Of a stretch of 64,000 nt of DNA, positions 1-64,000 are shown piece after piece. This DNA is from Halalkaliarchaeum sp. AArc-CO (GTDB taxonomy: Archaea > Halobacteriota > Halobacteria > Halobacteriales > Haloferacaceae). Every line of letters begins with the position of its first letter. Positions within the stretch are counted from its first letter, which is position 1. The position numbers and the translations under genes were made by a program. The stretch lies in NCBI RefSeq assembly GCF_024972735.1, contig NZ_CP087723.1, positions 2,356,001 through 2,420,000 on the forward strand. Reading direction: 5' to 3'. The notes under the pieces are model-generated. The model did no database searches, was not told where the DNA came from, and was given only the letters and a program-made list of their open reading frames with translations.

Positions 1-2613
1 CCCCTCGGGGACGCCGACGACGAACTGTGCGGATCCGCCGGCGCCCGAGCCGAGTACGGCGATCTTTCCCTCCTCGACCAGGGCGTTCGCGGTGGCGCGA
101 AGCTCGTCCGGGTCGCCGTCGAGCCGCTGGATGACTGCCGGCGTCCCGCCCACGTCGACCTCCTCGGCGTCGGCGCTTGCCCGCAGCTCCGCGAGTTCGC
201 TTTTGAGTTCGTCGATAGTTTTGCCCCGCTGCTTCCACTCCTCGAAGAACCGTTCGGCCGTCTCGGGGACGTCCATCGGATCGACGTCGAGCACCTCGGC
301 TGCGTCCAGCAGGGCGTCCTCGGTGCGCTGGGTCGCCTCGATCGCGGCCGTCCCGGCGGCAAACACCAGCCGCTCGACCCCGTCCTGTACGGGTTCGGTC
401 TTGAGCAGCTTTATCGTCCCGACCTCGCCGGTCCGGGCGACGTGGGTGCCACCACACGCCTGAACGTCCTCGTCGATGTGGATCAGTCGGACGTTGCGTC
501 CCGGCGGGATCCCACCCTGGTACAGGTCGAAGCCGTGCTCTTTTTCTGCCTCGTGACGGTCGGGCCACTCGACTTTCACCCCGACGTTGTCCATCACGAT
601 CTCGTTTGCGACCCGTTCGATCTCCGTTTTCTCCTCTCGGGAGATCCGCTCGTAGTGACGGACGTCGAGACGGGAGGAGTCGATCCCCTTCTGGGCCCCG
701 GCCTGCCGGACGTGTTCGCCGAGCACCTGCCTGGCGGCGAACCCGACGATGTGAGTGGCGGTGTGGTGGCGCATCAGCCGGCGGCGGCGGTCGACGTCGA
801 TCTGTCCGCGGACGATCTCGCCTTTCCCGGGATCGCCGTCCGCCCTGTGGAGGATCACGCCGTCGTGAATCTGGACGTCCGTGATCTCCACGGTGGCGTC
901 GGCGGTCGAAAGCGTCCCGTGGTCGGCAGGTTGCCCCCCGCCTTCGGGGTAGAACATCGTCCCGTCGAGCACGACGTCGAACTCGCCGTCGACGCGCTCG
1001 AACACGTCCAGCACGACGGCCTCGAACTCCGTCCGCTCCTGGTCTTCGTAGTAGAGCCGTTCGGTCTCCGGGAGGTCCTCGATCCGGTCGTCCGTCGCGG
1101 TGTCCCGATCGCCCGCCTCCTCTTCGTCGTGGCGCTTGGCGACCAGCGAGTAGAAGTCGTCCGGGACGTCGACTGTCGCCCCCCGATCGGCCGCGATCTC
1201 CTCGACCATCTCCGGCTGTATGCCGTGGCTGTCGTACAGCTCGATCAGCTCCGAAAGCGGGATCGGCTCCCCGGTGCCGGCGTACTCGTCGGCGAGTTGC
1301 TTGACCTTCCGGGTGCCCCGCTCGAGCGTCCGGCGGTACTTCCGCTCTTCGGTACGGACCATCTCGCGGATCGTGTCGCGGTTCCGGTAGCCGAGCCGCT
1401 CGGCCTGCATGTCGACCAGCTCGTCGAGCGGTGCGTCGACGCCGACCCGGTCGACCAGCCGCTTCGTCCGGCGCAGCACCATCCGCGCGAGATACCCCGT
1501 CCCGACGTTCGAGGGGACGATCTCGTCGCCGAACATGTACGCCAGCGTCCGGCAGTGGTCAGCAATCGCGTAGATGTCCTCCAGCGGTTCCATCAGCTCC
1601 CGGAGTCGACCCACGTCGACGTCGAGTTTCTCGGCGACGTCTTCGCGGGCTGACTCGAGGTCGTCGACGTCGTCGATGTCCATCCGGCCGGCGAGTTTGG
1701 CCGCACGGTGGACGAGTTCCTCCTCCTCGGACGTGTGTTCGACGTCGGCGTTGTCCTTCAGGAACGCGATCGCGTCGGGGTAGATCGCCTCGTACACCGT
1801 CGGCGTCCCCTGGCTCATCCAGGTCCACCGTTCGAGCCCGTAGCCGGTGTCGACGATGTAGGTGTCCATCTTCGAGTACCGGTTGCCGTCCTTCAGTTCG
1901 TACTCCCCGTCTGGGTCCTGCTCCATCGACATGAACACGAGCGTCGCCAGCTCCGCGCCCCGGTAGATCACCTCGATCGCGGGGCCGGCGTTCCCCCCGC
2001 CGACCCAGGGGTCCTCGATGTAGGTGATCTCCTCGAGGTTCGCACCCATCGACTCGAAGAACTGGTCGCAGTACCGGACGGTCTCGTCCTTCCAGTACAC
2101 CTCCCCCTCGTAGGCGTACTCGTCGGGATCCTCGATGTCCTCCCGGGCGTTGAACGCGTGGTGGGCCATCATCTCGAATGCCATCGTGTGCCGGCCCGTC
2201 TTGCCCACGTTGTCGATGTCCTGCATCCGGATGCACGGCTGAGAGATGCACAGCGGATTCGCCGGCGGCGGCGTGGTTCCAGAGGTGACCAGCGGCTGGA
2301 AGTCGTATATCGACGCCTGAGTCAACAGGACGTCGTCCCGCCACCGGTTCGCCGCCACGGGGTACGGGTCGATTCGTTCGTGGCCGTGCTCCTCGAAAAA
2401 CGAGAGGAACGCCTCCCGCATCTCCTCGAGGGTGTACTCCCGGTCGAATCCGGGGTTGTCGATGAACGAGTAGTCCTCACACGGCGGCTCGCCACACAGT
2501 TCTCGGTCGGGGTCCCGCGTCCAGAAGTGAGCACCGCAGGAGGAACACTCCGTCCGCTGGAACTCTTCCTCCTCGAAGTAGTCGAGACGGTACTCGTCGT
2601 CGAGGTCGCTCAT
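1..2613 (-). CDS. alaS: Alanyl-tRNA synthetase, C-terminus cut by window edge
   Basis: Charges tRNA-Ala with alanine in the cytoplasm. Translating the minus strand from the ATG at 2613 gives 871 uninterrupted codons to base 1, so the last part of the C-terminal domain is outside the window. The start [18 protein letters not shown] leads into the archaeal-type N-terminus with a C-x2-C pair (CSSCG) and then the class II catalytic core. The editing-domain zinc/catalytic motifs are visible: HHTATH near residue 612 and CGGTH near residue 717. The archaeal family is usually about 920-930 residues, so roughly 50 are missing. A TATA-like element lies 29 bases upstream, which supports this start and a nearly leaderless mRNA. 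Confidence 0.97.
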
Positions 2614-2637
2614 TACCCCTTTTTCGCCCGTGATCGA

Positions 2638-2647
2638 TCAAAAGGGT
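2638..2647 (-). promoter_or_regulatory. Probable alaS promoter (TATA-like box)
   Basis: On the minus strand this reads ACCCTTTTGA, centred about 29 bases before the alaS ATG, the spacing expected for a leaderless or short-leader archaeal transcript. The same ten bases occur at a similar spacing before the elongation factor 2 gene (4916-4925). Confidence 0.5.
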
Positions 2648-2702
2648 TCCGGGCCGGCGGCGAGTACCCGAACGGAAACTGCAGAGAAAACGGACGAGTC
2701 GG

Positions 2703-4889
2703 CTAGAAGTAGTCGATCGAGGAGGGGAGTTCCAGCTTCATCCCCTTTCGCTCGCGGATCTCCATGATCTTCTCGCGCTGCAGGTTGTCCGCCATCACCC
2801 GGAAGCCGGCGTTTTCGGTGTTCCAGGAGGCGCGGCCCTCGGTGGCCGACCGGATGTCGCTCGCGAAGCCGATCATCTCGTCGACCGGGGCGATCCCCTC
2901 CACGACCATGAGGTCACCCTCCTGGTACATGTCGTCGACGCGGCCGCGACGGCCCTGGATCTCGCCGGAGGCGGCGCCCATGTGCTCGTTGGGGACGTCG
3001 ATCCGGACCTGCTGGATCGGCTCGAGCAGGCGGATCTCGCCGTCGATCAGCGACCGGTGGACCGCCTGCCGGACCGCCGGGATCACCTGTGCGGGGCCGC
3101 GATGGATCGCGTCCTCGTGCAGCCGGGCGTCGTGCAGGCGCAACAGTGCACCCTGGACGGGCTCTGCGGCCAGCGGACCGTCGTCGAGCGCCTCGACGAT
3201 CCCCTCGATCACCAGCTCCATCGTCTCGTTGAGGTGCTGGATCCCCTTCGTGTCGTCGACGAAGACGTTCGTGTTGTGGATGTCCTCGACGTTCTGGGAG
3301 GTGTCCTTGTCCATGCCACACTCCTGGAGCTGCTCGCGGCGCTCCAGTTCGGGCATGTCCATCGAGATGTTCCCCAGTTTGATCCCCTCGACGATGTCGT
3401 CGGCCAGGGGTTCGACCGTGATGTAGAACCTGTTGTGGCGGTTCGGGGAGATCCCCTCGACCTCGTCGCTGGCCTGCTGGGGCTGCTCCCGGTAGACGAC
3501 GATCGGTTCGCCGGTGATCACCGGGATGTCGTTGTTCCGCTCGATTCTCTGGGTGATCACCTCGAGGTGGAGCTCGCCCTGCCCGGAGATCAGGTGCTCG
3601 CCGGTGTCCTCGTTGATCTCGATTTTGATGGTGGGGTCCTCCTTCGACACTTGCTGGAGCACCTCGATGAGCTTCGGCAGGTCGTCCATCTTCTCGGCCT
3701 CGACGGACTTGGTGATCACCGGCTCGGAGATGTGCTCGATCGACTCGAACGGCGTCATCTCCACCGAGGAGACGGTCGAACCGGCGATCGCGTCGCGCAG
3801 ACCCGTCACGGAGGCGATGTTCCCCGCCGGGACGCGGTCGACCTCCTCGCGCTCCCCGCCCATGAAGATCCCGACCGACTGGATCCGGTTTTTACCCGCA
3901 GTGCCGGAGACGTACAGCTCCTGACCCTTCTCGATCGTTCCGGAGAACAGCCGCCCGGTTGCGATCTCGCCGGCGTGAGGGTCCATCGAGATGTCGGTTA
4001 CCATGAAGACGACCTCCCCCTCGTCGTCGACGAGCTGCATCTGTTCTGCGAGCTCGAGAGTGTCGTCGCCCCGCCAGATCGTCGGGATCCGTTCGGGCTG
4101 TGCCTTCAGCGGGTTCGGGAAGTGCTCGGCGACCATATCGAGCACGACGTCCGAAAGCGGCGACCGCTTGCGGAGCTCGTCGCGTTTGTCGTTGCGCTCC
4201 ATCTCGATGATGTCCCCGAAGGAGATGCCGGTCTCCTGCATCGACGGCAGCGACACTGCCCAGTTGTACAGCGCGGAGCCGAACGCGACGGTGCCGTCCT
4301 CGACGGACACCTTCCAGCCTTCCTCCTCGTACTTCTCCTCGGACATCCCGCGGATGAGCTCGTTGACGTCGGCGATGACGTCCTGGAGGCGCTGTTGCAT
4401 CTCCTCGGGCCCCTCCTGGAGCTCGTTGATGAGTCGGTCGACCTTGTTGATGAACAGCGCGGGCTTTACGTTCTCCCGCAGCGCCTGCCGGAGGACGGTC
4501 TCCGTCTGGGGCATCGTCCCCTCGACGGCGTCGACCACCACGAGCGCACCGTCGACGGCACGCATCGCCCGCGTGACGTCGCCGCCGAAGTCGACGTGGC
4601 CTGGCGTGTCGATCAGGTTGATGAGGTGGTTCGTGTCCTGGTACTCGTGGGTCATCGACACGTTCGCCGCGTCGATCGTGATGCCACGCTCCTGTTCGTC
4701 CTCCTCGGTGTCCATCGCGAGCTGCTGACCGGCCAGATCCTCGGAGATCATCCCCGCGCCGGCGAGGAGGTTGTCTGTAAGCGTCGTCTTGCCGTGGTCG
4801 ATGTGTGCGGCGATGGCGATGTTCCGGATGTTCTCCGGTTTGTCCATCAGCCGCTCACACTCTTGTACGATTTTCTTCCGTCGGCCCAT
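2703..4889 (-). CDS. aef2: Translation elongation factor 2 (aEF-2)
   Basis: GTPase that drives ribosomal translocation. The 728 residues match the full archaeal length. The N-terminus [18 protein letters not shown] is followed by the G domain with the P-loop AHIDHGKTT (near residue 33), DTPGHVDF (G3) and NKVD (G4). The domain IV tip contains DAIHRGPAQ, where the histidine of AIHRG is the residue converted to diphthamide in archaea and eukaryotes. It ends with a typical aEF-2 C-terminus (LPSSIDYF). It lies immediately upstream (3' side) of alaS on the same strand, 89 bases apart, with its own promoter. In many haloarchaea it follows rpsG directly; here about 2.5 kb with two other genes lies between them. 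Confidence 0.98.
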
Positions 4890-4915
4890 TATACAGCGTT
4901 ATACCGAAAGCAGGG

Positions 4916-4925
4916 TCAAAAGGGT
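4916..4925 (-). promoter_or_regulatory. Probable aef2 promoter (TATA-like box)
   Basis: Minus-strand ACCCTTTTGA centred about 31 bases before the aef2 ATG. It is identical over ten bases to the element in front of alaS. Confidence 0.45.
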
Positions 4926-5081
4926 AGTGTTTCGTCGCAGCGAGAATCCCCGTGCTCGGGTGTGTGAGGTGGTCTCGTGAGGAAACTTCCCGAAGAGGCC
5001 ACGGCGAGGGGAAGAGGCCGGAACTGGGCAGTCGCCCCCCGAGAAAGAGTCATACGTCCACGACCCCTGAAACCGGTACAC

Positions 5082-5828
5082 ATGGACGTGCGCGTGCAGG
5101 GGAATGCCCCCACGAGTCCGTTCTTGAGCGCGGCCGACGTGTTCGAGACCGAGTACGACCTCGAGAAGCCGGTGGAGGTTCACGTACGCGGGGACCCCGA
5201 CGAGCGGACCTGGGCAGCACATTATCCCACCCATCACACACTCAACATCTCCGCGACGGCGGCCACGAGCGCGATGGCCCGCGAACTCGCGCTCCACGAG
5301 TTCTCCCACATGGCCCGGTACGAACAGGGGCACGCCTCACACCTGCAGTCGACCGAGGAGGCGCTGTTTCTCGCGCTCGCTGGCGAATCCGTCGAGCGCC
5401 GGAAGCTCTCCCACTGTTACCAGATCGCAAACCACATGAAGGACATCTACGCCGACGACATCACGCTCAGCCTCGCGCCGGCGGACAAACTGGTGTCGTT
5501 TCTGGAGTCACGGCTGGCGGCTGCGGTCGCGGATCGGCCGACCCCGTCGCCCCGACCGGGATCTCGACTCGCGACGGTGGGATCGGATCCGGAGATCACC
5601 GCGGTGAACGCGGCGTTCGCGCTGGCGCTCGTCGAGCGTCACGACCTCGCCTCCAGCGAGCACCGGCTGTACGATCTCGCCCGCATCGCCGAAAGCGACG
5701 CCCCCTCGATCGACGTGGCCGCGTTCAAACGGCGGTTCCGAACGCTGGGACCGGATCCAACCGAGAGCGGCTACCGCAAGGCGCTCGTGGACGCGACCCG
5801 GGCGTACGCCACGGAAAGCGGCGCCTGA
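5082..5828 (+). CDS. DUF5781 family protein with HExxH motif
   Basis: Conserved haloarchaeal protein of 248 residues, family DUF5781, role not established. The ATG at 5082 (MDVRVQGNAPTSPFLSAAD) is chosen because the upstream in-frame extension is Arg/Pro-rich and lacks the acidic character of the rest. Residues 72-76 read HEFSH within ALHEFSHMARYEQGH, the zinc-binding core of gluzincin-type metallopeptidases; a further His (residue 85) and several acidic residues follow. This suggests a metal-dependent hydrolase, but no peptidase activity is demonstrated for the family as far as I know. No signal peptide or membrane segment is visible, so it is probably cytoplasmic. It stands alone on the plus strand and converges with the sugar dehydrogenase gene, 21 bases from its end. 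Confidence 0.8.
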   Translation: MDVRVQGNAPTSPFLSAADVFETEYDLEKPVEVHVRGDPDERTWAAHYPTHHTLNISATAATSAMARELALHEFSHMARYEQGHASHLQSTEEALFLALAGESVERRKLSHCYQIANHMKDIYADDITLSLAPADKLVSFLESRLAAAVADRPTPSPRPGSRLATVGSDPEITAVNAAFALALVERHDLASSEHRLYDLARIAESDAPSIDVAAFKRRFRTLGPDPTESGYRKALVDATRAYATESGA

Positions 5829-5849
5829 TCCTGGCGGTTCGACGACTCT

Positions 5850-7229
5850 TCACGACGGTGTGATCCTCACCAGCCGATCGTCGCCCTCCTGCGGGAAGGC
5901 GTCGCTCGCCCGCCCGTCCCGGTTCGACGTGACCGCATACAGCGTCCCGTCGGGCCCCTGTTCGACGTGTCGGATGCGTCCGAGTTCACCGTCGAACACC
6001 GAGTGGGCGACCGCCTGCCAGTCCGGGTCGAGCCAGTCCTCGTCGTACCGGGTACCTCCTTCGGCGTCCGGTTCGGGTCCGTCGGCCGGCGACAGCGTCA
6101 CGACGAACAGCTGTTCGGAGCCGAGCCCGCCGACCAGCAGTCGATTGCGCAGCGACGACACTGCCTCCCCCGTATAAAATACTGCCCCCGCCGGCGCCCA
6201 GGTGTCGGACGGACCGCTGTTGATGACGGGACGATCGAAGTCAGTGTCCGGATACTCGTCGCCGTCGCGAGCCTCGGGAAACCCGTGGTTCTCCCCCGGC
6301 GACAACACGATGATCTCATCGCGAGCGTGCGGACCGTGTTCGGAGATGACCGGCGTTCCGTCCGGCAGGAATGAAATCCCCTGGGCGTTCCGGTGGCCGT
6401 AGGTGAACACCCGGGGGTCGGCACCCTCACCGAGGTCCGGGTTGTCCTCCGGGGCGGAGCCGTCGGGTTCGATCCGGAGTATCTTCCCCGCGAGCGAGCC
6501 GGGGTTTTGTGAGTGTTGTTCCGGCGACCCGGCGTCGCCGGTCGCGATCCACAGGTAGTTTTCGGGACCGAACGCGATCCGGCCGCCGTTGTGGATCCGA
6601 TCACCGGGAACGCCCTCGAACACCGTCGTGTGGGTTTCGGCCGGATCGTCGACACTCACGTCGTAGTAGGCCAGGCGGTTGCGCTCGCCGCCGTGGCCGT
6701 CGTAGGTGTAGTAGACGTACAACAACGGGACGTCGGGATAGTTCGGGTGAACCGCGATTCCCATCAGGCCACCCTCACCGCCGCCGGCCCACCAGCCGCC
6801 CTCGTCCCCGACGTCGATCGCCTCCGCGTCGACGACGTCGTCGGGTTCGGCGATAGCCTCGACCGTCCCCGCGTCGTACCGGAGGATCCGGCCGGGGCGT
6901 TCCGAGACGAACAGCTCGCCGTCGGGCGCGAACGCGAGGTCCCACGGGATCTCGAGCCCCTCGACGAGCGTCTCGACGTCGTACTCGCTTTCGGGCGGCT
7001 CCGCCGGCGGCTCCCACTCCGGATCGTAGCCGTCCCAGGAATCGATGTCGTGGTCGACCGAGAGGTCGTACTCCGCCTCGACCGGATCGGGGTCGGTTGC
7101 CTCCTGTGGTTCGTTGGCTTCAGGATCCTCGTCACTGCCGGGATCGTCTACGTCCAGACAACCCGCCCCAACGACCATCGAACCGACACCCAGAGCCGAG
7201 AGGGCTCGACGACGCGTCAATCGTTCCAT
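5850..7229 (-). CDS. PQQ-dependent sugar dehydrogenase-like lipoprotein (GSDH family)
   Basis: Beta-propeller protein of the soluble glucose/sorbosone dehydrogenase family, expected to oxidise aldose sugars or related substrates outside the cell, with PQQ in characterised bacterial members. The start MERLTRRRALSALGVGS was preferred over an ATG eight codons upstream because it places a twin-Arg motif and a lipobox (VVGAGC) at the usual distance, so the protein should be Tat-exported and lipid-anchored. An acidic linker follows, then propeller repeats including GLEIPWDLAFAPDGELFVSE, IHNGGRIAFGP and LWIATGDAGSP. The catalytic histidine context of GSDH (IHNGGR) is present. Whether this archaeon makes or imports PQQ cannot be told from the window. 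It lies alone on the minus strand between rpsG and aef2. Confidence 0.85.
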   Translation of the reverse strand: MERLTRRRALSALGVGSMVVGAGCLDVDDPGSDEDPEANEPQEATDPDPVEAEYDLSVDHDIDSWDGYDPEWEPPAEPPESEYDVETLVEGLEIPWDLAFAPDGELFVSERPGRILRYDAGTVEAIAEPDDVVDAEAIDVGDEGGWWAGGGEGGLMGIAVHPNYPDVPLLYVYYTYDGHGGERNRLAYYDVSVDDPAETHTTVFEGVPGDRIHNGGRIAFGPENYLWIATGDAGSPEQHSQNPGSLAGKILRIEPDGSAPEDNPDLGEGADPRVFTYGHRNAQGISFLPDGTPVISEHGPHARDEIIVLSPGENHGFPEARDGDEYPDTDFDRPVINSGPSDTWAPAGAVFYTGEAVSSLRNRLLVGGLGSEQLFVVTLSPADGPEPDAEGGTRYDEDWLDPDWQAVAHSVFDGELGRIRHVEQGPDGTLYAVTSNRDGRASDAFPQEGDDRLVRITPS

Positions 7230-7361
7230 GGGAGCACACGGACGCCCGGCCACTAACGTGTTACTCTGTGGAGACAGGAAGACCGACCGATTGGATCAAA
7301 AAACTCGACAGGGAAATGGAAAATTAGAGAAGAGATCGCTGCCCGAACTCGAAGTGGGGAA

Positions 7362-7994
7362 TTACCTGGCTGCGGCGGCGACCCGCTCCCGTTCTTCCTT
7401 CTGGGAGATCGGGTACGCCTGGACGTCGTAGTCGGCTGCGCCGATGAGCTGCGTCGCCAGCGCCTCCGCCGCCGGTGTCGGCGACTTGAACGTGGCGTTC
7501 TTGACGCCTTCGGCGATGAACTTCAGCGCCTGGTCGACCCGGCGCTGGGGCGCGACGTCGACCGCCTTCGGAACGGAGATCCCGCCGTATTTCAGCCGGA
7601 CAGTCTCCTCCCGAGGGGCGGCGTTCTCGACGGCGCGCACGAGCACCTGTACCGGGTTCTCCTCGGTGCGCTCGTGGACGATCTCGAGGGCGTCGCGAAC
7701 GATGTTGAGCGTCTGCTGTTTCTTGCCCGTGTTCTCCTCGGTCTGCATCAACCGGTTGATGAGGCGCTCGACGATCGAGATCTCGCTTTTCTCGAACTGC
7801 TTCGACGAGTGACGGCCCATCGTGTGCGCCACCGGCGTGACGTTGATGTACCGCTGCGTGCTCGGATCCGAGTACTCGATGTCGCTTACGTCCCAGACGC
7901 CGAACAGCAGCGCGTTCGACGATCCACCCGACTCCTCGGTCTCCTCCTCTTCGGCGTCGACTTCCGCCTCGGGTTCTGACTCTGACTCGCTCAT
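7362..7994 (-). CDS. rpsG: 30S ribosomal protein S7
   Basis: Small-subunit protein that binds the 3' major domain of 16S rRNA. The 210 residues start with a haloarchaeal acidic extension ([20 protein letters not shown]), followed by the S7 fold with the conserved INVTPVAHTMGRHSSK segment and KYGGISVPKAVDVAPQRR. It ends in ERERVAAAAR, typical of archaeal S7. Its ATG overlaps the rpsL stop by one base (TAATG), so the two genes are co-transcribed and translationally coupled. Confidence 0.98.
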   Translation of the reverse strand: MSESESEPEAEVDAEEEETEESGGSSNALLFGVWDVSDIEYSDPSTQRYINVTPVAHTMGRHSSKQFEKSEISIVERLINRLMQTEENTGKKQQTLNIVRDALEIVHERTEENPVQVLVRAVENAAPREETVRLKYGGISVPKAVDVAPQRRVDQALKFIAEGVKNATFKSPTPAAEALATQLIGAADYDVQAYPISQKEERERVAAAAR

Positions 7995-8422
7995 TATCGC
8001 ACCGGTTTCTCCGCGTTACCGCGAACGAGTTCGATCATCGATACGCCGTTGACCTTCTCGACCTTGTAGTTCACGCCCGAGAGGTCGCCCATCGCGCGAC
8101 CCTTCGCGCCGCCGATCCCGGCGATCGTGACCTCGTCGTGCTCGTCGATAAAGGAGATCGCGCCGTCGCCCGGACAGAAGGCGGTGACCTGCTTGCCGTT
8201 CTTGATCAGCTGGACGCGAACACACTTTCGGATCGCGGAGTTCGGCTGCTTTGCCTCGATGCCGACCTTCTCGAGGACGATCCCGCGTCCCTGCGGGGCG
8301 CCCTCGAGCGGATCGGACTTCTTCTTGAGCCCGCGCTCGCGCCGAGCGTACTCGGAGTCGGACCAGCGTCGCTTCTGCCGGTCCTTCTTGAGCTTGCGGG
8401 CGGCGTATTTGCCGTTCGCCAT
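7994..8422 (-). CDS. rpsL: 30S ribosomal protein S12
   Basis: Decoding-centre protein of the small subunit, 142 residues, full archaeal length. It begins [20 protein letters not shown] and contains the universally conserved [15 protein letters not shown] and the loop near CPGDG. This is the first gene of a short rpsL-rpsG transcript. A clear TATA element sits 30 bases upstream. In most haloarchaea rpsL directly follows nusA; here two unrelated genes and about 2.4 kb separate them. Confidence 0.98.
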
Positions 8423-8447
8423 TGTACACCCGAATTCTCCGTGGAAC

Positions 8448-8457
8448 TACTTAAGCA
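8448..8457 (-). promoter_or_regulatory. rpsL-rpsG promoter
   Basis: Minus-strand TGCTTAAGTA, centred 30 bases before the rpsL ATG. It is a good haloarchaeal TATA element for a short-leader ribosomal protein mRNA. Confidence 0.6.
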
Positions 8458-8625
8458 CCGTCATTCGGGGGCGACGAAACGGATCGAGCGGCTAGTAGCG
8501 GTGGCTATAAAGCGATCTGAGTCGGTTTCGCGGACTCGACAAGGTAGAAACGACGCCAGCTAACGGCCGCCGAGGTTCCGAACGCGCCACAGAGGCTGTC
8601 GTTCCCGAATCGGGGCTGTTGCCGT

Positions 8626-8667
8626 CTTTCCCTTCGGGAGACGTTACTTTCCCTTCGGGAGACGTTA
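8626..8667. repeat. Perfect 21-bp tandem duplication
   Basis: Two exact adjacent copies, 8626-8646 and 8647-8667. Each contains CCCTTCGGG, a small self-complementary hairpin with a TTC loop. They lie about 25 bases upstream of the TATA box of the 8754 gene, a position suited to regulator binding. Confidence 0.9.
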
Positions 8668-8753
8668 TCAGGCGCGGTAACTTGACAATCATCTATAAAT
8701 GTTCCCGCAAATACCGACGAAACGGGACAACCGACGTCCCGGGGTACGACGGC

Positions 8754-9794
8754 ATGACAGACACCGACGCGCGAGGGGAGACGGACCACGAGGATGAAGA
8801 CGAGATCGGCCGACTGTTTCCGTTCGAGGAGGACCCCGAAGATCCGGAACCCGACGCCGACGCCGACGCCGACGATTCCGAGGCGGACGAGGGTTCCAAA
8901 CAGGATACCGACAGCACCAGCGAGACGCAAGGTGACGCCGCCGACCGGAGTTCCACCGCCGACCCCCCGGTCCATGGTGGAGCCGACGGTGAGCTGGATC
9001 TGGACGGGGACGTCGAACTCGGCGAGGAAACGCTCGGCCCCGTACCCGAATCCGGACCGACCAGTTCCCCGGGAGAGGAGTTCGATGGCGACCTGTCGAC
9101 ACTCGAGGACGACGCCCGAATCGAGAGAGAACAGCCGCCGGAACAGCCTGCTGGCAACCGGCTCTCGACGGGTATCGAACCGCTCGACCGACAGCTCGAC
9201 GGCGGGATTCCGCCCGGCCGACTCGTCACGTTCGTCGCGCCACCCGACGCCCAAAGCGAGCTCCTGATAAAGGAGTTGGCCACCGAACGAAACACGCTGT
9301 ACCTGTCGACGATCCGTCCGCGCTGGGAGATCGAAGAGGAGCTCAGGGATCACATCCAGCGAAATCACGACTCGGGCGACGCACGGGACGCCCGGATCAA
9401 ACAGCTTCCCACGGACGCGAGGATCGAGACCGCGCGGACGTACATCGACGATCTCGAAAACCGGTCGCTTCTGATCGTCAACGCCGCAAACGAGCTCGAA
9501 AACGAGGCCGAACACAGGTACGCCGAGTTCCTGAACGCAGTCAAGGAGGCGCTGTGGGACACCGCGAGCATCGGCCTGTTCTATCAGATCAAAGACGAGC
9601 AGTCCCCGCCGGGTCGGACGATCACGCTGCGCCGGTCAGATCTGGTGTGGGAGCTGCACAAATCCATGCAGAACACCGGGATCGACAACTACCTCGAGGT
9701 GTCGAAGTTCCGCGGCGGCAGCGCTCTCGACGATCCTCTCAAGCTCAAACTCACCGACGAGGTCGAAATCGACACCAGTCGCGACATCGCCTGA
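8754..9794 (+). CDS. RecA/RAD55-like domain protein lacking a P-loop (HTR-like)
   Basis: Haloarchaeal protein of 346 residues, related to the RAD55/KaiC-like group often annotated as HTR-like. The start MTDTDARGETDHEDED is chosen because a TATA box lies about 57 bases upstream and the preceding in-frame extension is not acidic. Residues 1 to about 135 are a disordered Asp/Glu-rich region. The RecA-like fold begins with LSTGIEPLDRQLDGGIPPGR, but the following segment, VTFVAPPDAQSE, replaces the Walker A GxxxxGKS/T, so ATP binding in the usual way is unlikely. The later beta-strand core (SLLIVNAANELEN, SIGLFYQIKD) is preserved. Function is unknown; a regulatory or scaffold role is the most that can be inferred. 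Confidence 0.75.
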   Translation: MTDTDARGETDHEDEDEIGRLFPFEEDPEDPEPDADADADDSEADEGSKQDTDSTSETQGDAADRSSTADPPVHGGADGELDLDGDVELGEETLGPVPESGPTSSPGEEFDGDLSTLEDDARIEREQPPEQPAGNRLSTGIEPLDRQLDGGIPPGRLVTFVAPPDAQSELLIKELATERNTLYLSTIRPRWEIEEELRDHIQRNHDSGDARDARIKQLPTDARIETARTYIDDLENRSLLIVNAANELENEAEHRYAEFLNAVKEALWDTASIGLFYQIKDEQSPPGRTITLRRSDLVWELHKSMQNTGIDNYLEVSKFRGGSALDDPLKLKLTDEVEIDTSRDIA

Positions 9795-9874
9795 TAATGG
9801 GTATTGTAGTGATATACCGGCCGAGAATACTCAGTACGAGTGGCGTTTCCTCCGACCGCTGAGACGGTTCCCGA

Positions 9875-10715
9875 TCAGTCGCTATCGCCGTCTTCTTCGC
9901 GGGCGTCTTCGACCCACGCCGGTTCTGGCAGCGTCGTCTCGCCGACTTCGAGGTACTCGCTAGTTTCGACGACGTGTACGTCCTGTCCGTCCGTTTCGCC
10001 ATCGAACTCCTGGGTGAGTTCACGAATGATACCTCGTTCGTCGACGACGAGCGTCGCTTCGCCGTCTGTCACCGTCCCGGAAACGTCCCGGTCGCCCTCG
10101 AAGTCGGTTCCGGTGAACTGATAACAGGTCAGCTCCCCGCACTGCTGTGTCTCCTCGAACGTGAAGCTCCACTCGGAAATCGCCCCCGTTCCGGTACGTG
10201 CGTCGGAGCGCATCTCCGCTGTGAACTCGTCGGTCGACCGGTCGATCGAGTCGACGGAGTACTGGGTATCATCGCCGGCGATTTCGCGCACGTACATGGT
10301 GTCGCCCTCGGTGTAGAGAGTCAGCTGCTCGGGCGTGTCGCGGAACTCGTTGTCGAAGAGCTGCCGTTCGTGCTCGAGGTTCCAGGCTGTGTCGAGCGTC
10401 TGGTTTTCGAACCACGGGATCGGGTGATCCTCGCCGTCGTGGGACGTGGCGATCTCGGAGGCGACGGTGAAGCTTCCCGCGTCCATCACTGCCTCTATGT
10501 GCGCCCCCTCGAGCGCGTCGGCGTCGAGTTCGCCGTCTTCGATCCACGGCTGCTCTTCGGCCGCAGACTCGTCGTCCGTCTCGCCCGGCTCGGTCGCCGG
10601 CGTGTCGGTCGGTTCAGTCGGCGTCGCGTCCGGGTCGTCGCCCGGCGCGAGCGCGGTACAGCCCGCGGTGACCAGCAGAACTGCGACCGCGAGAATTGCA
10701 ATCGTTCGTCGCATG
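9875..10715 (-). CDS. Haloarchaeal lipoprotein of unknown function
   Basis: The protein has 280 residues from the ATG at 10715. It starts MRRTIAILAVAVLLVTAGC, a signal sequence ending in a lipobox (VTAGC), so it should be exported and lipid-anchored. A Thr/Pro/Glu-rich linker (DATPTEPTDTPATEPGE) of the kind common in haloarchaeal surface lipoproteins follows. The remaining region of about 210 residues looks like a beta-rich domain with repeated motifs such as LYTEGDTMYVRE and a disulfide-capable pair in QQCGELTCYQF. It resembles haloarchaeal DUF7537-like lipoproteins, which have no known role; the family assignment is tentative. It lies on the minus strand between nusA and the RecA-like gene, an unusual place for it. 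Confidence 0.75.
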
Positions 10716-10853
10716 GCTCGTCTGCGGGGCCCCCGGTACAAAATCGCAGCGATCACAGCTGCCAGTCAACTGCTCCGGGGTCACCCCCCGAGGCACGCTC
10801 CCTGTTATCTCTGTAGAAACCGCTCCCCGGAAAAACGGCGGGTCGGGCTCCAG

Positions 10854-11273
10854 CTACGTGAGCTGGACGTCGTCGACGTCGTGATGCCGCCCCGCGAGCC
10901 GGCGTGCCGCCTCGATGTTCCGCCCGTCGGTGCCGATCGCGACCCCGCGGTCGGCCGGCTCGACTTCGACGTACGCCACCCGATCGTTCTGCTCGGAGAT
11001 CGTCACGCCCCTCACCGCTGCCGGTGCGAGCGCGTTCGCCACGAACGCCTCCGGCGTCTCGGCGTACTCGACCAGCTGGACCTGCCGCCCCAGCTCCGCT
11101 TGCACGCGATCGACTGTCCGGCCGCCCGGTCCGATCGCCTCGCGCATCTCACCGGGCGGGACGACAAACACCAGACGGTCCTCCTCGACCAGGCAGTCGC
11201 GCGGCGCAACCCCCGTCAACTCGTCGAAGCGACCGATGTACCTGCGTGCCGCATCCGAGAGGGTCACCCGCAT
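10854..11273 (-). CDS. nusA: NusA-like transcription factor
   Basis: Archaeal NusA, which consists of two KH RNA-binding domains without the bacterial N-terminal and S1 domains. The 139 residues match the family length. Each KH domain shows its GxxG loop: IGPGGRTVD near residue 50 and IGTDGRNIE near residue 114. It begins MRVTLSDAARRYIGRF. It follows rpoA'' by six bases on the same strand and is the last gene of the rpo operon here. Its usual downstream neighbours, rpsL and rpsG, are displaced by two inserted genes. Confidence 0.95.
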   Translation of the reverse strand: MRVTLSDAARRYIGRFDELTGVAPRDCLVEEDRLVFVVPPGEMREAIGPGGRTVDRVQAELGRQVQLVEYAETPEAFVANALAPAAVRGVTISEQNDRVAYVEVEPADRGVAIGTDGRNIEAARRLAGRHHDVDDVQLT

Positions 11274-11279
11274 CGCCGA

Positions 11280-13115
11280 TCAGTCGTCCGACCTGGGGGC
11301 GGAGCCGCCAGTCGTCCCCATCCGGAGATCGACGTCGCCGGTGCCAAGCGAGATCGGCTTGCCGACGATGACGTTCTCGATGACGCCGTCGAGTTCGTCG
11401 CGCTCGCCGTGGATCGCAGCGTCGAGCAGGTGGTTCACCGTCACCTCGAACGCCGCCCGGGCGAGCACGGAGTCCTTCGAGCCGGAGATGCCGTGGCGAC
11501 CGATCGACTCGATCGTACCCCTGTTCGTCATGATGTCTGCCACCAGCATCAGGTGCCTGACGTTGACGTCGCCCAGCCCCTGCTCTTCGAGGGTGGTGTT
11601 CGTCTCGTTGATGATCGCCTCGCGGGCCGCCTCGACGCCCAGCGTCCGGTAGATCTCGTGGATGTTGTTACACGTCGTCCGGGTCGGATCGACGCCCTCG
11701 ATTTCGAGGACGTCGCCGAACGCCGACCCCTCGGTGTAGAGGACGAACTCCTCGCCGTCGTCGGTCTCCTCCTTCCGGATGACGACGCGGTCGACCTCCT
11801 CGATCCCCTTGAAGACGACGTCGCGCAGCTGTTCGACCAGCTGGAGCAGCTGTCGATAGGAGGGGCTCGGCGGGCCGAACTCGACCAGCGTCCCCTGCTG
11901 GCGGGTGTCGACTCCCAGCGCGTCTTCGATCGTCTCGGCGATCTCTTCTGCCACGACGTTCGGGTCGTCGTAGGTCGGCCAGCGCTCCAGCAGCGTCTCC
12001 TCGTTGAGGTCGATCTGGACGAGCATGTCGGCGACGTTCGTCGAGACGTCCCCAAGCGCGAGGATCTTCGTCGCTTCGATCGACCACACCACCTCGTGGG
12101 CTTTGTCGCGGTTGTCCGCGTACTCGCCCTCGAGATAGACGGTCATCATCGGCGTGTCGGGGGTCTTCCGGGCGTCCACCAGCTCGATGAGGCGTGGCAG
12201 GCCCTGGGTGACGTCGATCTCGGCGACGCCGGCGTAGTGGAAGGTGTTCATCGTGTTGTGCGTCACGACGCCTTCCGCGGTGGTGAACGTCTCCAGGCCC
12301 TCGACGGAGAGGTCGTACACGTACTCGTGCCCGCTGGTGACCGGCTCGATCGACTCGATCCGATCCCAGGCGACAGTTTCGGCATACTGGTCGACATTTG
12401 CGGTCGGCGACGCAGCCACACCGCCGTCAGTCAACGTCTGTTCGGATTCGAAATCTGTGAAATCGGCACGTGCGATTTCCGGATCGAACTCGCCGACGAC
12501 AGGGAGCTCCTCGCCTTCCTCAAGGGAGTCGCCGGCTACCGGCACGATCTCATCGTTCTCTTTAATCACGAACGAGTGGGCCTTCGTCGCCCGAATCGTT
12601 CGGCCGGATTCGAGTTCGAACTCCAGCAACTCGTCGGGAGTCTCGTGTCGACTGACTTCCTCGACAGCTTTCCACCGCACCTGTTCGTCTTCACCGAGGC
12701 TCAGTGCTTCCATGCCATCGGGGGCCAGCGCAACTTCGTGTCCGTCAAACGTTCGCGTCTCTCCGGACTCCATGACGTCGTCGACGAGCGTTCCGATATC
12801 GACGATGTCGGTCTCACCGTCCTGTCGGACGATTATCCGTTCATCGGCCGGGACGCTCATCTGCGTTCCCGGCTCCCCGATCGACTGGGCGCTGACGGTT
12901 CCCACTGGATCGAGCGGATCGACCCGCGTCTGGCGGTAGCGGTTCTCGACCGCTTCCGCGATATCGCTCGCCTGTTCGATGCTGACCGAGCCGTACTCGC
13001 CGGCCTTCCGGTCGATGGTCGCGTACACCTCGTCTTTGAGGCGACGCGGGAGTTCGGTGTCCTCGACGATCGCCTCCATGTCCTCGGTGACGTTGGGGTA
13101 GTCGGCTTCAGTCAT
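11280..13115 (-). CDS. rpoA2: DNA-directed RNA polymerase subunit A'' with intein
   Basis: C-terminal half of the largest catalytic subunit, including the bridge-helix-adjacent and jaw regions. The precursor is 611 residues; removal of the 201-residue intein (residues 87-287) leaves 410, normal for haloarchaea. The extein junction rejoins GEPGTQM to [12 protein letters not shown], one of the most conserved segments of the subunit near the trigger loop. The N-terminus [17 protein letters not shown] and the C-terminus [12 protein letters not shown] are typical. It overlaps the end of rpoA1 by eight bases, implying coupled translation. Production of active polymerase therefore depends on protein splicing here and in A'. 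Confidence 0.97.
12255..12857 (-). other. Mini-intein in RpoA''
   Basis: 201 residues with no extein counterpart. It starts with Ser ([15 protein letters not shown]), an allowed intein nucleophile. It carries a block B TxxH in TKAHSFV (about residues 91-97) and block [15 protein letters not shown] followed by VVTHN, with the usual penultimate His and terminal Asn. The next extein residue is Thr. The stretch between blocks B and F is only about 70 residues, with no LAGLIDADG or HNH motif, so the homing endonuclease is absent. Confidence 0.93.
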
Positions 13116-16100
13116 CGGATTCCACCTCCGTATCGAGGCCCTGTGCTTTGTCCAGGCCCGGACCGGCGTACTCCGAGAGGTTCGTCGGCGGCTCCCGGCG
13201 ACCCAGGAACTCCTCGCGCTCCTCCTCGGAGTCGAACTCCGCTTCGAGCACCCTGTCTGCGATCTGGTCGACGTCGATGTCGTTGTCCTCGCTGGAGGAG
13301 ACCCGCACCGGGGAGGTGCCGTCCTCGCCGAACTCGAACTGGACGATCGTGTCCGAGGTGTCCCGGACGGTGCCGTCGTACTGCGCCTCCAGTTCCGAGA
13401 GTGCGTTGATCAGCCGGCGCTGCAAGTAGCCGGACTTCGAGGTCCGCACCGCCGTGTCGACCAGCCCCTCGCGGCCGCCCATGGCGTGGAAGAAGAACTC
13501 CTTGGGCGTGAGCCCGCCGCGGTAGGAGTTCTCCACGAATCCGTGTGCGTCCGCCGAGAGGTCGTTGGGTTCGAAGTGCGACAGCGTCCGGTCCTCGTAG
13601 CCGCGATTGATCCGCTCGCCGCGCACTGCCTGCTGGCCGACACAGCCGGCCATCTGGGTGAGGTTGAGCATCGAACCGCGGGCGCCGGACTGGGCCATCA
13701 CGACCGCCGGGTTGTCCTCCGTAAAGTGCTGTTCGGCGATGTCGCCGGCGGAGTCGCGTGCCTTGCCCAGCGTCTGCATGATCTTCATCTCCAGCGTCTC
13801 GTCGACCGTCCGGCCGGGAAGGCTCTCGAGTTCCCCGACCTGGTACGTTTCGATGAGCTCCTCGACCCGGTCGTAAGCGCTTTGAATCGCCTCGTTGACC
13901 TGCTCTTCGGCCTGCTGTGGGATCGACTCGTCGTCGATCCCGATCGAGAAGCCGAAGTGCATGATCGCCCGCATCGCCAACGCGGCGACCTCGTTCACGA
14001 ACACGCGGGCGCGGGTCTCCCCGTACACCTTGGTGATGGTGTCGACGATCTCGCCGCCGAACTCGCCGACCCCCTCCGAGTCGATCGTCCCCTCGAGCAG
14101 CTCGCCGTTCTCGATGACGACTGTGTCGCCGGCCTCGCTCGTGAACTCCATCGTCAGGTCGTCGGGGAGCAGCAGCGAGAAGATGCTCCGGCCGGTCCAG
14201 TAGGACCCCTGCTCGTTTTCGCCGTCCGGCTCGGGGAGGTCGTCGATCCGGGTCGCACGCAGCAGGTCCAGCGCCTGCGTCTCCGTGAACTCCGGATCCT
14301 CGTGGGTGAGCAGATACATCCCGGAGATGTGGTCCTGGATCGCCCCGATAATGTTCTCGCCGAACCGGGGGCTGAGGATCTGCTCTTGAACCCGCATCAG
14401 TACCCGCGCCTCCGCGCGGGCCTCCTCGTTTTGCAGCGCGTGCATGTTCATCTCGTCGCCGTCGAAGTCGGCGTTATAGGGTGGGCAATTGCTTCCGACA
14501 AATTCGTTCGTAATAAACCGGTGCGCGTCGTCAACCGTGGTGACGTCGTACACGCGTTCTTCGGGGACCTCCTCGATCGCTGAGATCGGTTCCCGGATTA
14601 GACCTTCGCTCTCGTCGACGACGCGGTCGCTCTTCCAGACGTCATACCCCGGGAAGTCGTTCGCTCGCGGCTGAACGATGTCACGCTGTCGCCAGCGCCT
14701 CACTCGCTTCGGATCCACGTCGTGCTCTTCGGCGAGTTCGGTTAGCTCCCCGTATTCCCCGTTCGCGGTGCGTGCAGCCGTCGCGATCCTCGCGAGCCGG
14801 TCGAGTTCGTCGATCTTCTCCGATAGATACGCGTACGCGAAGCGTGCCTCCGCGTCGGCTGCCCGGTTGTACGTATAGCCGATGCGGCCAAAGAGGTTCC
14901 GAAGCGCCTCCTGTCCGGCGTCGAGTTCGGCCGATAGCGTCGTCGAGATGGACCCGTCAACGCGCCGGTTTCCGTCGTCCTCGCGGACGTTCGAGATGCG
15001 GGTTCCGAACTCCTCAAGGAGTTCGTTCACGTCCCCGATGAACCGGCGTCCGGAATCGAACACATCGTCGGTCTTGGCGACTTTGAAGACGGGCTGTTTG
15101 AACAGCTTCGATCCTCGCGGTGCCGGTGTCGAGAGTTCGGCGCCGAAGTACGCACTGAGGAAGTTCCGCTTGACGGCTTTCGGGCCGGTCATAACCCAGT
15201 CGGGAACGGTGAACTCTGCGGTCGTCTTGTCCCCGGCCGGCACACCCAGCGCGGCCATGAACGTGGCCAGGGGCTTGCTGCGAAGTTCCATCGCGTAGCC
15301 GCCCCCGGACACGTCGACCGTCGAACCGTCGGCCGCGACGATCTGTGCTTCGTTTTCCTTGTACCGGGGGTCCTCGGGTTCGAAGCCGAGGCGTTCGAGA
15401 TCCATCCGGATCTCCCCCAACTCCTCTCGAGGGGCCCGGAAGATCAGTCGGGCACGGTGTCCGTCGAGTTCCAGCGTCCCGTCACCGAACAGATGGCCGA
15501 TCAAACGGGCGGCGGCGACCCCATTCCGTGAGTGAACGTCGAACGGGAGCAGTCCCTCGAGGTTCTCGAGAGTGTACTCGAGATACGTTTCCGGGGGGGC
15601 AGCGGCCCGGATGTCCCCCTCGGTTATGGCGGTCTGTTCCCGTGCGTCGGGCTCGAACTCGGGGAGGTCGATCGGACGCCGAACCAGGCGGTCGCCTTCC
15701 GACAGTTCTTCGACTCGAACGAGGCCGTCGGGCGTCTGGAGCGGATGGTCCGACGTGGCGACGATCTCGCCGCCCGACGCCGTCTCGATCCGATTGACGC
15801 TAGCCCCGTAATCGCTCGGTCGAAGCGACCAGAAGTCCTGCAGGCCAGTCCCCCTGAGTTCGCCGTCCCCGGGATCGTACGTAGAGACGACCTCCTCGTT
15901 CCAGTCGTTCTCGAGGTTCTCGATCCGACGTTCGTAACCGCCACAGTCGACCCGCGTATCCCCGGCCACGCACACAGTCGTGTTGAGCCGGAACGTCTTG
16001 TACGGCATCACCACGACCTCGTGAGCCATGATCGACATCCGGTGCAGCGACGGCTGCCGGTTGAAGATCACGATGTCGCCGTCGACCAGGTGACGGTTGA

Positions 16101-17532
16101 CCTCCCAGTCGACTTCGACCTTATCGGCGAGTTCCTCGCAGTTCTTCTCGGTGACCTTCAGCCGACGACCGTCCGGCCGTCGGACGTAGTTCGCACCGGG
16201 GTGGTCTTCGGGACCGTTCCTGACGTACTGTCTGGCCCGGTCGAGGTTCCGTTCGGTCACGTTCATCGTCTGGGTCATCTCCTTTGCGACCCGGTCCGGA
16301 ACGCCGACCTCGTTCAGCGAGAGGGTCGGGTCCGGCGAGATGACCGTCCGGGCGGAGAAGTTCACGCGCTTGCCGGACAGCGAGCCCCGGAAGCGCCCCT
16401 CCTTGCCCTTCAGTCGCTGAGAGAGCGTCTTGAGGGGGCGACCCGACCGGTGACGTGCCGGCGGCGTGCCGGAGATTTCGTTGTCGATGAACGTCGTGAC
16501 GTGGTACTGGAGCAGTTCCCAGAGGTCCTCGATGATGAGCTGTGGCGCGCCGGCCTCGCGGTTCTCCATGAACCGCTGGTTGATCCGGATGATGTCGACC
16601 AGCTTGTGGGTGAGATCGTCCTCCGAGCGCTGGCCGTTGTCTAGCGTGATCGACGGCCTTGCGGTCACCGGCGGTACCGGCAACACGGTGAGGATCATCC
16701 ACTCCGGGCGAGAGTTCTCGGCGTTGATCCCGAGTACCCGGAGGTCCTCGTCCGGGATGTCCTCGAACCAGTCGCGGATGTCGGAGGGCATCAGCTTGTT
16801 CATGTCCTCCTCGGTGAGGTCCACGTCGAGTTCTTTCTCCAGGCTCCGACGGTCCTCCTTCCGGGGGCGGAACTCGCCAGAGAGGATCTGATTGACCCGT
16901 TCGAGGGCGATGTCCGTTTCTTCGGCGAGCTCCTGGGGCGAGATCCCGCGGTCGTCCTCGTCGTCGGGATCGGGCTGCATCGCGTCGGCGATGCGCTCGG
17001 AGTAGTTCCCGGCCAGGACGTCCTGGACCTCGTAGTAGGTCGTGGGCTTTTCGTGTTTGATGTCCGCCTGCGGCGACCCACAGTGGGGACAGCGACTTGC
17101 CTTGCGAGCCTGCCGCACCGCCGCTTTCAACACGTCGTTGGGGTCGTTCCCCAGCTCCCGAGTCCGTTCGAGTTTCTCGCGGAACTCCTCCATCTCGTCG
17201 GGCATCAACGCGAGCCGTCCACACTCCCTGCAGGTCGACCGCAGGAGCCGGCGGATCAGCTTCGCGAATCCGACGTGGATCACCGGCGCGGCGAGTTCGA
17301 TGTGTCCGAAGTGGCCGTTACAGGAGCCGGAGTGTTTGCCGCAGGTGCGACACTCCAGACCCGGATCGATGACGCCGAGACGGGGGTCCATGAGCCCCAT
17401 GTCGATCGGGTAGCCGTCGTCGTCGTACGTGTCCGCCGTGATGACCTTCGTCGCGGACATGTCCCGATACGTCTCCGGATCCATCAGTCCGAAGCTGATT
17501 CCGCCGATCGTTTTGGGTGATTGCATTGCCAT
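13108..17532 (-). CDS. rpoA1: DNA-directed RNA polymerase subunit A' with intein
   Basis: N-terminal part of the largest subunit, with the clamp zinc sites ([17 protein letters not shown] and CPHCGS) and the active-site Mg loop NADFDGDE. The precursor is 1474 residues; the intein occupies 521-1015 and the spliced product would be 979, the usual length. The intein splits FRLNTTV from [14 protein letters not shown], eight residues before the catalytic Asp triad begins, so unspliced protein must be inactive. Other landmarks are [17 protein letters not shown] and the FNRQPSLHR segment. The start could be this ATG or one two codons on. The gene starts one base after the rpoB' stop. Confidence 0.97.
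14488..15972 (-). other. 495-residue intein with endonuclease-like domain in RpoA'
   Basis: It begins [17 protein letters not shown] (block A, Cys1) and has block B as [10 protein letters not shown]. The central domain carries a LAGLIDADG-type block [15 protein letters not shown] (about residues 156-169), and a second, decayed-looking block, [10 protein letters not shown] (271-280). A helix-turn-helix-like segment ([20 protein letters not shown]) follows near 412-431. The end is [13 protein letters not shown] then NEFVGSN, with Cys as the next extein residue. The penultimate position is Ser, not the usual His, a tolerated but less common variant. Confidence 0.93.
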
Positions 17533-17533
17533 G

Positions 17534-19360
17534 TTAGACTGCGTCCTCCAGTTCGAGCTTCGGCCGGATGCCGAGCGCCTTCATCTCGTCGAGCAGGAGC
17601 TTGAACGCGTAGCTCACCTCGATCTCGTGGATGTTGTCGTCGTTGCCGGTGATCGGATCGTACACGCGGCGTTGCTCGACGTCCTCGACGGCGACCATCC
17701 CCGTGTCCGCGGAGACGTACACGTCCTCTCTGTCAGAGGAGTCGAGCAGCCGTTCCTTCAGCGCCATCGCGGCGCCGTGCCCGATGAGCACCTCACGTTC
17801 CATCTCGCCGACGCGCAGGCCACCCTCCCGGGCGCGCCCCTCCGTCGGCTGGCGGGTGAGCACCTGCACCGGCCCGCGGGAACGGGCGTGCAGCTTGTTC
17901 GAGACCATGTGGTACAGCTTGTGATAGAAGATGGTCCCGACAAAGATCTCCGCCTCGATCTTCTCTCCGGTGACTCCGGAGTACATGACCTCCTTTCCGC
18001 TGGAGTCGAAGCCGTGCTCCTCGAGCGCCTCGCGGAGTTCCTCTTCGTCCTCGCCCTGGAACGGCGTCCCGTCGACGCGGCGGCCCTCGAGGGATCCGAC
18101 CTTGCCCCCGAGCATCTCCAGCACGTGGCCGACCGTCATCCGAGACGGAAGCGCGTGGGGGTTCAAAACGAGGTCCGGCACCACGCCCTCCTCGGTGAAC
18201 GGCATGTCCTCCTGTGGGGCGAGGTGACCCACGACTCCCTTCTGTCCGTGTCGCGAGGCGAACTTGTCCCCGAGTTCGGGGATCCGCTCGTCGCGTACCG
18301 ACACCTTCGAGAGTTTCGAGCCGTCCTCGCCCTCCATCAGGGTGACGGTGTCGACCACGCCGTCCTCGCCCGATCGCATGGTCACACTGGTTTCGCGCCG
18401 TTTCTGCGGGGAGAGCCCGCCCATGTCGTCGGGCTCCTCGAGGAACCGCGGCGGCGACGTCTTCCCGAGCAACACCGAGTTCTCGTCGACCGGCGTCTCG
18501 GGGTTGACGAGGCCGTCCTCGTCGAGATGGGTGTATGCGTCCTCTCCGCGTGCGCCACGGACGTCCTGACTGGGGATCTCGAAGCGGTCCTCCTGCCCGC
18601 CGGGGTAGCGGCGTTCCTCGCCCTCGTAGGTCCGGAAGAAGTGCGACCGGGCGAGCGCGCGGTCGACAGATCCCTTGTTCATCACCAGCGCGTCCTCGAT
18701 GTTGAACCCCTCGTAGGACATCACGGCCACAACGAAGTTCTGGGCTGCGGGCCGCTTGTCGAAGCCGATCTGATCGCTCGTCTGGGTGTTCACCATCGCG
18801 AGCTGCGGGTAATGCAGGAGGTGCTGGCGGGTGTCCGGACGGATCCGGTAGTTCGCCGCCGGCAGGCCCAGCGACTGTTTCATCATCCCTGCCCCCATCG
18901 TAATACGGGGCGATGCGTTGTGCTCTGGGTAGGGGATCATTCCGGCGCCGATCCCGAAGATGAGCTGCGGGTCGACCTCGAGGTGAGTGTGTTTCGGCGT
19001 TAGCTCGTCCTCGTCGACGGCGACGTAGATGTCCTCCTCCTCCTCGGCGTCGATGAACTCGACGTAGCCGCGTTCGACGAGGTCCTCGAAGTCGATGTCG
19101 CCGCGTTCGAGCGCCTCGACGTGTTCCTCCTCGAGGAGGGGTTCGCCGTCCTCGACGACGATGAGTGGCCGTCTCGCCCGACCGGCGTCGGCGTTGACGA
19201 TGACCTCCTTGGTTCGGGGATTGACCGAGACGTTCACCATCCGGGAGATGTCGCCGCGGCGGCGCGCCTCCCTGATTCGTTCTGCGAGCTGTTCGGGGTC
19301 GGGATGTGTTCCGACCAGACTGCCGTTGACGAAAACTTTCGCGTCGCGTGCCTGAGCCAT
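17534..19360 (-). CDS. rpoB1: DNA-directed RNA polymerase subunit B' (rpoB1)
   Basis: C-terminal half of the second-largest subunit; split B genes are normal in halophilic archaea. The 608 residues begin [17 protein letters not shown]. Conserved segments include [30 protein letters not shown] and [14 protein letters not shown], plus [20 protein letters not shown] near the C-terminal anchor. Typical C-terminal zinc cysteines are not obvious, as in haloarchaeal homologues known to me. It lies between rpoB'' (10-base gap) and rpoA' (one-base gap) in the operon. Confidence 0.98.
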
Positions 19361-19370
19361 GTTGTTGTAG

Positions 19371-20936
19371 TTAGTCGTCCGCCGTCGTTCGTTCGACGCC
19401 CTCGATTCCCGGGATCTCCTGGACCCCCATGGACGCCAGTTCCCGTTTGAGCCGCTGTTCGTCCTCGACGTTCTCCGACAGCTCCATCGCCTGCGCGAAG
19501 TTCTTCACCAGCCCACAGTTGGGGCCCTCGGGCGTTTCGGAGGGACAGATCCGTCCCCACTGTGTGGCGTGCAGGTCCCGTGCCTCGAAGTGGGGCTGTG
19601 AACGGGACAGCGGGGAGCGAAGCCGACGGAGATGCGAGAGAACGCCCATGTAATCGGTCCGGTCGACGAGCTGGGAGACGCCCGACCGGCCCCCCACCCA
19701 GTTACCCGTCGCGATCGGGTGTTCGAGCCGCTCGGTCAGGACGTCGGAACGGACGACCGTGCTGACCGTGAGGTTCCGGTTGCGCATGTTCGCCCGTTCG
19801 AGCTGGTATTTCACGTCGCGAGCGAGCTTGTTCAGCGCCGTCCGGAACAGGTCGGTCATCAGGTCTCCGGAAACCTTCAGCCGCTTGTTCGCGTAGTGGT
19901 CCTTGTCGTCGGCCTCCCGACGGCCGAGCGCGAGCTCGAAGCAGGCCTCCGCCATCCGGCAGAGGTAGTACGCCTTGTTGATCCGGACGTCCTCCTCGTC
20001 GACGCCCTCCTCGTGGAGATGCGGCAGCAGATACCGGTCGATTACGTAGTTGGCCCGCTTGAGCTGGTAGTTTTTGCCCTGGCCGGATGCGACGCGCTTG
20101 CCGAGCGTTTCGATGGCCTCCTCCTCGGTCTGGACTTCCGCCTCCTCCAGGTTCTCCAGCATGAACTTCACGATTTCCGGGTCGTCGGAGACCCGGTGAA
20201 CGATCTCCTCGTCGGACTCGAGCCCGAGGGCGCGAACGAGCGTCACAAAGTTGATCGAGCCGGACACGGAGGGGAACGACACCTCGAGGATGCCGTCTCG
20301 GGTCCGTTCACACAACACGAGCGCGCGGTACCCGCGGCGCTGTGAGAACGTCTTCGCGACCTGGATCTCGTCGCCGTACTTGGTGTCGTACTCCGCGAGG
20401 ATCTTGTTCGGCGCGAGGTCCTCGCTGGTCATCAACACGCGCTCGGAGCCGTTGACGATGAAGTAGCCGCCGGGATCGACGGGGTCCTCGCCGATGTCGA
20501 TCCGTTCGGTTTCGGAAAAGCCCGCCATGTTGCACTTCTTCGATCCGACCATGATCGGCATCCGGCCGACCTTCGTCTCCGTGGAGTCGACGACGGTCTC
20601 CGGCTCCTCCTCGCCGCCGCGGACGATCGACATCTCCATGAACACCGGCGCGGCGTAGGTGATGTTCCGAAGACGTGCCTCCTGGGGGTACAGCAGTTCC
20701 TCGCTGCCGTCCGCCTCGCGCACGCGGGGGGTCGCAACCCGGACGTCGCCGAGTTCGACGTAAACGGGCTCTTGTCCCTCCTTGTCGCCGATGTCCGTGT
20801 CGATCGTCTCTTTCTCGTCGACGACCTGCTGCATCCCCCGGTCGAGGAAGTTGTTGAACGACCGGAAGTGGTGTTCGGCGAGCCGTTCCTCCGAGAAATA
20901 CTCCCGCGAGATGACGCGTCTGTCCTGTCTGTTCAT
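19371..20936 (-). CDS. rpoB2: DNA-directed RNA polymerase subunit B'' (rpoB2)
   Basis: N-terminal half of the second-largest subunit (protrusion, lobe and fork), 521 residues. It starts [20 protein letters not shown] and contains [22 protein letters not shown] and the fork/rifampicin-site-like region [19 protein letters not shown] followed by [16 protein letters not shown]. Its start overlaps the end of rpoH by four bases (ATGA type), giving coupled translation. Confidence 0.98.
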
Positions 20937-21163
20937 TCAACCACCAGTCGATACACGACTGCTCGGTCCGTCGTTCGGGAGTCCCGAATCACTTTCACCA
21001 CGTCGCCGGGCTCTGCACCCTCGGGCAACGCGGGATCTGTACGCTTGATCTTGGGCAAATTCGTCTTCCGGACGTTGTACTCCTCGAGGACTTCCTCGAC
21101 CGTCGAGGGATCATCGAGGAGAACGTGCTCCGGGACGAGTTCGTGTTGGCTTACGTCTACCAT
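20933..21163 (-). CDS. rpoH: DNA-directed RNA polymerase subunit H
   Basis: Small archaeal subunit homologous to the C-terminal domain of eukaryotic RPB5. The 76 residues match the family. It reads [18 protein letters not shown] and contains [11 protein letters not shown] and [13 protein letters not shown], the signature of the subunit. It is the first gene of the rpoH-rpoB''-rpoB'-rpoA'-rpoA''-nusA operon, with a promoter about 65 bases upstream. Confidence 0.97.
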
Positions 21164-21224
21164 GGGTCTGGCTCGCTGTGGGGAGAAGCGGTCACGAGAT
21201 ACTACAGTCGATTAACAGGGCCAC

Positions 21225-21234
21225 TCATTTAAGC
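21225..21234 (-). promoter_or_regulatory. rpo operon promoter
   Basis: Minus-strand CGCTTAAATG, a good TATA element, lies about 66 bases before the rpoH ATG and implies a leader of roughly 40 bases. Confidence 0.5.
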
Positions 21235-21306
21235 GTTGCCAACCGCGACAGAAACGACCAGCTCATCGGACCGCGACGTGACAACTCGAAACATGAATGC
21301 GATAGG

Positions 21307-21345
21307 TAAAAAAGGTGACGCCGAACGCCCCGTTCGGACGGCGTC
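21307..21345 (-). terminator. Hairpin plus T-tract (terminator-like) upstream of rpoH
   Basis: The arms GACGCCGAACG and CGTTCGG-a-CGGCGTC (21317-21345) pair with one bulge. On the minus strand the hairpin is followed by a run of six T (21307-21312). No minus-strand gene lies just upstream of it, so it may stop antisense read-through into rpoH. Confidence 0.4.
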
Positions 21346-21409
21346 GTGGCGTCGTACTGCCGGAATCCGGAGGGAACGTTTTAAGCTCGCCCCAGCGAGC
21401 ATCCGATAC

Positions 21410-22321
21410 ATGGCACGAGGCGAGCTGGAAACCGTTCCCGAAACGGAAGGAATATTTTACTACGATACGGGCATGTACGACGCCGACGAGTACGGATCGG
21501 TGTACGTCGTCGACGCCGAGGAGCCGGCCGTGATCGACACCGGCATCGGAACGAACCGCGAGGGACTGTTCGACGCGATCGAGGAGGCGCTCTCCGGGCG
21601 CGACCCGGCGTACGTCCTGCCGACACACGCCCACCTGGACCACGCTGGCGGTGCCGGCTATCTCGCCCGACGATATCCGGACGCGACCGTGCTCGCCCAC
21701 GAACGGGCGGTCCCACACCTGATCGACCCCGAGCGCCTCGTCGAGGGAACGAAGGCCGCCGTCGGCGACCAGTGGAACTACTACGTCGAACCCGCCCCGG
21801 TCCCGGAGGATCGGATCGAGGGACTCGAAGACGGCGACGCCGTCGATCTCGGCGATCGGACGATCGACGTCCACGAAGCGCCCGGCCACGCCCCCCACCA
21901 GGTCGTCTTTCACGACCGGACGGCCGACGCGGTGTTCACCGGCGACGCCGCCGGGATCTACGTTCGCGACACCGACGAGATCAGGGTTACCTCCCCGCCC
22001 CCACAGTTCCACGCCAAACAGTGTATCGACGACGTCAAGCTGATCCAGACCCTCGAGCCCGAACTGCTCTGTTTCGGCCACTTCGGACCCCGAGAGTACG
22101 ACGAAGGGCTGCTCGACGAGTACAAGCGATCGCTCGTGGAGTGGGTCGAAGCAGTCAAACAGAAACGCCGCGAACTCGGCGACGACGATGCCGTGATCGA
22201 CCACTTCGTAAAGTACGCCAGCATCGTCGACGCCTGGGGTGAAGAGAAGAGCCGCGCGGAAGTCAGGCTGAACACGCGGGGCGCAATCGCGTATCTGGAG
22301 TACGTCGGCGAGGACGCCTGA
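21410..22321 (+). CDS. MBL-fold metallo-hydrolase
   Basis: 303-residue metallo-beta-lactamase-fold protein. The ATG at 21410 (MARGELETVPETEGIFYYDT) is supported by a TATA box (GTTTTAAG, 21378-21385) 29 bases upstream, giving a leaderless mRNA. The di-metal motif THAHLDH (residues 72-78) is intact; later ligands appear as APGHAPHQ, FTGDAAG and LCFGHFG. The family includes glyoxalase II-like and other hydrolases, and the substrate cannot be inferred. No signal peptide is visible. It is transcribed divergently from the rpo operon and is followed 83 bases later by an acyl-CoA ligase gene with its own promoter. Confidence 0.85.
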   Translation: MARGELETVPETEGIFYYDTGMYDADEYGSVYVVDAEEPAVIDTGIGTNREGLFDAIEEALSGRDPAYVLPTHAHLDHAGGAGYLARRYPDATVLAHERAVPHLIDPERLVEGTKAAVGDQWNYYVEPAPVPEDRIEGLEDGDAVDLGDRTIDVHEAPGHAPHQVVFHDRTADAVFTGDAAGIYVRDTDEIRVTSPPPQFHAKQCIDDVKLIQTLEPELLCFGHFGPREYDEGLLDEYKRSLVEWVEAVKQKRRELGDDDAVIDHFVKYASIVDAWGEEKSRAEVRLNTRGAIAYLEYVGEDA

Positions 22322-22403
22322 CTGCTCCCGAGGAGGAGTAGCGACGGAAGATAAACAGAAAACAGCCCAATTGTTTATTATAGATGAGCGAGAGTTTCCG
22401 AGC

Positions 22404-24377
22404 ATGGACTGGAAAGGAGCCGAAGAGACGTACGAGAGTCCCGTACTCGGGACGGAAACGATCCCTCGAACGTTCGAGGAGAGCGTTTCACGGAACGCCG
22501 AACGGGTCGCTCAACGATACAAGGGCGGGGTGTACGACCGATCACTGGTGGCGGCAGGGGTGATTCCGGCGGCGGAGTCAGGCGGGTACAGCGACCTCAC
22601 CTACGAAGAGATGCGCGAAATCGTCCGTCGGCTGGCCGCCGGATTCCGCGAGCTCGGCGTCGAGGCGGGCACCCGAGTGTCGATCTTCGCTCACACGCGC
22701 ATGGAGTGGGCACAGACGGACTTCGGGGCGCTTGCCGCCGGCGGGATCGTCACCACCGTCTATCCAACCTCGTCGCGGAGCCAGTTGGCGTATCTGCTGG
22801 GGGACGCAGGATCGGAGGTCGTCGTCGCGGAGAACGAGCGCTTGCTCGAACGGACCCTCGCGGTGATGGAGGAGGAGCACGTCGACGTAGAGCACGTCGT
22901 CGTGATCGACGAGGTCGACGGGTACGACGACCACGAGGAGGTGATCACCCTCGGAAAGTTACACGATCGGGGCGCATCGGCGTTCGAGGAGGCCGACTAC
23001 GACTCCTGGCTGGACGAACGGAGCGTCGACGACACCGCGAGTCTGATCTACACGTCGGGAACGACGGGTCAGCCGAAAGGCGTCCAGCTCACCCACCGGA
23101 ACTTCCGGGAGAACGTAAACCAGTGTTATCGGCGGTTCGGTCCGCGTCCGGACCGCGATCCCGACGTGCCGGTCATCGACGCCGACGCCACGGCACTTTC
23201 GTTCCTGCCGCTCGCGCACGTCTTCGAGCGGCTGGCGGGTCATTATCTGATGTTCGCCGCCGGCGCAACCGTCGCGTACGCTGAGAATCCCGACACGCTC
23301 AGGGAGGATCTGAGTGTCGTTCGACCGAACGTGATGACGAGCGTTCCTCGGGTGTACGAGAAGCTGTACGCCGCTATCAGGGAGCAAGCCAGCGAGTCAC
23401 CGGTCAAACAGCGGATCTTCGAGTGGGCGACCGACGTGGGCCGGGAGTATCACGCTTCGGAGAACCCGGGACCAGTGTTGAACCTGAAACGCTCGCTGGC
23501 AGACACGCTCGTCTTCTCGAAGGTGCACGAGGCGCTGGGCGATCGCATCGAGTTCTTCATCTCGGGCGGTGGGTCGCTCTCGGCGGACCTGTGTGCGCTG
23601 TATCACGGGATGGGGCTCCCGATCTACGAGGGATACGGGCTCACCGAGACCTCGCCGGTGATCGCGGTGAACCCACCGGAGAACCCACAGGTCGGAACGA
23701 TCGGACCGCCGGTCGTCGACACCGAAGTAAAACTCGACGAGAGCCTCGTCGGGGAGGACGTCGCGAAAGACGCAGACGGACAGGTGGGCGAGCTGCTGGT
23801 CCGGGGCCCGCAGGTGTGTGGCGGCTACTGGAACAAACCAGACGAGACCGAAGCGGCGTTCGACACCGACGAGGAGGGCCGGGAGTGGTTCCGGACCGGA
23901 GACATCGTCGAACAGCGGGACGACGAGTACATCGTCTTCCGGGAGCGTGCAAAGCAGTTGCTCGTGCTCTCGACCGGAAAAAACGTCGCGCCGGGACCGA
24001 TCGAGGACGCCTTCGCCGCAAACGAGTTCGTCGAACAGTGCGTCGTGATCGGCGACGGTCAGAAGTTCGTCTCCGCGTTGATTGTCCCCAACTTCGAGCG
24101 CGTCATTGAGTGGGCCGACGATCAGGGACACGACGTCCCGGACGATCGGGGGGAACTGTGTCGGGACGAACGCATCCACGACCGAATCGACCGGGAAGTA
24201 GACGAGGTAAACGAACGATTCGAGGAGCACGAGCGGATCAAGCAGTTCCGACTCGTTCCCGAGGAGTTCACCGAGGAGAACGATCTGTTGACGCCGACGA
24301 TGAAAAAGAAGCGTCGGAACATCCTCGATCGGTTCTCGGACAAAATCGAGATGATCTACGAGGAACCGGTGGGGTAG
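22404..24377 (+). CDS. Long-chain fatty acid-CoA ligase family (AMP-forming)
   Basis: Adenylate-forming enzyme that activates a carboxylic acid, probably a fatty acid, to its CoA thioester with ATP. The 657 residues begin MDWKGAEETYESPVLG. An AT-rich element around 22370-22380 (TTTATTATAG) is placed for a leaderless start at 22404. The core motif LIYTSGTTGQPKG is near residue 214, YEGYGLTETSP is the second signature, and GREWFRTGDIV with the C-terminal hinge follows. The length and sequence resemble bacterial FadD15-type ligases, common in haloarchaea. It converges with the actin-like gene across a tandem repeat. Confidence 0.9.
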   Translation: MDWKGAEETYESPVLGTETIPRTFEESVSRNAERVAQRYKGGVYDRSLVAAGVIPAAESGGYSDLTYEEMREIVRRLAAGFRELGVEAGTRVSIFAHTRMEWAQTDFGALAAGGIVTTVYPTSSRSQLAYLLGDAGSEVVVAENERLLERTLAVMEEEHVDVEHVVVIDEVDGYDDHEEVITLGKLHDRGASAFEEADYDSWLDERSVDDTASLIYTSGTTGQPKGVQLTHRNFRENVNQCYRRFGPRPDRDPDVPVIDADATALSFLPLAHVFERLAGHYLMFAAGATVAYAENPDTLREDLSVVRPNVMTSVPRVYEKLYAAIREQASESPVKQRIFEWATDVGREYHASENPGPVLNLKRSLADTLVFSKVHEALGDRIEFFISGGGSLSADLCALYHGMGLPIYEGYGLTETSPVIAVNPPENPQVGTIGPPVVDTEVKLDESLVGEDVAKDADGQVGELLVRGPQVCGGYWNKPDETEAAFDTDEEGREWFRTGDIVEQRDDEYIVFRERAKQLLVLSTGKNVAPGPIEDAFAANEFVEQCVVIGDGQKFVSALIVPNFERVIEWADDQGHDVPDDRGELCRDERIHDRIDREVDEVNERFEEHERIKQFRLVPEEFTEENDLLTPTMKKKRRNILDRFSDKIEMIYEEPVG

Positions 24378-24395
24378 CGCCCGGAACCGAAACGC

Positions 24396-24471
24396 GTCGC
24401 GCCAGTCCACCGCCGTCGCGCCAGTCCACCGCCGTCGCGTCAGTCCACCGCCGTCGCGTCAGTCCTCCGCT
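24396..24471. repeat. 19-bp tandem repeat, four units
   Basis: Units start at 24396, 24415, 24434 and 24453 with consensus GTCGCGYCAGTCCACCGCC. The first two are identical, the third differs by one base and the fourth by a few. The last unit runs into the final codons of the minus-strand actin-like gene. The array fills the gap between two convergent genes. Confidence 0.92.
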
Positions 24472-25484
24472 TCCACTTCCGTCGGCTCTTCCTGGGCGGG
24501 CTGTTCCTCTTCCTCCGAGCGGGCCGCCACCAGCGCCCCGCTGGCGACGCTGTAGAGCGGTTCGTCCGCTTGCCGGACGTCGCTGATCGAGAAGGGGATC
24601 GAGGCGTCCTCGAGGTGGTCGGCGAACAGTTCCTCGAATCCGGCGGGGCTCGAGGTACCGCCAGTGACGACGACGGGAACGTCGAGCCCCTCCTCGACGT
24701 CCTCCTCGTCGACCTCCCGGGAGATGTGCTCGATGACGTAATCCAGCAGGTTCTCGTAGTAGATCGCCAGCGCCCCCTCGACGCCGCCGACGTCCGTCCG
24801 GAAGTCGAGCTTGAAGTCGTCTTCCTTGATCGTGGTCACCTTGTCGACCGGCGTGCCGGTCGCCTGGGCGCTCTGTTCGTCGATCCAGTCGCCACCGCGG
24901 GCGATCGAGAACTTCATCACCGGCACCGCGTAGTAGGCGAGACAGACGTTGGTCATGCCCGCGCCGAAGCTGACGCCCAGGCCGGTGAAGTTGTTGTCCG
25001 CGAGCTCCGAGTAGATCACGGCCATCCCCTCGTTGATCGGCTCGGGATCGTAGCCCATGTCGCCCAGCATCGACTCGAGCGTCTTCTGGTGGTACAGCGT
25101 CGAGAGGTCCGAGTCGATTGGGTCCGCCGGGCTGGAGTAGAACAGCCGCTCGTCCTCGAAGGAGGGTTCGCCGACGACCTGCTCCGTGATGAGCTTGATC
25201 ATGGGAATCGCTGACGACTCCTCACTGGAGAGGATCCCGTGCTGCATGGGACGGCGGGTCTCCTTGTTGAAGATGTTCGCGAAGTTCAAGGCGTCGTCGC
25301 CGACGACGTACACCTTGTCGTCCTTCCGGATGTGAAGGACTTCGCTGCGCGAAAGCATCTGCTCGGCCATGTCACTGTACTCGATCTCCACGAAGGAGTT
25401 GCGCTGCTGTACGAACACCGTCTCGGTAGCGTCCTGCCGCGCCGAGAGAATGTTCATCGTACCGACGTCGAGTCCCTTTGCCAT
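24459..25484 (-). CDS. Actin-like ATPase of the salactin/volactin type
   Basis: 341-residue member of the actin/Hsp70/MreB fold, matching the haloarchaeal polymer-forming actin homologues described as salactin in Halobacterium and volactin in Haloferax, which influence cell shape and division. The ATG at 25484 ([18 protein letters not shown]) is favoured over one nine codons upstream because ATATTTAT (25510-25517) lies 29 bases before it. GLDVGTMN is the phosphate 1 loop, [14 protein letters not shown] resembles phosphate 2, and [14 protein letters not shown] the adenosine motif. A disordered Glu-rich tail follows. Function is from family knowledge. A CdpA-like division gene lies upstream on the same strand. 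Confidence 0.8.
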
Positions 25485-25509
25485 GCTCGTAGAATCAGAG
25501 GCGTGGGTC

Positions 25510-25517
25510 ATAAATAT
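25510..25517 (-). promoter_or_regulatory. Promoter of the actin-like gene
   Basis: Minus-strand ATATTTAT, 29 bases before the ATG at 25484. It indicates a leaderless transcript independent of the upstream membrane-protein gene. Confidence 0.6.
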
Positions 25518-25615
25518 TGGTTCTCCCCAAAAGTCATGCAGTCCGCTCTCGCGCGGAGGAACCCGACCAGAACTAATCCCCCATTAAATGAGATTAGGGG
25601 GAGCCAGAAACTGGA

Positions 25616-26518
25616 CTATAACCGGTCTTTGATCCGGTCGAACAAGCTGTCAGGTTCGCGTTCGACTTCGCGTTGCTGACGCTGCTTTTTGAGCTCCCGG
25701 AGTGCTGAGGCCTGGTCGTCGGTTCCGGAACCGCTCGCGGTCTGTTTCTCCCCGCCCTGCAGACGTCTCAGCCCGGACACCGCGTCGTCGACTGCGTCGC
25801 CGCTCGACCGGGCCGTCTTGGCCGAGTCGACCTCGAACCCGCGTCCGTCGATCTCCTCTGTCCCCGTGTTCAACTCGAGCCGGCGCGTCTCCGACCGTTC
25901 GATACCGCCCCAGGAAAGTTCTGCATCGCCGAGTTCGCGCTCGATGTCTGCACGCACCTGTTCGTCCGTGACCGCCTCGCCGTCGTCGGGGACGTCAGCC
26001 GCCGAACTCCCAGCAGCTGCAGCTTCCGGCGCGACATCGGGAGCAGCCCGCTGGACGCTGTGGGCGACGAGCGCTGCGCCGGTGGCAGCGACGACGCCTG
26101 CGAGTCCGAGACTGTAGATTCCCGCGCCGGTCGCGCTGTAGTCGGGAGCCCCCGAGACGTTCCAGTGGTACGGATACGCCCAGACGAACAGCCCGATCGC
26201 TGCCAGACAGACGACGCTGCCGGCACCGGTGAGATACAGCGCCCGCCTGTCGACTGGAAGCAGAACGACGACACCCGAGAGCAGCGCCGGTAATCCCACC
26301 GCCCCCGCGACGGCCGCGACCTGTCTGACGGCGTACAGCCCCATTTCGTCGGCGGTGATCCCGTCGCTCACGAGAAAGAGGACGACGCCCGCGAACCCGA
26401 TGGCGATCCCGCCGAAGAACAGTGCAAACCCCGCATATATGTCGACCGCCTCCTCCGGGTCACCGACGTATTCGCGGTAAAGCCGGACGAGACGACCGTC
26501 CTCTTCGGAGGTTTCCAT
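25616..26518 (-). CDS. CdpA-like membrane protein (DUF7139 type)
   Basis: 300 residues from the ATG at 26518 (METSEEDGRLVRLYREYVG); another ATG nine codons earlier is possible. Four hydrophobic segments lie at about 28-51, 64-88, 93-115 and 131-153. A long charged, probably disordered cytoplasmic region follows, ending in the basic motif REPDSLFDRIKDRL. Architecture and N-terminal sequence fit the haloarchaeal family whose Haloferax member CdpA links FtsZ rings to the membrane; this comes from memory of the family and is moderately sure. The short LFDRI tail resembles protein-docking tails of division proteins. It precedes the actin-like gene by 131 bases on the same strand. Confidence 0.65.
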   Translation of the reverse strand: METSEEDGRLVRLYREYVGDPEEAVDIYAGFALFFGGIAIGFAGVVLFLVSDGITADEMGLYAVRQVAAVAGAVGLPALLSGVVVLLPVDRRALYLTGAGSVVCLAAIGLFVWAYPYHWNVSGAPDYSATGAGIYSLGLAGVVAATGAALVAHSVQRAAPDVAPEAAAAGSSAADVPDDGEAVTDEQVRADIERELGDAELSWGGIERSETRRLELNTGTEEIDGRGFEVDSAKTARSSGDAVDDAVSGLRRLQGGEKQTASGSGTDDQASALRELKKQRQQREVEREPDSLFDRIKDRL

Positions 26519-26638
26519 ACGCCCCCCTACAAACTCGATTGGCATGATTGTTCCCCCCGTCGGGACGACGTGGTTGTGACGGTGCCTCGGTAGTCTCCGG
26601 AAAACAGTTCGTTCGACGAGCCGGCAGCGACGCTGCCC

Positions 26639-26848
26639 TCAGGTGTTGAGGCGATACCGATACGGGTTGTCGGTGATAACCTCGACCTCGCCGCGGCGAG
26701 CCCAGCGGCCGAGGACGGTTGCGACACGGTGTGTGCTGTCGATTTCCTCGTCGTCGAGCAGCGCGAGGATCTCCCGCGCTGTCAGCGGCTCTTCGGCGTC
26801 GGCCAGCACACCCCGTATCCGTTCGAACTCTCGCTGTCGGGTGTGCAT
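26639..26848 (-). CDS. Small winged-helix protein
   Basis: 69-residue protein MHTRQREFERIRGVLADAEE..., with a pattern of helices followed by a wing (GEVEVITDNPYRYRL) typical of archaeal winged helix-turn-helix proteins. ATREILALLD-like spacing (LTAREILALLDDEEIDSTHR) fits helix 2, turn and recognition helix. No ligand domain is present. A TATA box (ATATAATT, 26875-26882) lies 30 bases upstream, supporting a leaderless start. The target is unknown; it sits 120 bases upstream of the CdpA-like gene on the same strand and could regulate that locus. Confidence 0.7.
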   Translation of the reverse strand: MHTRQREFERIRGVLADAEEPLTAREILALLDDEEIDSTHRVATVLGRWARRGEVEVITDNPYRYRLNT

Positions 26849-26981
26849 ATGTCTTACACACGTTCCGTATTCACATATAATTCAGTGAGACAGGGGTCAT
26901 ACACGTGTCAGACACCGGTTTCGGCGGAATACGGGATCGACATCCACCCACGGTCACAGTCCCCTCTCGACAGCCGGCTCG

Positions 26982-27518
26982 TTATCGGTCGTCGTACGGC
27001 GACTCCGCCTCGAAGTTGCGATCTGCGCGGTACTCCTCGACGAACTCTTCGACGTCGAACTCCAGCATCTGTCGTTCGAACTCCGAAAGCTCATCCTCGT
27101 CCCCGTGACTGACCGCATGTTCCATCAGTTCGACGATCAGTTCGACGATGATCTCGTGGAGCCGGCGGGAGTCGAACTCCGAGACCCAGAGGAGGCCACA
27201 GCCGACGTCGGGCTCGTCGGTCGCGTCGTGTGACACGACCGATCCCGGGAACTCCTCGATTACCATACCCATTACATGCGGCATGTCGAACTCGGACAGC
27301 TCCTCGCTCGTCGTCTCCGTCACCTCCCGGAGGATCTCCACCAGAAACTCCGGCAGGAACCGCGTCGCGGGATGGACATCCATCACGACGGCGTGTGTGG
27401 CGCCACAATCGCAGGCTAACTCCCGCATCCCAAGATCGAGGTCAGTGACAGCGATAGCTTCGCCACAGGGAAGTTCGAGTCTATCGTCCGACTCCCCCGG
27501 AACGCGCGGCTGGCTCAT
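26982..27518 (-). CDS. DUF5815 family protein
   Basis: 178-residue conserved haloarchaeal protein of unknown function, assigned to DUF5815 by resemblance. It begins MSQPRVPGESDDRLELPCGE. Cysteines in ELPCGE and ACDCGATHAV suggest a small metal-binding N-terminal module, followed by a very acidic helical domain (EILREVTETTSEELSEF, VELIVELMEHAV). No membrane segment is visible. Its promoter lies in the first copy of a duplicated 30-bp element (27530-27559), 26 bases before the ATG, so transcription is probably leaderless. Confidence 0.7.
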   Translation of the reverse strand: MSQPRVPGESDDRLELPCGEAIAVTDLDLGMRELACDCGATHAVVMDVHPATRFLPEFLVEILREVTETTSEELSEFDMPHVMGMVIEEFPGSVVSHDATDEPDVGCGLLWVSEFDSRRLHEIIVELIVELMEHAVSHGDEDELSEFERQMLEFDVEEFVEEYRADRNFEAESPYDDR

Positions 27519-27529
27519 ACAGGGTCTTG

Positions 27530-27559
27530 GACCGGTCCCGTAAAAGGTGAGCGTTCCCC
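27530..27559 (-). promoter_or_regulatory. Promoter of the DUF5815 gene, copy 1 of a duplicated element
   Basis: A 30-bp element including minus-strand CCTTTTACGG, whose TATA-like centre is 26 bases before the ATG at 27518. An identical 30-bp copy lies 65 bases upstream at 27595-27624. Confidence 0.6.
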
Positions 27560-27594
27560 AGGGCTACGACGAGTCCGATCAAAAGAAGCGGTTC

Positions 27595-27624
27595 GACCGG
27601 TCCCGTAAAAGGTGAGCGTTCCCC
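27595..27624. repeat. Second copy of the 30-bp promoter element
   Basis: Exact direct repeat of 27530-27559. It has no start codon at the matching distance, so it may be a second promoter giving a 65-base-longer leader, or a duplicated regulator site. The divergent aroE begins 74 bases to its right. Confidence 0.85.
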
Positions 27625-27697
27625 CTTCCGAGAACGTTCTCCGCCCCCGGAAGCTCGCCCCGGACAACTCATATGGCTGGGCGACGACGCCACGGCC

Positions 27698-28513
27698 ATG
27701 CAGGTGTACGGACTGGTCGGAAATCCGGTCGGGCATTCACTCTCGCCCCCGATGCACGAGGCCGCATACGACGCGTGCGGGCTGGACGCCCGCTACGTCA
27801 CGTTCGAACCCCACGCCGACGCGATCGCGGCGGCAATCGACGGGGCCGAAACACTGGGCATCGATGGGCTCAACGTCACGATCCCGTTCAAGGAGGACGC
27901 GCTCGCGGCAGTCGACGCCGACGATCTCGCCGCCCGCGTCGGCGCGGTCAACACGATCGATTTCACCGAAGCGGGACCGAAGGGGTACAACACCGACACC
28001 GACGGCGTCAGACGGGCGTTCGCCCACCACGACGTCGGGCTCCGCGGGGCCGAGGCGGTCGTCGTGGGCGCCGGCGGCGCCGGCCGTGCGGCGGCCTTCG
28101 CGCTCGGGGACGCCGGCGCGGCGGTACACATTACAAACCGGACCGCGGAACGGGCGGAGACGCTCGCGGACGCCGTCGAGGGAACGACAGACCGGACGGT
28201 CACCGCCGGTGGGCTCGACAGCCTTTCGGAAACCGTTCCCGACGCCGACGTGCTCGTCAACGCCACGAGCGTCGGCATGGAGTCCGACGAGACCCCCGTC
28301 GACGCGGCCCTCCTGCACGGGGGGCTCGCAGTGCTGGATGCAGTGTACACACCGCTGGAAACCCGGCTGCTCCGGGACGCGGAGGCAGTCGGGGCGACGA
28401 CGATCGACGGGGCGTGGATGCTGCTTTATCAAGGCGTCGAGGCCTTCGAGATCTGGACCGGCGAACGAGCCCCAGTCTCCCGGATGAACGAGGCGCTTCG
28501 AGCTCACCTGTGA
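27698..28513 (+). CDS. aroE: Shikimate dehydrogenase
   Basis: Reduces 3-dehydroshikimate with NADPH in aromatic amino-acid synthesis. The 271 residues match the family. The shikimate site [12 protein letters not shown] (residues 9-20), the catalytic Lys in NVTIPFKE and the NADP-binding glycine loop [14 protein letters not shown] are all present; NATSVGM is a further signature. It starts [13 protein letters not shown] at 27698, with a weak AT-rich element (CATATG) about 28 bases upstream. It is divergent from the DUF5815 gene. Confidence 0.96.
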
Positions 28514-28599
28514 GGACCGCGTCGGCCGAAACTGGAAACCGGCAGCACGCGACGACGTCGGCGGACGTTTAAATAGTCCCCTGCCGTACGCATCTCGTA

Positions 28600-29124
28600 A
28601 TGGCGCTCCTGCAGAAACTGAAAGAGCTTCTGGGTATCGGCGGAGGCGACGACAGGACGGAACGTGGCGACACCGAAGTGACCGTAGAGCGGGATCCCGA
28701 TCCCGAATCCGGGCCCGAGCCCGAATCCGGGCCACCGGGAGAAGCAGACGAAGGCGAGGGGGCTGACGACGAATCGACCGACGAGACTCCCGAAGGACGC
28801 GAAGAACCGACCGGAGAAGCCGACGGCGAGGAACCGACCGGTGAGGCCGACGAAGACGCAAAAGAGGATCGAACGGAAGACCACGAAGACGACGGCGACG
28901 CGGACGAGACCGCCGGCGAGGAACTCGCCGAAGAATCCGACGACGGGGAGCCGGTGCAGAAGATAAAGGGGATCGGCCCGGCGTACGCGGACCGTCTCGG
29001 AGAGATCGGTATCCACACGGTCCCACAGCTCGCTGCGGCCGACCCCGGAGCAGTCGCCGAGGGGGCGAAGGTCGGCGAAGGACGGGCGAGTACGTGGATC
29101 GAACGGGCAAACGAACAGCAGTAG
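28600..29124 (+). CDS. Helix-hairpin-helix protein with long acidic linker
   Basis: 174 residues in three parts: a short N-terminal helix (MALLQKLKELLGIGGGDD), a disordered acidic region of about 95 residues with near-repeats of EEPTGEADG, and a C-terminal helix-hairpin-helix domain (KIKGIGPAYADRLGEIGI) followed by a second hairpin. This domain binds DNA non-specifically in many repair proteins; TopA- and radA-type HhH modules look similar. No catalytic domain is present, so the protein is probably an accessory DNA-binding factor. TATA GTTTAAATAG (28567-28576) is about 29 bases upstream. Function is unknown. Confidence 0.75.
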   Translation: MALLQKLKELLGIGGGDDRTERGDTEVTVERDPDPESGPEPESGPPGEADEGEGADDESTDETPEGREEPTGEADGEEPTGEADEDAKEDRTEDHEDDGDADETAGEELAEESDDGEPVQKIKGIGPAYADRLGEIGIHTVPQLAAADPGAVAEGAKVGEGRASTWIERANEQQ

Positions 29125-29226
29125 CAGTCCCCCGGTTTCTTAAGTCAGTACCCGTTCGAATCGAGTCAAGCCCGCGCGATGGGAACTGTCGAAGCGCCCA
29201 TATGCCGACCGGGGGAACGCCCGAAC

Positions 29227-30174
29227 ATGACCTCGCTGAGTGATCTCGAAGACGGCCCCCGGATGGTCGCAGTGACGGGGAAAGGAGGGGTCGGAAAGAC
29301 GACGTGTTCGGCTGCGGCCGCGGTGCAGTTCGCCCGCGCCGGACAGCGCACGCTGTTGCTGTCGACCGACCGGTCGCCGTCGCTGTCCGATATCCTCGAA
29401 AGAGACGTGTTCGGCGAGACAACGTCTGTCGACGGGGTCGACCGTCTGGACGCTGTGGAGATGGACTACGAACGGCTACGAGAAGACTGGAAGCAAACCT
29501 ACGGCGAGGACATCTATCACGTCTTCTCGTCGTTTCTTGGCGTCGGCAGGGAGGTCATCGATTACGCCGCGAAGGCGCCGGGGGTCGTCGAGGAGTTCGT
29601 CATGAGCTACATTCTCGATCGGTTCGAGGGTGACGTCTACAACCGGATCGTCTGGGACACGGCACCGGCCGGGAGCACGATCTCGCTTCTGGAGCTGCAA
29701 GAGGAGTTCTACGAGCACCTCGGAACCGCACCGAAGATATACGCCGATCTCCGGTCACTCGCCCGGGGAGAAATAAAAAAGCGACCCGGCGAGCTGTTCG
29801 ACGAGTGGCGCGAACTCGCCGCCGACTGTCTGGAGATGGTCCAGGGGGACGGAACGGCGTTCGTGGTCGTGACGATCCCGGAAGGGCTCGGCGTCAACGA
29901 GACCGACCGAATCATCGACGACCTCGAGGACCACGATCTCGAGGTCCGACGGGTCGTTGCGAACATGGTGCTTTCGGACGTCACCGAGGAAGACTGTACA
30001 CACCATCGCGAGCGCGCAGAAATGCACGCGGAGTACATGGACGTCCTCCAGGATCGATACGCCGACGAGTACGGGCTGGCAACCGTGCCGCAACTCCCCC
30101 GGGAGGTAAAAGGGCTGGAAGCGATCGAAACGGTCGCAGACACGCTGTTCGACGCGTCCGAATCGCTGGAGTGA
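29227..30174 (+). CDS. Get3/ArsA family ATPase
   Basis: 315-residue P-loop ATPase of the ArsA/Get3 group, which in eukaryotes delivers tail-anchored proteins and in archaea has an uncertain role. The start MTSLSDLEDGPRMVAV was chosen because the 16 residues before it, from an upstream ATG, are unlike the family; a TATA box near 29136-29144 leaves the matter open. The deviant Walker A KGGVGKTT is at residues 19-26, switch II is DTAPAGSTISLLELQ, and LSTDRSPSLSD follows the first strand. The Get3 zinc CxxC is not visible; only one Cys (EEDCTHH) remains in that region. It converges with the radical SAM gene, 40 bases away. Confidence 0.85.
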   Translation: MTSLSDLEDGPRMVAVTGKGGVGKTTCSAAAAVQFARAGQRTLLLSTDRSPSLSDILERDVFGETTSVDGVDRLDAVEMDYERLREDWKQTYGEDIYHVFSSFLGVGREVIDYAAKAPGVVEEFVMSYILDRFEGDVYNRIVWDTAPAGSTISLLELQEEFYEHLGTAPKIYADLRSLARGEIKKRPGELFDEWRELAADCLEMVQGDGTAFVVVTIPEGLGVNETDRIIDDLEDHDLEVRRVVANMVLSDVTEEDCTHHRERAEMHAEYMDVLQDRYADEYGLATVPQLPREVKGLEAIETVADTLFDASESLE

Positions 30175-30214
30175 CGTCCGACCGCGTCGGTGCCGTCCGA
30201 GTGTCGCCGTCCCG

Positions 30215-32089
30215 TCACCGACGGCCGGGATCTCTCGAGGTGCTCGCAGCGACGGTGTCCGAGGGAGCCCGTATCGATCGGATCAACATTCTCGCACCGA
30301 GCGTTCCGAGCGAAAGGACGCTCCGGAGCCCTTCGTTCGTCCACGTAAGTTCGTCGTTCCCACAGATACTGTACTCCCCGAACTCGCCGAGTTCGTCGTG
30401 GAGCTGAGCGAGCCGGTCTTGCTGTTCCGATTCGGGGAGCTGGACGATCTCGTCGACGGTAGCGATCACCTCCTGAGACTTCTCGAGCCGGGTTTTGACG
30501 TCGTGGTACGTCTCCGCGTCGATCACGCCGAACTCGTGTTTGAGTTCGTTCATCCCGAACGCGGCGTCGTAGGTCGCCTCGACGATCTCGTCGCGGGTCA
30601 TCCACTCGGTTTCGTAACTCAGCATGTGTTTCCAGCTGGGCTGGAGAAGCTGTTCTCGGTGGTCCTCGAGCGTCTCACAGAACCGTCGATATCCGTACTC
30701 TTCGGGGTTTTCGAACCCCGGACTTCCCGGATCGAGAAACGGCGCGAGCGGTGCGGTGAACGGTGCGATCCGCTCGTCGTCGATCGTCTCGAAGAGGTGG
30801 CGGGCGTACGTCACGTCGCCGACCGCGTCGTCGTACGTCTGCTGGGGTAATCCGACCATGAAAAACAGGTCGATCTTGTTACAGCCGTGGTCCAGCGCCA
30901 GCTCCAGGGTTCGTTCCAGCTCCTCGTTCGACGTCGCGAACTTCCCGACGTTCTGTCTGACGGTTTCGTCGTGCGACTCGATGCTGAGCTGGAGACTGTA
31001 GTTCTCGGTCGCGCGATCGAACAGTTCGAACAGTTCCTCGTCTGCCGGGCCGAACAGTTCGAAAATGAACTCGTTTTCCACGTCGACCCCCTCTAAGAGC
31101 CGGAGAAACTCCCTCGCGAAGTCAGGGCCCCCCATGCGGATGTCGTGGATGACGAAGATCGGCCCTTTCGAGAACGCAGTGATGTCTCTGATGTCACGGA
31201 CCAGCTGCTCCGGCGATCGAAACGCCGGTGAGGAGCGGTTGACCACTTCCCGATAGGCGCTGCACGCGCCGCCACAGAAGGTGCAGTCCCGAGCACATCC
31301 CCGGGAGGTCAAAAGAAGCGTCACCGGATCGTCGAGCCAGTTGCGATACGGGATCGTCTTCTTGATGCTGCCGTACTTCACGACCGACCTGAGAACGTAT
31401 TCGTAGGAAGGAATCGAGACGTAATCGAGGTGAGATGGGACGAACTCGAGTGGATTGACCACGGTCTCGCCATCCTCCTTCCAGGTGAGGTTATCCACCT
31501 CGTGGAGGCTGCCGCCGTTCTCCAGGCGGTCGACCAACTGCAACATCGGCTCCTCGGTCGAATCGCCGCGGACGACGTAATCGACACAGTCGTACTCGAT
31601 CAACTCCTCGTGGTAGTACGAGGAACTCAATCCCCCGAAAATCACGGGGGAATCCGGGTGATACTTCTTGACGAGACGAGCAATTTCGATGGATCCGTGG
31701 GAGTGGGGCAGCCAGTGAAGATCGATCCCGAAGTACTTCGCCTGCGACCGCTCGATCTCGGCCTCTGCGTCGTAGTCGGCGTCCGAAAGCATCTGGTTCG
31801 CGAGATTGACAATCTGGACGTCGTGGCCGTTCTCCTCGAGGTAATCCGCTATACTCGTTAGCCCGACGGGATACATTTCGAACACCGGTGACGACGGGAT
31901 GACGTCGCTGATCGGACCGAAAACCTCCGTACGGTTCCGGAAGTCGTAGACACTGGGCGGGTGAAAGAAGACGAGATCGGGCGTAGAACGGAACGGTGAA
32001 GCGCGTGCAGCAACAGCTTTGCCCGCTTTTCGAACCGTCCGCAGTGGCGAGAGGCCGCCGCCGGAAGAGTTGATAGTATCGTTAGTCAC
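30215..32089 (-). CDS. B12-binding-domain radical SAM protein
   Basis: Predicted 4Fe-4S radical SAM enzyme with an N-terminal cobalamin-type Rossmann domain. The start is uncertain: a GTG at 32089 (624 residues) is used here because the 58 extra residues back to a TTG at 32263 look unconserved. The Rossmann-like part has FFHPPSVYDF and GIDLHWLPHSHG (residues 122-132), resembling the DxHxxG cobalamin motif, then PVIFGGLSSSYYHEEL. The SAM-cluster cysteines are C265, C269 and C272 in SRGCARDCTFCGG. Substrate is unknown; relatives methylate or rearrange lipids, tetrapyrroles or nucleic acids. It is divergent from the hydrogenase operon and shares its AT-rich upstream region. Confidence 0.75.
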   Translation of the reverse strand: MTNDTINSSGGGLSPLRTVRKAGKAVAARASPFRSTPDLVFFHPPSVYDFRNRTEVFGPISDVIPSSPVFEMYPVGLTSIADYLEENGHDVQIVNLANQMLSDADYDAEAEIERSQAKYFGIDLHWLPHSHGSIEIARLVKKYHPDSPVIFGGLSSSYYHEELIEYDCVDYVVRGDSTEEPMLQLVDRLENGGSLHEVDNLTWKEDGETVVNPLEFVPSHLDYVSIPSYEYVLRSVVKYGSIKKTIPYRNWLDDPVTLLLTSRGCARDCTFCGGACSAYREVVNRSSPAFRSPEQLVRDIRDITAFSKGPIFVIHDIRMGGPDFAREFLRLLEGVDVENEFIFELFGPADEELFELFDRATENYSLQLSIESHDETVRQNVGKFATSNEELERTLELALDHGCNKIDLFFMVGLPQQTYDDAVGDVTYARHLFETIDDERIAPFTAPLAPFLDPGSPGFENPEEYGYRRFCETLEDHREQLLQPSWKHMLSYETEWMTRDEIVEATYDAAFGMNELKHEFGVIDAETYHDVKTRLEKSQEVIATVDEIVQLPESEQQDRLAQLHDELGEFGEYSICGNDELTWTNEGLRSVLSLGTLGARMLIRSIRAPSDTVAASTSRDPGRR

Positions 32090-32290
32090 GAGGAATCCCT
32101 CACGCCCGAAATGAGGCCGGACGAACCCATAACTGAAGCGGCTATTCCAGCTAAACGACAATAGCGACGGCGTCGAACCTACTTCGGCTATTAAAACATA
32201 GCGATAATCAACTGAAATCGAGGAGCGGATTCCCAATAGATGAGAATTTGTTGTCCATTTCAATTAATATAAACGTTAATAATGAACTGC
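32090..32290. promoter_or_regulatory. Shared divergent promoter region, radical SAM gene / hydrogenase operon
   Basis: A conspicuously AT-rich 200-bp gap in a GC-rich genome. Plus-strand TTAATATA (32264-32271) is 24 bases before the hydrogenase ATG at 32291, giving a leaderless start. Minus-strand GTTTTAATAG (about 32190-32199) is a candidate box for the radical SAM gene. Confidence 0.55.
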
Positions 32291-33478
32291 ATGTCAACAC
32301 TTTCCAATACGTCTCGACGGAACTTCCTTCGGCTGGCGGGGGCGACAGCCGCAGGATCCGTCATCGCCAACCACTCGACGGAGATCGCCTCCGCCTTCGA
32401 GCGGGCGTCCGAGGGGAACATGGACGTCGTCTGGCTCCAGGGACAGGCGTGTACGGGCTGTACAATCTCGACGCTACAGGCCCAGTATCCGACGCTCGAG
32501 GAGGCGCTCCAGCAGTTCCGACTCGACGTGACCTTCCACCCGACGATCATGCCGGAGGCCGGTCCAGCGGCGATAGATGCGATGAGCGACGAGCCGGACA
32601 TCCTCATCGTCGAGGGATCTGTCCCCGTCGACATTCCCGAGGCGGCGACGGTCGGTCGAAACCCCGACGGTTCGGCAAAGGCGGTCGTCGACTGGGTGAT
32701 GGAACTGGCTCCGGAGGCGGAACTCGTCGTCGCGGTCGGTAACTGTGCCTCGTTCGGGGGCTGGCCGGCTGCCCAGAACAAGAAAAGACTCTACGGTCTG
32801 GGCGACAACGTCACTGGCGCGAAAGGGCTCCAGTTCGAGAAGCGCAGCGCAGGGGGCGTGTTGGGGCCCGACTTCACCTCCGGCGCCGACCTCCCGGTCG
32901 TCAACCTGGGCGGCTGTCCGCCCAACCCGGATTACGTGCTGTTGACGCTGGCGACCGTCCTCAACGGTCACATTCCCGAACTCGATCGATACCACCGTCC
33001 GAAGCCCTTCTACGAGCCGCTCGTGCACGACAACTGTCCGCTGCGGGGGTACTTCGACCGTGGCGAGTTCGCAGACAAACCTGGCGGGGAGGGCTGTCTG
33101 ATAAAGCAAGGCTGTGCCGGTCCGTACACCCACTGCGACGACATGAGCCGGCTGTGGAACGACGGGACGAGCGTCTGTCTGAACGTGGGCTCCCCCTGTA
33201 TCGGCTGCATGGAGCCCGGATTCTGGGATCGGTTCTCGCCGTTCCGCGAAGACATCGAGAGCGCCGCCATTCTCGGGAACGTCAGCGCTACCCACGCGGG
33301 GGCGGCAGGCGTCGTCGCGGCCGCAGCCGGCATCGGCGCTCACGTCGCCCGGAAGGCGATGGGCTACGGGAAGTTCGACGACGGGGGAGAACCGCCCGAG
33401 AACGAGGGACCGCCCGGAAACCAGGGACCCTCCGATACCCAGGACCCGCCCGAGAAACCGGAGTCGAACGCCGACTGA
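32291..33478 (+). CDS. hyaA: [NiFe]-hydrogenase small subunit, Tat-exported
   Basis: Electron-transfer subunit with three Fe-S clusters, 395 residues. The twin-Arg signal SRRNFLRLAGATAAG (residues 8-22) sends the folded dimer outside. Proximal-cluster ligands include C54 and C57 (QACTGC), NCASFGG and GGCPPNP; distal and medial ligands are HDNCPL, GCLIKQGC, THCDD and CLNVGSPCIGC. A weakly hydrophobic segment near 335-360 may be the C-terminal anchor, followed by an unusual Pro/Gly/Glu-rich tail. The ATG at 32291 is preferred over one three codons upstream because of the TATA spacing. It is the first gene of an eleven-gene operon. It is most like group 1 membrane uptake hydrogenases. Confidence 0.93.
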   Translation: MSTLSNTSRRNFLRLAGATAAGSVIANHSTEIASAFERASEGNMDVVWLQGQACTGCTISTLQAQYPTLEEALQQFRLDVTFHPTIMPEAGPAAIDAMSDEPDILIVEGSVPVDIPEAATVGRNPDGSAKAVVDWVMELAPEAELVVAVGNCASFGGWPAAQNKKRLYGLGDNVTGAKGLQFEKRSAGGVLGPDFTSGADLPVVNLGGCPPNPDYVLLTLATVLNGHIPELDRYHRPKPFYEPLVHDNCPLRGYFDRGEFADKPGGEGCLIKQGCAGPYTHCDDMSRLWNDGTSVCLNVGSPCIGCMEPGFWDRFSPFREDIESAAILGNVSATHAGAAGVVAAAAGIGAHVARKAMGYGKFDDGGEPPENEGPPGNQGPSDTQDPPEKPESNAD

Positions 33479-33518
33479 CGGATCGAACTGAAACTGACCA
33501 CACGAACACACGACACAC

Positions 33519-35057
33519 ATGCCAGAAATCACGATCGATCCGACGACGCGAATCGAAGGCCACCATGGAACCACCCTGCAGGTAGAGGACGGGGTCGTCC
33601 AGGAGGCGAAAAGCGAGATGAAGATGTTCCGGGGTGCAGAGATAATCACGCTCGGTCGTCCGCCAACGGACGCCGCCCAGATCACCGGGATGGTGTGTGG
33701 CGTCTGTTTCCTCTGTCACCGACTGTGCTCCTCGAAGGCGGCCGAAGACGCCGCAATGAACGCCGGCGTCTTCGATGGCCCGCCGCGGAACGCGGTGCTG
33801 CTTCGGGACGCGGCGGAAGGTATCTTCTACCTGTGGAACCACGCCGTCCACCTGTTCGCCCTGGTCGGACCCGACTACAGCGATGCAGTGGCGGGAACCG
33901 GTTTCGACCGACTGGATCCGCTCGAGGGCGACGGCTACATGGGTGCAATCGAGAACCAGCGCAAGCTCATGAAGGCGCTCGCAGAGTTCGGCGGCCGCGC
34001 GCCCCACCCGGTCGGCTACGTCCCGGGCGGTCTCGCGATCCATCCCGACGCCTCGACGATCGCGTCGGTGAAGTCCCGCGTAATGGAGGTCAGCAACTGG
34101 CTCGGACCCACCGAGGCCGTCCCGGACGTGATCGAGAACGTCCAGGCTGGTGAACTGGATCCCGAACTCGGCGAGGGGTTACACGACATCGTCTCGATCC
34201 TCGTGGCTGCAGCCGAGTTGGGCGCCGCCGACATCGGCGAGGGGCCGAACCGGTACTACAGCAACGGCATCTTCGAGGACCCCGAGACCGGCGAGCTCTT
34301 CCTGCCGCGCGGGGTCTATCGCGACGGCTCGATCGAACTGATGACCAAAGAGGAGGTCGTCGAGGGCATCACAGAGGACACCGAATACTCCTGGTACACG
34401 GACGACTCGGGAGGGGCTCCGACCGAAGCAAAGCCGCCGGAGCCGGACCTCGACAAGGACGAGGCCTATTCGTGGGGCAAGGCCCCGCGGTTCGACGGGG
34501 AGTCGATGGAGGTCGGCCCGCTCGCCCGTCTCGTCATCAAGGACGCGGACCCGTTCGACCTCCGGGAGACGCTGGGCGGGGGCGCCGACGAGAGCAACAC
34601 GCTCAATCGGCTGATCGCCCGCGCCCAGGAGGCGCTTCTGGTCCGCGACCAGGTGCTCGAGTGGCTCGACGCGATCGACCCCGCCGAGCCGTTCATGGCC
34701 GACGACTGGACCGACGACTTCACCGGATCCGGCGTCGGTCTGTTCGAACCGTCCCGTGGTGCACTCTCCCACTACATGGACGTCGAGAACGGACAGATCG
34801 AGCGCTACCAGATCATCACGCCGACGCTGTGGAACATCGGACCACGCGACGGCGAGGGACAGCCCAGCATCTTGGAGGAGGCGATCGTCGGAGACGAAGT
34901 CGACAACGTCGACAACCCGCTGAACATCCTCCGGACGATCCGATCGATGGACCCCTGTCTCGCCTGTGCGGTCCACGTCCAGAGTCCGGACGGAGAGTTC
35001 GAGACTGAGATCGAACCGGCCCGGCCAGGCATCTCGGAGGGGGGATGTGATGTCTGA
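33519..35057 (+). CDS. hyaB: [NiFe]-hydrogenase large subunit
   Basis: Catalytic subunit carrying the NiFe(CN)2CO centre, 512 residues. N-terminal ligands are C60 and C63 in MVCGVCFLCH; C-terminal ligands are C480 and C483 in DPCLACAVH. RIEGHHG at residues 11-17 is the usual N-terminal signature. The Arg that normally precedes the first Cys pair is Val here, and an extra Cys stands just before the His. After His486, 26 residues remain, to be removed by the maturation protease; about 15 is more usual. It starts 40 bases after the small subunit and overlaps the cytochrome gene by eight bases. No signal peptide: it is exported with the small subunit. Confidence 0.95.
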   Translation: MPEITIDPTTRIEGHHGTTLQVEDGVVQEAKSEMKMFRGAEIITLGRPPTDAAQITGMVCGVCFLCHRLCSSKAAEDAAMNAGVFDGPPRNAVLLRDAAEGIFYLWNHAVHLFALVGPDYSDAVAGTGFDRLDPLEGDGYMGAIENQRKLMKALAEFGGRAPHPVGYVPGGLAIHPDASTIASVKSRVMEVSNWLGPTEAVPDVIENVQAGELDPELGEGLHDIVSILVAAAELGAADIGEGPNRYYSNGIFEDPETGELFLPRGVYRDGSIELMTKEEVVEGITEDTEYSWYTDDSGGAPTEAKPPEPDLDKDEAYSWGKAPRFDGESMEVGPLARLVIKDADPFDLRETLGGGADESNTLNRLIARAQEALLVRDQVLEWLDAIDPAEPFMADDWTDDFTGSGVGLFEPSRGALSHYMDVENGQIERYQIITPTLWNIGPRDGEGQPSILEEAIVGDEVDNVDNPLNILRTIRSMDPCLACAVHVQSPDGEFETEIEPARPGISEGGCDV

Positions 35058-36012
35058 GAAAAGCGCCGACCCCCGGGAGGTGAACCGCCAGACGGCCGAC
35101 AACTCCGCCGACGGGTGGCTCACGAGGCTCTGGCTCGACGTCGCCGAGCGCTACGAGCGGTACCAGTACCTCGAGGAGGAGGACAAGGAGATACTGGACT
35201 GGCACGGGTGGGGATCTATCGTCTCCCACTGGTCGATGGTACTCGTCACGCTGCTCGCGGCGGCGACCGGTCTCGCGATCTGGACCGGCTGGTACGGGCC
35301 GTTGAACATCGGCATCTGGGACGGCTACCACGTCGCGTTCGTGATCCACATCTGGGCGGGAGTCCTGCTTGCAGTGTTTGCTTTGCTACTGTTCCCGTAC
35401 TACGATCTTGTCGTCGACGGAGAGTCGCCGCTGATCAGCCGCGAACAGGTCAAAGATCAGATCGTCATCACGCTTTCGTTCCTCGGACTGGCCAGTTACA
35501 TCCCCGGATACAAGAAGGCCCGACGGACGTACGACGAGACGACCGGCGAGTGGGCCGGCTACCACCCGATGCAGACGGCGTTCTGGTATGCGACCTGGTT
35601 CTTCGCGATCCTCCTGACGCTTTCGGGATTCGCACTCTGGGCGGAACTCGCGACGGATCCGGCGTGGTGGATCGCCGGAATCGGCTTCCTGGCAGGGACC
35701 GTCGCCTACGAGACCATGCTCCGGATCCACTTCCTGGCGACGATCTTCTTCCTCGTCTCGGTAGGGGTTCACGCGTACTTCCCGCTGTGTCCGAGCAACC
35801 ACGACCTGCTGTTCTCGATTATCCACGGGAAACTGTACGGATGGAGAGTCGACGAGGAGAGCCGACCCGAACGTCGGGGAGAAACGCGATCGAAAGACAG
35901 GCTCACAAAGCGGTTCGACGCGATCTCGAAGCGTCTCGGCACCAGCACGGACGTCCAGGAACAGCTCGGCTCCGAGGCCGACGAAAAAGCCGAAGAGGCG
36001 GATTCGAAGTGA
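35050..36012 (+). CDS. Hydrogenase-linked cytochrome b
   Basis: 320-residue membrane protein of the HyaC/cytochrome b561-type family that takes electrons from the small subunit and passes them to quinone. It begins MSEKSADPREVNRQTADNS with a hydrophilic N-terminus of about 55 residues, then membrane segments near SMVLVTLLAAATGLAIW, VIHIWAGVLLAVFALLLF, ATWFFAILLTLSGFALW and FLATIFFLVSVGVHAYF. Candidate haem-ligating histidines lie in SHWSM, YHVAFVIHIW, MLRIHF and VGVHAYF. A basic then acidic cytoplasmic tail of about 70 residues is longer than in bacterial HyaC. The start overlaps the large-subunit stop by eight bases. Confidence 0.9.
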   Translation: MSEKSADPREVNRQTADNSADGWLTRLWLDVAERYERYQYLEEEDKEILDWHGWGSIVSHWSMVLVTLLAAATGLAIWTGWYGPLNIGIWDGYHVAFVIHIWAGVLLAVFALLLFPYYDLVVDGESPLISREQVKDQIVITLSFLGLASYIPGYKKARRTYDETTGEWAGYHPMQTAFWYATWFFAILLTLSGFALWAELATDPAWWIAGIGFLAGTVAYETMLRIHFLATIFFLVSVGVHAYFPLCPSNHDLLFSIIHGKLYGWRVDEESRPERRGETRSKDRLTKRFDAISKRLGTSTDVQEQLGSEADEKAEEADSK

Positions 36013-36014
36013 CG

Positions 36015-36569
36015 ATGACGGGATCGTCCCTGAACGCCCGGTCGGCGGCGGCAAAACGACGCGACGAAATCGATTGTGCCGAGATTGCGGTGGTCGGCGT
36101 CGGGAATCCGATCATGGGCGACGACGGCGTCGGGAAGCGCGTGATCGACGAGCTGGAGACGTCGTCCGACGAGCGGACGAACGGCGTCGTGCTCACGCAC
36201 GCCGGAACGACCGCGTTCTTCGCGCTGGAGGCGATGAGTGGCTGCCGGAAGGCGATCGTCGTCGACGCGATCGAGACCGGAGCGGAACCGGGGACAGTCC
36301 ACAGGTACAGGTACGTCGACGGCGCCTTCGCCGGCGAAGTCCCGGAGATGACGATGCACGACTTCTCGTTTGCAGAGGCGCTGCGGGCGGGACGAGACGC
36401 GTACGACATCCCGGACGAACTGCTGGTGTTCGGCATCGAGCCCGCCCGGATCGAGGCGACCCTGGAGCTGAGCGACCGAATCGAACGCGGGGTCCCCGAA
36501 CTGGTGGATCTCGTACTCGAGGAACTCGCGACCAAATCTACACGTATCGATGGAGGAGATGAACCATGA
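36015..36569 (+). CDS. Hydrogenase maturation protease (HyaD/HybD/HycI family)
   Basis: Nickel-dependent endopeptidase that trims the large-subunit tail after the active site is built. 184 residues; the fold starts VVGVGNPIMGDDGVGKRVID with the first metal ligand Asp/Glu region (DDGVG). A second is VVDAIETG and the His ligand lies in MTMHDFSF. FGIEPARIEATLELS is the family C-terminal signature. A GTG two codons earlier is an alternative start. It begins just after the cytochrome stop and overlaps the next small gene by four bases. Confidence 0.92.
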   Translation: MTGSSLNARSAAAKRRDEIDCAEIAVVGVGNPIMGDDGVGKRVIDELETSSDERTNGVVLTHAGTTAFFALEAMSGCRKAIVVDAIETGAEPGTVHRYRYVDGAFAGEVPEMTMHDFSFAEALRAGRDAYDIPDELLVFGIEPARIEATLELSDRIERGVPELVDLVLEELATKSTRIDGGDEP

Positions 36570-36772
36570 GCTCACAGTGGTACTGTACGGACTGTGAAAC
36601 GTACATCGACACCGAGGAAATCGAGGAACACGAGGCCGACGACCACACCGTGAAAGGGACACTTCGGCCCGACAGACTGCTCGGCAACGATCCCTGGAAC
36701 ATGCAGATCGAGGCCGACGGGGAGATCGACTCCGCCCCGAGTGTGCGCAGAGACGAGGGGGGTGATGAGTGA
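36566..36772 (+). CDS. Small zinc-finger-like protein of the hydrogenase operon
   Basis: 68 residues; not recognised. MSSQWYCTDCETYIDTEE then EEHEADDHTVKG gives Cys-x2-Cys (residues 7 and 10) and His-x4-His, a C2H2-like zinc site. A charged C-terminal part has the motif LRPDRLLGNDPWNMQIEADG. It starts within the protease stop (ATGA) and its stop overlaps the hypC start (TGATG), so it is locked into the operon and almost surely expressed. Position between the protease and hypC hints at a role in assembly or metal handling, but that is inference from context only. Confidence 0.7.
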   Translation: MSSQWYCTDCETYIDTEEIEEHEADDHTVKGTLRPDRLLGNDPWNMQIEADGEIDSAPSVRRDEGGDE

Positions 36773-37176
36773 TGTGTCTCGGTATCCCAGGGGAGATCCT
36801 CGAGATCGACGGCCTCACGGCGCGGGCGGAGTTCTGGAACGTCGAAAAGGAGGTCAGACTCGACATCGTCGGCGACGAGGTCGAGGTAGGCGACTACGTC
36901 CTGAATCACGCCGGGTTCGCGATCCGGAAGATCCCCGACGACGACGTCGAGGAGACGATCGAACTGTACGAGTCGCTGCTCGCGGGCGACGAGGACGAGG
37001 CGCTCGAGGAGATCGGCGCGACCGACGCCACCCTCGAGTTCGGTGACCGGCCCGCCGCCGTCGACTCGCCAGCGGCCACGACGACGATCGACGGGATCGC
37101 CCAGCGCCCCGAGGCCGGTTCGCGGACAGCCTCGGAGGACTCGACGGAGAAGTCGGAGCGTGACGCGGATGAGTGA
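36772..37176 (+). CDS. hypC: Hydrogenase maturation chaperone HypC
   Basis: Small chaperone that with HypD carries Fe(CN)2CO to the large subunit. The ATG at 36772 gives MCLGIPGEILEIDG; Cys2 must be exposed after Met removal, which decides this start over the GTG one codon earlier. 134 residues is longer than the usual 80-100, because a disordered Ala/Thr/Ser/Glu tail follows the conserved domain (GDYVLNHAGFAIRKIP). Start overlaps the previous stop (TGATG) and the end overlaps hypD by eight bases. Confidence 0.94.
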   Translation: MCLGIPGEILEIDGLTARAEFWNVEKEVRLDIVGDEVEVGDYVLNHAGFAIRKIPDDDVEETIELYESLLAGDEDEALEEIGATDATLEFGDRPAAVDSPAATTTIDGIAQRPEAGSRTASEDSTEKSERDADE

Positions 37177-38272
37177 GGAGACACTCCAGTTTCGCGACCC
37201 CGAGCAGGCCGAGCAGCTTGCCGACCGGCTCGAGGCGCTGATGGCCGAGATCGACGGATCGGTGAACCTGATGCACGTCTGTGGCTCCCACGAGCAGGCG
37301 ATCGCGAAGTTCGGGCTCCGGAGCATGCTCCCCGACGGGCTCTCGCTCCGGATGGGGCCGGGGTGTCCCGTCTGCGTGACGAACATGCCGGAGGTCGACG
37401 AGGCCGTCGCAGTCGCGAAACAGGGGGCGATCGTCGCCACCTACGGCGACATGTTCCGGGTCCCGGGGACGACACAGAGCCTCGCGGACGCCCGGGCGGA
37501 CGGCGCTCGCGTCGAGATCGTCTACTCGGCAAGCGAGGCGGTCGACCTCGCCGAGGAGAACCCCGACGAGGAGGTCGTTTTCTTCGCGACGGGGTTCGAG
37601 ACGACCGCCGCCCCCACTGCGGCGATCCTGGTCGACGATCCCCCGGAGAACTTCTGGGTGCTTTCGGCCCACAAGTACGTCCCGCCGGCGATGGAGGTCG
37701 TCGCAGAGATGCCCGACACCGACATCGACGGCTTCCTGGCGGCAGGCCACGCGGCGACCATCACCGGCTACGGGCTCTTCGAGCCGTTCGTCGAGGAGTA
37801 CGAGATACCAGTCGTCGTGGGGGGCTTCGAGCCGGTCGACGTCATGCTCGGAATCGAGCGGTTGCTCGAGTACATCCGCGAGGACACTGCCGGACTGGAG
37901 AACGCCTATCCCCGGTGTGTGACCCGGGAGGGGAACCGGGCCGCACTCGAGACGATGTGGTCGGTCTTCGAGAAGACGTCCGGCGAATGGCGCGGGATCG
38001 CCGAAATTCCGGGGGCGAACCTCACCCTCAGGGAGGAGTACGCCGACTACGACGCCCGGGAACGATTCGACGTCGAACCGGAAACCGGGGGCCCCGACCC
38101 GCTGACCGAACAGTGCGTCTGCGGCGACATCATGGCCGGCAAGGCCGACCCCGACGAGTGTGACCTGTTCGGCGAGGAGTGTACGCCCGGCAATCCGGTG
38201 GGCGCCTGCATGGTGAGCAGCGAGGGAACCTGCAAGATCTGGCACGAGTACGGGGGACACCCGGACCTCTAA
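37169..38272 (+). CDS. hypD: Hydrogenase maturation protein HypD
   Basis: Fe-S scaffold on which the Fe(CN)2CO group is assembled. 367 residues, typical length. Signature segments are present: MHVCGSHEQAIAKFGLR (active-site Cys), GPGCPVCVT, FATGFETTAP-like FFATGFETTAAP, and the C-terminal 4Fe-4S region with CVCGDIMAGKADP, CDLFGEECTPG and GACMVSSEGTC. The ATG at 37169 lies eight bases inside hypC and precedes MSEETLQFRDPEQAE, consistent with coupled translation. Confidence 0.95.
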   Translation: MSEETLQFRDPEQAEQLADRLEALMAEIDGSVNLMHVCGSHEQAIAKFGLRSMLPDGLSLRMGPGCPVCVTNMPEVDEAVAVAKQGAIVATYGDMFRVPGTTQSLADARADGARVEIVYSASEAVDLAEENPDEEVVFFATGFETTAAPTAAILVDDPPENFWVLSAHKYVPPAMEVVAEMPDTDIDGFLAAGHAATITGYGLFEPFVEEYEIPVVVGGFEPVDVMLGIERLLEYIREDTAGLENAYPRCVTREGNRAALETMWSVFEKTSGEWRGIAEIPGANLTLREEYADYDARERFDVEPETGGPDPLTEQCVCGDIMAGKADPDECDLFGEECTPGNPVGACMVSSEGTCKIWHEYGGHPDL

Positions 38273-38274
38273 CG

Positions 38275-39417
38275 ATGGCCAGTGACAGCACACCGGAGAC
38301 GGACAGGGACGAATCGGGCGGCGGCTCGGGTAACGAATCGGGCGGCGGCTCCCCCGACGGCTCCGGTGACGACTCCGGCGAGGTCGTCACCCTCGCCCAC
38401 GGAGCCGGCGGAGAGGCGATGCGGTCGCTGGTCGACGAACTCGTCGTGCCCCGGTTCACGGACGGCGATCGGACGGCCGGAGTCGGCGAGGGTGGTGTCG
38501 GACTGGCGGCGCTGGACGACGGGGCGGTCCACCCGATCGGCGACGGCTCACAAGCGATCGTCGTGACCACCGACAGCCACGTCGTGACGCCCAGGTTCTT
38601 CCAGGGCGGCGACATCGGCCGGCTGGCCGTGGCGGGAACCGTAAACGACCTCGCTGTGATGGGGGCGACGGAACCGCTCACTCTCACCTGTTCGTTCGTG
38701 CTCGAAGAGGGGACCCCGATCGCCGACGTCGAACGCGTCGTCGAGTCGATGCGGAAAACTGCCCGGGAGGCCGGCGCGACGATCTCGACGGGCGACACGA
38801 AGGTGATGGGCAACGGCGAGATCGACGGGATCGTGATAAACACCGCCGGGATCGCGCACGTGGATGCCGGCGACGCAGTGACCGACGCCGGTCTCCGACC
38901 GGGTGACGCAGTGATCGTCAGCGGGACGATGGGTGATCACGGGATCGCGCTGCTCGCCGAACGCGAGGGGTTCGACTTCACGGGTGATTTGAAAAGCGAC
39001 GTCGCCCCGGTGAACGACCTCGTCCGGGCGGCGATGGCGGCCGGCGAGGTGACGGCGATGAAAGACCCCACCCGCGGGGGGCTGGCGAATGCGCTCAACG
39101 AGATGGCCGATAAGGCGGACGTCGGAATCGACGTGGTCGAACGTGACATTCCGGTCTCGGGAGCGATCGCCTCCGCGGGCGAGGTGCTCGGAATCGACCC
39201 GTTCGCGGTCGCCAACGAAGGGAAGGTCGTGTTCGGGGTGGATCCCGGCGACGCGGATGCAGTCCTCGAAGCGATCAAAGACCGTCCCGGCGGCCAGGAG
39301 GCCGCGATCGTCGGGCACGCAACCGAGGAACATCCCGGGCGCGTCGTCGTCGACACCGGCTTCGGCCGTCGATACATGAGCGAACCAGAGGGGGAAACCC
39401 TCCCCCGGATCTGCTGA
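38275..39417 (+). CDS. hypE: Hydrogenase maturation protein HypE
   Basis: Dehydrates the carbamoyl group on its C-terminal Cys to thiocyanate, the CN donor. 380 residues. It ends in LPRIC, so the reactive terminal Cys is intact. The PurM-like fold is seen in VTLAHGAGGEAMRSLV, AVAGTVNDLAVMGA and KDPTRGGLANALNEMA. The first 37 residues are an unusual Gly/Ser/Asp low-complexity extension (GGGSGNESGGGS) absent from bacterial HypE, with internal DNA repeats. It starts two bases after hypD and its stop overlaps hypA (TGATG). Confidence 0.95.
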   Translation: MASDSTPETDRDESGGGSGNESGGGSPDGSGDDSGEVVTLAHGAGGEAMRSLVDELVVPRFTDGDRTAGVGEGGVGLAALDDGAVHPIGDGSQAIVVTTDSHVVTPRFFQGGDIGRLAVAGTVNDLAVMGATEPLTLTCSFVLEEGTPIADVERVVESMRKTAREAGATISTGDTKVMGNGEIDGIVINTAGIAHVDAGDAVTDAGLRPGDAVIVSGTMGDHGIALLAEREGFDFTGDLKSDVAPVNDLVRAAMAAGEVTAMKDPTRGGLANALNEMADKADVGIDVVERDIPVSGAIASAGEVLGIDPFAVANEGKVVFGVDPGDADAVLEAIKDRPGGQEAAIVGHATEEHPGRVVVDTGFGRRYMSEPEGETLPRIC

Positions 39418-39818
39418 TGCACGAGATAAGCGTCGCCTCCGGCATCCTCGACCGCGCGATCACGGCGGCGGAGGAACACGGCGCCGACCGGATCGACGCG
39501 ATCACGATCGAGATCGGCCGGGCGACCCACGTCAATCCCGAGCAGCTCGTGTTCTGCCTCGAGACGATCGCGGATGGAACGGCGGGCGAGGGCGCGACCG
39601 TCCGAACCGAGACCGTGGATCCGGTTGCGGTATGCGACTGCGGCTGGCGCGACGAACCCGACGATCTGGGACTGGTCGGCGGGTTCGCGCCGGACGTCCG
39701 CTGTCCGGAGTGTGGTGAGCGGACTGAACTCGTCCGGGGACGAGAGTGCCGGCTCGCGAGCATCGAAGTACCGGAGGCTGGTGACAGGACCGAGCAGACA
39801 GCTACCCAGGAGCGTTGA
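39417..39818 (+). CDS. hypA: Hydrogenase nickel chaperone HypA
   Basis: Nickel-binding chaperone that works with HypB. 133 residues. MHEISVASGIL supplies the N-terminal Met-His-Glu nickel site. The zinc ribbon is CDCG...CPECG; the first pair is CxC rather than the usual CxxC, which should be checked against homologues. Its start overlaps the hypE stop, and its stop lies just before hypB. Confidence 0.93.
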   Translation: MHEISVASGILDRAITAAEEHGADRIDAITIEIGRATHVNPEQLVFCLETIADGTAGEGATVRTETVDPVAVCDCGWRDEPDDLGLVGGFAPDVRCPECGERTELVRGRECRLASIEVPEAGDRTEQTATQER

Positions 39819-39826
39819 GAGGACAC

Positions 39827-40681
39827 ATGCACTACGAGAGGACGATCCGACCGATCCGACTGTACCGAACGAACCGAGCCACTCTCCCGCCGGTTCGGTG
39901 GCTCGAGGAACTCGCAGATCGCCTGGGGGCGGCCCGGGCCCACCGGTTCGGCCACGGGGACCACGATCACGGCGAGAGCGCAACCGACGCCGAGGCCGAC
40001 GTGCTGGCGGCGATCCGGGAGCGCGCCGGCGAGATCCACGAGACGCTCGCCCACGACCACGGCGTGTTCGCCGTGGAGTTCGTGGGCTCCACCGGCGGCG
40101 GAAAGACGAAACTCATCGAGGAACTGCTCGAACGCGCCCCGACGGACGAACAGATCGGCGCGATCGTGGGCGACGTCGCCGGCGAGGACGACGCGACCCG
40201 GCTCCGCGAGTACGGGATCCCCGTCGAGAACGTCAACACCGGCAAGGAGTGTCACCTCGATCCGGGCGGGATCGAGACGGCGCTCTCCGCGTTCGATCTC
40301 GAGGAACTGGACACGCTGTACGTCGAGAACGTCGGTAACATGGTGTGTCCGGCGGACTTCCCGCTGGGCGCGACCGTCCGGGTGCTCGTGGTCAGCACCA
40401 CCGAGGGCGACGACGTGGTCGCCAAACATCCCCTCCTGGTGCAGAAGTGCGACGCGGCGGTCGTAAACAAGGTCGACCTCGCCGAGGCGGTGGGAACCGA
40501 CCTGGATCGGGTTCGGGCCGACCTCGCGCGGGTTGCCCCCGACGTTCCGGTGTTCGAAACCGACGCGAGCTCCGGGGCGGGCGTCGACGAACTCGGAGAT
40601 TTCCTGGAGTCGAAACGCGGAGAGCACGGTCACCACGGGCACGATCACGAACACGACCGAGTTCACCATCCCGGCGAGTAG
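39827..40681 (+). CDS. hypB: Hydrogenase nickel-insertion GTPase HypB
   Basis: GTPase for nickel delivery, 284 residues. P-loop VGSTGGGKT at residues 86-94; nickel/zinc site NTGKECHLDPGG; G4 NKVDLAE. Two histidine-rich stretches frame the domain: HRFGHGDHDHGE near residue 39-50 and EHGHHGHDHEHD at the C-terminus, both likely to bind or store nickel. The ATG at 39827 (MHYERTIRPIRLYRTN) is used; a TTG four codons earlier overlaps hypA. It ends three bases before hypF. Confidence 0.94.
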   Translation: MHYERTIRPIRLYRTNRATLPPVRWLEELADRLGAARAHRFGHGDHDHGESATDAEADVLAAIRERAGEIHETLAHDHGVFAVEFVGSTGGGKTKLIEELLERAPTDEQIGAIVGDVAGEDDATRLREYGIPVENVNTGKECHLDPGGIETALSAFDLEELDTLYVENVGNMVCPADFPLGATVRVLVVSTTEGDDVVAKHPLLVQKCDAAVVNKVDLAEAVGTDLDRVRADLARVAPDVPVFETDASSGAGVDELGDFLESKRGEHGHHGHDHEHDRVHHPGE

Positions 40682-40684
40682 CTA

Positions 40685-43021
40685 ATGACAGGCTCACGAG
40701 TCCGTGTCGACCTCACCGTGCAAGGCGTCGTCCAGGGAGTCGGGTTCCGCCCGTTCGTCTACCGGCGGGCAACCGACCACGACCTGTCCGGCACGGTTCG
40801 AAACACTGGTGACGCCGGGGTCGAAATCGAACTTGAAGGGGACGCCGGGAGCGTGGAGGCGTTCCTTGCGGATCTCCGAGAGCGACCGCCGCCGCTCTCC
40901 CGGGTCGAGTCGGTCGAGGTCGATCGAAGAGACGAAAGCGGGGACTCCACGATCGGAGGAAGCGAGGAGTTCCGAATCCTCCAGTCGACCGACGACGACG
41001 GTGGTTCGGGAACGATCCCGCCCGACACCGGAATCTGTGATCGGTGTCTCGAGGACGTCCGGGATCCGGAGTCGCGATACCACCGCTACTGGGCGACCTC
41101 CTGTGTGGATTGTGGCCCCCGATACACGGTCATCCGAGAGTTGCCGTACGACCGACCGCGCACCTCGATGGACGCGTTTCCGATGTGTGACGCCTGCCGA
41201 ACGGAGTACGAGAACCCTGCCGATCGACGCTATCACGCCCAGACGATCGCCTGTCCCGACTGCGGGCCAACGCTGTCGCTTCTGGAACCGGTCGACGGGG
41301 GGGCCAGTCCGGGCGCACAGCGCCGGGAACGCGCGACCGGTCCGGAGGCGATCGACGAGACGGCGCGACGGCTCGCCCGCGGAGAGATCGTCGCGATCAG
41401 GGGTATCGGCGGCACGCATCTGGCGTGTGACGCAACCGATCCCACGGTCGTACAGCGGTTGCGCGAGCGAACGAACCGCCCGGGGAAGCCGTTCGCGGTG
41501 ATGACACCGTCGGTCGACCGGATCCGGTCGTTCGCCCGAGTCTCGGAGACAGAACGGGAGCAACTCGAGGACGTCCGTCGACCGATCGTCGTCCTCGAAC
41601 GGGACGACGAGGACTTGCTCGGCGCCGTCGCACCCGGACTCCACACTGTCGGGGTGATGCTCCCGTACGCGGGACTTCACCACCTCCTGTTCGAAGAAGC
41701 CGTAACCGAAGGGAAACACGTGGCCTCCAGGATCGAGGGTCCGCTCGTAATGACGAGTGGAAACATGCCCGGAGATCCAATGTGTACGTCAGTCGACGAG
41801 ATCTTCGGGAGCCTGTCCGGCGTGATCGATGCCGCGCTGGTTCACGATCGAGAGATCGTCGCCCGGTGTGACGACAGTGTCGTGCGCGTCGTCGACGGCG
41901 ACCGACGGTTTCTCCGGCGATCCAGGGGGTGGATCCCTCAACCGTTGCCTCGCCAGTCCGAGGGATCACCGACGCTGGCGCTCGGAGCGGAGTTCGACAG
42001 CACCGTTGCGCTGGCTCGCGACGACGAGGTGTTTCCCTCTCAACATCTCGGCGACGTCGACGATCCGGCAACCGAGAGGTTCCTCCGGGAAACGGTCGAT
42101 CACCTCGCCGAACTGCTGGGGGTCGATCCGAGCGTCGTCGCCTGCGACGCTCATCCGAACTTCCTCACGAGCAAACTGGCCGCGGAGTACGCCACCGAGG
42201 AACCGATCCGAGTGCAACATCATCACGCCCACGCGGCCTCGCTTCTGGGCGAGCACGACCGCGACCGGGCGATCGTAATCGCCGCCGACGGCACCGGCTA
42301 CGGCCCCAACGGGACGATCTGGGGGGGCGAGGTGCTCGACGCGACGAGAGGCTCCTTCGAGCGGATCGGAGGGCTCGGAACGTTCCGCCTGCCGGGCGGA
42401 GAGGCGGCGATCGAACGGCCGGCGCGGATTCTCGCGAGCCTGCTTTCGGATCCAGATCGGATCGACGAATTGCTGATCGAGCGGGCAGCGCTTTCACCCG
42501 CCGATGCATCGACCGTGCGACAGAGCCTGGAGGCGGGAGTGAACGCGCCGGAAACGACGAGCGCCGGCCGGTTCCTCGACGCGATCGCCGCGCTCGTCGG
42601 GGTCGGGACCGAGCGACGGTACCAGGGCGAACCTGCGATCAGGCTCGAGGCAGCCGCTTCCGGACACGATCCGGTCGACATCGAGATCCCGTACCGACGG
42701 CGCGACGGCGATCGAGTGGTCGACGTGAATCGCCTGACAGAGACTCTCGAAACACTACTCGAGAGGGAACCGGCAGCCGTCGTCGCCGCGACAGCCCAGG
42801 ACGCGCTGGCGCGGGGGCTCGCCGAGATCGCAGTCGACGTGGCCGTCGATCGGGACGTCGACGCGATCGGATTCACCGGCGGCGTGGCGTACAACGAGGC
42901 CATTTCCCGACGGATCCGGGAAACCACCGAATCTGTGGGGTTGGCGTTCCTCGGCCACGAGCAGGTTCCGCCTGGCGACGCCGGGATCGCGTACGGACAG
43001 GCGGTCGTCGCGACGGAATGA
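40685..43021 (+). CDS. hypF: Carbamoyltransferase HypF
   Basis: Uses carbamoyl phosphate and ATP to load the HypE Cys. 778 residues with all domains in order: acylphosphatase-like (VQGVVQGVGFRPFVYRRA, residues 12-29), two zinc fingers (CDRCLEDV...CVDCGPRYT and CDACRTEY...CPDCGPTLS, about 115-205), a YrdC-like nucleotide domain (GIGGTHLACDATDP, near 240), and a Kae1/TobZ-like domain (VQHHHAHAASLLGEH, near 510; GFTGGVAYNEAI near 735). Last gene of the operon; followed by an AT-rich region where transcription presumably ends. Confidence 0.96.
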   Translation: MTGSRVRVDLTVQGVVQGVGFRPFVYRRATDHDLSGTVRNTGDAGVEIELEGDAGSVEAFLADLRERPPPLSRVESVEVDRRDESGDSTIGGSEEFRILQSTDDDGGSGTIPPDTGICDRCLEDVRDPESRYHRYWATSCVDCGPRYTVIRELPYDRPRTSMDAFPMCDACRTEYENPADRRYHAQTIACPDCGPTLSLLEPVDGGASPGAQRRERATGPEAIDETARRLARGEIVAIRGIGGTHLACDATDPTVVQRLRERTNRPGKPFAVMTPSVDRIRSFARVSETEREQLEDVRRPIVVLERDDEDLLGAVAPGLHTVGVMLPYAGLHHLLFEEAVTEGKHVASRIEGPLVMTSGNMPGDPMCTSVDEIFGSLSGVIDAALVHDREIVARCDDSVVRVVDGDRRFLRRSRGWIPQPLPRQSEGSPTLALGAEFDSTVALARDDEVFPSQHLGDVDDPATERFLRETVDHLAELLGVDPSVVACDAHPNFLTSKLAAEYATEEPIRVQHHHAHAASLLGEHDRDRAIVIAADGTGYGPNGTIWGGEVLDATRGSFERIGGLGTFRLPGGEAAIERPARILASLLSDPDRIDELLIERAALSPADASTVRQSLEAGVNAPETTSAGRFLDAIAALVGVGTERRYQGEPAIRLEAAASGHDPVDIEIPYRRRDGDRVVDVNRLTETLETLLEREPAAVVAATAQDALARGLAEIAVDVAVDRDVDAIGFTGGVAYNEAISRRIRETTESVGLAFLGHEQVPPGDAGIAYGQAVVATE

Positions 43022-43203
43022 CTGTGGACGACGGAGAGAGTCGACGAACATATAGAATCAGAATATAATAAATATATTTTATATGATTGTCGAATCCGAG
43101 CAATCCGATTCGAACGTGTCAAACACTGCCGAGAACAGGAAAAAGTCGAAGCCGACGAATTAGAGCAGATAACAGTGCGAGTAATAGTGTAATAAACACG
43201 TGC

Positions 43204-43241
43204 AAACAAAACCTGCCGAACTGTAAACAAACCTGTCGAAC
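43204..43241. repeat. Imperfect direct repeat AAACAAACCTGYCGAAC
   Basis: Copies at 43204-43221 and 43225-43241 differ by one inserted A and one C/T change. They lie in the AT-rich island and could be a protein-binding site. Confidence 0.75.
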
Positions 43242-43666
43242 GACGACGAAATCCCTCGACAACAGGGATCGAAAAGCCGGCGTTCTCGTCCTATTCGATA
43301 CGAGATAAACCAAAGTTACCACCAGTTGTGTCGAGATAAGGAAGGACCGACGGTTATTACCATAAAATATATATTAAACCCGAATAAACAGATTAATTAT
43401 ATTTTCTACCGCACTACCGCACTACCGCGCTCGAAGGGTCGGAGCCGTCCGTCAACAGACGGTCATAGCGTTCGCTGGCCAAAAAATATATAGTGTTCTA
43501 TACTAATATATACCAATACAGATCGTCGGAAGGCTGTCGGTACACGTTCGTACCCCTTCGGACCCGAATATATACGTATTACAACATTATTTGAGCGGCG
43601 ACCGAATACAGTTACGCGATGGTATTGAACCATCCACCAGCCGGAAGAGAGATAAAAACCATTACC

Positions 43667-43674
43667 TTTATAGA
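43667..43674 (+). promoter_or_regulatory. ugp operon promoter
   Basis: TTTATAGA centred about 31 bases before the ugpB ATG; indicates a leaderless or nearly leaderless mRNA. Confidence 0.6.
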
Positions 43675-43700
43675 GAAGACCCTTATAGGTGTGATAGACC

Positions 43701-45107
43701 ATGTCAGATAATGGTAGGCGGTTGATCAGCGAAGCGGCGTCGCGACGTCGCGTGCTCAAGAACGTCGGAGCAGCCGCGTCCGTCGGTGGATTGGCGGCCG
43801 TGGCCGGATGTACGGGTGACGGCGACGACGAGCCCGCCGATGTCGGCGGCGAAGGTGAAGTCGAGGGCGTCGACGAGGTCGAAATCGAGTTCTGGCACGG
43901 GCTCGGCGGCGACCTCGGACAGATGGTTTCGGACCTCGCGGACGACTTCAGCGAGCAGTCCGACACCATCACAGTGACTGCGATCGAGCAGGGGACGTAT
44001 CGGGAAACGATGAACCAGACGATCAACGCCGTTCGCGCGGGTAACCCGCCGGGCCTGGCACAGATCTTCGAGGTCGGAACCAAGCAGGCGTACGACAGCG
44101 GAGCGTTCGTCCCCATCGAGGAGGTCATCCCGGAGGAGCAGCTCGAACTCGAGAACTTCCTGGATCCGGTGCTCAACTACTATCGGATCGACGGGCAGCT
44201 CAACTCGATGCCGTTCAACTCCTCGAACGCGCTGATGATGTACAACAAGACTGCCTTCGAGGAGGCCGGGCTCGACCCCGAATCGCCGCCGGAGACCTTC
44301 CAGGAGGTCATCGACTACTCCGAGGAGCTGATGGACGCCGGCTACAACTACGGCATTACCTGGCCGAACCACTCGTGGTTCGTCGAGCAGTGGTTCGCGC
44401 TCCAGGACCAGGAGCTAGTCAACAACGAAAACGGCCGCGCCGGAGACCCGACGGAAACGTACATCAACAGCGACGCCGGGATGAACGTCTTCGAGTGGTG
44501 GCAGGAGCTCGACGAGATGGGCGCGTACCTCTCGACCGGGATCGAAGCGTGGGGCGAGGCCCAGCAGGGCTTTTTCACCCAGGAGGCACCGATGGTGCTG
44601 TATTCAACGTCCAGCATCAACCCGATGCTGCAGGGCGCCCAGGACAACGACTTCGAGGCGGCCGCCGCGCGGATCCCCGCACCGGAAGGACAGCGTGCCG
44701 GCGTCACGATTGGGGGCGGCTCGGTGTGGATCCCCGACGGACAGGACCAGGCCGAACAGCAGGCTGCCGCGGAGTTCCTCCTGTGGCTCACCCAGCCCGA
44801 ACAACAGGAGCGATGGCACCGCGGCACCGGCTACTTCCCCGTGCGCGAGGAGTCGATCGAGAACCTCGAGGCGGAAGGGTTCTACGACGAGAACCCGGAC
44901 TTCCGCGTCGCGCTCGACCAGCTCCAGGAAGGCCAGGACACGCCGGCGACTCGGGGCGGGCTCATCGGGCCGTTCCTCGACACCCGGACGACGATCGCCG
45001 AATCCGCAGTCGCAGTCATGGACGGAGATCCGGTCGGCGAAGTGCTCGACGACGCCGCCGAGGACATCGAAGAGGCGCTCGAAGACTACATCGAGCGACA
45101 GTCGTAA
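43701..45107 (+). CDS. ugpB: ABC transporter substrate-binding lipoprotein, UgpB-like
   Basis: Family 1 extracellular solute-binding protein, probably for glycerol 3-phosphate or glycerophosphodiesters given the operon partners. 468 residues. Export signal SRRRVLKNVGAAASVGG with a lipobox-like VAGC (residue 37) marks it as a Tat-exported lipoprotein, the haloarchaeal norm. The mature domain starts EIEFWHGLGGDLGQMV, with the UgpB-like WHG segment, and includes IGGGSVWIPDG. The phosphodiesterase gene downstream supports the substrate guess; a sugar is an alternative. Confidence 0.85.
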   Translation: MSDNGRRLISEAASRRRVLKNVGAAASVGGLAAVAGCTGDGDDEPADVGGEGEVEGVDEVEIEFWHGLGGDLGQMVSDLADDFSEQSDTITVTAIEQGTYRETMNQTINAVRAGNPPGLAQIFEVGTKQAYDSGAFVPIEEVIPEEQLELENFLDPVLNYYRIDGQLNSMPFNSSNALMMYNKTAFEEAGLDPESPPETFQEVIDYSEELMDAGYNYGITWPNHSWFVEQWFALQDQELVNNENGRAGDPTETYINSDAGMNVFEWWQELDEMGAYLSTGIEAWGEAQQGFFTQEAPMVLYSTSSINPMLQGAQDNDFEAAAARIPAPEGQRAGVTIGGGSVWIPDGQDQAEQQAAAEFLLWLTQPEQQERWHRGTGYFPVREESIENLEAEGFYDENPDFRVALDQLQEGQDTPATRGGLIGPFLDTRTTIAESAVAVMDGDPVGEVLDDAAEDIEEALEDYIERQS

Positions 45108-45269
45108 TCCCCGTGTCCGGCACCCGGCTCGGCGGATCGGGGCGGCGATCGAATCGACGTCGAGTCGGCCAACTGACCGGACGGAGTCGGACGAGAACAG
45201 GTGCGACAGATATATAGCCCGCATTTTTCAATATGCCAGAAACCATGCGAAACAGGGGGTACAGAATCG

Positions 45270-46172
45270 ATGGCTGAATCGCAGAGAGCGGTGTTCAAAA
45301 ACCGGAAGCTCGCGGCGCTGCTTTTGCTTCCGACGATCGCAGTCTGTCTGGCGTTCCTGTACTATCCGGCTATCGACACGTTCCGGTTGAGCCTGTTCCA
45401 GACGACGCTGGTCGACGAGACGTTCGCCGGTCTCTACAACTACGAGCGGATGTTCACTTCCGAGCGGTATCGAAACAGCATTTTCGTGACGTTCGCGTTC
45501 GGGGGTGTCGTCGTGTTCGGTACGATGCTGGTTGCGCTATTTATCGCATTTATGATGTACGAGGTGAACCACTTCACCTCGGTGTATCTCATCACCGCGA
45601 TCTGGCCGTACGCGCTGCCGCCGGCCGTGGCGGGGCTAGTGTTGTTGTTCCTGTTCCAGCCCGATCTCGGAATCTTCACCTACTACATCAGGGCGATCGG
45701 GTCGGTCTTCGGCATGGACATCGCGTTCAACTGGCGACAGGACGGCCCGCTTGCGTTCGCGGTCGTTTCGGTCGCGGCGATCTGGAAACAGCTCGGCTAC
45801 AACATCATCTTCATGATCGCGGCACTGAACAACATCCCGGACACGATCGACGAAGCGGCCGAACTCGACGGGATCGGTCGCCTCAACCGACTGTTCCGCA
45901 TCTACGTGCCGCTGATGTCGCCGACGCTCGTGTTCCTGATCGTGATGAACACGATCTACGCGTTCTTCGCGACGTTCCCGCTGATCGACCTGATGACCAG
46001 CGGCGGTCCGGGCGGTGCGACGAACATCCTGATCTACAACCTCTACATCGACGCCTTCGAGAACTTCAACCTCGGGTACGCCTCCGCACAGTCGCTCGTG
46101 TTGTTCCTGATCGTCGGGTTGTTGATGTACGGACAGCTCAGAGTCTCGGACCGGTACGCACACTACGGGTGA
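45270..46172 (+). CDS. ugpA: ABC transporter permease UgpA-like
   Basis: 300-residue inner-membrane permease of the MalF/UgpA class with six membrane segments, from LAALLLLPTIAVCLAFLYY through LVLFLIVGLLMYG. The cytoplasmic ATPase-coupling EAA loop is DEAAELDGIGRLNRLFRIYV. Start MAESQRAVFKNRK at 45270 follows a TATA-like GATATATAG (45209-45217) by 57 bases, so a secondary promoter within the operon is possible. Pairs with UgpE, six bases downstream. Confidence 0.88.
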   Translation: MAESQRAVFKNRKLAALLLLPTIAVCLAFLYYPAIDTFRLSLFQTTLVDETFAGLYNYERMFTSERYRNSIFVTFAFGGVVVFGTMLVALFIAFMMYEVNHFTSVYLITAIWPYALPPAVAGLVLLFLFQPDLGIFTYYIRAIGSVFGMDIAFNWRQDGPLAFAVVSVAAIWKQLGYNIIFMIAALNNIPDTIDEAAELDGIGRLNRLFRIYVPLMSPTLVFLIVMNTIYAFFATFPLIDLMTSGGPGGATNILIYNLYIDAFENFNLGYASAQSLVLFLIVGLLMYGQLRVSDRYAHYG

Positions 46173-46178
46173 TTATCG

Positions 46179-47081
46179 ATGGCAGAATCAACAGTCTCAG
46201 AGACGACGACACGAGGCGAAGACACCACGACAGGGGTCCGACGGAACCGACAATCCCTGGGGGACGTCCTCCCCGACCAGTGGCTGATGCACGTTGGACT
46301 GATCGTCTCCATTTCGCTCATGGCGCTCCCGCTGATACTCGCGGCGATCATGAGCACTCAGTCAGTCGCCGAGATCTACGACGTGACGAACCTCGCCCCC
46401 GGAAGCGACGCCTACGAGAACTACTACCGGGTGATGACCGACTTCAACATGTGGACCTACCTCATCAACTCGACGATCATGGCGCTTGCCATCGTCGTCG
46501 GGAAGGTGGGCCTGTCGCTTCTGGCGGCGCTCGCGCTGGTCTACTACGACTTCCCGTACAAGAACGCGACGTTCATGTTCGTGCTGTTCACGCTGATGCT
46601 CCCGGTACCGGTCCGGATCGTCCCGCTGTTCGAGCTGATGGTGAACCTCGACTGGACGAACACGATGCTCGCGATCACGATGCCGTATCTGGCGAGCGCG
46701 ACCGCAGTCTTCCTGTTCCGGCAGCACTTTATGTCGATTCCGGCGTCGATCGTCGAGGCGGCAAAGCTCGACGACGTTGGCGGGCTCAGGTTCCTGATCT
46801 TCGTGTTGATCCCGATGTCGAAAGGGATGATCGCGGGCATTTCGGTGATCACCTACATCTACGCGTGGAACCAGTACCTCTGGCCGCTGGCGGTCATCAG
46901 CAGCCAAGATCAGCAGGTCGTACAGGTCGGGCTCAAGAGCCTCGAAGGAACCGCAGCGGCGGGACAGATCGAGTGGGGGCTCATCATGGCGGGCGCAATG
47001 ATCGCGCTCGTGCCCCCGCTCGTGGTGCTGATCGTGCTGCACAAGCCGCTGCTCGAAACGTTCGGTCTCCAGCAGAAATAG
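46179..47081 (+). CDS. ugpE: ABC transporter permease UgpE-like
   Basis: 300-residue second permease of the MalG/UgpE class. About 35 hydrophilic N-terminal residues (MAESTVSETTTRGEDTTTG) precede six membrane segments beginning VGLIVSISLMALPLILAAI. EAA loop: VEAAKLDDVGGLRFLIFVL. It begins like UgpA (MAES), otherwise unrelated. Ends four bases before the ATPase gene. Confidence 0.88.
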   Translation: MAESTVSETTTRGEDTTTGVRRNRQSLGDVLPDQWLMHVGLIVSISLMALPLILAAIMSTQSVAEIYDVTNLAPGSDAYENYYRVMTDFNMWTYLINSTIMALAIVVGKVGLSLLAALALVYYDFPYKNATFMFVLFTLMLPVPVRIVPLFELMVNLDWTNTMLAITMPYLASATAVFLFRQHFMSIPASIVEAAKLDDVGGLRFLIFVLIPMSKGMIAGISVITYIYAWNQYLWPLAVISSQDQQVVQVGLKSLEGTAAAGQIEWGLIMAGAMIALVPPLVVLIVLHKPLLETFGLQQK

Positions 47082-47085
47082 AACG

Positions 47086-48237
47086 ATGGCAACGATTCAA
47101 CTCAACGACGTGGTGAAGCGCTTCGACGACGTCGTCGCGGTAGACGGCATCGACCTGACGGTTCGTGACGGCGAGTTCATCGTCATCGTCGGCCCGTCGG
47201 GCTGTGGAAAGAGCACGACGCTCCGACTCATCTCGGGATTGGAAGACGTCACAAGCGGCGTCATCGAGATCGGTGGCCGCGACGTCACCGGACTCGAACC
47301 GAACGAGCGGGACATCTCCATGGTGTTTCAAAACTACGCGCTGTACCCGCACATGACCGCAAAGCGGAACATGACGTTCGGCATGAAGTCCGCCGGCGAC
47401 TTCACCGACGAGGAGATCGAACAGCGCGTGACCGAGGCGGCGGAGATCCTCGACATCACGGACCTGCTCGATCGAAAGCCGGGGGCACTGTCCGGCGGGG
47501 AGCGCCAGCGGGTCGCGCTCGGGCGGGCGATTTCCCGGGACCCCGAGGTGTTTTTGATGGACGAGCCGCTGTCGAACCTCGACGCGAAGCTACGGGTCCA
47601 GATGCGTGCCGAACTGGCGAAGCTCCACGACGAACTGCAGACGACCACCGTCTACGTCACCCACGACCAGACGGAGGCGATGACGCTTGGTGACCGTGTC
47701 GCAGTCATCGACGCCGGACAGATCCAGCAGGTCGACTCCCCACAGCGGCTGTACGACTTCCCGGAAAACCGGTTTGTCGCGGAGTTCATCGGCGACCCGG
47801 CGATGAACATGATCGACGTCACCGTCCGTGACGGCAACGCCGTCCACGAGGCGTTCTCGATCCCGCTTCCCGCCGGAGAGAACACGGTCGGGAGCGGGGA
47901 GGTAACCGCTGGGCAGCGGTCGGCGATCCTCGGCATCCGTCCCGAGGACTTCTATCTGGCCAGCGAGTATCCCGACATGGGGGAAACGACGTTCACGGCG
48001 ACTGTTACGGTCACCGAACCGCTCGGGGACAGCCTCCTTTTGTACTGCCGGATCGCCGACACCGAGTTCAAGGTGCAGGCGGAACCCCGGAGCACGCTCC
48101 AGCCGGGTGACGAGGTCGAGTTGACCTACGATCCAGCACGGCTCCACCTGTTCGATCCGGAAACCGGCGACGCCATCTACCACTCGGAAAGCGCCCCCGG
48201 ATCCGAGGAGCAGCTCGAACAGCCGGTCGACGAGTGA
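47086..48237 (+). CDS. ugpC: ABC transporter ATP-binding protein UgpC-like
   Basis: 383-residue ATPase of the MalK/UgpC class. Walker A GPSGCGKST (residues 37-45), Q-loop VFQNYALYPHM, signature LSGGERQRVALGRA, Walker B VFLMDEPLSNLDAKLR and H-loop VTHDQTEAMTL. The C-terminal TOBE-type regulatory domain (from about 240) has LGIRPEDFYLASE. It powers import by UgpA/UgpE. Ends three bases before the phosphodiesterase gene. Confidence 0.93.
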   Translation: MATIQLNDVVKRFDDVVAVDGIDLTVRDGEFIVIVGPSGCGKSTTLRLISGLEDVTSGVIEIGGRDVTGLEPNERDISMVFQNYALYPHMTAKRNMTFGMKSAGDFTDEEIEQRVTEAAEILDITDLLDRKPGALSGGERQRVALGRAISRDPEVFLMDEPLSNLDAKLRVQMRAELAKLHDELQTTTVYVTHDQTEAMTLGDRVAVIDAGQIQQVDSPQRLYDFPENRFVAEFIGDPAMNMIDVTVRDGNAVHEAFSIPLPAGENTVGSGEVTAGQRSAILGIRPEDFYLASEYPDMGETTFTATVTVTEPLGDSLLLYCRIADTEFKVQAEPRSTLQPGDEVELTYDPARLHLFDPETGDAIYHSESAPGSEEQLEQPVDE

Positions 48238-48240
48238 TCG

Positions 48241-48951
48241 ATGGGACGAAGTCGACCCCCGATCGGCCGGCGTCGTGACGACGGGGAGCCGGCGTTGCGG
48301 ATCGGCCACCGCGGCTGTGCGGATCAGCATCCGGAGAACACGGTCGAAGCGATCGAGCAGTCGGCGCCGTACGTGGACGGCTTCGAGATCGACGTACGCC
48401 CGTGTGGCTCCGGCGAGCTCGTCGTCTTCCACGACGAGACGCTCGACCGGGTGACCGACGGAACCGGCCGCGTCGACGAGACCACGCTCGGAGAGCTCCG
48501 GGAACTGGAGGTGCTCGATTCCGGCGAGACCGTTCCGACCCTCGGGGAGCTGCTTTCGGCGGTGCCCGACTGGCTTCCGGTCAACGTCGAGCTGAAGGCG
48601 ACGGGGATCGAAAAGGAGGTGCTCGAGATCTGTGGCGACGCCGACGTCGAAGTGCTGTACTCGTCGTTTTTCGTCCGTGCGCTGCGCGAACTCCGGGACG
48701 CCGACGAAGCGGCACCGGTCGGAGTTCTGTGTCACGAGGGCGTCGACGACCGGCTCGCACTCGCCGAGGAGCTCAAGGCCGTCGCCTTTCACCCGTCGAT
48801 GGAGCTGGCACTCGAAACGGACATCGTCGAAAGATGTCACGATCGCGGGCTTGCTGTAAACGTCTGGACTGCCGAAACCGAAGCCGACGTCCGTCGGCTG
48901 CGCGAGCGGGCCGTCGACGGGATCATCGCCGATCGGTGGGACGTGTTTTGA
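48241..48951 (+). CDS. ugpQ: Glycerophosphodiester phosphodiesterase
   Basis: Cytoplasmic GDPD that splits glycerophosphodiesters into glycerol 3-phosphate and an alcohol. 236 residues. The catalytic HRG and partners are visible in RIGHRGCADQHPENTVEA and FEIDVRP, with VVFHDETLDRVTDGTG giving the second His. VNVELKATG carries the metal-binding Glu. No signal peptide, consistent with a UgpQ-like internal enzyme acting on imported substrate. Last gene of the ugp operon; converges with the BCCT gene. Confidence 0.9.
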   Translation: MGRSRPPIGRRRDDGEPALRIGHRGCADQHPENTVEAIEQSAPYVDGFEIDVRPCGSGELVVFHDETLDRVTDGTGRVDETTLGELRELEVLDSGETVPTLGELLSAVPDWLPVNVELKATGIEKEVLEICGDADVEVLYSSFFVRALRELRDADEAAPVGVLCHEGVDDRLALAEELKAVAFHPSMELALETDIVERCHDRGLAVNVWTAETEADVRRLRERAVDGIIADRWDVF

Positions 48952-48987
48952 AAACGCGGATCGAACCGAAACGGCGGTGAAAGGGGT

Positions 48988-50571
48988 TCAGTCGTCCTCG
49001 AACGACTCCTGCGAACGTCGCTGCGTTACGAGCGAATCTTCCCGGGAGCCGTCCAGCGTCTCGCGGTAGTAGTCGCGGGCGGCGATGTAGCTGGCTGCCG
49101 CGATCGCCACGATAAACACCGTAAACGGGAACGCAAGCACCACCGGGAACGCCTGCATGGCCTCGAATAGCGGAAGTTCGATCGTCATGACGCCGACGAA
49201 GGCGAGCAGCACGCCCCACCACGCCCGATTCCGTGCGTTCGGGTTCTCGGTTCCGAGAGTGATCGACGAGAGGATGAACACGGTGGAGTCGAGCGAGGTG
49301 ATGACGTATCCGGTGATGACCAAAAGGAACAGGACGGCGATGAGCACCCCGAACTGGGTGAGTGTCAACGCCTCTACAATTCCTGCGGGGATGCCGTCGG
49401 CGGCGACAGCATCCGAGACGGGCTCTACGAACCCGGGCGAGAGCACCCAACCGCCGATGATCCCGTGTTGTATCCACAGCAGAACGCCCGGAACCCCCAC
49501 GAGAACCACGAACGTCTCCCGGATCGTCCGCCCCTTGGAGACGCGGGCGACGAAGCTGCCGACGAATATGCCCCAGGCGGCCCACCACGCCCACCAGAAA
49601 CTGGTCCAGTAGTGGCCCCAGTTGCCCGCTGCGGTGGGGTCAGTGTAAAAGGAGAGTCGGAACATGTTGTTCAGCCAGACGCCGGTCGCGTCCAGCCCGA
49701 TGTTGATCATCGACAGCGTCGGACCGACGACGAGCAGCGCCGCCGCAGAGACCATCGCAAGTATCACCGTGATCTTCGCGGCGTTTTGCAGTCCCTTGTG
49801 GAGACCCAACCAGACGTCGGCAAGGAACACCACCCCGATGAAGCCGAAGAGAACGTACGTGAGCTGGGAGCCGGGGAGATGGAACACGTCATCCAGTAGC
49901 GCAGTAAACACCTGCGCAGAGAACCCCATGGTAGCGGCGATCCCACCCACGATGGCGATCAGCGACGCGAGGTCGACGAACCAGTAGAGCTTGCCGTAAT
50001 CGTCCTTGCCCAAAAGGGGCCGGAGCATCGAACTGATCTTGTACCTGCTTACGTCCTTGTTGTAGATGGTCAACGCGAACGCGAGCGCGAACGGTGGATA
50101 CCACATCGCGAGGCCGGGGAACACCTCGTGGATGTACATGAACGAAAGCGAGAGCGATTCGATCGGCGCCTGCACCGGCCACGGCTCCGGTGGGGGAGCC
50201 GCGACGATCGAGGCGGGTTCTCCTACGCCCCAGATGATGATCGAGCCGCTGTAGCCGACGGTAAACACCATCGCGATCCAGCCGAACAGCCCGAACTCCG
50301 GAGTGGCGTCCTCGCCGCCGATACGGATCTGCCCGTATCTGGAAAACGCCATGAACGCCGAGAACGCGAGCAACGCGAACCCGAGGACCATGAACCACCA
50401 CCCGAAGTTGTGCAACACCCAGTCGTAGGCGCCGAGCATCGCGTCGTTGAACCACTGTGGACTGGCGATACCGACTGTCCCGAGCGCGATTAGTCCTGCT
50501 CCCGTGAGGAAAAACAGGAGTTTCTCGTTTCTCTCTGCGTTCTCTAACCCGAACAGTTTCCAGAGGTTCAT
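48988..50571 (-). CDS. BCCT family transporter (betaine/choline/carnitine type), first copy
   Basis: Twelve-helix membrane symporter of the betaine-choline-carnitine family, 527 residues. Start MNLWKLFGLENAERNEKLLF. The family signature is SFWWAWWAAWGIFVGSFVAR (helix 8) followed by VSKGRTIRE. The helix 3 substrate region reads WGVGEPAS rather than the GIGxGxxFWGxxEP seen in better known members. Substrate cannot be read directly; choline or betaine is favoured by the neighbouring alcohol and aldehyde dehydrogenases. The upstream region (50572-51006) has two palindromes. Confidence 0.9.
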   Translation of the reverse strand: MNLWKLFGLENAERNEKLLFFLTGAGLIALGTVGIASPQWFNDAMLGAYDWVLHNFGWWFMVLGFALLAFSAFMAFSRYGQIRIGGEDATPEFGLFGWIAMVFTVGYSGSIIIWGVGEPASIVAAPPPEPWPVQAPIESLSLSFMYIHEVFPGLAMWYPPFALAFALTIYNKDVSRYKISSMLRPLLGKDDYGKLYWFVDLASLIAIVGGIAATMGFSAQVFTALLDDVFHLPGSQLTYVLFGFIGVVFLADVWLGLHKGLQNAAKITVILAMVSAAALLVVGPTLSMINIGLDATGVWLNNMFRLSFYTDPTAAGNWGHYWTSFWWAWWAAWGIFVGSFVARVSKGRTIRETFVVLVGVPGVLLWIQHGIIGGWVLSPGFVEPVSDAVAADGIPAGIVEALTLTQFGVLIAVLFLLVITGYVITSLDSTVFILSSITLGTENPNARNRAWWGVLLAFVGVMTIELPLFEAMQAFPVVLAFPFTVFIVAIAAASYIAARDYYRETLDGSREDSLVTQRRSQESFEDD

Positions 50572-50840
50572 AATTGTCGTCGTGTAACGCGGTGTTCGTC
50601 GTCTGCGTGTCGGTGTCGGCCGGCGTCCGCGAGTGGGCACCGCCCACGAGCGATCACCGGCGTCTCACGTACTGTACAAACGTCCAGTGTTGTTTCGAGT
50701 TGTGACTCTCGAACGCTACGCCGCCCTTGCCGTTTCCGAACCGGAACTCGGAAGACTATCGGTCGATCGTCAGGCTGGTCCATGGTTCTGCGAATAACTC
50801 ATGAGTGGTTTTCACTGCCACAGGCACGATCTAAACTGAT

Positions 50841-50868
50841 GGATAATAAAACCTTTTATTTATTATCC
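50841..50868. promoter_or_regulatory. Perfect 10-bp inverted repeat, operator-like
   Basis: GGATAATAAA and TTTATTATCC separated by eight bases. The AT-rich arms include TATA-like sequence on both strands, so a bound repressor would block transcription. Confidence 0.55.
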
Positions 50869-50889
50869 CTCGCAGTCGGGCGATAGGAT

Positions 50890-50906
50890 AATGTTAGTAA
50901 AACATT
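50890..50906. promoter_or_regulatory. 17-bp palindrome AATGTT-n5-AACATT
   Basis: Perfect 6-bp arms around AGTAA, 21 bases to the right of the larger inverted repeat. Likely part of the same control region. Confidence 0.5.
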
Positions 50907-51006
50907 ACTTTAGCGGTTCGGAACTCCTGCCTGTCGAAACCAACCGTGAGTACACCTCCCGCATCTGGGGCGTGCGGGCGTTTTGCGGCTCAGTCAGCGT
51001 TCGCGT

Positions 51007-52206
51007 TCAGTACGCGTCACGAGCGATTTCCAGCAGGTCCTCGGCGTCGGCGTCCCGCGGGTTGTCGTGGATCTCGATCGTGTACAGCGCGTTTTCGGCA
51101 ATTTCCGGGAGGTCCCCTTCGTCGACGTCGAGATCGGCGAGGCTCTCGGGCAGGTCGACCGCCGCGATCAGTTCTTCGACGGCGGCGACCGCCTCGCGGG
51201 CGGCCTCCTCCTCGGAGAGCCCGGAAACGTCGACACCCATCGCCTGTGCGACTTCGGCGTACCGGTCGGGCACTTCCTCGAGGTTGTACCGCATCACGGC
51301 GGGCGTGAAGGCGGCGATCGCCTCGCCGTGAGGGATCTCGGGATACATTCCGCCGGTCACCTCCGCCAGCGAGTGAATCGCCCCGAAGCCTGCGAAGTTC
51401 TCACAGATTCCCGCCACGTTGGAGGCGAACATCATCCGCTCGCGGGAAGCCATCGTCCCCTCCTCGTAGGCCTCCACCAGGTTGGCCGACACCAGTTCCA
51501 TCACGTTGTACGTCAGCGGTTCGACGACCGGCGGTCGCGCCGAGGAGACGTGGTTCTCCAGCGCGTGTGAAAACGCGTCGAAACCGGTCGCGGCCGTCTG
51601 GCGCGGCGGCAGCGACGCGGTGAGTTCGGGGTCCACCAGCGCGATTTCGGCACCCAGATACGGGCCGTCCGGGTACAGCGGCGGCTGTCCCATCGCCATT
51701 TTGAAGTCGCGCTCTTCGTCGGTGATGACCGCCCAGTAGTCCACCTCGCTGCCGGTGCCGGCGGTCGTGGGAACGGTCACCAGCGGTAGCGGTTCCGTCT
51801 CGATCGGTGCTTCCATCACGTCCTCGGCGGACTTCACCTCGTAGTCTGCGACCTCTCCCGAGTTCGTCGCCATCAGCGTCGCTCCCTTGCCGACGTCCAT
51901 TACGCTGCCGCCGCCGACGGCCACGACCGCGTCACAGCCTTCCGTATCGAGCAGTCCTGTCGCCTCCTCGACCATCGACGTCGTCGGATTCGGCTCGACG
52001 CCGTCGTAGACGATGTACTCGATACCCGCATCATCGAGGGACTGTTCGATCCCCTCGAGGAGGCCGACCTCCCGGATTCCCTCGTCGGTGACGACCAGTA
52101 CCGACTCCCACTGTTGAGAGTCGACGAGCGGGCCGACCCGCTCGCTTTTGCCGTTGCCGAACTCCACCCAGATCGGGAACGACAGCGTGTACTCGCCGAA
52201 GCTCAT
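51007..52206 (-). CDS. Iron-containing alcohol dehydrogenase
   Basis: NAD-dependent type III (iron) alcohol dehydrogenase family, 399 residues. N-terminus MSFGEYTLSFPIWVEFGNG; the nucleotide-binding GGGSVMDVGKG is near residue 98. The metal site is in the C-terminal helical domain, with TGFDAFSHALENH and FGAIHSLAE and then EIPHGEAIA supplying Asp/His ligands. Substrate unknown. It lies between a BCCT transporter and a divergent aldehyde dehydrogenase, so oxidation of choline or another amino alcohol is an inference; butanol- or lactaldehyde-type activity is equally possible. Confidence 0.88.
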   Translation of the reverse strand: MSFGEYTLSFPIWVEFGNGKSERVGPLVDSQQWESVLVVTDEGIREVGLLEGIEQSLDDAGIEYIVYDGVEPNPTTSMVEEATGLLDTEGCDAVVAVGGGSVMDVGKGATLMATNSGEVADYEVKSAEDVMEAPIETEPLPLVTVPTTAGTGSEVDYWAVITDEERDFKMAMGQPPLYPDGPYLGAEIALVDPELTASLPPRQTAATGFDAFSHALENHVSSARPPVVEPLTYNVMELVSANLVEAYEEGTMASRERMMFASNVAGICENFAGFGAIHSLAEVTGGMYPEIPHGEAIAAFTPAVMRYNLEEVPDRYAEVAQAMGVDVSGLSEEEAAREAVAAVEELIAAVDLPESLADLDVDEGDLPEIAENALYTIEIHDNPRDADAEDLLEIARDAY

Positions 52207-52395
52207 TTTCGGCCCTCCGGCGTAGCGAACGTCACGCTCGGGGCGTTCGATCGACGGTCGACGGACTCTCCTCTCCGAATACGTCGGGCTTGCCTTCGCA
52301 TCTCGTTTGGAGGTTTCCCTCGCAGTTCATAAAAGTATCCGTACGCCGAGTGACAGGAGCACAAATTTAAGAACGCCTGCATCGATACGCAACCC

Positions 52396-53907
52396 ATGGC
52401 AGAGCCACAAGGAGAGACAGCCATAGTCGAGCGACATCTATCGGCACACGAGGAAGCGACCGACGGAACCGAGTTTCACGCCTGGATCGGCGGGGACCAC
52501 TACCGGACCGACGAGGGGCTGGAAACCCGGGATCCGGCGATCGACGAGCCGATCCTGGAGGTTCCGCGATGTGGATCCGGCGACGTCGACGCCGCCGTCG
52601 AGGCCGCCTGGGACGCCTTCGACCGCGAGTGGGCGTCCACAACGCCCCGAGAGCGGTCGAACCTGCTGTTCGAGTGGATCGACGTCCTCACAGAGCACGT
52701 CGACGAACTCGCGAAGCTGGAGTGTCTCGACACCGGCAAACCGATCACGCAGGCGCGCGGCGAGGTCGAGGGCGCGATCGACACCCTGGAGTACTACGCG
52801 TCGGTGTGTCGCGCCCAGCGGGCCGATCACGTTCCAGCCGGTGACGACCTCCACCTGTACACAAAACACGAGCCGTACGGCGTCGTCGGCCAGATCGTCC
52901 CGTGGAACTTCCCGATGTGGGCCGCAGCCTGGAAGCTCGGCCCCGCACTCGCGGCCGGCAACGCCACAGTGCTCAAACCCTCGACGGACAGCCCGCTGAC
53001 GACGATCCGGGTCGCACAGCTCTCGGAGGGAATTCTCCCGGACGGGGTACTCAACGTCGTGACGGGGAAGGGGAGCGAGACCGGAAGCGCGATCGCCGAG
53101 CACGACGAGATCCGGAAGGTCTCCTTCACGGGGAGTACGGCGGTCGGCTCGGGCGTGATGCACGCGGCCGCAGACCGAGTCGCACCAGTCACGCTCGAGT
53201 TGGGCGGGAAGTCCCCGTTCGTCGTCTTCCCCGATGCCGACCTGGACCGGGTCGTCGATGCGGTCGCCGACGGGATCTTCTACAGCACGGGCGAGATCTG
53301 CGACGCGTTCTCACGGGCGCTGGTTCACGAGGACGTCATCGAGGAGTTCACCGAGCGGTTCGTCGAAAACGCCGAATCGTACACCCTCGGGGACCCGCTC
53401 GACGAGGAGACCACGATGGGGCCGCTGACCTCCGAAAACCAGTTCGAGACGGTGACAGACTACATCGAGACCGGCAAACGGGAGGCCGACCTGCTGTGTG
53501 GCGGCGGCCGTCCGGACGATCCGGAACTGGCGGACGGCTGGTACGTGGAGCCGACCGTTTTCGGAGACGTAAAAAACGACGACACGATCGCCCGCGAGGA
53601 GATCTTCGGGCCGGTCCAGACGATCATCCCGTTTTCGAGCTACGAGGAGGCGATCGAACTCGCGAACGACACCCGGTACGGGCTGGCCGCCGGCGTCGGC
53701 ACGGAGTCGACATCGCTCGTGCACAACGCCGCAAACGACATCGAGGCCGGCCTGATCTACGTCAACGAGTACGGGCCGATCCTGCCGGAGGCGCCCTACG
53801 GCGGCTTCAAGGAGTCCGGCGTCGGCAAGGACCTCGGGCTGGAGGCGCTCGATCACTACCGGCAGACGAAATCCGTCTACGTCAACCTCTCTGAACCGTC
53901 GCTGTAG
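52396..53907 (+). CDS. Aldehyde dehydrogenase, betaine-aldehyde type
   Basis: NAD(P)-dependent aldehyde dehydrogenase of 503 residues. VVGQIVPWNFPMWAAAWKLG is the coenzyme/oxyanion Asn region, FTGSTAVG the Rossmann turn, VTLELGGKSP the general-base Glu, and STGEICDAFSRALV holds the catalytic Cys. The sequence is closest in feel to BetB/GbsA betaine aldehyde dehydrogenases, but substrate is not certain. A TATA-like ATTTAAGA (about 52365) is 30 bases upstream. It is divergent from the alcohol dehydrogenase gene and followed by a convergent IclR regulator. Confidence 0.9.
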   Translation: MAEPQGETAIVERHLSAHEEATDGTEFHAWIGGDHYRTDEGLETRDPAIDEPILEVPRCGSGDVDAAVEAAWDAFDREWASTTPRERSNLLFEWIDVLTEHVDELAKLECLDTGKPITQARGEVEGAIDTLEYYASVCRAQRADHVPAGDDLHLYTKHEPYGVVGQIVPWNFPMWAAAWKLGPALAAGNATVLKPSTDSPLTTIRVAQLSEGILPDGVLNVVTGKGSETGSAIAEHDEIRKVSFTGSTAVGSGVMHAAADRVAPVTLELGGKSPFVVFPDADLDRVVDAVADGIFYSTGEICDAFSRALVHEDVIEEFTERFVENAESYTLGDPLDEETTMGPLTSENQFETVTDYIETGKREADLLCGGGRPDDPELADGWYVEPTVFGDVKNDDTIAREEIFGPVQTIIPFSSYEEAIELANDTRYGLAAGVGTESTSLVHNAANDIEAGLIYVNEYGPILPEAPYGGFKESGVGKDLGLEALDHYRQTKSVYVNLSEPSL

Positions 53908-53937
53908 GTTGAAACGGCAACGACCGGATGACCCAGG

Positions 53938-54738
53938 TCAGTCGCCTGCGGTCGCCGCGGCGATCTCCGCTTCCAGTTTCTCGACGACAGTTCGGAGTGA
54001 CGCCGGGATGCGCTCCCGGAATACGTCGCCAGTGAGACGGTAGCTCGGCCCCGAAACGCTCATCGATCCGACGGTGTTTCCGTCCCCGTCCCGAACGGCC
54101 ATCCCGACGCTTCGAAGCCCCTCGGTGTACTCCTCGTCGCCGAGCGCAAATCCCCGTTCCTCCGTGCGATTCAGTTCCTCGTACAGCTGCTCCCTGTCGG
54201 TAATCGTGTTCTCTGTTACCGCCTCCAGCCCCCATCGATCGACAATCGAGTCCACGCGTTCCCGGGAATACGTCGCCAGGATCGCCTTGCCCGAGGCGGT
54301 CGAATGGATGGGATAGTACGTCCCCATCCGAGCGCGGTAGCCGTTGGATCCACCCTCGGCGTACTTGACCCACTTGTGGTACGACTCCGAGACCGTGATG
54401 ATCCGGCCGTGATCCTCGACGATGAAGTCCACCTCCTCGGTCGTCTCCTCGGCCAGCCGGTGGACCGCTTCGTCGATCGCCTGGTTCCCGGGGAGCCGCG
54501 ACCGGGCGTGCTCCCCCAGGTTCAGGAATCGAAATCCCACGTGATACGTGTCTTCCTCCTTGATGAGGTAGCCGTTCGATTCCAGCGTCGCGAGATGTTT
54601 GAACACTGTACTCACCGCGAGAGAGAGCTCCTCGGCGAGTTCGGTCATCGTCGCGCCCTCCCGTCGTTTGATCGCCTCGAGCAAAGCGAGGGACCGTTCG
54701 GTCGTGTCGAGCGTGCTTCCCGGGGGATCAGCGAGCAT
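53938..54738 (-). CDS. IclR family transcriptional regulator, first copy
   Basis: 266 residues: N-terminal winged helix (SLALLEAIKRREGATMTELA, with SLAVSTVFKHLATLESNGYL as recognition helix and wing start) and a C-terminal ligand-binding domain with STASGKAILA and MSVSGPSYRL. The TATA box TTTAATAC on the minus strand is near 54765-54772, giving a leaderless start. Direct repeats directly behind it (54773-54825) are a likely autoregulatory operator. It probably controls the neighbouring dehydrogenase/BCCT genes; effector unknown. Confidence 0.92.
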   Translation of the reverse strand: MLADPPGSTLDTTERSLALLEAIKRREGATMTELAEELSLAVSTVFKHLATLESNGYLIKEEDTYHVGFRFLNLGEHARSRLPGNQAIDEAVHRLAEETTEEVDFIVEDHGRIITVSESYHKWVKYAEGGSNGYRARMGTYYPIHSTASGKAILATYSRERVDSIVDRWGLEAVTENTITDREQLYEELNRTEERGFALGDEEYTEGLRSVGMAVRDGDGNTVGSMSVSGPSYRLTGDVFRERIPASLRTVVEKLEAEIAAATAGD

Positions 54739-54772
54739 CGTTGTCCGAACGAGCGGGCGCTCGGTATTAAAG

Positions 54773-54825
54773 ATTCACGTGATTCACGTAAGCGAAATCG
54801 GTCCAATTATTCACGTATGCGAAAA
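54773..54825. promoter_or_regulatory. Probable IclR operator: direct repeats of ATTCACGTAWGCGAAA
   Basis: Two 17-bp copies at 54782-54798 and 54809-54825, 27 bases apart, differ at one internal base and the last. A third half copy ATTCACGT begins at 54773, touching the TATA box of the IclR gene. Placement upstream of the box suggests activation or self-repression. Confidence 0.6.
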
Positions 54826-54966
54826 TAGATTCCGTCGATTCCCGGTAGCGATCACAGTGCGATGACCCAGAGAAGGTGGACGTTGAAGAGAACACGTGCC
54901 GTATCCGAAGAAATAAACTGTGACGACATTATTTCGAGAACAGAAACTACACAGGCACCGGACGGT

Positions 54967-56925
54967 TCAGATCTCGGTCACGTAGGCGTACTCCTCGGAG
55001 AGCGCCTGGGCGTCCTCGGGGAGCAGCGCGATGACGAGGTGATCGACGTACTCCTCGAAGTAGTCGACGACGGCGGCGATGCGCTCGGAGTCAATCGCCT
55101 CCAGTGAGTCCAGAAGCATCACCGGGAGAATCTCGTGAACGTCGTGGACGAGATACCCCGCGAGCGCGAACACGAGCCCGGTCACCTCGCGTTCGCTCTC
55201 CGAGAGGTGATCGACGGTGTCCCGGTAGGCCGTGCCGTCGGCCGACCGGACGACGTGGAGGTCGAACGCCGTCCGATCGACGGACCGGCGACCCTCTCTG
55301 ACGGTCTCCTCGCGGCGCTCGATCCAGATCCGGTCGATGTTTTCGTACTCCAGGATCTCCAGGATGGCGTCGATGTGCTCGTTGAACGACTCGACCGCTT
55401 CGGCCTCCAGTCGATCGACTCGAGTCCGGAGGTCGGCGAGCTCGTCGGTGATCTGCTCGCGGCGGGTCGAAAGCTCCTCGCGGGCGTCGGTGGCGTTTTC
55501 GCGCTCTTCGATATCGTCTTCGACGCTTTCGAGTTCGTTTTGGAGTCGCCCGACCTCAAGTTCCAGCCGGTTCGCCTCCCTGTGGCGGTCGAGCACCTCG
55601 CTGTAGTTGGTCTCCTCGAAGGATTCGGTTTGCTCTTCGAGCCCCTCGATCTCGGATTCGAGCGCCTCACGCTTTTCCTCGAGCGTTTCGATCCGTTCCC
55701 GGGAGGAGTCCAGTTCCGTCTCGATCCGCTCGAGACGCCGTTCGTTGCGTTCCCGCTGTCGCTTTCGTTGCCGGAGCTGTTGCCGCTCGTCGGTGAGGTC
55801 GTCGATCCGCGATTCGAGTTCGTTTCGCTGTGAGAGCTGATCCTTCCTGAGCTCCCGGAGACGATCGAGCGTTCCCTCGATCCGGTCGACTTCGACATCG
55901 GAACCGCAGGTCCAGCAGACGGTCGTGTCGGCCGACAGCAGTTCGTCGGTGACCGCCCCGTCGCCGTCGGCCCGGCCGTCGGCGTCTGAAGCCTGGAAAA
56001 CGCGTTCGACTGTCGCGTCGTCCTCTTCGAGCAGCTCCTCGTTGAAGCTGATGACGCTTTGCAGTTTGCCGATCGTCCCGTCGAGCGCCCGCTTTCTGTC
56101 GCGGAGCTCCTCGATCCGCCCCTCGAGTTGATCGACGCTCCGATCGTCGTCGAGTTCGTCCCCCTCGTCGGTCTGCAGCTCCTCGCGTTCGGCAGTGAGC
56201 TCCTGGATCGTCGCCCGTTCGGTTTCGAGCTCGAACTCGACGTCCTCGAGCCGGGACTGGGCGTCCCGCAGTTCGGAGAACAGCTCCTCGAGCTCCTCTT
56301 TTCGGGTCCGGCTCTCCTCGATGTCGGCGTCGAGCCCGTCGAGTTCGGACTCGACCTCTGCCAGCTCCTCGCGCGTTTCCTCCAGTTCCGTCTCCAGGCT
56401 CCGTTTCTTCGACTCCAGTTCGGGCAGGTCCTCCTCGAACTGTTCGAGCCGGGAGATCTCCTGGTCGATCTCGCGTTTCTCGGACTCGAGTTCGTCGATC
56501 TCCCGTTCGATCTCGGCGGTGTCGACCGGCCGCATGATCACCTCACGGAGGTCGTCGCCCCGCTGGATCGCCCGTCGGGCCTCGTTGTCCTCGAGCAGGA
56601 ACGCAAACAGGTCCGCGAGCTCGGGATCCTGGAGGTAAGGATCGCCGTCGAACGCGACGGTTCCGTTCCGTCGGGTCAGCGTACGGCTGTACGTTTCCCC
56701 CTCCAGCTGCAGTTCCACTCGACCCTCGTCGGCGTCGGCCTTCAGGGAGGGCTTCTCGCTGCCGAACGCCGCCATCAACGCCTGGAGAAACGAAGTTCGG
56801 TTCGTCGCGTTCCGGCCGGTCAGGACGGCGACTCCGGACGGAAGCGTTACCTCCGTCCGGTCGATCCCGCCGACGTTTTCCGCGGTAACCGTCAGTGTCT
56901 CGTCCACTGACTTTTGTGAAGACAT
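54967..56925 (-). CDS. Archaea-specific SMC-related protein
   Basis: 652-residue coiled-coil ATPase-like protein resembling Rad50/SMC. Start MSSQKSVDETLTVTAENVGG. Its P-loop position reads LTGRNATNRTSFLQAL, with Arg where Lys is normal. Long coiled coils (about 135-310 and 345-530) flank a zinc-hook-like CWTCGSD near residue 335. The C-terminal ATPase half has LSESEREVTGLVFALAG (signature-like) and VMLLDSLEAID, where Ser follows the Walker B Asp instead of Glu. It is the usual partner of rdfA, which lies 41 bases upstream on the same strand. Role inferred: DNA or structural organisation linked to cell shape. Confidence 0.82.
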   Translation of the reverse strand: MSSQKSVDETLTVTAENVGGIDRTEVTLPSGVAVLTGRNATNRTSFLQALMAAFGSEKPSLKADADEGRVELQLEGETYSRTLTRRNGTVAFDGDPYLQDPELADLFAFLLEDNEARRAIQRGDDLREVIMRPVDTAEIEREIDELESEKREIDQEISRLEQFEEDLPELESKKRSLETELEETREELAEVESELDGLDADIEESRTRKEELEELFSELRDAQSRLEDVEFELETERATIQELTAEREELQTDEGDELDDDRSVDQLEGRIEELRDRKRALDGTIGKLQSVISFNEELLEEDDATVERVFQASDADGRADGDGAVTDELLSADTTVCWTCGSDVEVDRIEGTLDRLRELRKDQLSQRNELESRIDDLTDERQQLRQRKRQRERNERRLERIETELDSSRERIETLEEKREALESEIEGLEEQTESFEETNYSEVLDRHREANRLELEVGRLQNELESVEDDIEERENATDAREELSTRREQITDELADLRTRVDRLEAEAVESFNEHIDAILEILEYENIDRIWIERREETVREGRRSVDRTAFDLHVVRSADGTAYRDTVDHLSESEREVTGLVFALAGYLVHDVHEILPVMLLDSLEAIDSERIAAVVDYFEEYVDHLVIALLPEDAQALSEEYAYVTEI

Positions 56926-56966
56926 GTTGTTGTACAACCTAATTACAGGAACACGTACTTAAATAT

Positions 56967-57578
56967 TTACTCTCCGCCGCAGTCGCAGCCACCGTCCCGA
57001 ACCAGATCGACGAGCGCATAGTCGCGACCACACTCCTCGCAAACCGCCCGAACCTCCACGAACAGTTCGTACTCCCGGTCGGTCACCTCCCCGGATCGGA
57101 CGAGCCCGTCGAGAGTCGACTGGGCGACTGCAGCGGTACGCCCCTCGAGGCGCTGGAGGGTCTCTACTTTCCGTTCTGGATCGACCGATCGGTCCTCGAG
57201 CTCCGCTTCCCGATAGTCTCGAAGATACGAATGGACGGCCTGATGTGTGACGAAGTTACTCCGGAGCTCCTCGACGTCGACTCCCTCCCGTTCGAGTTCT
57301 CGCTCCTTCCGTAGGACGTCTGCACGGGGGACGTCGTCGTCCGTGAGGACGCGATAGGTGCTCTCTACGTCGTACTCGATCGCGACCACGTCGGCGTCCC
57401 GGAGCGTCGCCTCCAGAACGGCGCGGTTGAACTGGTCCGCGAGATCCCGGAGACTGGTCCGTTCCCCGTCGACGCCGAGCCACTCGGCCTCCAGTCGGTC
57501 GCCCCATCCATCGAGTTCGTGCTCCTCGATCACGCGGGCAACCTTGCTGTCGGGCCGGTCTGTCGATTCCGTTCCCAT
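56967..57578 (-). CDS. rdfA: Rod-determining factor RdfA-type protein
   Basis: 203 residues. The signature SKVARVIEEHELDGWGDRLE followed by SLRDLADQFNRAVLEATLRD, then VESTYRVLTDDDV and NFVTHQAVHSYLRDY, matches the haloarchaeal RdfA family, of which a Haloferax volcanii member is needed for rod shape. A C-terminal zinc ribbon is formed by CEECG and CDCGGE. Haloarchaea often hold several copies, so whether this one governs shape is not known. Four GTAACG motifs cluster upstream (57600-57646). Confidence 0.82.
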   Translation of the reverse strand: MGTESTDRPDSKVARVIEEHELDGWGDRLEAEWLGVDGERTSLRDLADQFNRAVLEATLRDADVVAIEYDVESTYRVLTDDDVPRADVLRKERELEREGVDVEELRSNFVTHQAVHSYLRDYREAELEDRSVDPERKVETLQRLEGRTAAVAQSTLDGLVRSGEVTDREYELFVEVRAVCEECGRDYALVDLVRDGGCDCGGE

Positions 57579-57599
57579 ACGGTACGCCTCTCACCACTA

Positions 57600-57646
57600 C
57601 GTTACAAAGGTAACGGTGTAACGAGGACACACATATGACTGTAACG
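57600..57646. promoter_or_regulatory. Clustered GTAACG/CGTTAC motifs upstream of rdfA
   Basis: CGTTAC-aaag-GTAACG forms a palindrome (57600-57615); further GTAACG copies lie at 57618-57623 and 57641-57646. The palindrome sits where the rdfA TATA box would be expected, 22-37 bases before the ATG, so it may be a repressor site. Confidence 0.45.
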
Positions 57647-57856
57647 GGACACGTCGCGTCGCCGCCGGGCGTTCCAGTCACAACCGAACCGGCCCGGAGA
57701 CGGAAACCTCGGCGAATACGGATCGTTCGTGCATTGCAAAAGTATTCCAACGAAAGTGAAACAACGTCTCCCCGGTGTACCCCGTTTTTATCGGTTGTTC
57801 GGATATGACAAATAGCAACCGTGAGCGTGGATGGGTCCCTGGAACAACTCGATAAC

Positions 57857-58630
57857 TCAAAACGAGGCCGTCTGGACGCTCAGTTCGATCACGTTCGCGG
57901 CCTGCATCACCCGTTCGGGCAGTTCCTCGCGGAAGCGGTCCCCTTTCAGCCGGCTCACCGGGCCGGAAACGCTGATGGCGCCCACTACCCCGGCGGTGTC
58001 GATTGGGGCTCCGACGGCACGGAGCCCATCGATCTCCTCTTCGTCGTTCAGCGCGTACCCCCGCTCCCGAATCTGTTCGAGGCGATCGAACAGCTCTCCG
58101 CGGGAGGTGATCGTGTTTCCGGTCCGCTCGGGGAGACCGTACGCGTCGACGATGTCGTCGACCCGGGACTCGGAAAGACACGAGAGGATCGATTTTCCCG
58201 CCGCGGAGTAGTGGAGGTGGTCCTCCTTCTGGAGGTTCATGTCGTGGTACGGCTGACCGACCGCGTTGTCGCCGCGAGACTTGTAAATGTGGAAGCCGCG
58301 CCCCCGCTCTTCCGCCATGAGGTGGGCGTACTCGCCTGTCGCCTCCGCGAGGGCGTCGGTTTCGTCCCGGCCAGCCCCGTAAAGCGGGCGTTGCCGCTTT
58401 ACGTACTCTCCGAACGTGATGAACCGCAGGCCGAGTCGGTACTCGTCGCCCTGCTGTGTGACGACGCCGTTCGACTCGAGCGTGTTCAGATGCGTGTGGA
58501 CCGCACCTTTCGAGAGTTCCAGCGCATCGGCGAGTTCGGTGACCCCGGCCCCCTCCCGATCCGCGAGCGCCCGTACGATCTGGAAGCTCCTGTTTACGGT
58601 CTGTACCTCCCGCCCGTTGTGGTCGTCCAT
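57857..58630 (-). CDS. IclR family transcriptional regulator, second copy
   Basis: 257 residues with N-terminal winged helix (VTELADALELSKGAVHTHLN, TLESNGVVTQ) and C-terminal effector domain (YSAAGKSILSCLSE, ISVSGPVSRLKGDRF). Similar to the regulator at 53938 but clearly distinct. A TATA-like CGATTAAGG on the minus strand near 58651-58659 gives a leaderless start. Likely target: the divergent MoaD/flavoprotein genes or the AOR/BCCT genes to the right; effector unknown. Confidence 0.92.
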   Translation of the reverse strand: MDDHNGREVQTVNRSFQIVRALADREGAGVTELADALELSKGAVHTHLNTLESNGVVTQQGDEYRLGLRFITFGEYVKRQRPLYGAGRDETDALAEATGEYAHLMAEERGRGFHIYKSRGDNAVGQPYHDMNLQKEDHLHYSAAGKSILSCLSESRVDDIVDAYGLPERTGNTITSRGELFDRLEQIRERGYALNDEEEIDGLRAVGAPIDTAGVVGAISVSGPVSRLKGDRFREELPERVMQAANVIELSVQTASF

Positions 58631-58898
58631 GATCCGATGTTCTTCGAATGCGCCTTAATCGTTTTCATACTACAAACACCAACGTGGAGTTCTGCATAAC
58701 TCTCTTCCCGTCGTTTCGGAACTCGCGAGGGAATTCCGGCGGAAACGACCCGTACGCTTCGACGCTACGGGTAGTCGGCCGGATCGTGGACAAAGTGTCG
58801 ACGGTGGAAGCACAGTAGCGTTCACATATGACAAACGGAACTCGACGAGTCGAGGGGAACGGGAAACTGACTTGTAGGGACGGTGGCAAGGTGATCGC

Positions 58899-59204
58899 GT
58901 GCCAGTCGAGATACGCCTGTACGGCCGGCTGCGCGACGCGGCCGGCGTCAAGTCCGTCACGAGAACCCCTCCGGAGGGAACGACCGTCTCGACACTCCTC
59001 GAGTCCCTCGGGAAGGAGTATCCGGAGCTCGCCGAACAGCTGTTCGACGACGACGGAACGGTTCGGAACCGCGTGATCGTCCGAAAGAACCGGACGACGC
59101 TCGACGCGCTTTCGGTCCCCGTCGACGATGGGGATCGGATCGCTGTCGCGACGCAAGTCGTCGGCGGGGGACACACGCCACCAGGGACGGGTTTCGACCA
59201 GTAA
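58899..59204 (+). CDS. MoaD/ThiS-like sulfur carrier with C-terminal tail
   Basis: 101-residue beta-grasp protein (MPVEIRLYGRLRDAAGVKSV, GTTVSTLLESLGKEYPELAE, VDDGDRIAVATQVVGGG). The start is a GTG; no in-frame ATG is near. MoaD carriers normally end in Gly-Gly, but here ten residues (HTPPGTGFDQ) follow the glycines, so it would need trimming before activation or may not act as a carrier. MoaD-like proteins commonly accompany tungsten-pterin oxidoreductases, and an AOR gene lies 1.3 kb to the right. Confidence 0.78.
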   Translation: MPVEIRLYGRLRDAAGVKSVTRTPPEGTTVSTLLESLGKEYPELAEQLFDDDGTVRNRVIVRKNRTTLDALSVPVDDGDRIAVATQVVGGGHTPPGTGFDQ

Positions 59205-59251
59205 CGCCGTCGGCGGTACTTTTTTAGACGCCACCACAGTCATAGCGAGAT

Positions 59252-60439
59252 ATGGAGACAGCAGAGAGACTCCCTAGTGCAGTCGACGTCATCATCGTCG
59301 GCGGCGGCATCGTCGGGACCAGCGCGGCGTACTTTCTCGCCACCGAAACCGACCGCAAGACCCTGTTGATCGAACGCGACGGGATCGCCAGCGGATCGAC
59401 CGGTGACTCCTCGGCGATCATCAGACACCACTACGGCGACCGAGAAACCTACTCGCGACTGGCCGACTGGAGCCACGAGTTCTTCCGGAACTTCGAAGAG
59501 CGGACTGGCGAACCGATCGCGTACACGGACAACCCTCTTGTCAGGCTCGGAAAGAACGGCGAACCGTCCGGGGAGTACGCGCAGGCGGGGTACGAGACGC
59601 TCTCGGAACTCGGGATTCCCGTGAGCCGATACGGCCGGGCGGAACTCGAACGCCGATACCCGATGTTGTCGGTCGAGGACGTCGACTTCGCGGTGAGCGA
59701 CGACACCGCGGCGTACTCGGACGCCTCCGACGTCGCGGGGGGGTTCGCCCGGGCGGCCCAGCGGGAGGGGGCGACCGTCGTTACCGACGTCGAGGCAGAG
59801 GACCTGCTGACCGAAGACGGCGGAATTGTCGGCATCGAAACGGACGCCGGACCGATCCAGACCGACGACGTGATCGTCGCCGCCGGACCCTGGAGCGGTC
59901 GGATCGCCGGCTGGGTCGGCGTCGACATCCCGATGCGGCTCACCCGAGAGCAGATCCTGCTGCTGGAACCTCCCGAGGAGTTCGATGCAGCCAAACTCGA
60001 GAACCTGCCGACGACGGGAAAACCGGACGCGGACTGGTACCTGCGGCCGGACTTCGGGGAGGGCGTGTTGATCGCGACTCACCACGTCGGGGAAACGGTC
60101 GATCCGGACACCTACAAGCGCGACCCCGACGAGGAGACAATCCTGAAGTTCATCGAGGAACTCGAAGAGTTCGCTCCGGGGCTCGCCGACTCGAAGCTCC
60201 GCGGGGGCTACTGCGGGGTGTACTCGGATACGCCCGACCGCGGGTTCGTCATCGATCAGGCGGGCCCCGACGGCTGTTACTTCGCCTGCGGGTTCTCCGG
60301 ACACGGGTTCAAAACCGCGCCGGCAGTCGGGTCGATACTCGCAGATCTCCTGACGGAGGGAGACTCGGAGCTGGCGGACCTCGAGGAGTTCTCGCTGGAA
60401 CGGTTCGAGGAGCAGACGAAACCGACAGCGAACGATTGA
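59252..60439 (+). CDS. FAD-dependent oxidoreductase (sarcosine oxidase/DadA-like)
   Basis: 395-residue flavoprotein of the DAO superfamily. FAD-binding VDVIIVGGGIVGTSAAYFLA (residues 11-30), then GIASGSTGDSSAIIRHHYGD, the second flavin region VIVAAGPWSG, and the C-terminal FACGFSGHGFKTAPAVG. The last resembles the GFSGHGFK signature of sarcosine, dimethylglycine and glycine oxidases, where flavin is attached or contacted. Substrate is probably an N-methylated or simple amino acid. TATA ACTTTTTTA (59217-59225) is 30 bases before the ATG, so it has its own leaderless promoter. Confidence 0.87.
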   Translation: METAERLPSAVDVIIVGGGIVGTSAAYFLATETDRKTLLIERDGIASGSTGDSSAIIRHHYGDRETYSRLADWSHEFFRNFEERTGEPIAYTDNPLVRLGKNGEPSGEYAQAGYETLSELGIPVSRYGRAELERRYPMLSVEDVDFAVSDDTAAYSDASDVAGGFARAAQREGATVVTDVEAEDLLTEDGGIVGIETDAGPIQTDDVIVAAGPWSGRIAGWVGVDIPMRLTREQILLLEPPEEFDAAKLENLPTTGKPDADWYLRPDFGEGVLIATHHVGETVDPDTYKRDPDEETILKFIEELEEFAPGLADSKLRGGYCGVYSDTPDRGFVIDQAGPDGCYFACGFSGHGFKTAPAVGSILADLLTEGDSELADLEEFSLERFEEQTKPTAND

Positions 60440-60491
60440 GCGGGGGATCGATTGGACGATCGTTCCTCCGTTTTCCCACCACGGAGTGCCC

Positions 60492-62168
60492 TCAGCCGTT
60501 CGACTGGATCCGTTCGTCCGGAACGGTACCGTCGGTGTTCCATCCGCGACGTTCGTAGTACTCCTCGATCGCGCCCTCGATCCCCGGGATCTCGTAGGGA
60601 ACCCCGTCGTCAGCTCGGTCGCGTCCGCGCTGGTTGTTGAAGTGGCGCTCGAGTTCGACGACCCGGGTTCCGACCGACATGAGTTCCTCGTAGTCGGCCT
60701 CCAGAAGCGTCGTGTACCGGTCGCGGTGGTCCTCCCCGTCCCAGGTTTCGAGCACGTAGTTCCGGGAGAACCGACAGAGGATCGCGCTGTCGTTTACCGC
60801 CTTCTGGTTTTCGACCTCGGGGAGGATCTCGGCTTTCCCCTCGACGGTCTCGGGTTCGTCGGCCTGGAAGTAGTCGTAGATGTTCATCGCCGAGTACATG
60901 TGGTCGGCCCCGTGGTTGGAAACGGCGTAGCTCAACGCGAGCCCGTGACAGACCCGACCGTCGTGGGCCGGGAACTCGAGTCCCTTGACCGTCCAGTTTT
61001 CAACCCCCAGCTCTGGTGCACACCGGTCGACTCCTTGTGCGAGGAGATCCCCGTCTCCCTCGCGGTCGGCGATCTTCCGGATCAACTCGTGGACGAGATC
61101 GGCGTCCCCAAACCCGCCTTCGGCGTCGAGATACGCGCCGATCGTGACACCCGCACTGATTGTGTCGAGACCGAGTTCGTCACACAGGTCGTTCGACTGC
61201 ATGACGTCGACGACATCGTCGACCAGGAGGTTGGAGCCGAACGAAAACACCGTCTCGAACTCCGGACCCTCCGTCTCGAGTCCAGTGTCCTCGTCGCGTG
61301 TCGGCAGTTTGCAGGCGAACGTACACGCCGAACAGGTAGCGGTGTCGTACTTCTTCTCCTCGACGCGGTCGCCCGAGATCCCCTCGACGCCCTCGTCGAA
61401 CTCGGTGCGCTCGAAGTATCTGGTCGGAAGCGAGAACTCGTCGTTGACCCACTCCGTCTCGAAGGCGGTGCCCTGGGTTTTCATGATGTGGTCGTCGGTG
61501 GCCGCCTCGCGGGTGATCTCGCCGGCTGCGTCGGGGAGTTCGATCTCCCGGTCCGTGTCCCCCTCGAAGGTGAGGCATTTGACGTTTTTCGATCCGAGCA
61601 CCGCACCGAGCCCGCCCCGACCGAACGCCCGGTGTTCGGACGTCATCACGCTCGCAAACCGGACCAGGTTCTCCCCGGCCGGGCCGATCGCTGCGACCTG
61701 CTCGTCGCCGTAATCCCGGTCGTCCATCGCGTCTGTCGTTTCACTCACCGTAGCAGCCTCGAGTTCGGGAACCGGCTCGAACTCGACCCCCTCGTCGGAA
61801 ACGTGCACCGCAAGCAGTTCGTCGGACGCACCCGTTATCTCGATTGCGCCGTATCCCGTCGCGTGCAGCGCCCTGGAGAGATACCCGCCCGCGTTCGAGG
61901 AGTGGAGGCCGTCGGTGAGCGGCGACAGCGCCGTGGCGTTCGTCCGGCCGGTGAACGCCATCGGCGCCGCCTGGAGCGGTCCGGTGGTGAAAAACAGGCT
62001 GTTCTCCGGCCCGAACGGATCCGCGTCGAACGGGATCCGTTCGTGGGCCAGCCGAACGGCGGCCCCTCGGCCCCCGATAAACCGTTTCAAGATCCCGTCG
62101 ATGTCGACGGTGGCTGTACTGCAATCGCTCACGTCCACTGAAAGCAGTGGCCCCTCGAGGTGGAGCAT
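60492..62168 (-). CDS. Aldehyde ferredoxin oxidoreductase (tungsten type)
   Basis: Oxidises an aldehyde to its acid and reduces ferredoxin, using W-bis-pterin and a 4Fe-4S cluster. 558 residues from ATG 62168 (MLHLEGPLLSVDVSD); the 35-residue upstream extension is Arg-rich and rejected. Family markers: FIGGRGAAVRLAHE, FTGRTNATALSPLTDG and RFGRGGLGAVLGSKNVK-like AFGRGGLGAVLGSKNVK. Cluster ligands CSACTFAC lie near 277-284, with the fourth Cys probably in DSAILCRF. Length is slightly below the usual 600. Substrate unknown; formaldehyde fits the flavoprotein next door. The BCCT gene upstream on the same strand ends 105 bases away. Confidence 0.92.
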   Translation of the reverse strand: MLHLEGPLLSVDVSDCSTATVDIDGILKRFIGGRGAAVRLAHERIPFDADPFGPENSLFFTTGPLQAAPMAFTGRTNATALSPLTDGLHSSNAGGYLSRALHATGYGAIEITGASDELLAVHVSDEGVEFEPVPELEAATVSETTDAMDDRDYGDEQVAAIGPAGENLVRFASVMTSEHRAFGRGGLGAVLGSKNVKCLTFEGDTDREIELPDAAGEITREAATDDHIMKTQGTAFETEWVNDEFSLPTRYFERTEFDEGVEGISGDRVEEKKYDTATCSACTFACKLPTRDEDTGLETEGPEFETVFSFGSNLLVDDVVDVMQSNDLCDELGLDTISAGVTIGAYLDAEGGFGDADLVHELIRKIADREGDGDLLAQGVDRCAPELGVENWTVKGLEFPAHDGRVCHGLALSYAVSNHGADHMYSAMNIYDYFQADEPETVEGKAEILPEVENQKAVNDSAILCRFSRNYVLETWDGEDHRDRYTTLLEADYEELMSVGTRVVELERHFNNQRGRDRADDGVPYEIPGIEGAIEEYYERRGWNTDGTVPDERIQSNG

Positions 62169-62273
62169 ATCCCTACGTCGACGCCTCGTTTCAAGTAAGT
62201 ACCGCTCGCCGCCAGTATGGAACAGGAGAAGACAGCCAAAATCAGATCGGGAAGTTCCCGCCGGAGTCGCCAC

Positions 62274-63890
62274 TCAGTCGTCGTCCGCCGCCGTAAACTC
62301 GTCCCGGGCGGAGACGACAGGGATCTCCTCTTCGGACTGAAGGAATATCGGCCGTTCGCCCCCGAACGTAACGATCATGTTCAACATCCCGAGGAACAGG
62401 ACGATCCCGAACGGCGTCCCGAGGATGATCGCCGCCGCCTGCACCGCGTCGACGCCGCCGACGACCATCAACATCGACGCCAACATCCCGATGAGGGCGG
62501 CCCAGATGACCCGGTTGATCGTCGAGGGACTCTCGGCGCCGCCGGTGGTGAGCATCCCCAGCGCCAGCGTCGAGGAGTCCGCCGAGGTGATGAGGAACGT
62601 CGTGATCAACACGAGGAACATCACCGTGAGCAGTTCTCCGAGCGGAAGCGCCTCGAACATCGGGTAGCCGGCTGCGGCCTCGTCGCCGCCGTACTCGCCG
62701 ATGACAGCGAGAACGTCGGCCTGTCCGGTTTCCTGCATGAAGATCGACGTGCCGCCCATCGTGGCGAACCACGGGATCGTGATCCCCGTCGAGGCGAACA
62801 CGCCGGTAAACGCGACCTGACGGACGGTCCGACCCTTCGAAATGCGGGCGATGAACAGCCCGACGAACGGTGCCCACGAGAACCACCACGCCCAGTAGAA
62901 CACCGTCCAGCTACCCACGAACCACGCGGGTTCGGCCCCCTCGGCGTTCGTGTACAGGCTCATCGTGATGAACTCGTTGATGTAGCCGCCGAGGGCCTCG
63001 GTCCCGGCGGTCATGATGTACGACGTCGGCCCCAGGAGAAACGCCGCGATCATCAACACGAAGAACAGCACCATGTTGAAGTGAGAGACCCGACGGATCC
63101 CCCGGCGGACCCCAGCGGCGACCGAGAGGGTAAAGCCAACGGTCAATCCGGTGATGACCAGTACGGTGCCGAGGTCGCCGACCTGGACGCCCGCGACGTA
63201 GTTCAACCCCACGAGGAACTGGGAGCCGACGAGTCCGAGCGTCGTCGCCACCCCGCCGATCGTCGTGAGCACGGCGACGACGTCAATCACCTTTGCCCAG
63301 AAGCCGTCCAAGTTGTCCAGTCCGACCCACGGTGCGATCACCGTCGAGATGCGCAACGGCGCGTCGTGACGGTAGGCGTAGAAGGCGATCGGGAGCGCCA
63401 TGATGATGTACACCGTCCATGCGGAGATCCCCCAATGGAAGAAGGTGTACTGGAGCGCCCCGACTGCGGCCTCGGAGGTCATTCCGTCGGCGCCGACCAG
63501 CGGCGACGGCGTCTCGTAGTGGAAGATCGCCTCCGCGGGCCCCCAGAAGACAATCCCCGCGGCGATCGCCGCCGAGTACAGCATCACGAAGTACGACAGG
63601 AACGTGAACTCGGGTTCCTGACCGTCCTTGCCGAGTTTGATCTTCCCCCACGGACTCAAGATCAGGAAGATCACGAAGACCACGAACACGAACATGATCA
63701 TCAGGTAAAACCAGCTGAGCTGTTCCCAGAGGAGATCGTTGATGCTCCACATGATCTCCGTCGCCGCCCCCTCACGGAAGATAAACGCCGCGACCGCAAG
63801 CGACGCGACGACGACGCCGATGCCGAACGTCAGCCCGTCGACCTCGTTCGTAAACTGTTCGACCATCCCTCGAGATCGTTCTTGACTCAT
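62274..63890 (-). CDS. BCCT family transporter, second copy
   Basis: 538-residue twelve-helix symporter. Starts MSQERSRGMVEQFTNEVDG. Helix 8 signature: FYWAWWFSWAPFVGLFIARI followed by SKGRTVRQ. The helix 3 region is GIVFWGPAEAIFHY, different from the first copy, so the two likely differ in substrate or ion coupling. A purine-rich GAGGTGA just before the ATG (63895-63901 on the plus strand as TCACCTC) is a Shine-Dalgarno-like site, unlike the leaderless genes nearby, which suggests this gene is internal to an operon that starts beyond the right edge. Confidence 0.92.
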   Translation of the reverse strand: MSQERSRGMVEQFTNEVDGLTFGIGVVVASLAVAAFIFREGAATEIMWSINDLLWEQLSWFYLMIMFVFVVFVIFLILSPWGKIKLGKDGQEPEFTFLSYFVMLYSAAIAAGIVFWGPAEAIFHYETPSPLVGADGMTSEAAVGALQYTFFHWGISAWTVYIIMALPIAFYAYRHDAPLRISTVIAPWVGLDNLDGFWAKVIDVVAVLTTIGGVATTLGLVGSQFLVGLNYVAGVQVGDLGTVLVITGLTVGFTLSVAAGVRRGIRRVSHFNMVLFFVLMIAAFLLGPTSYIMTAGTEALGGYINEFITMSLYTNAEGAEPAWFVGSWTVFYWAWWFSWAPFVGLFIARISKGRTVRQVAFTGVFASTGITIPWFATMGGTSIFMQETGQADVLAVIGEYGGDEAAAGYPMFEALPLGELLTVMFLVLITTFLITSADSSTLALGMLTTGGAESPSTINRVIWAALIGMLASMLMVVGGVDAVQAAAIILGTPFGIVLFLGMLNMIVTFGGERPIFLQSEEEIPVVSARDEFTAADDD

Positions 63891-63899
63891 GATGTCACC

Positions 63900-64000
63900 T
63901 CACCTCTGACCGCGTTCTCGTGCGTCGACAGCCGGTTGGTCCGGCCTGTCCGAGGATGTCGACCGCCCCGAGGATGTCGACCGCCCCGAGGATCGGTTCG
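63900..64000 (-). other. Possible tail of an upstream minus-strand gene with 18-bp tandem repeat
   Basis: Two minus-strand frames stay open from the right edge to stops ending at 63900 and 63895, so coding status is unclear. The segment contains CCGAGGATGTCGACCGCC at 63950-63967 and 63968-63985 plus a partial third copy (63986-63993). If coding, the repeat would give a short hydrophobic or Ser/Arg-rich repeat. Confidence 0.4.

Follow-up and report, generated by a model that had tools for sequence, protein, structure and literature searches.

A run of eleven plus-strand genes at 32291-43021 of a haloarchaeal contig raises two questions, namely what kind of hydrogenase it encodes and how far it stands apart from what has been described in Halobacteria. 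The window, i.e., the whole stretch of 64,000 nucleotides that was analysed, corresponds to C2:2356001-2420000 of a two-contig, 3.18 Mb genome (G000). Our reading, held with high confidence, is that the operon encodes a respiratory [NiFe]-hydrogenase, HydABC, which is bound to the membrane and exported by Tat, together with its full maturation set, and that H2 is oxidised outside the cell with reduction of quinone.

Gene Content and Spacing

Reading frames, their translations and scans against protein families give the order hydA, hydB, hydC, hydD, a gene for a 68-aa Cys/His protein and hypC-D-E-A-B-F (Table 1), and Pfam or NCBIfam matches name ten of the eleven genes, the exception being the small Cys/His protein. 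From hydA to hypF the intergenic distances are 40, -8, 2, -4, -1, -8, 2, -1, 8, and 3 bp (hypB taken at ATG 39827), that is, no gap between neighbours exceeds 40 bp and several genes overlap; read from TTG 39815, hypB overlaps hypA by 4 bp. The original prediction of eleven plus-strand genes in this order is confirmed, and the spacing suggests that they form a single operon. The start of hydA was placed at ATG 32291, a further in-frame ATG being present at 32282, and the position of the candidate TATA-like element would suit a leaderless hydA transcript. A search of 42900-43800 in the window found no terminator-like site. All reading frames are open with conserved motifs intact, HypF shows acylphosphatase, zinc-finger, YrdC and Kae1-like domains, and a family search of the same genome found no second [NiFe] large subunit.

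Table 1. Features of the hydrogenase locus (positions within the window).
Feature	Position	Strand	Remarks
Candidate archaeal TATA-like element TTAATATAAA	32264..32273	+	~25 bp upstream of hydA ATG; sequence inspection
hydA, [NiFe]-hydrogenase small subunit	32291..33478	+	
hydB, [NiFe]-hydrogenase large subunit	33519..35057	+	
hydC, cytochrome b subunit	35050..36012	+	
hydD, hydrogenase maturation protease (HycI/HyaD family)	36015..36569	+	family scans
68-aa Cys/His protein	36566..36772	+	no family at default threshold
hypC	36772..37176	+	C-terminal extension present; family scans
hypD	37169..38272	+	family scans
hypE	38275..39417	+	family scans
hypA	39417..39818	+	family scans
hypB	39827..40681	+	alternative start TTG 39815; ORF list, family scans
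hypF	40685..43021	+	domain scan

In the surroundings of the operon, its 3′ side is occupied by sugar-type ABC transporter genes (43752-48951) for a solute-binding protein, an inner-membrane permease and a MalK-like ATPase, which do not make up a nickel uptake system. An aldehyde ferredoxin oxidoreductase-family protein (60492-62168, minus strand) and a ThiS/MoaD-like protein (58899-59204, plus strand) are encoded nearby.

Structural Subunits

The N-terminus of HydA carries the Tat motif SRRNFL (SRRNFLRLAG), the twin-arginine signal expected on a group 1 small subunit, and the protein has 11 Cys and an acidic tail; most haloarchaeal relatives keep both the Tat motif and the Fe-S cysteines. A C-terminal hydrophobic segment at residues 325-357 is weak, and an anchor predicted to be so poorly hydrophobic counts against our reading. 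Escherichia coli Hyd-1 (HyaABC) and the Cupriavidus necator MBH (HoxKGZ), both group 1d, share with the present enzyme the small/large/cytochrome b order, Tat export and four His. These two enzymes are O2-tolerant and have 6-Cys proximal clusters, whereas the proximal motifs of the window HydA are plain (CTGC and GNCASFGG) with no extra O2-tolerance cysteines within them. Close to the medial cluster HydA has one more Cys, C296, at a position where HyaA and HoxK have Pro, and C282, another medial Cys, is displaced in the alignment with these two proteins; both bear on whether the cluster has four Cys, as group 1a would call for, or three.

HydB scores 277.8 bits against PF00374 and holds both Ni-Fe ligand motifs of the large subunit, CGVC and the C-terminal DPCLACAVH, the latter followed by a putative cleavable tail. 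Its best NCBIfam models are of the NiFeSe type or of general nickel-dependent hydrogenases, all below cut-off, and among PDB entries a [NiFeSe] chain matches best. The L1 motif, MVCGVCFLCH, has Met instead of Arg and thus departs from the RxCGxC form, which is common though not strictly defining for group 1. Haloarchaeal relatives differ at this position too: several have M, K or T, while L051-L055 and L057 retain Arg; judged from this alignment, the exchange is variation within the family.

The Pfam score of HydC (29.9 bits) is slightly below the cut-off of 30.1. Its His60, His100, His227 and His241 are conserved without exception in an alignment of 20 distinct relatives from haloarchaea with E. 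coli HyaC and C. necator HoxZ. We take this four-His pattern to be that of a di-heme hydrogenase cytochrome b, with heme binding predicted. HydC is 63% identical to its counterpart in the same-genus genome G359 compared with 81-97% for the other ten operon proteins, therefore the membrane partner diverges faster than the rest of the operon, a further point against our reading.

Published Relatives and the HydB Tree

The operon is already known, being an ordinary member of a published haloarchaeal system. The module of hydABC with adjoining hydD and hypA-F was described before and looked suited to lateral transfer; its hydrogenases were assigned to group 1a by HydDB, and growth with H2 was reported for both the AArc-Sl and AArc1 groups, Halalkaliarchaeum desulfuricum AArc-Sl growing with H2 or formate plus sulfur (Sorokin et al., 2018; PMC6176080). 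We take G359 to be AArc-Sl; its HydB is 94% identical to ours, its operon has the same gene content and order, and the genome is collinear with 28.4-43.0 kb of the window (the operon and ~4 kb upstream) at 77-85% DNA identity. Natrarchaeobaculum sulfurireducens AArc1 also has the identical order and a HydB ~84-85% identical to that of the window, but its operon lies on a plasmid (NZ_CP024046) with ABC uptake genes upstream, whereas ours is chromosomal (3.0 Mb contig) with the sugar-type transporter operon downstream. The HydABC of Halodesulfurarchaeum formicicum HTSR1 and HSR6 is likewise a three-subunit membrane-bound uptake enzyme of Group 1; these strains are strict anaerobes and cytochrome oxidase-negative (Sorokin et al., 2017; PMC5437934), in contrast to the two COX1 matches in the present genome.

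In a HydB tree of 51 rows, where bacterial references are few and several branches are long, the haloarchaeal homologues including that of the window form one clade (support 100/100), in which the window HydB pairs with that of G359 at 100/97. Enzymes from the f15 and f16 genomes, which belong to the same phylum, group with this clade (support 100/99), and from these sequences the nearest kin of the clade are probably the Archaeoglobi; f15 is presumed to be Archaeoglobi, with a published tree in support. The f15 hydrogenases are among the closest relatives of the clade at ~45% identity, and in three f15 loci homologues of only two of the eleven genes, hydA and hydB, were detected; HydC, the small Cys/His protein and the hyp genes were not found beside them. 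The eight-row clade holding the window mixes families f1 to f4, as would be expected under lateral transfer. The haloarchaeal HydB clade is split at 100/100 from the outgroup L068/L070/L072, which may suit a large subunit outside groups 3 and 4, but references of group 2b sit close to the archaeal enzymes. As for a bacterial 1a origin, the NCBIfam and PDB matches and the published HydDB label of close relatives point toward 1a, but the single partial 1a (NiFeSe) reference, a long-branched row, falls outside the haloarchaeal clade, which groups with archaeal enzymes. The original prediction was of an uptake enzyme; the tree fits a placement among respiratory uptake hydrogenases, given few bacterial references and outgroup rows that carry no group name, at the level of group 1 rather than of a subgroup.

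Distribution in Halobacteria

Across 391 sampled Halobacteria genomes, HydB has matches at E ≤ 0.001 in 41, and full-length relatives of at least 57% identity, corresponding to this clade, in 27. Hydrogenases were first called rare in Halobacteria; the present enzyme is better described as uncommon. The complete order from hydA to hypF, Cys/His gene included, recurs in ~20 haloarchaeal genomes of several families, hence it is not a matter of chance. This synteny and the AArc1 record rule out a unique layout: the full maturation set does lie beside the structural genes as predicted, but the arrangement is usual in the haloarchaeal family and already published.

Some variation was seen within the family. 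Three genomes (G178, G069, and G258) have two HydB copies each, one in each branch of the haloarchaeal tree (L043, L044, L046; L064-L066), and several haloarchaea, G359 included, encode other, distant [NiFe]-type large subunits (L067-L072). HydA of the subclade L058-L066 has a DFL-type N-terminus without the consensus RRxFL Tat motif, two of its rows keeping RR with shifted spacing, and tblastn found no HydC homologue in this set; the enzyme of this subclade may work on the cytoplasmic side or with a different partner. L050 HydA has Asp for a proximal-cluster Cys (CSGD vs CSGC). In L048 and L049 the extracted ORFs for HydA are missing the C-terminal cysteines and continue into different-looking sequence, with neither HydC nor an adjacent Cys/His gene found, which might reflect a frameshift, an assembly error or a real variant.

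Proposed Function and Alternatives

Because the Tat motif, the Ni-binding motifs, the Fe-S cysteines and the four His are all present, outward-facing uptake of H2 with reduction of quinone is the best reading of the operon. The claim of an outward-facing H2 oxidiser feeding quinone, made when the locus was first described, fits the HydA Tat motif, the HyaC/HoxZ-type HydC, the position of HydB in the tree and the published H2 growth in the same genus. The outer-face orientation, the cluster types and quinone as acceptor are predicted.

The Hyp maturation steps follow general knowledge of these families: HypF and HypE would make cyanide, HypC and HypD would assemble the Fe(CN)2CO unit, and HypA and HypB would insert nickel, with HydD clipping the C-terminus of HydB. 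Folded HydAB would then be exported via Tat and held on the outer face with HydC as its anchor, where the Ni-Fe site would split H2 and electrons would pass through three Fe-S clusters and the HydC hemes to (methyl)menaquinone. In anaerobic growth the menaquinone pool may feed sulfur/polysulfide or other molybdoenzyme reductases. The genome has seven molybdopterin oxidoreductase matches, six of which were classified by best NCBIfam match as two formate-dehydrogenase-like proteins and one each DMSO-reductase-like, PhsA-like (Phs/Psr-like), ArrA-like and TtrA-like, only one of these six, a formate dehydrogenase, passing the curated cut-off; there are also six NrfD matches.

The formate dehydrogenase-like proteins could also speak for an enzyme that runs mainly toward H2 evolution and redox balancing, passing electrons from quinol or another donor to protons at low potential, and [NiFe]-hydrogenases are reversible in principle. 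Coupling to cytochrome b and quinone and a Tat-exported catalytic dimer suit uptake, however, and relatives oxidise H2 with sulfur (PMC6176080), so that we regard mainly evolving activity as very improbable. About equally slight is the chance that this strain carries the intact operon with no H2 oxidation, the genes being silent or a partner missing. Such a case is provided by Halodesulfurarchaeum, where HTSR1 uses H2 and HSR6, with an identical cluster, does not (Sorokin et al., 2017; PMC5437934), hence carrying the genes is no proof of the phenotype; against a silent operon here stand the open frames, the intact motifs and the conservation of the operon in an H2-using sister strain.

A Small Cys/His Protein

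The 68-aa protein between the protease and HypC has the motif CxxC-x11-H-x4-H and a conserved RP[DE]RLL..DP, with M1, W5, C7, C10, I14, H22, E23, H27, V29, P35, R37, L38, L39, D42, and P43 invariant in the alignment; it may bind zinc. At E < 1e-20 it has matches in 25 genomes, always adjoining HydB, which amounts to 25 of the 27 genomes with this hydrogenase; no match of that strength was found away from HydB among the 391 sampled genomes, and weaker matches number nine between 1e-9 and 1e-6 plus one at 3e-4. The AArc1 record labels it "hypothetical," and a paper search for this protein found nothing. It could be an assembly factor not described before and dedicated to the [NiFe]-hydrogenases of this haloarchaeal family, such as a metal or Fe-S chaperone acting between the protease and HypC, a tentative proposal to which we give slightly less than even weight.

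Conserved and unannotated, this protein is the one element of the operon that has been little explored. The operon adds another genome to the published haloarchaea that are probably able to live on H2, by means of a compact hydrogenase module spread over several haloarchaeal families.

Follow-up and report, generated by a model that had tools for sequence, protein, structure and literature searches.

The hydrogenase gene cluster

The window, by which we mean the whole 64 000-nucleotide stretch of Halalkaliarchaeum sp. AArc-CO DNA that was analysed, contains a compact run of forward-strand genes that begins with hydA at 32282 and continues through hydB, hydC, hydD, hypC, hypD, hypE, hypA and hypB to the end of hypF at 43021. 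The large-subunit gene hydB (33519–35057, + strand) is an intact open reading frame encoding an [NiFe]-hydrogenase large subunit of 512 amino acids. It scores 277.8 bits against PF00374 (hydrogenase large subunit; Pfam gathering cut-off 25.8) and is the sole PF00374 gene in the genome at an E value of 0.001 (one open frame, matched as two pieces). It is preceded by hydA (32282–33478, start approximate), which encodes the [NiFe]-hydrogenase small subunit and matches PF14720 with 102.4 bits and PF01058 with 90.9 bits (cut-off 27 for each). Downstream lie hydC (35050–36012), a weak match to a cytochrome b membrane anchor (PF01292, 29.9 bits against a cut-off of 30.1; TIGR02125, 24.2 against 121.5), and hydD (36009–36569, start approximate), a hydrogenase maturation protease (TIGR00072, 120 bits against 47.45; PF01750). 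The maturation genes are hypC (36769–37176; TIGR00074, 67.6 bits, cut-off 48), hypD (37163–38272; TIGR00075, 425.4 bits, cut-off 192.8), hypE (38269–39417; TIGR02124, 376.1 bits, cut-off 251.6), hypA (39417–39818; NF001976 and TIGR00100, each under its cut-off), hypB (39815–40681; TIGR00073, 224.2 bits, cut-off 121.2) and hypF (40685–43021; TIGR00143, 802.2 bits, cut-off 466.1); the starts of hypD and hypE were chosen in this analysis. A gene for a B12-binding radical SAM protein (30215–32263) lies immediately 5' of the hydrogenase genes on the opposite strand.

HydA carries a twin-arginine leader (SRRNFLRLAG), recognized by eye, and a plain four-cysteine proximal-cluster set (CTGC/GNCAS/GCPPNP). 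It has an additional cysteine in the medial region (TSVCLNVGSPCIGC), which may be a fourth medial ligand. Bearing on a possible placement among the group 1 respiratory enzymes are both small-subunit families over their cut-offs, a Tat leader found by eye and by pattern, and a cytochrome b that falls marginally below its cut-off. In common with the group 1 uptake hydrogenases, for which we used Escherichia coli Hyd-1 as the reference, the window enzyme has the Pfam family, the four-cysteine Ni–Fe site, the pendant arginine, Asp478 and Glu13, together with a cytochrome b partner and a maturation protease. The standard group 1 NCBIfam models are nevertheless matched under their cut-offs (NF033181, 367.3 against 600; TIGR00391, 174 against 179.5). 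The enzymes of haloarchaeal relatives have been assigned to group 1a (PMC6176080, in part).

The closest described system is HydABC of Natrarchaeobaculum sulfurireducens AArc1 (pAArc1-02), the large subunit of which is 84% identical, with an identical MVCGVCFLCH motif and Arg160. The gene order, hydABCD-hypCDEABF, is that of the window, although the AArc1 genes are plasmid-borne, have one additional small gene between hydD and hypC and encode a C-terminal tail of 37 residues rather than 26.

For comparison, partly overlapping genome samples were searched at three levels: class (391 genomes), phylum (392) and order (392). The family, defined by at least 57% identity, occurs in 27 of the 391 class genomes, three of which have two copies. 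The 33 family sequences used below are those of the class sample and three related-locus records (a fourth record duplicates a class genome). The 47 non-family sequences come from loci accompanying best matches and from chosen regions; 219 of the 392 phylum genomes had a match.

Residues around the Ni–Fe site and the proximal cluster

The first metal motif of HydB reads TG-M58-V59-C60-G-V-C63-F64-L65-C66-H67, in which C60-G-V-C63-F-L-C66-H67 (33696–33719) contains the N-terminal ligand pair, an additional cysteine and the conserved histidine. The C-terminal metal ligands and the cleavage site lie in D478-P-C480-L-A-C483-A-V-H486 (34950–34976). Both CxxC ligand pairs (Cys60/Cys63 and Cys480/Cys483) and the C-terminal DPCxxCxxH with His486 are present, and Glu13, His67, Arg413 and Asp478 are retained. 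The consensus motifs are RxCGxCx3H for L2 and Gx4PRGx3H for L4 (PMC3325256, in part). HydB has a methionine at the arginine position of L2 (Met58, codon 33690–33692) and keeps the remainder of that motif; in L4, Arg413 and Gly414 are kept and the proline is replaced by Ser412, which our alignment also finds in the enzyme of PDB entry 1e3d.

Alignment to E. coli HyaB (L081, a plasmid record) pairs Met58 with Arg74, Val59 with Ile75, Gly57 with Glu73, Phe64 with Thr80 and Cys66 with Val82, and also His163 with His229 of Hyd-1. A preliminary description of the gene had placed a valine where an arginine normally precedes the first cysteine. An arginine is indeed missing, but the register was wrong: Ile or Val directly before the cysteine is ordinary (Ile75 in HyaB), and because the arginine position is two residues before it, the substitution is Arg to Met and not Arg to Val. 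The extra Cys66 between Cys63 and His67, reported in the same description, is present in the intact frame.

The missing arginine had also been described as lining the active site above the metals. The catalytic pendant arginine, which sits in the canopy over the metals, is Arg509 in Hyd-1 and Arg479 in Hyd-2 (PMC10430524, in part), and its equivalent here is Arg413 (Ser412-Arg413, 34752–34757), kept in 33/33 family sequences and 47/47 others. The L2 arginine adjoins the proximal cluster (PMC5811149, in part), so the structural argument concerned the wrong residue; the HyaB alignment, taken with these two papers, rules out that the missing arginine is the pendant one. In crystal structures Arg73L is found with Glu72L, two water molecules and His229 adjoining the proximal cluster; it is cited as conserved, its variants are predicted to disturb a proposed proton reservoir, and that reservoir, with Arg73L, is put forward as part of the trigger for O2 tolerance (PMC5811149, in part). 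The same source equates Glu72L with Glu73 of Salmonella Hyd-5; because of this adjacent glutamate, and of the Glu73-Arg74 pair in L081, we equate Arg73L with Arg74 of Hyd-1. Going by these related structures, position 58 should lie on the proximal-cluster side and not above the Ni–Fe site. A structure predicted for HydB from an alignment of five sequences had a mean pLDDT of 31.9 and was set aside.

A possible counterpart exists in complex I, in which Arg121 and Arg141 of the 49-kDa subunit (NDUFS2) are both second-shell to cluster N2, the cluster adjacent to the active site (PMC8042128, in part). The L2 position is 20 residues from RGxE in 78 of the 80 sequences, the distance that also separates Arg121 from Arg141, and from this equal spacing we infer that the L2 arginine is homologous to Arg141. 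Complex I differs in lacking an Ni–Fe site, and its R141M and R141K variants are laboratory mutants for which partial activity is reported (PMC8042128, in part).

Several other positions set the window enzyme apart from Hyd-1, which has Glu73, Thr80, Asp118 and Pro508 where HydB has Gly, Phe, Asn and Ser, respectively. Asn107, at the canopy position of Asp118 (33837–33839), and Ser412, at that of Pro508, are each found in 33/33 family sequences; Asn at the canopy Asp site is a known alternative (PMC9474812, in part). Phe64 is present in all 33 family sequences and in 0/47 others, Cys66 in 24/33 and 0/47, and position 57 is divided between Gly (17/33) and Gln (16/33). The O2-tolerant membrane-bound hydrogenases are called group 1d. 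They are distinguished by six cysteines at the proximal cluster (PMC10583674, in part) and by Glu at Hyd-1 position 73 (PMC3940037), whereas the window enzyme has the four-cysteine set in HydA and Gly57 in HydB.

The tail after His486 consists of 26 residues (34977–35054) and is the expected target of the maturation protease. It was initially thought to be unusually long; it does exceed the tails of 42 of the 47 non-family sequences, but it equals the median of its own family (26, range 20–54, 33 sequences). E. coli HyaB has 15 residues here. Cleaved tails are usually of about 25–32 residues (PMC3325256, in part), a range that includes 26. We take the length as ordinary, and the long tail was dropped as a hallmark of this enzyme.

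Distribution of the L2 variant and the residue at position 160

Position 58 is not arginine in 27 of the 33 family sequences (19 Met, seven Lys and one Thr) and is arginine in the other six, while all 47 non-family sequences have arginine. Since the arginine is missing in this majority of the family, the window included, HydB stands apart from enzymes with the full L2 consensus. The order search yielded two further family sequences, one with Met58 and one with Arg58. Bacterial coverage was thin: 14 of the 134 plasmid records with a match were examined, two of them from AArc strains, and the remaining 12, ten of them additional to the 47 non-family sequences, all have arginine at this position. 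The codons ATG (Met58) and TGT are the same in a congener, and between the two hydB genes dN is 0.035 and dS 0.465 (dN/dS of about 0.08), which indicates purifying selection. The shared codons, the selection and the absence of the arginine from 27/33 haloarchaeal family sequences argue that the motif is not noise.

That the enzyme belongs to a divergent lineage, as had been suggested, is supported by the tree, in which a 100/100 branch separates the 33 family sequences from the rest. On this tree the presence or absence of arginine at position 58 requires two changes, so that Arg58 was either lost twice or lost once and later regained; the deciding fork is weak (86/79), and a single change is sufficient in 16% of the bootstrap trees. 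As far as the sequences tell, loss of Arg58 is a haloarchaeal lineage trait. The same variation does occur in a hydrogenase from a group known to live on H2, that of AArc1, although this lies within the lineage and the variation does not extend across hydrogenases generally. No description of the L2 variant was found in the literature at the level of titles and the beginnings of abstracts, with the haloarchaeal hydrogenase papers PMC5437934 and PMC6176080 covered in part. The enzyme thus appears to be of a known kind with a lineage-wide second-shell change for which we found no description.

The nearest outgroup consists of the hydrogenases of genome family f15 (L037–L043, L045 and L064–L066) together with L044 (95/94, an open fork), about 43–45% identical to the window enzyme; the f15 genomes are presumably those of Archaeoglobi. 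These enzymes keep the L2 arginine and Lys160 and have Asp at position 66. Their C-terminal ligand motif begins D-L-C (11/11), in contrast to D-P-C in the other 69 sequences.

A second position varies with the first. Position 160 lies in the segment GGR-x-P-His163 (Arg160-A-P-His163, 33996–34007), in which His163 is the equivalent of Hyd-1 His229. It is Arg in 27/27 family sequences without Arg58 and Lys in 6/6 with it. Over all 80 sequences the 58/160 combinations are Arg/Lys (49), non-Arg/Arg (27), Arg/Arg (four, all outside the family) and non-Arg/Lys (none), and the pattern of Arg58/Lys160 against non-Arg58/Arg160 also fits both of the family sequences found later (2/2). It should be seen against the general divergence: 37 of the 512 columns separate the Arg58 and non-Arg58 haloarchaeal groups, and in four of these (58, 146, 160 and 264) the Arg58 group shares the residue that is most frequent in the f15 outgroup. 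The guanidinium group may have moved from position 58 to position 160, in which case the charge was relocated and not lost. We regard this shift as a lead rather than a result, since few evolutionary events underlie the pattern. The fuller proposal, that natural haloarchaeal hydrogenases have had the L2 arginine removed from beside the proximal cluster and its role passed to a K160R substitution three residues before the His229 equivalent, is a tentative one and somewhat against the odds. Were it true, the proton-reservoir or charge function attributed to the L2 arginine could be moved, and these proteins would be ready-made test enzymes for the role of the arginine in the cluster potential and in the O2 response, and for the disputed complex I Arg141 mutants.

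Activity and alternative explanations

The reading that we prefer, with a probability of roughly three in four, is that HydABC, although divergent, works as an uptake [NiFe]-hydrogenase of the haloarchaeal lineage that is exported by Tat and anchored in the membrane, and in which Met58 and Cys66 are second-shell changes and the charge probably resides on Arg160; activity, electron path and compensation are deduced here from sequence, conservation, the operon and the same motif in a relative that is reported to live on H2. HydD would cleave the tail of HydB, after which the enzyme would be exported through the Tat system. H2 would then be split at an ordinary four-cysteine Ni–Fe site (Cys60, Cys63, Cys480 and Cys483) under an intact Arg413, and the electrons would pass through the small-subunit Fe–S clusters to cytochrome b, the quinone pool and anaerobic acceptors. 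Met58, replacing the L2 arginine, and Cys66 would be clade-wide changes in the second shell, Met58 being on the proximal-cluster side and not in the Ni–Fe canopy, and the positive charge would probably be taken over by Arg160 near His163.

The terminal acceptor enzymes would be among the seven molybdopterin enzymes that the genome encodes; the best models for the five that were scanned are of the formate dehydrogenase, DMSO, Phs, Arr and Ttr types, all under their cut-offs. Two COX1 matches in the genome indicate that the organism also has aerobic respiration. Anaerobic oxidation of H2, with sulfur or DMSO as the acceptor, is reported to provide energy to the AArc groups, which have a solitary hydrogenase gene set (PMC6176080, in part). 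The motif is carried by AArc-Mg as well as by AArc1. Because AArc1, with the identical motif, belongs to a group that lives on H2, the variant is compatible with H2 uptake. A lineage that apparently oxidizes H2 without the L2 arginine suggests that this arginine is not essential, and paired enzymes with and without it in the same host class offer a means to test its role. For the window organism, life on H2 with anaerobic acceptors is suggested.

The best surviving alternative, although an improbable one, is that catalysis itself has changed, as the preliminary description also allowed: an enzyme without the L2 arginine would have a lower proximal-cluster potential or altered proton coupling and would thereby differ in bias, in affinity or in how it responds to O2. 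The predicted disturbance of the proton reservoir by variants of this arginine (PMC5811149, in part) is in keeping with this, as is the report that complex I Arg141 mutants lose the N2 EPR signal while retaining part of their activity, if the residues are equivalent as we propose, the interpretation of those mutants being disputed (PMC8042128, in part). Further second-shell differences point the same way, namely Gly57 (Gln/Glu), Phe64 (Pro/Thr/His), Asn107 (Asp/Ser) and Ser412 (Pro), and the AArc strains do not use H2 under air (PMC6176080, in part). However, the canopy Asn and the Ser beside the pendant arginine have the precedents given above (PMC9474812, in part; PDB entry 1e3d), the proximal set of the window small subunit is plain, and Arg160 may compensate. 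In Hyd-2, which has a standard cluster, replacement of the neighbouring histidine left both catalysis and inactivation largely as they were (PMC5900901, in part), and the occurrence of the same motif in AArc1, from a group that gains energy from H2 (PMC6176080, in part), weakens the proposal further.

It is considerably less probable that the extra cysteines, Cys66 and Cys70, serve the proximal cluster as supernumerary ligands or as a redox switch, an idea borrowed from the six-cysteine O2-tolerant enzymes. The restriction of Cys66 to the family fits this idea, and the Arg58 haloarchaeal enzymes, which are without Cys66, have an extra small-subunit cysteine instead (GTCACYGG, 6/6). Yet three non-Arg sequences have Ser66, the 47 others have S, D, P, V, A or T at this position, Cys70 is found in only 11/33 family sequences and also in 5/47 others, and shared descent alone could produce the pattern.

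Adaptation to high salt, the possibility raised in the preliminary description, is very unlikely: all 27 non-Arg sequences do come from haloarchaeal genomes or records, but we set it aside because Arg is kept by six of the 33 haloarchaeal family members, and it is kept by the distant haloarchaeal enzyme L034 too, while Met, Lys and Thr share no property that is readily tied to salt. The least credible alternative is a decaying or inactive hydrogenase, for which one could cite strain HSR6, which is reported to have a hydrogenase cluster identical to that of HTSR1 and yet not to use H2 (PMC5437934, in part), and two genus g44 enzymes whose small subunit lacks its medial/distal part and which have no adjoining cytochrome gene, but which is opposed by the purifying selection, the intact ligands and the maturation operon, and also by the identical motif in AArc1, from a group that has a solitary hydrogenase and draws energy from H2 (PMC6176080, in part).

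The small subunits of the relatives show some further variation. Those of the Arg58 haloarchaeal enzymes (L022–L027, 6/6; also L106) have CSAC and GTCACYGG, with an extra cysteine of their own. Nine family small subunits (L028–L033 and L100–L102) do not have the RR[NGD]F leader pattern, unlike the others read, and in two sequences the proximal CxxC has Asp for one cysteine (CSGD in L021, TDAGC in L034). A second, distant type of haloarchaeal hydrogenase (L035, L036 and L071–L073) has the motif RACGVCGAVH, tails of 39–41 residues and open frames of 659–698 residues. In L019 and L020 (genomes G318 and G089, genus g44) the small subunit retains the proximal-cluster domain and then ends in low-complexity or unrelated sequence that replaces the medial/distal domain; no cytochrome b lies between hydB and the protease gene, and the His229 equivalent is Asn. 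These two family members are possibly degraded or possibly one-cluster hydrogenases.
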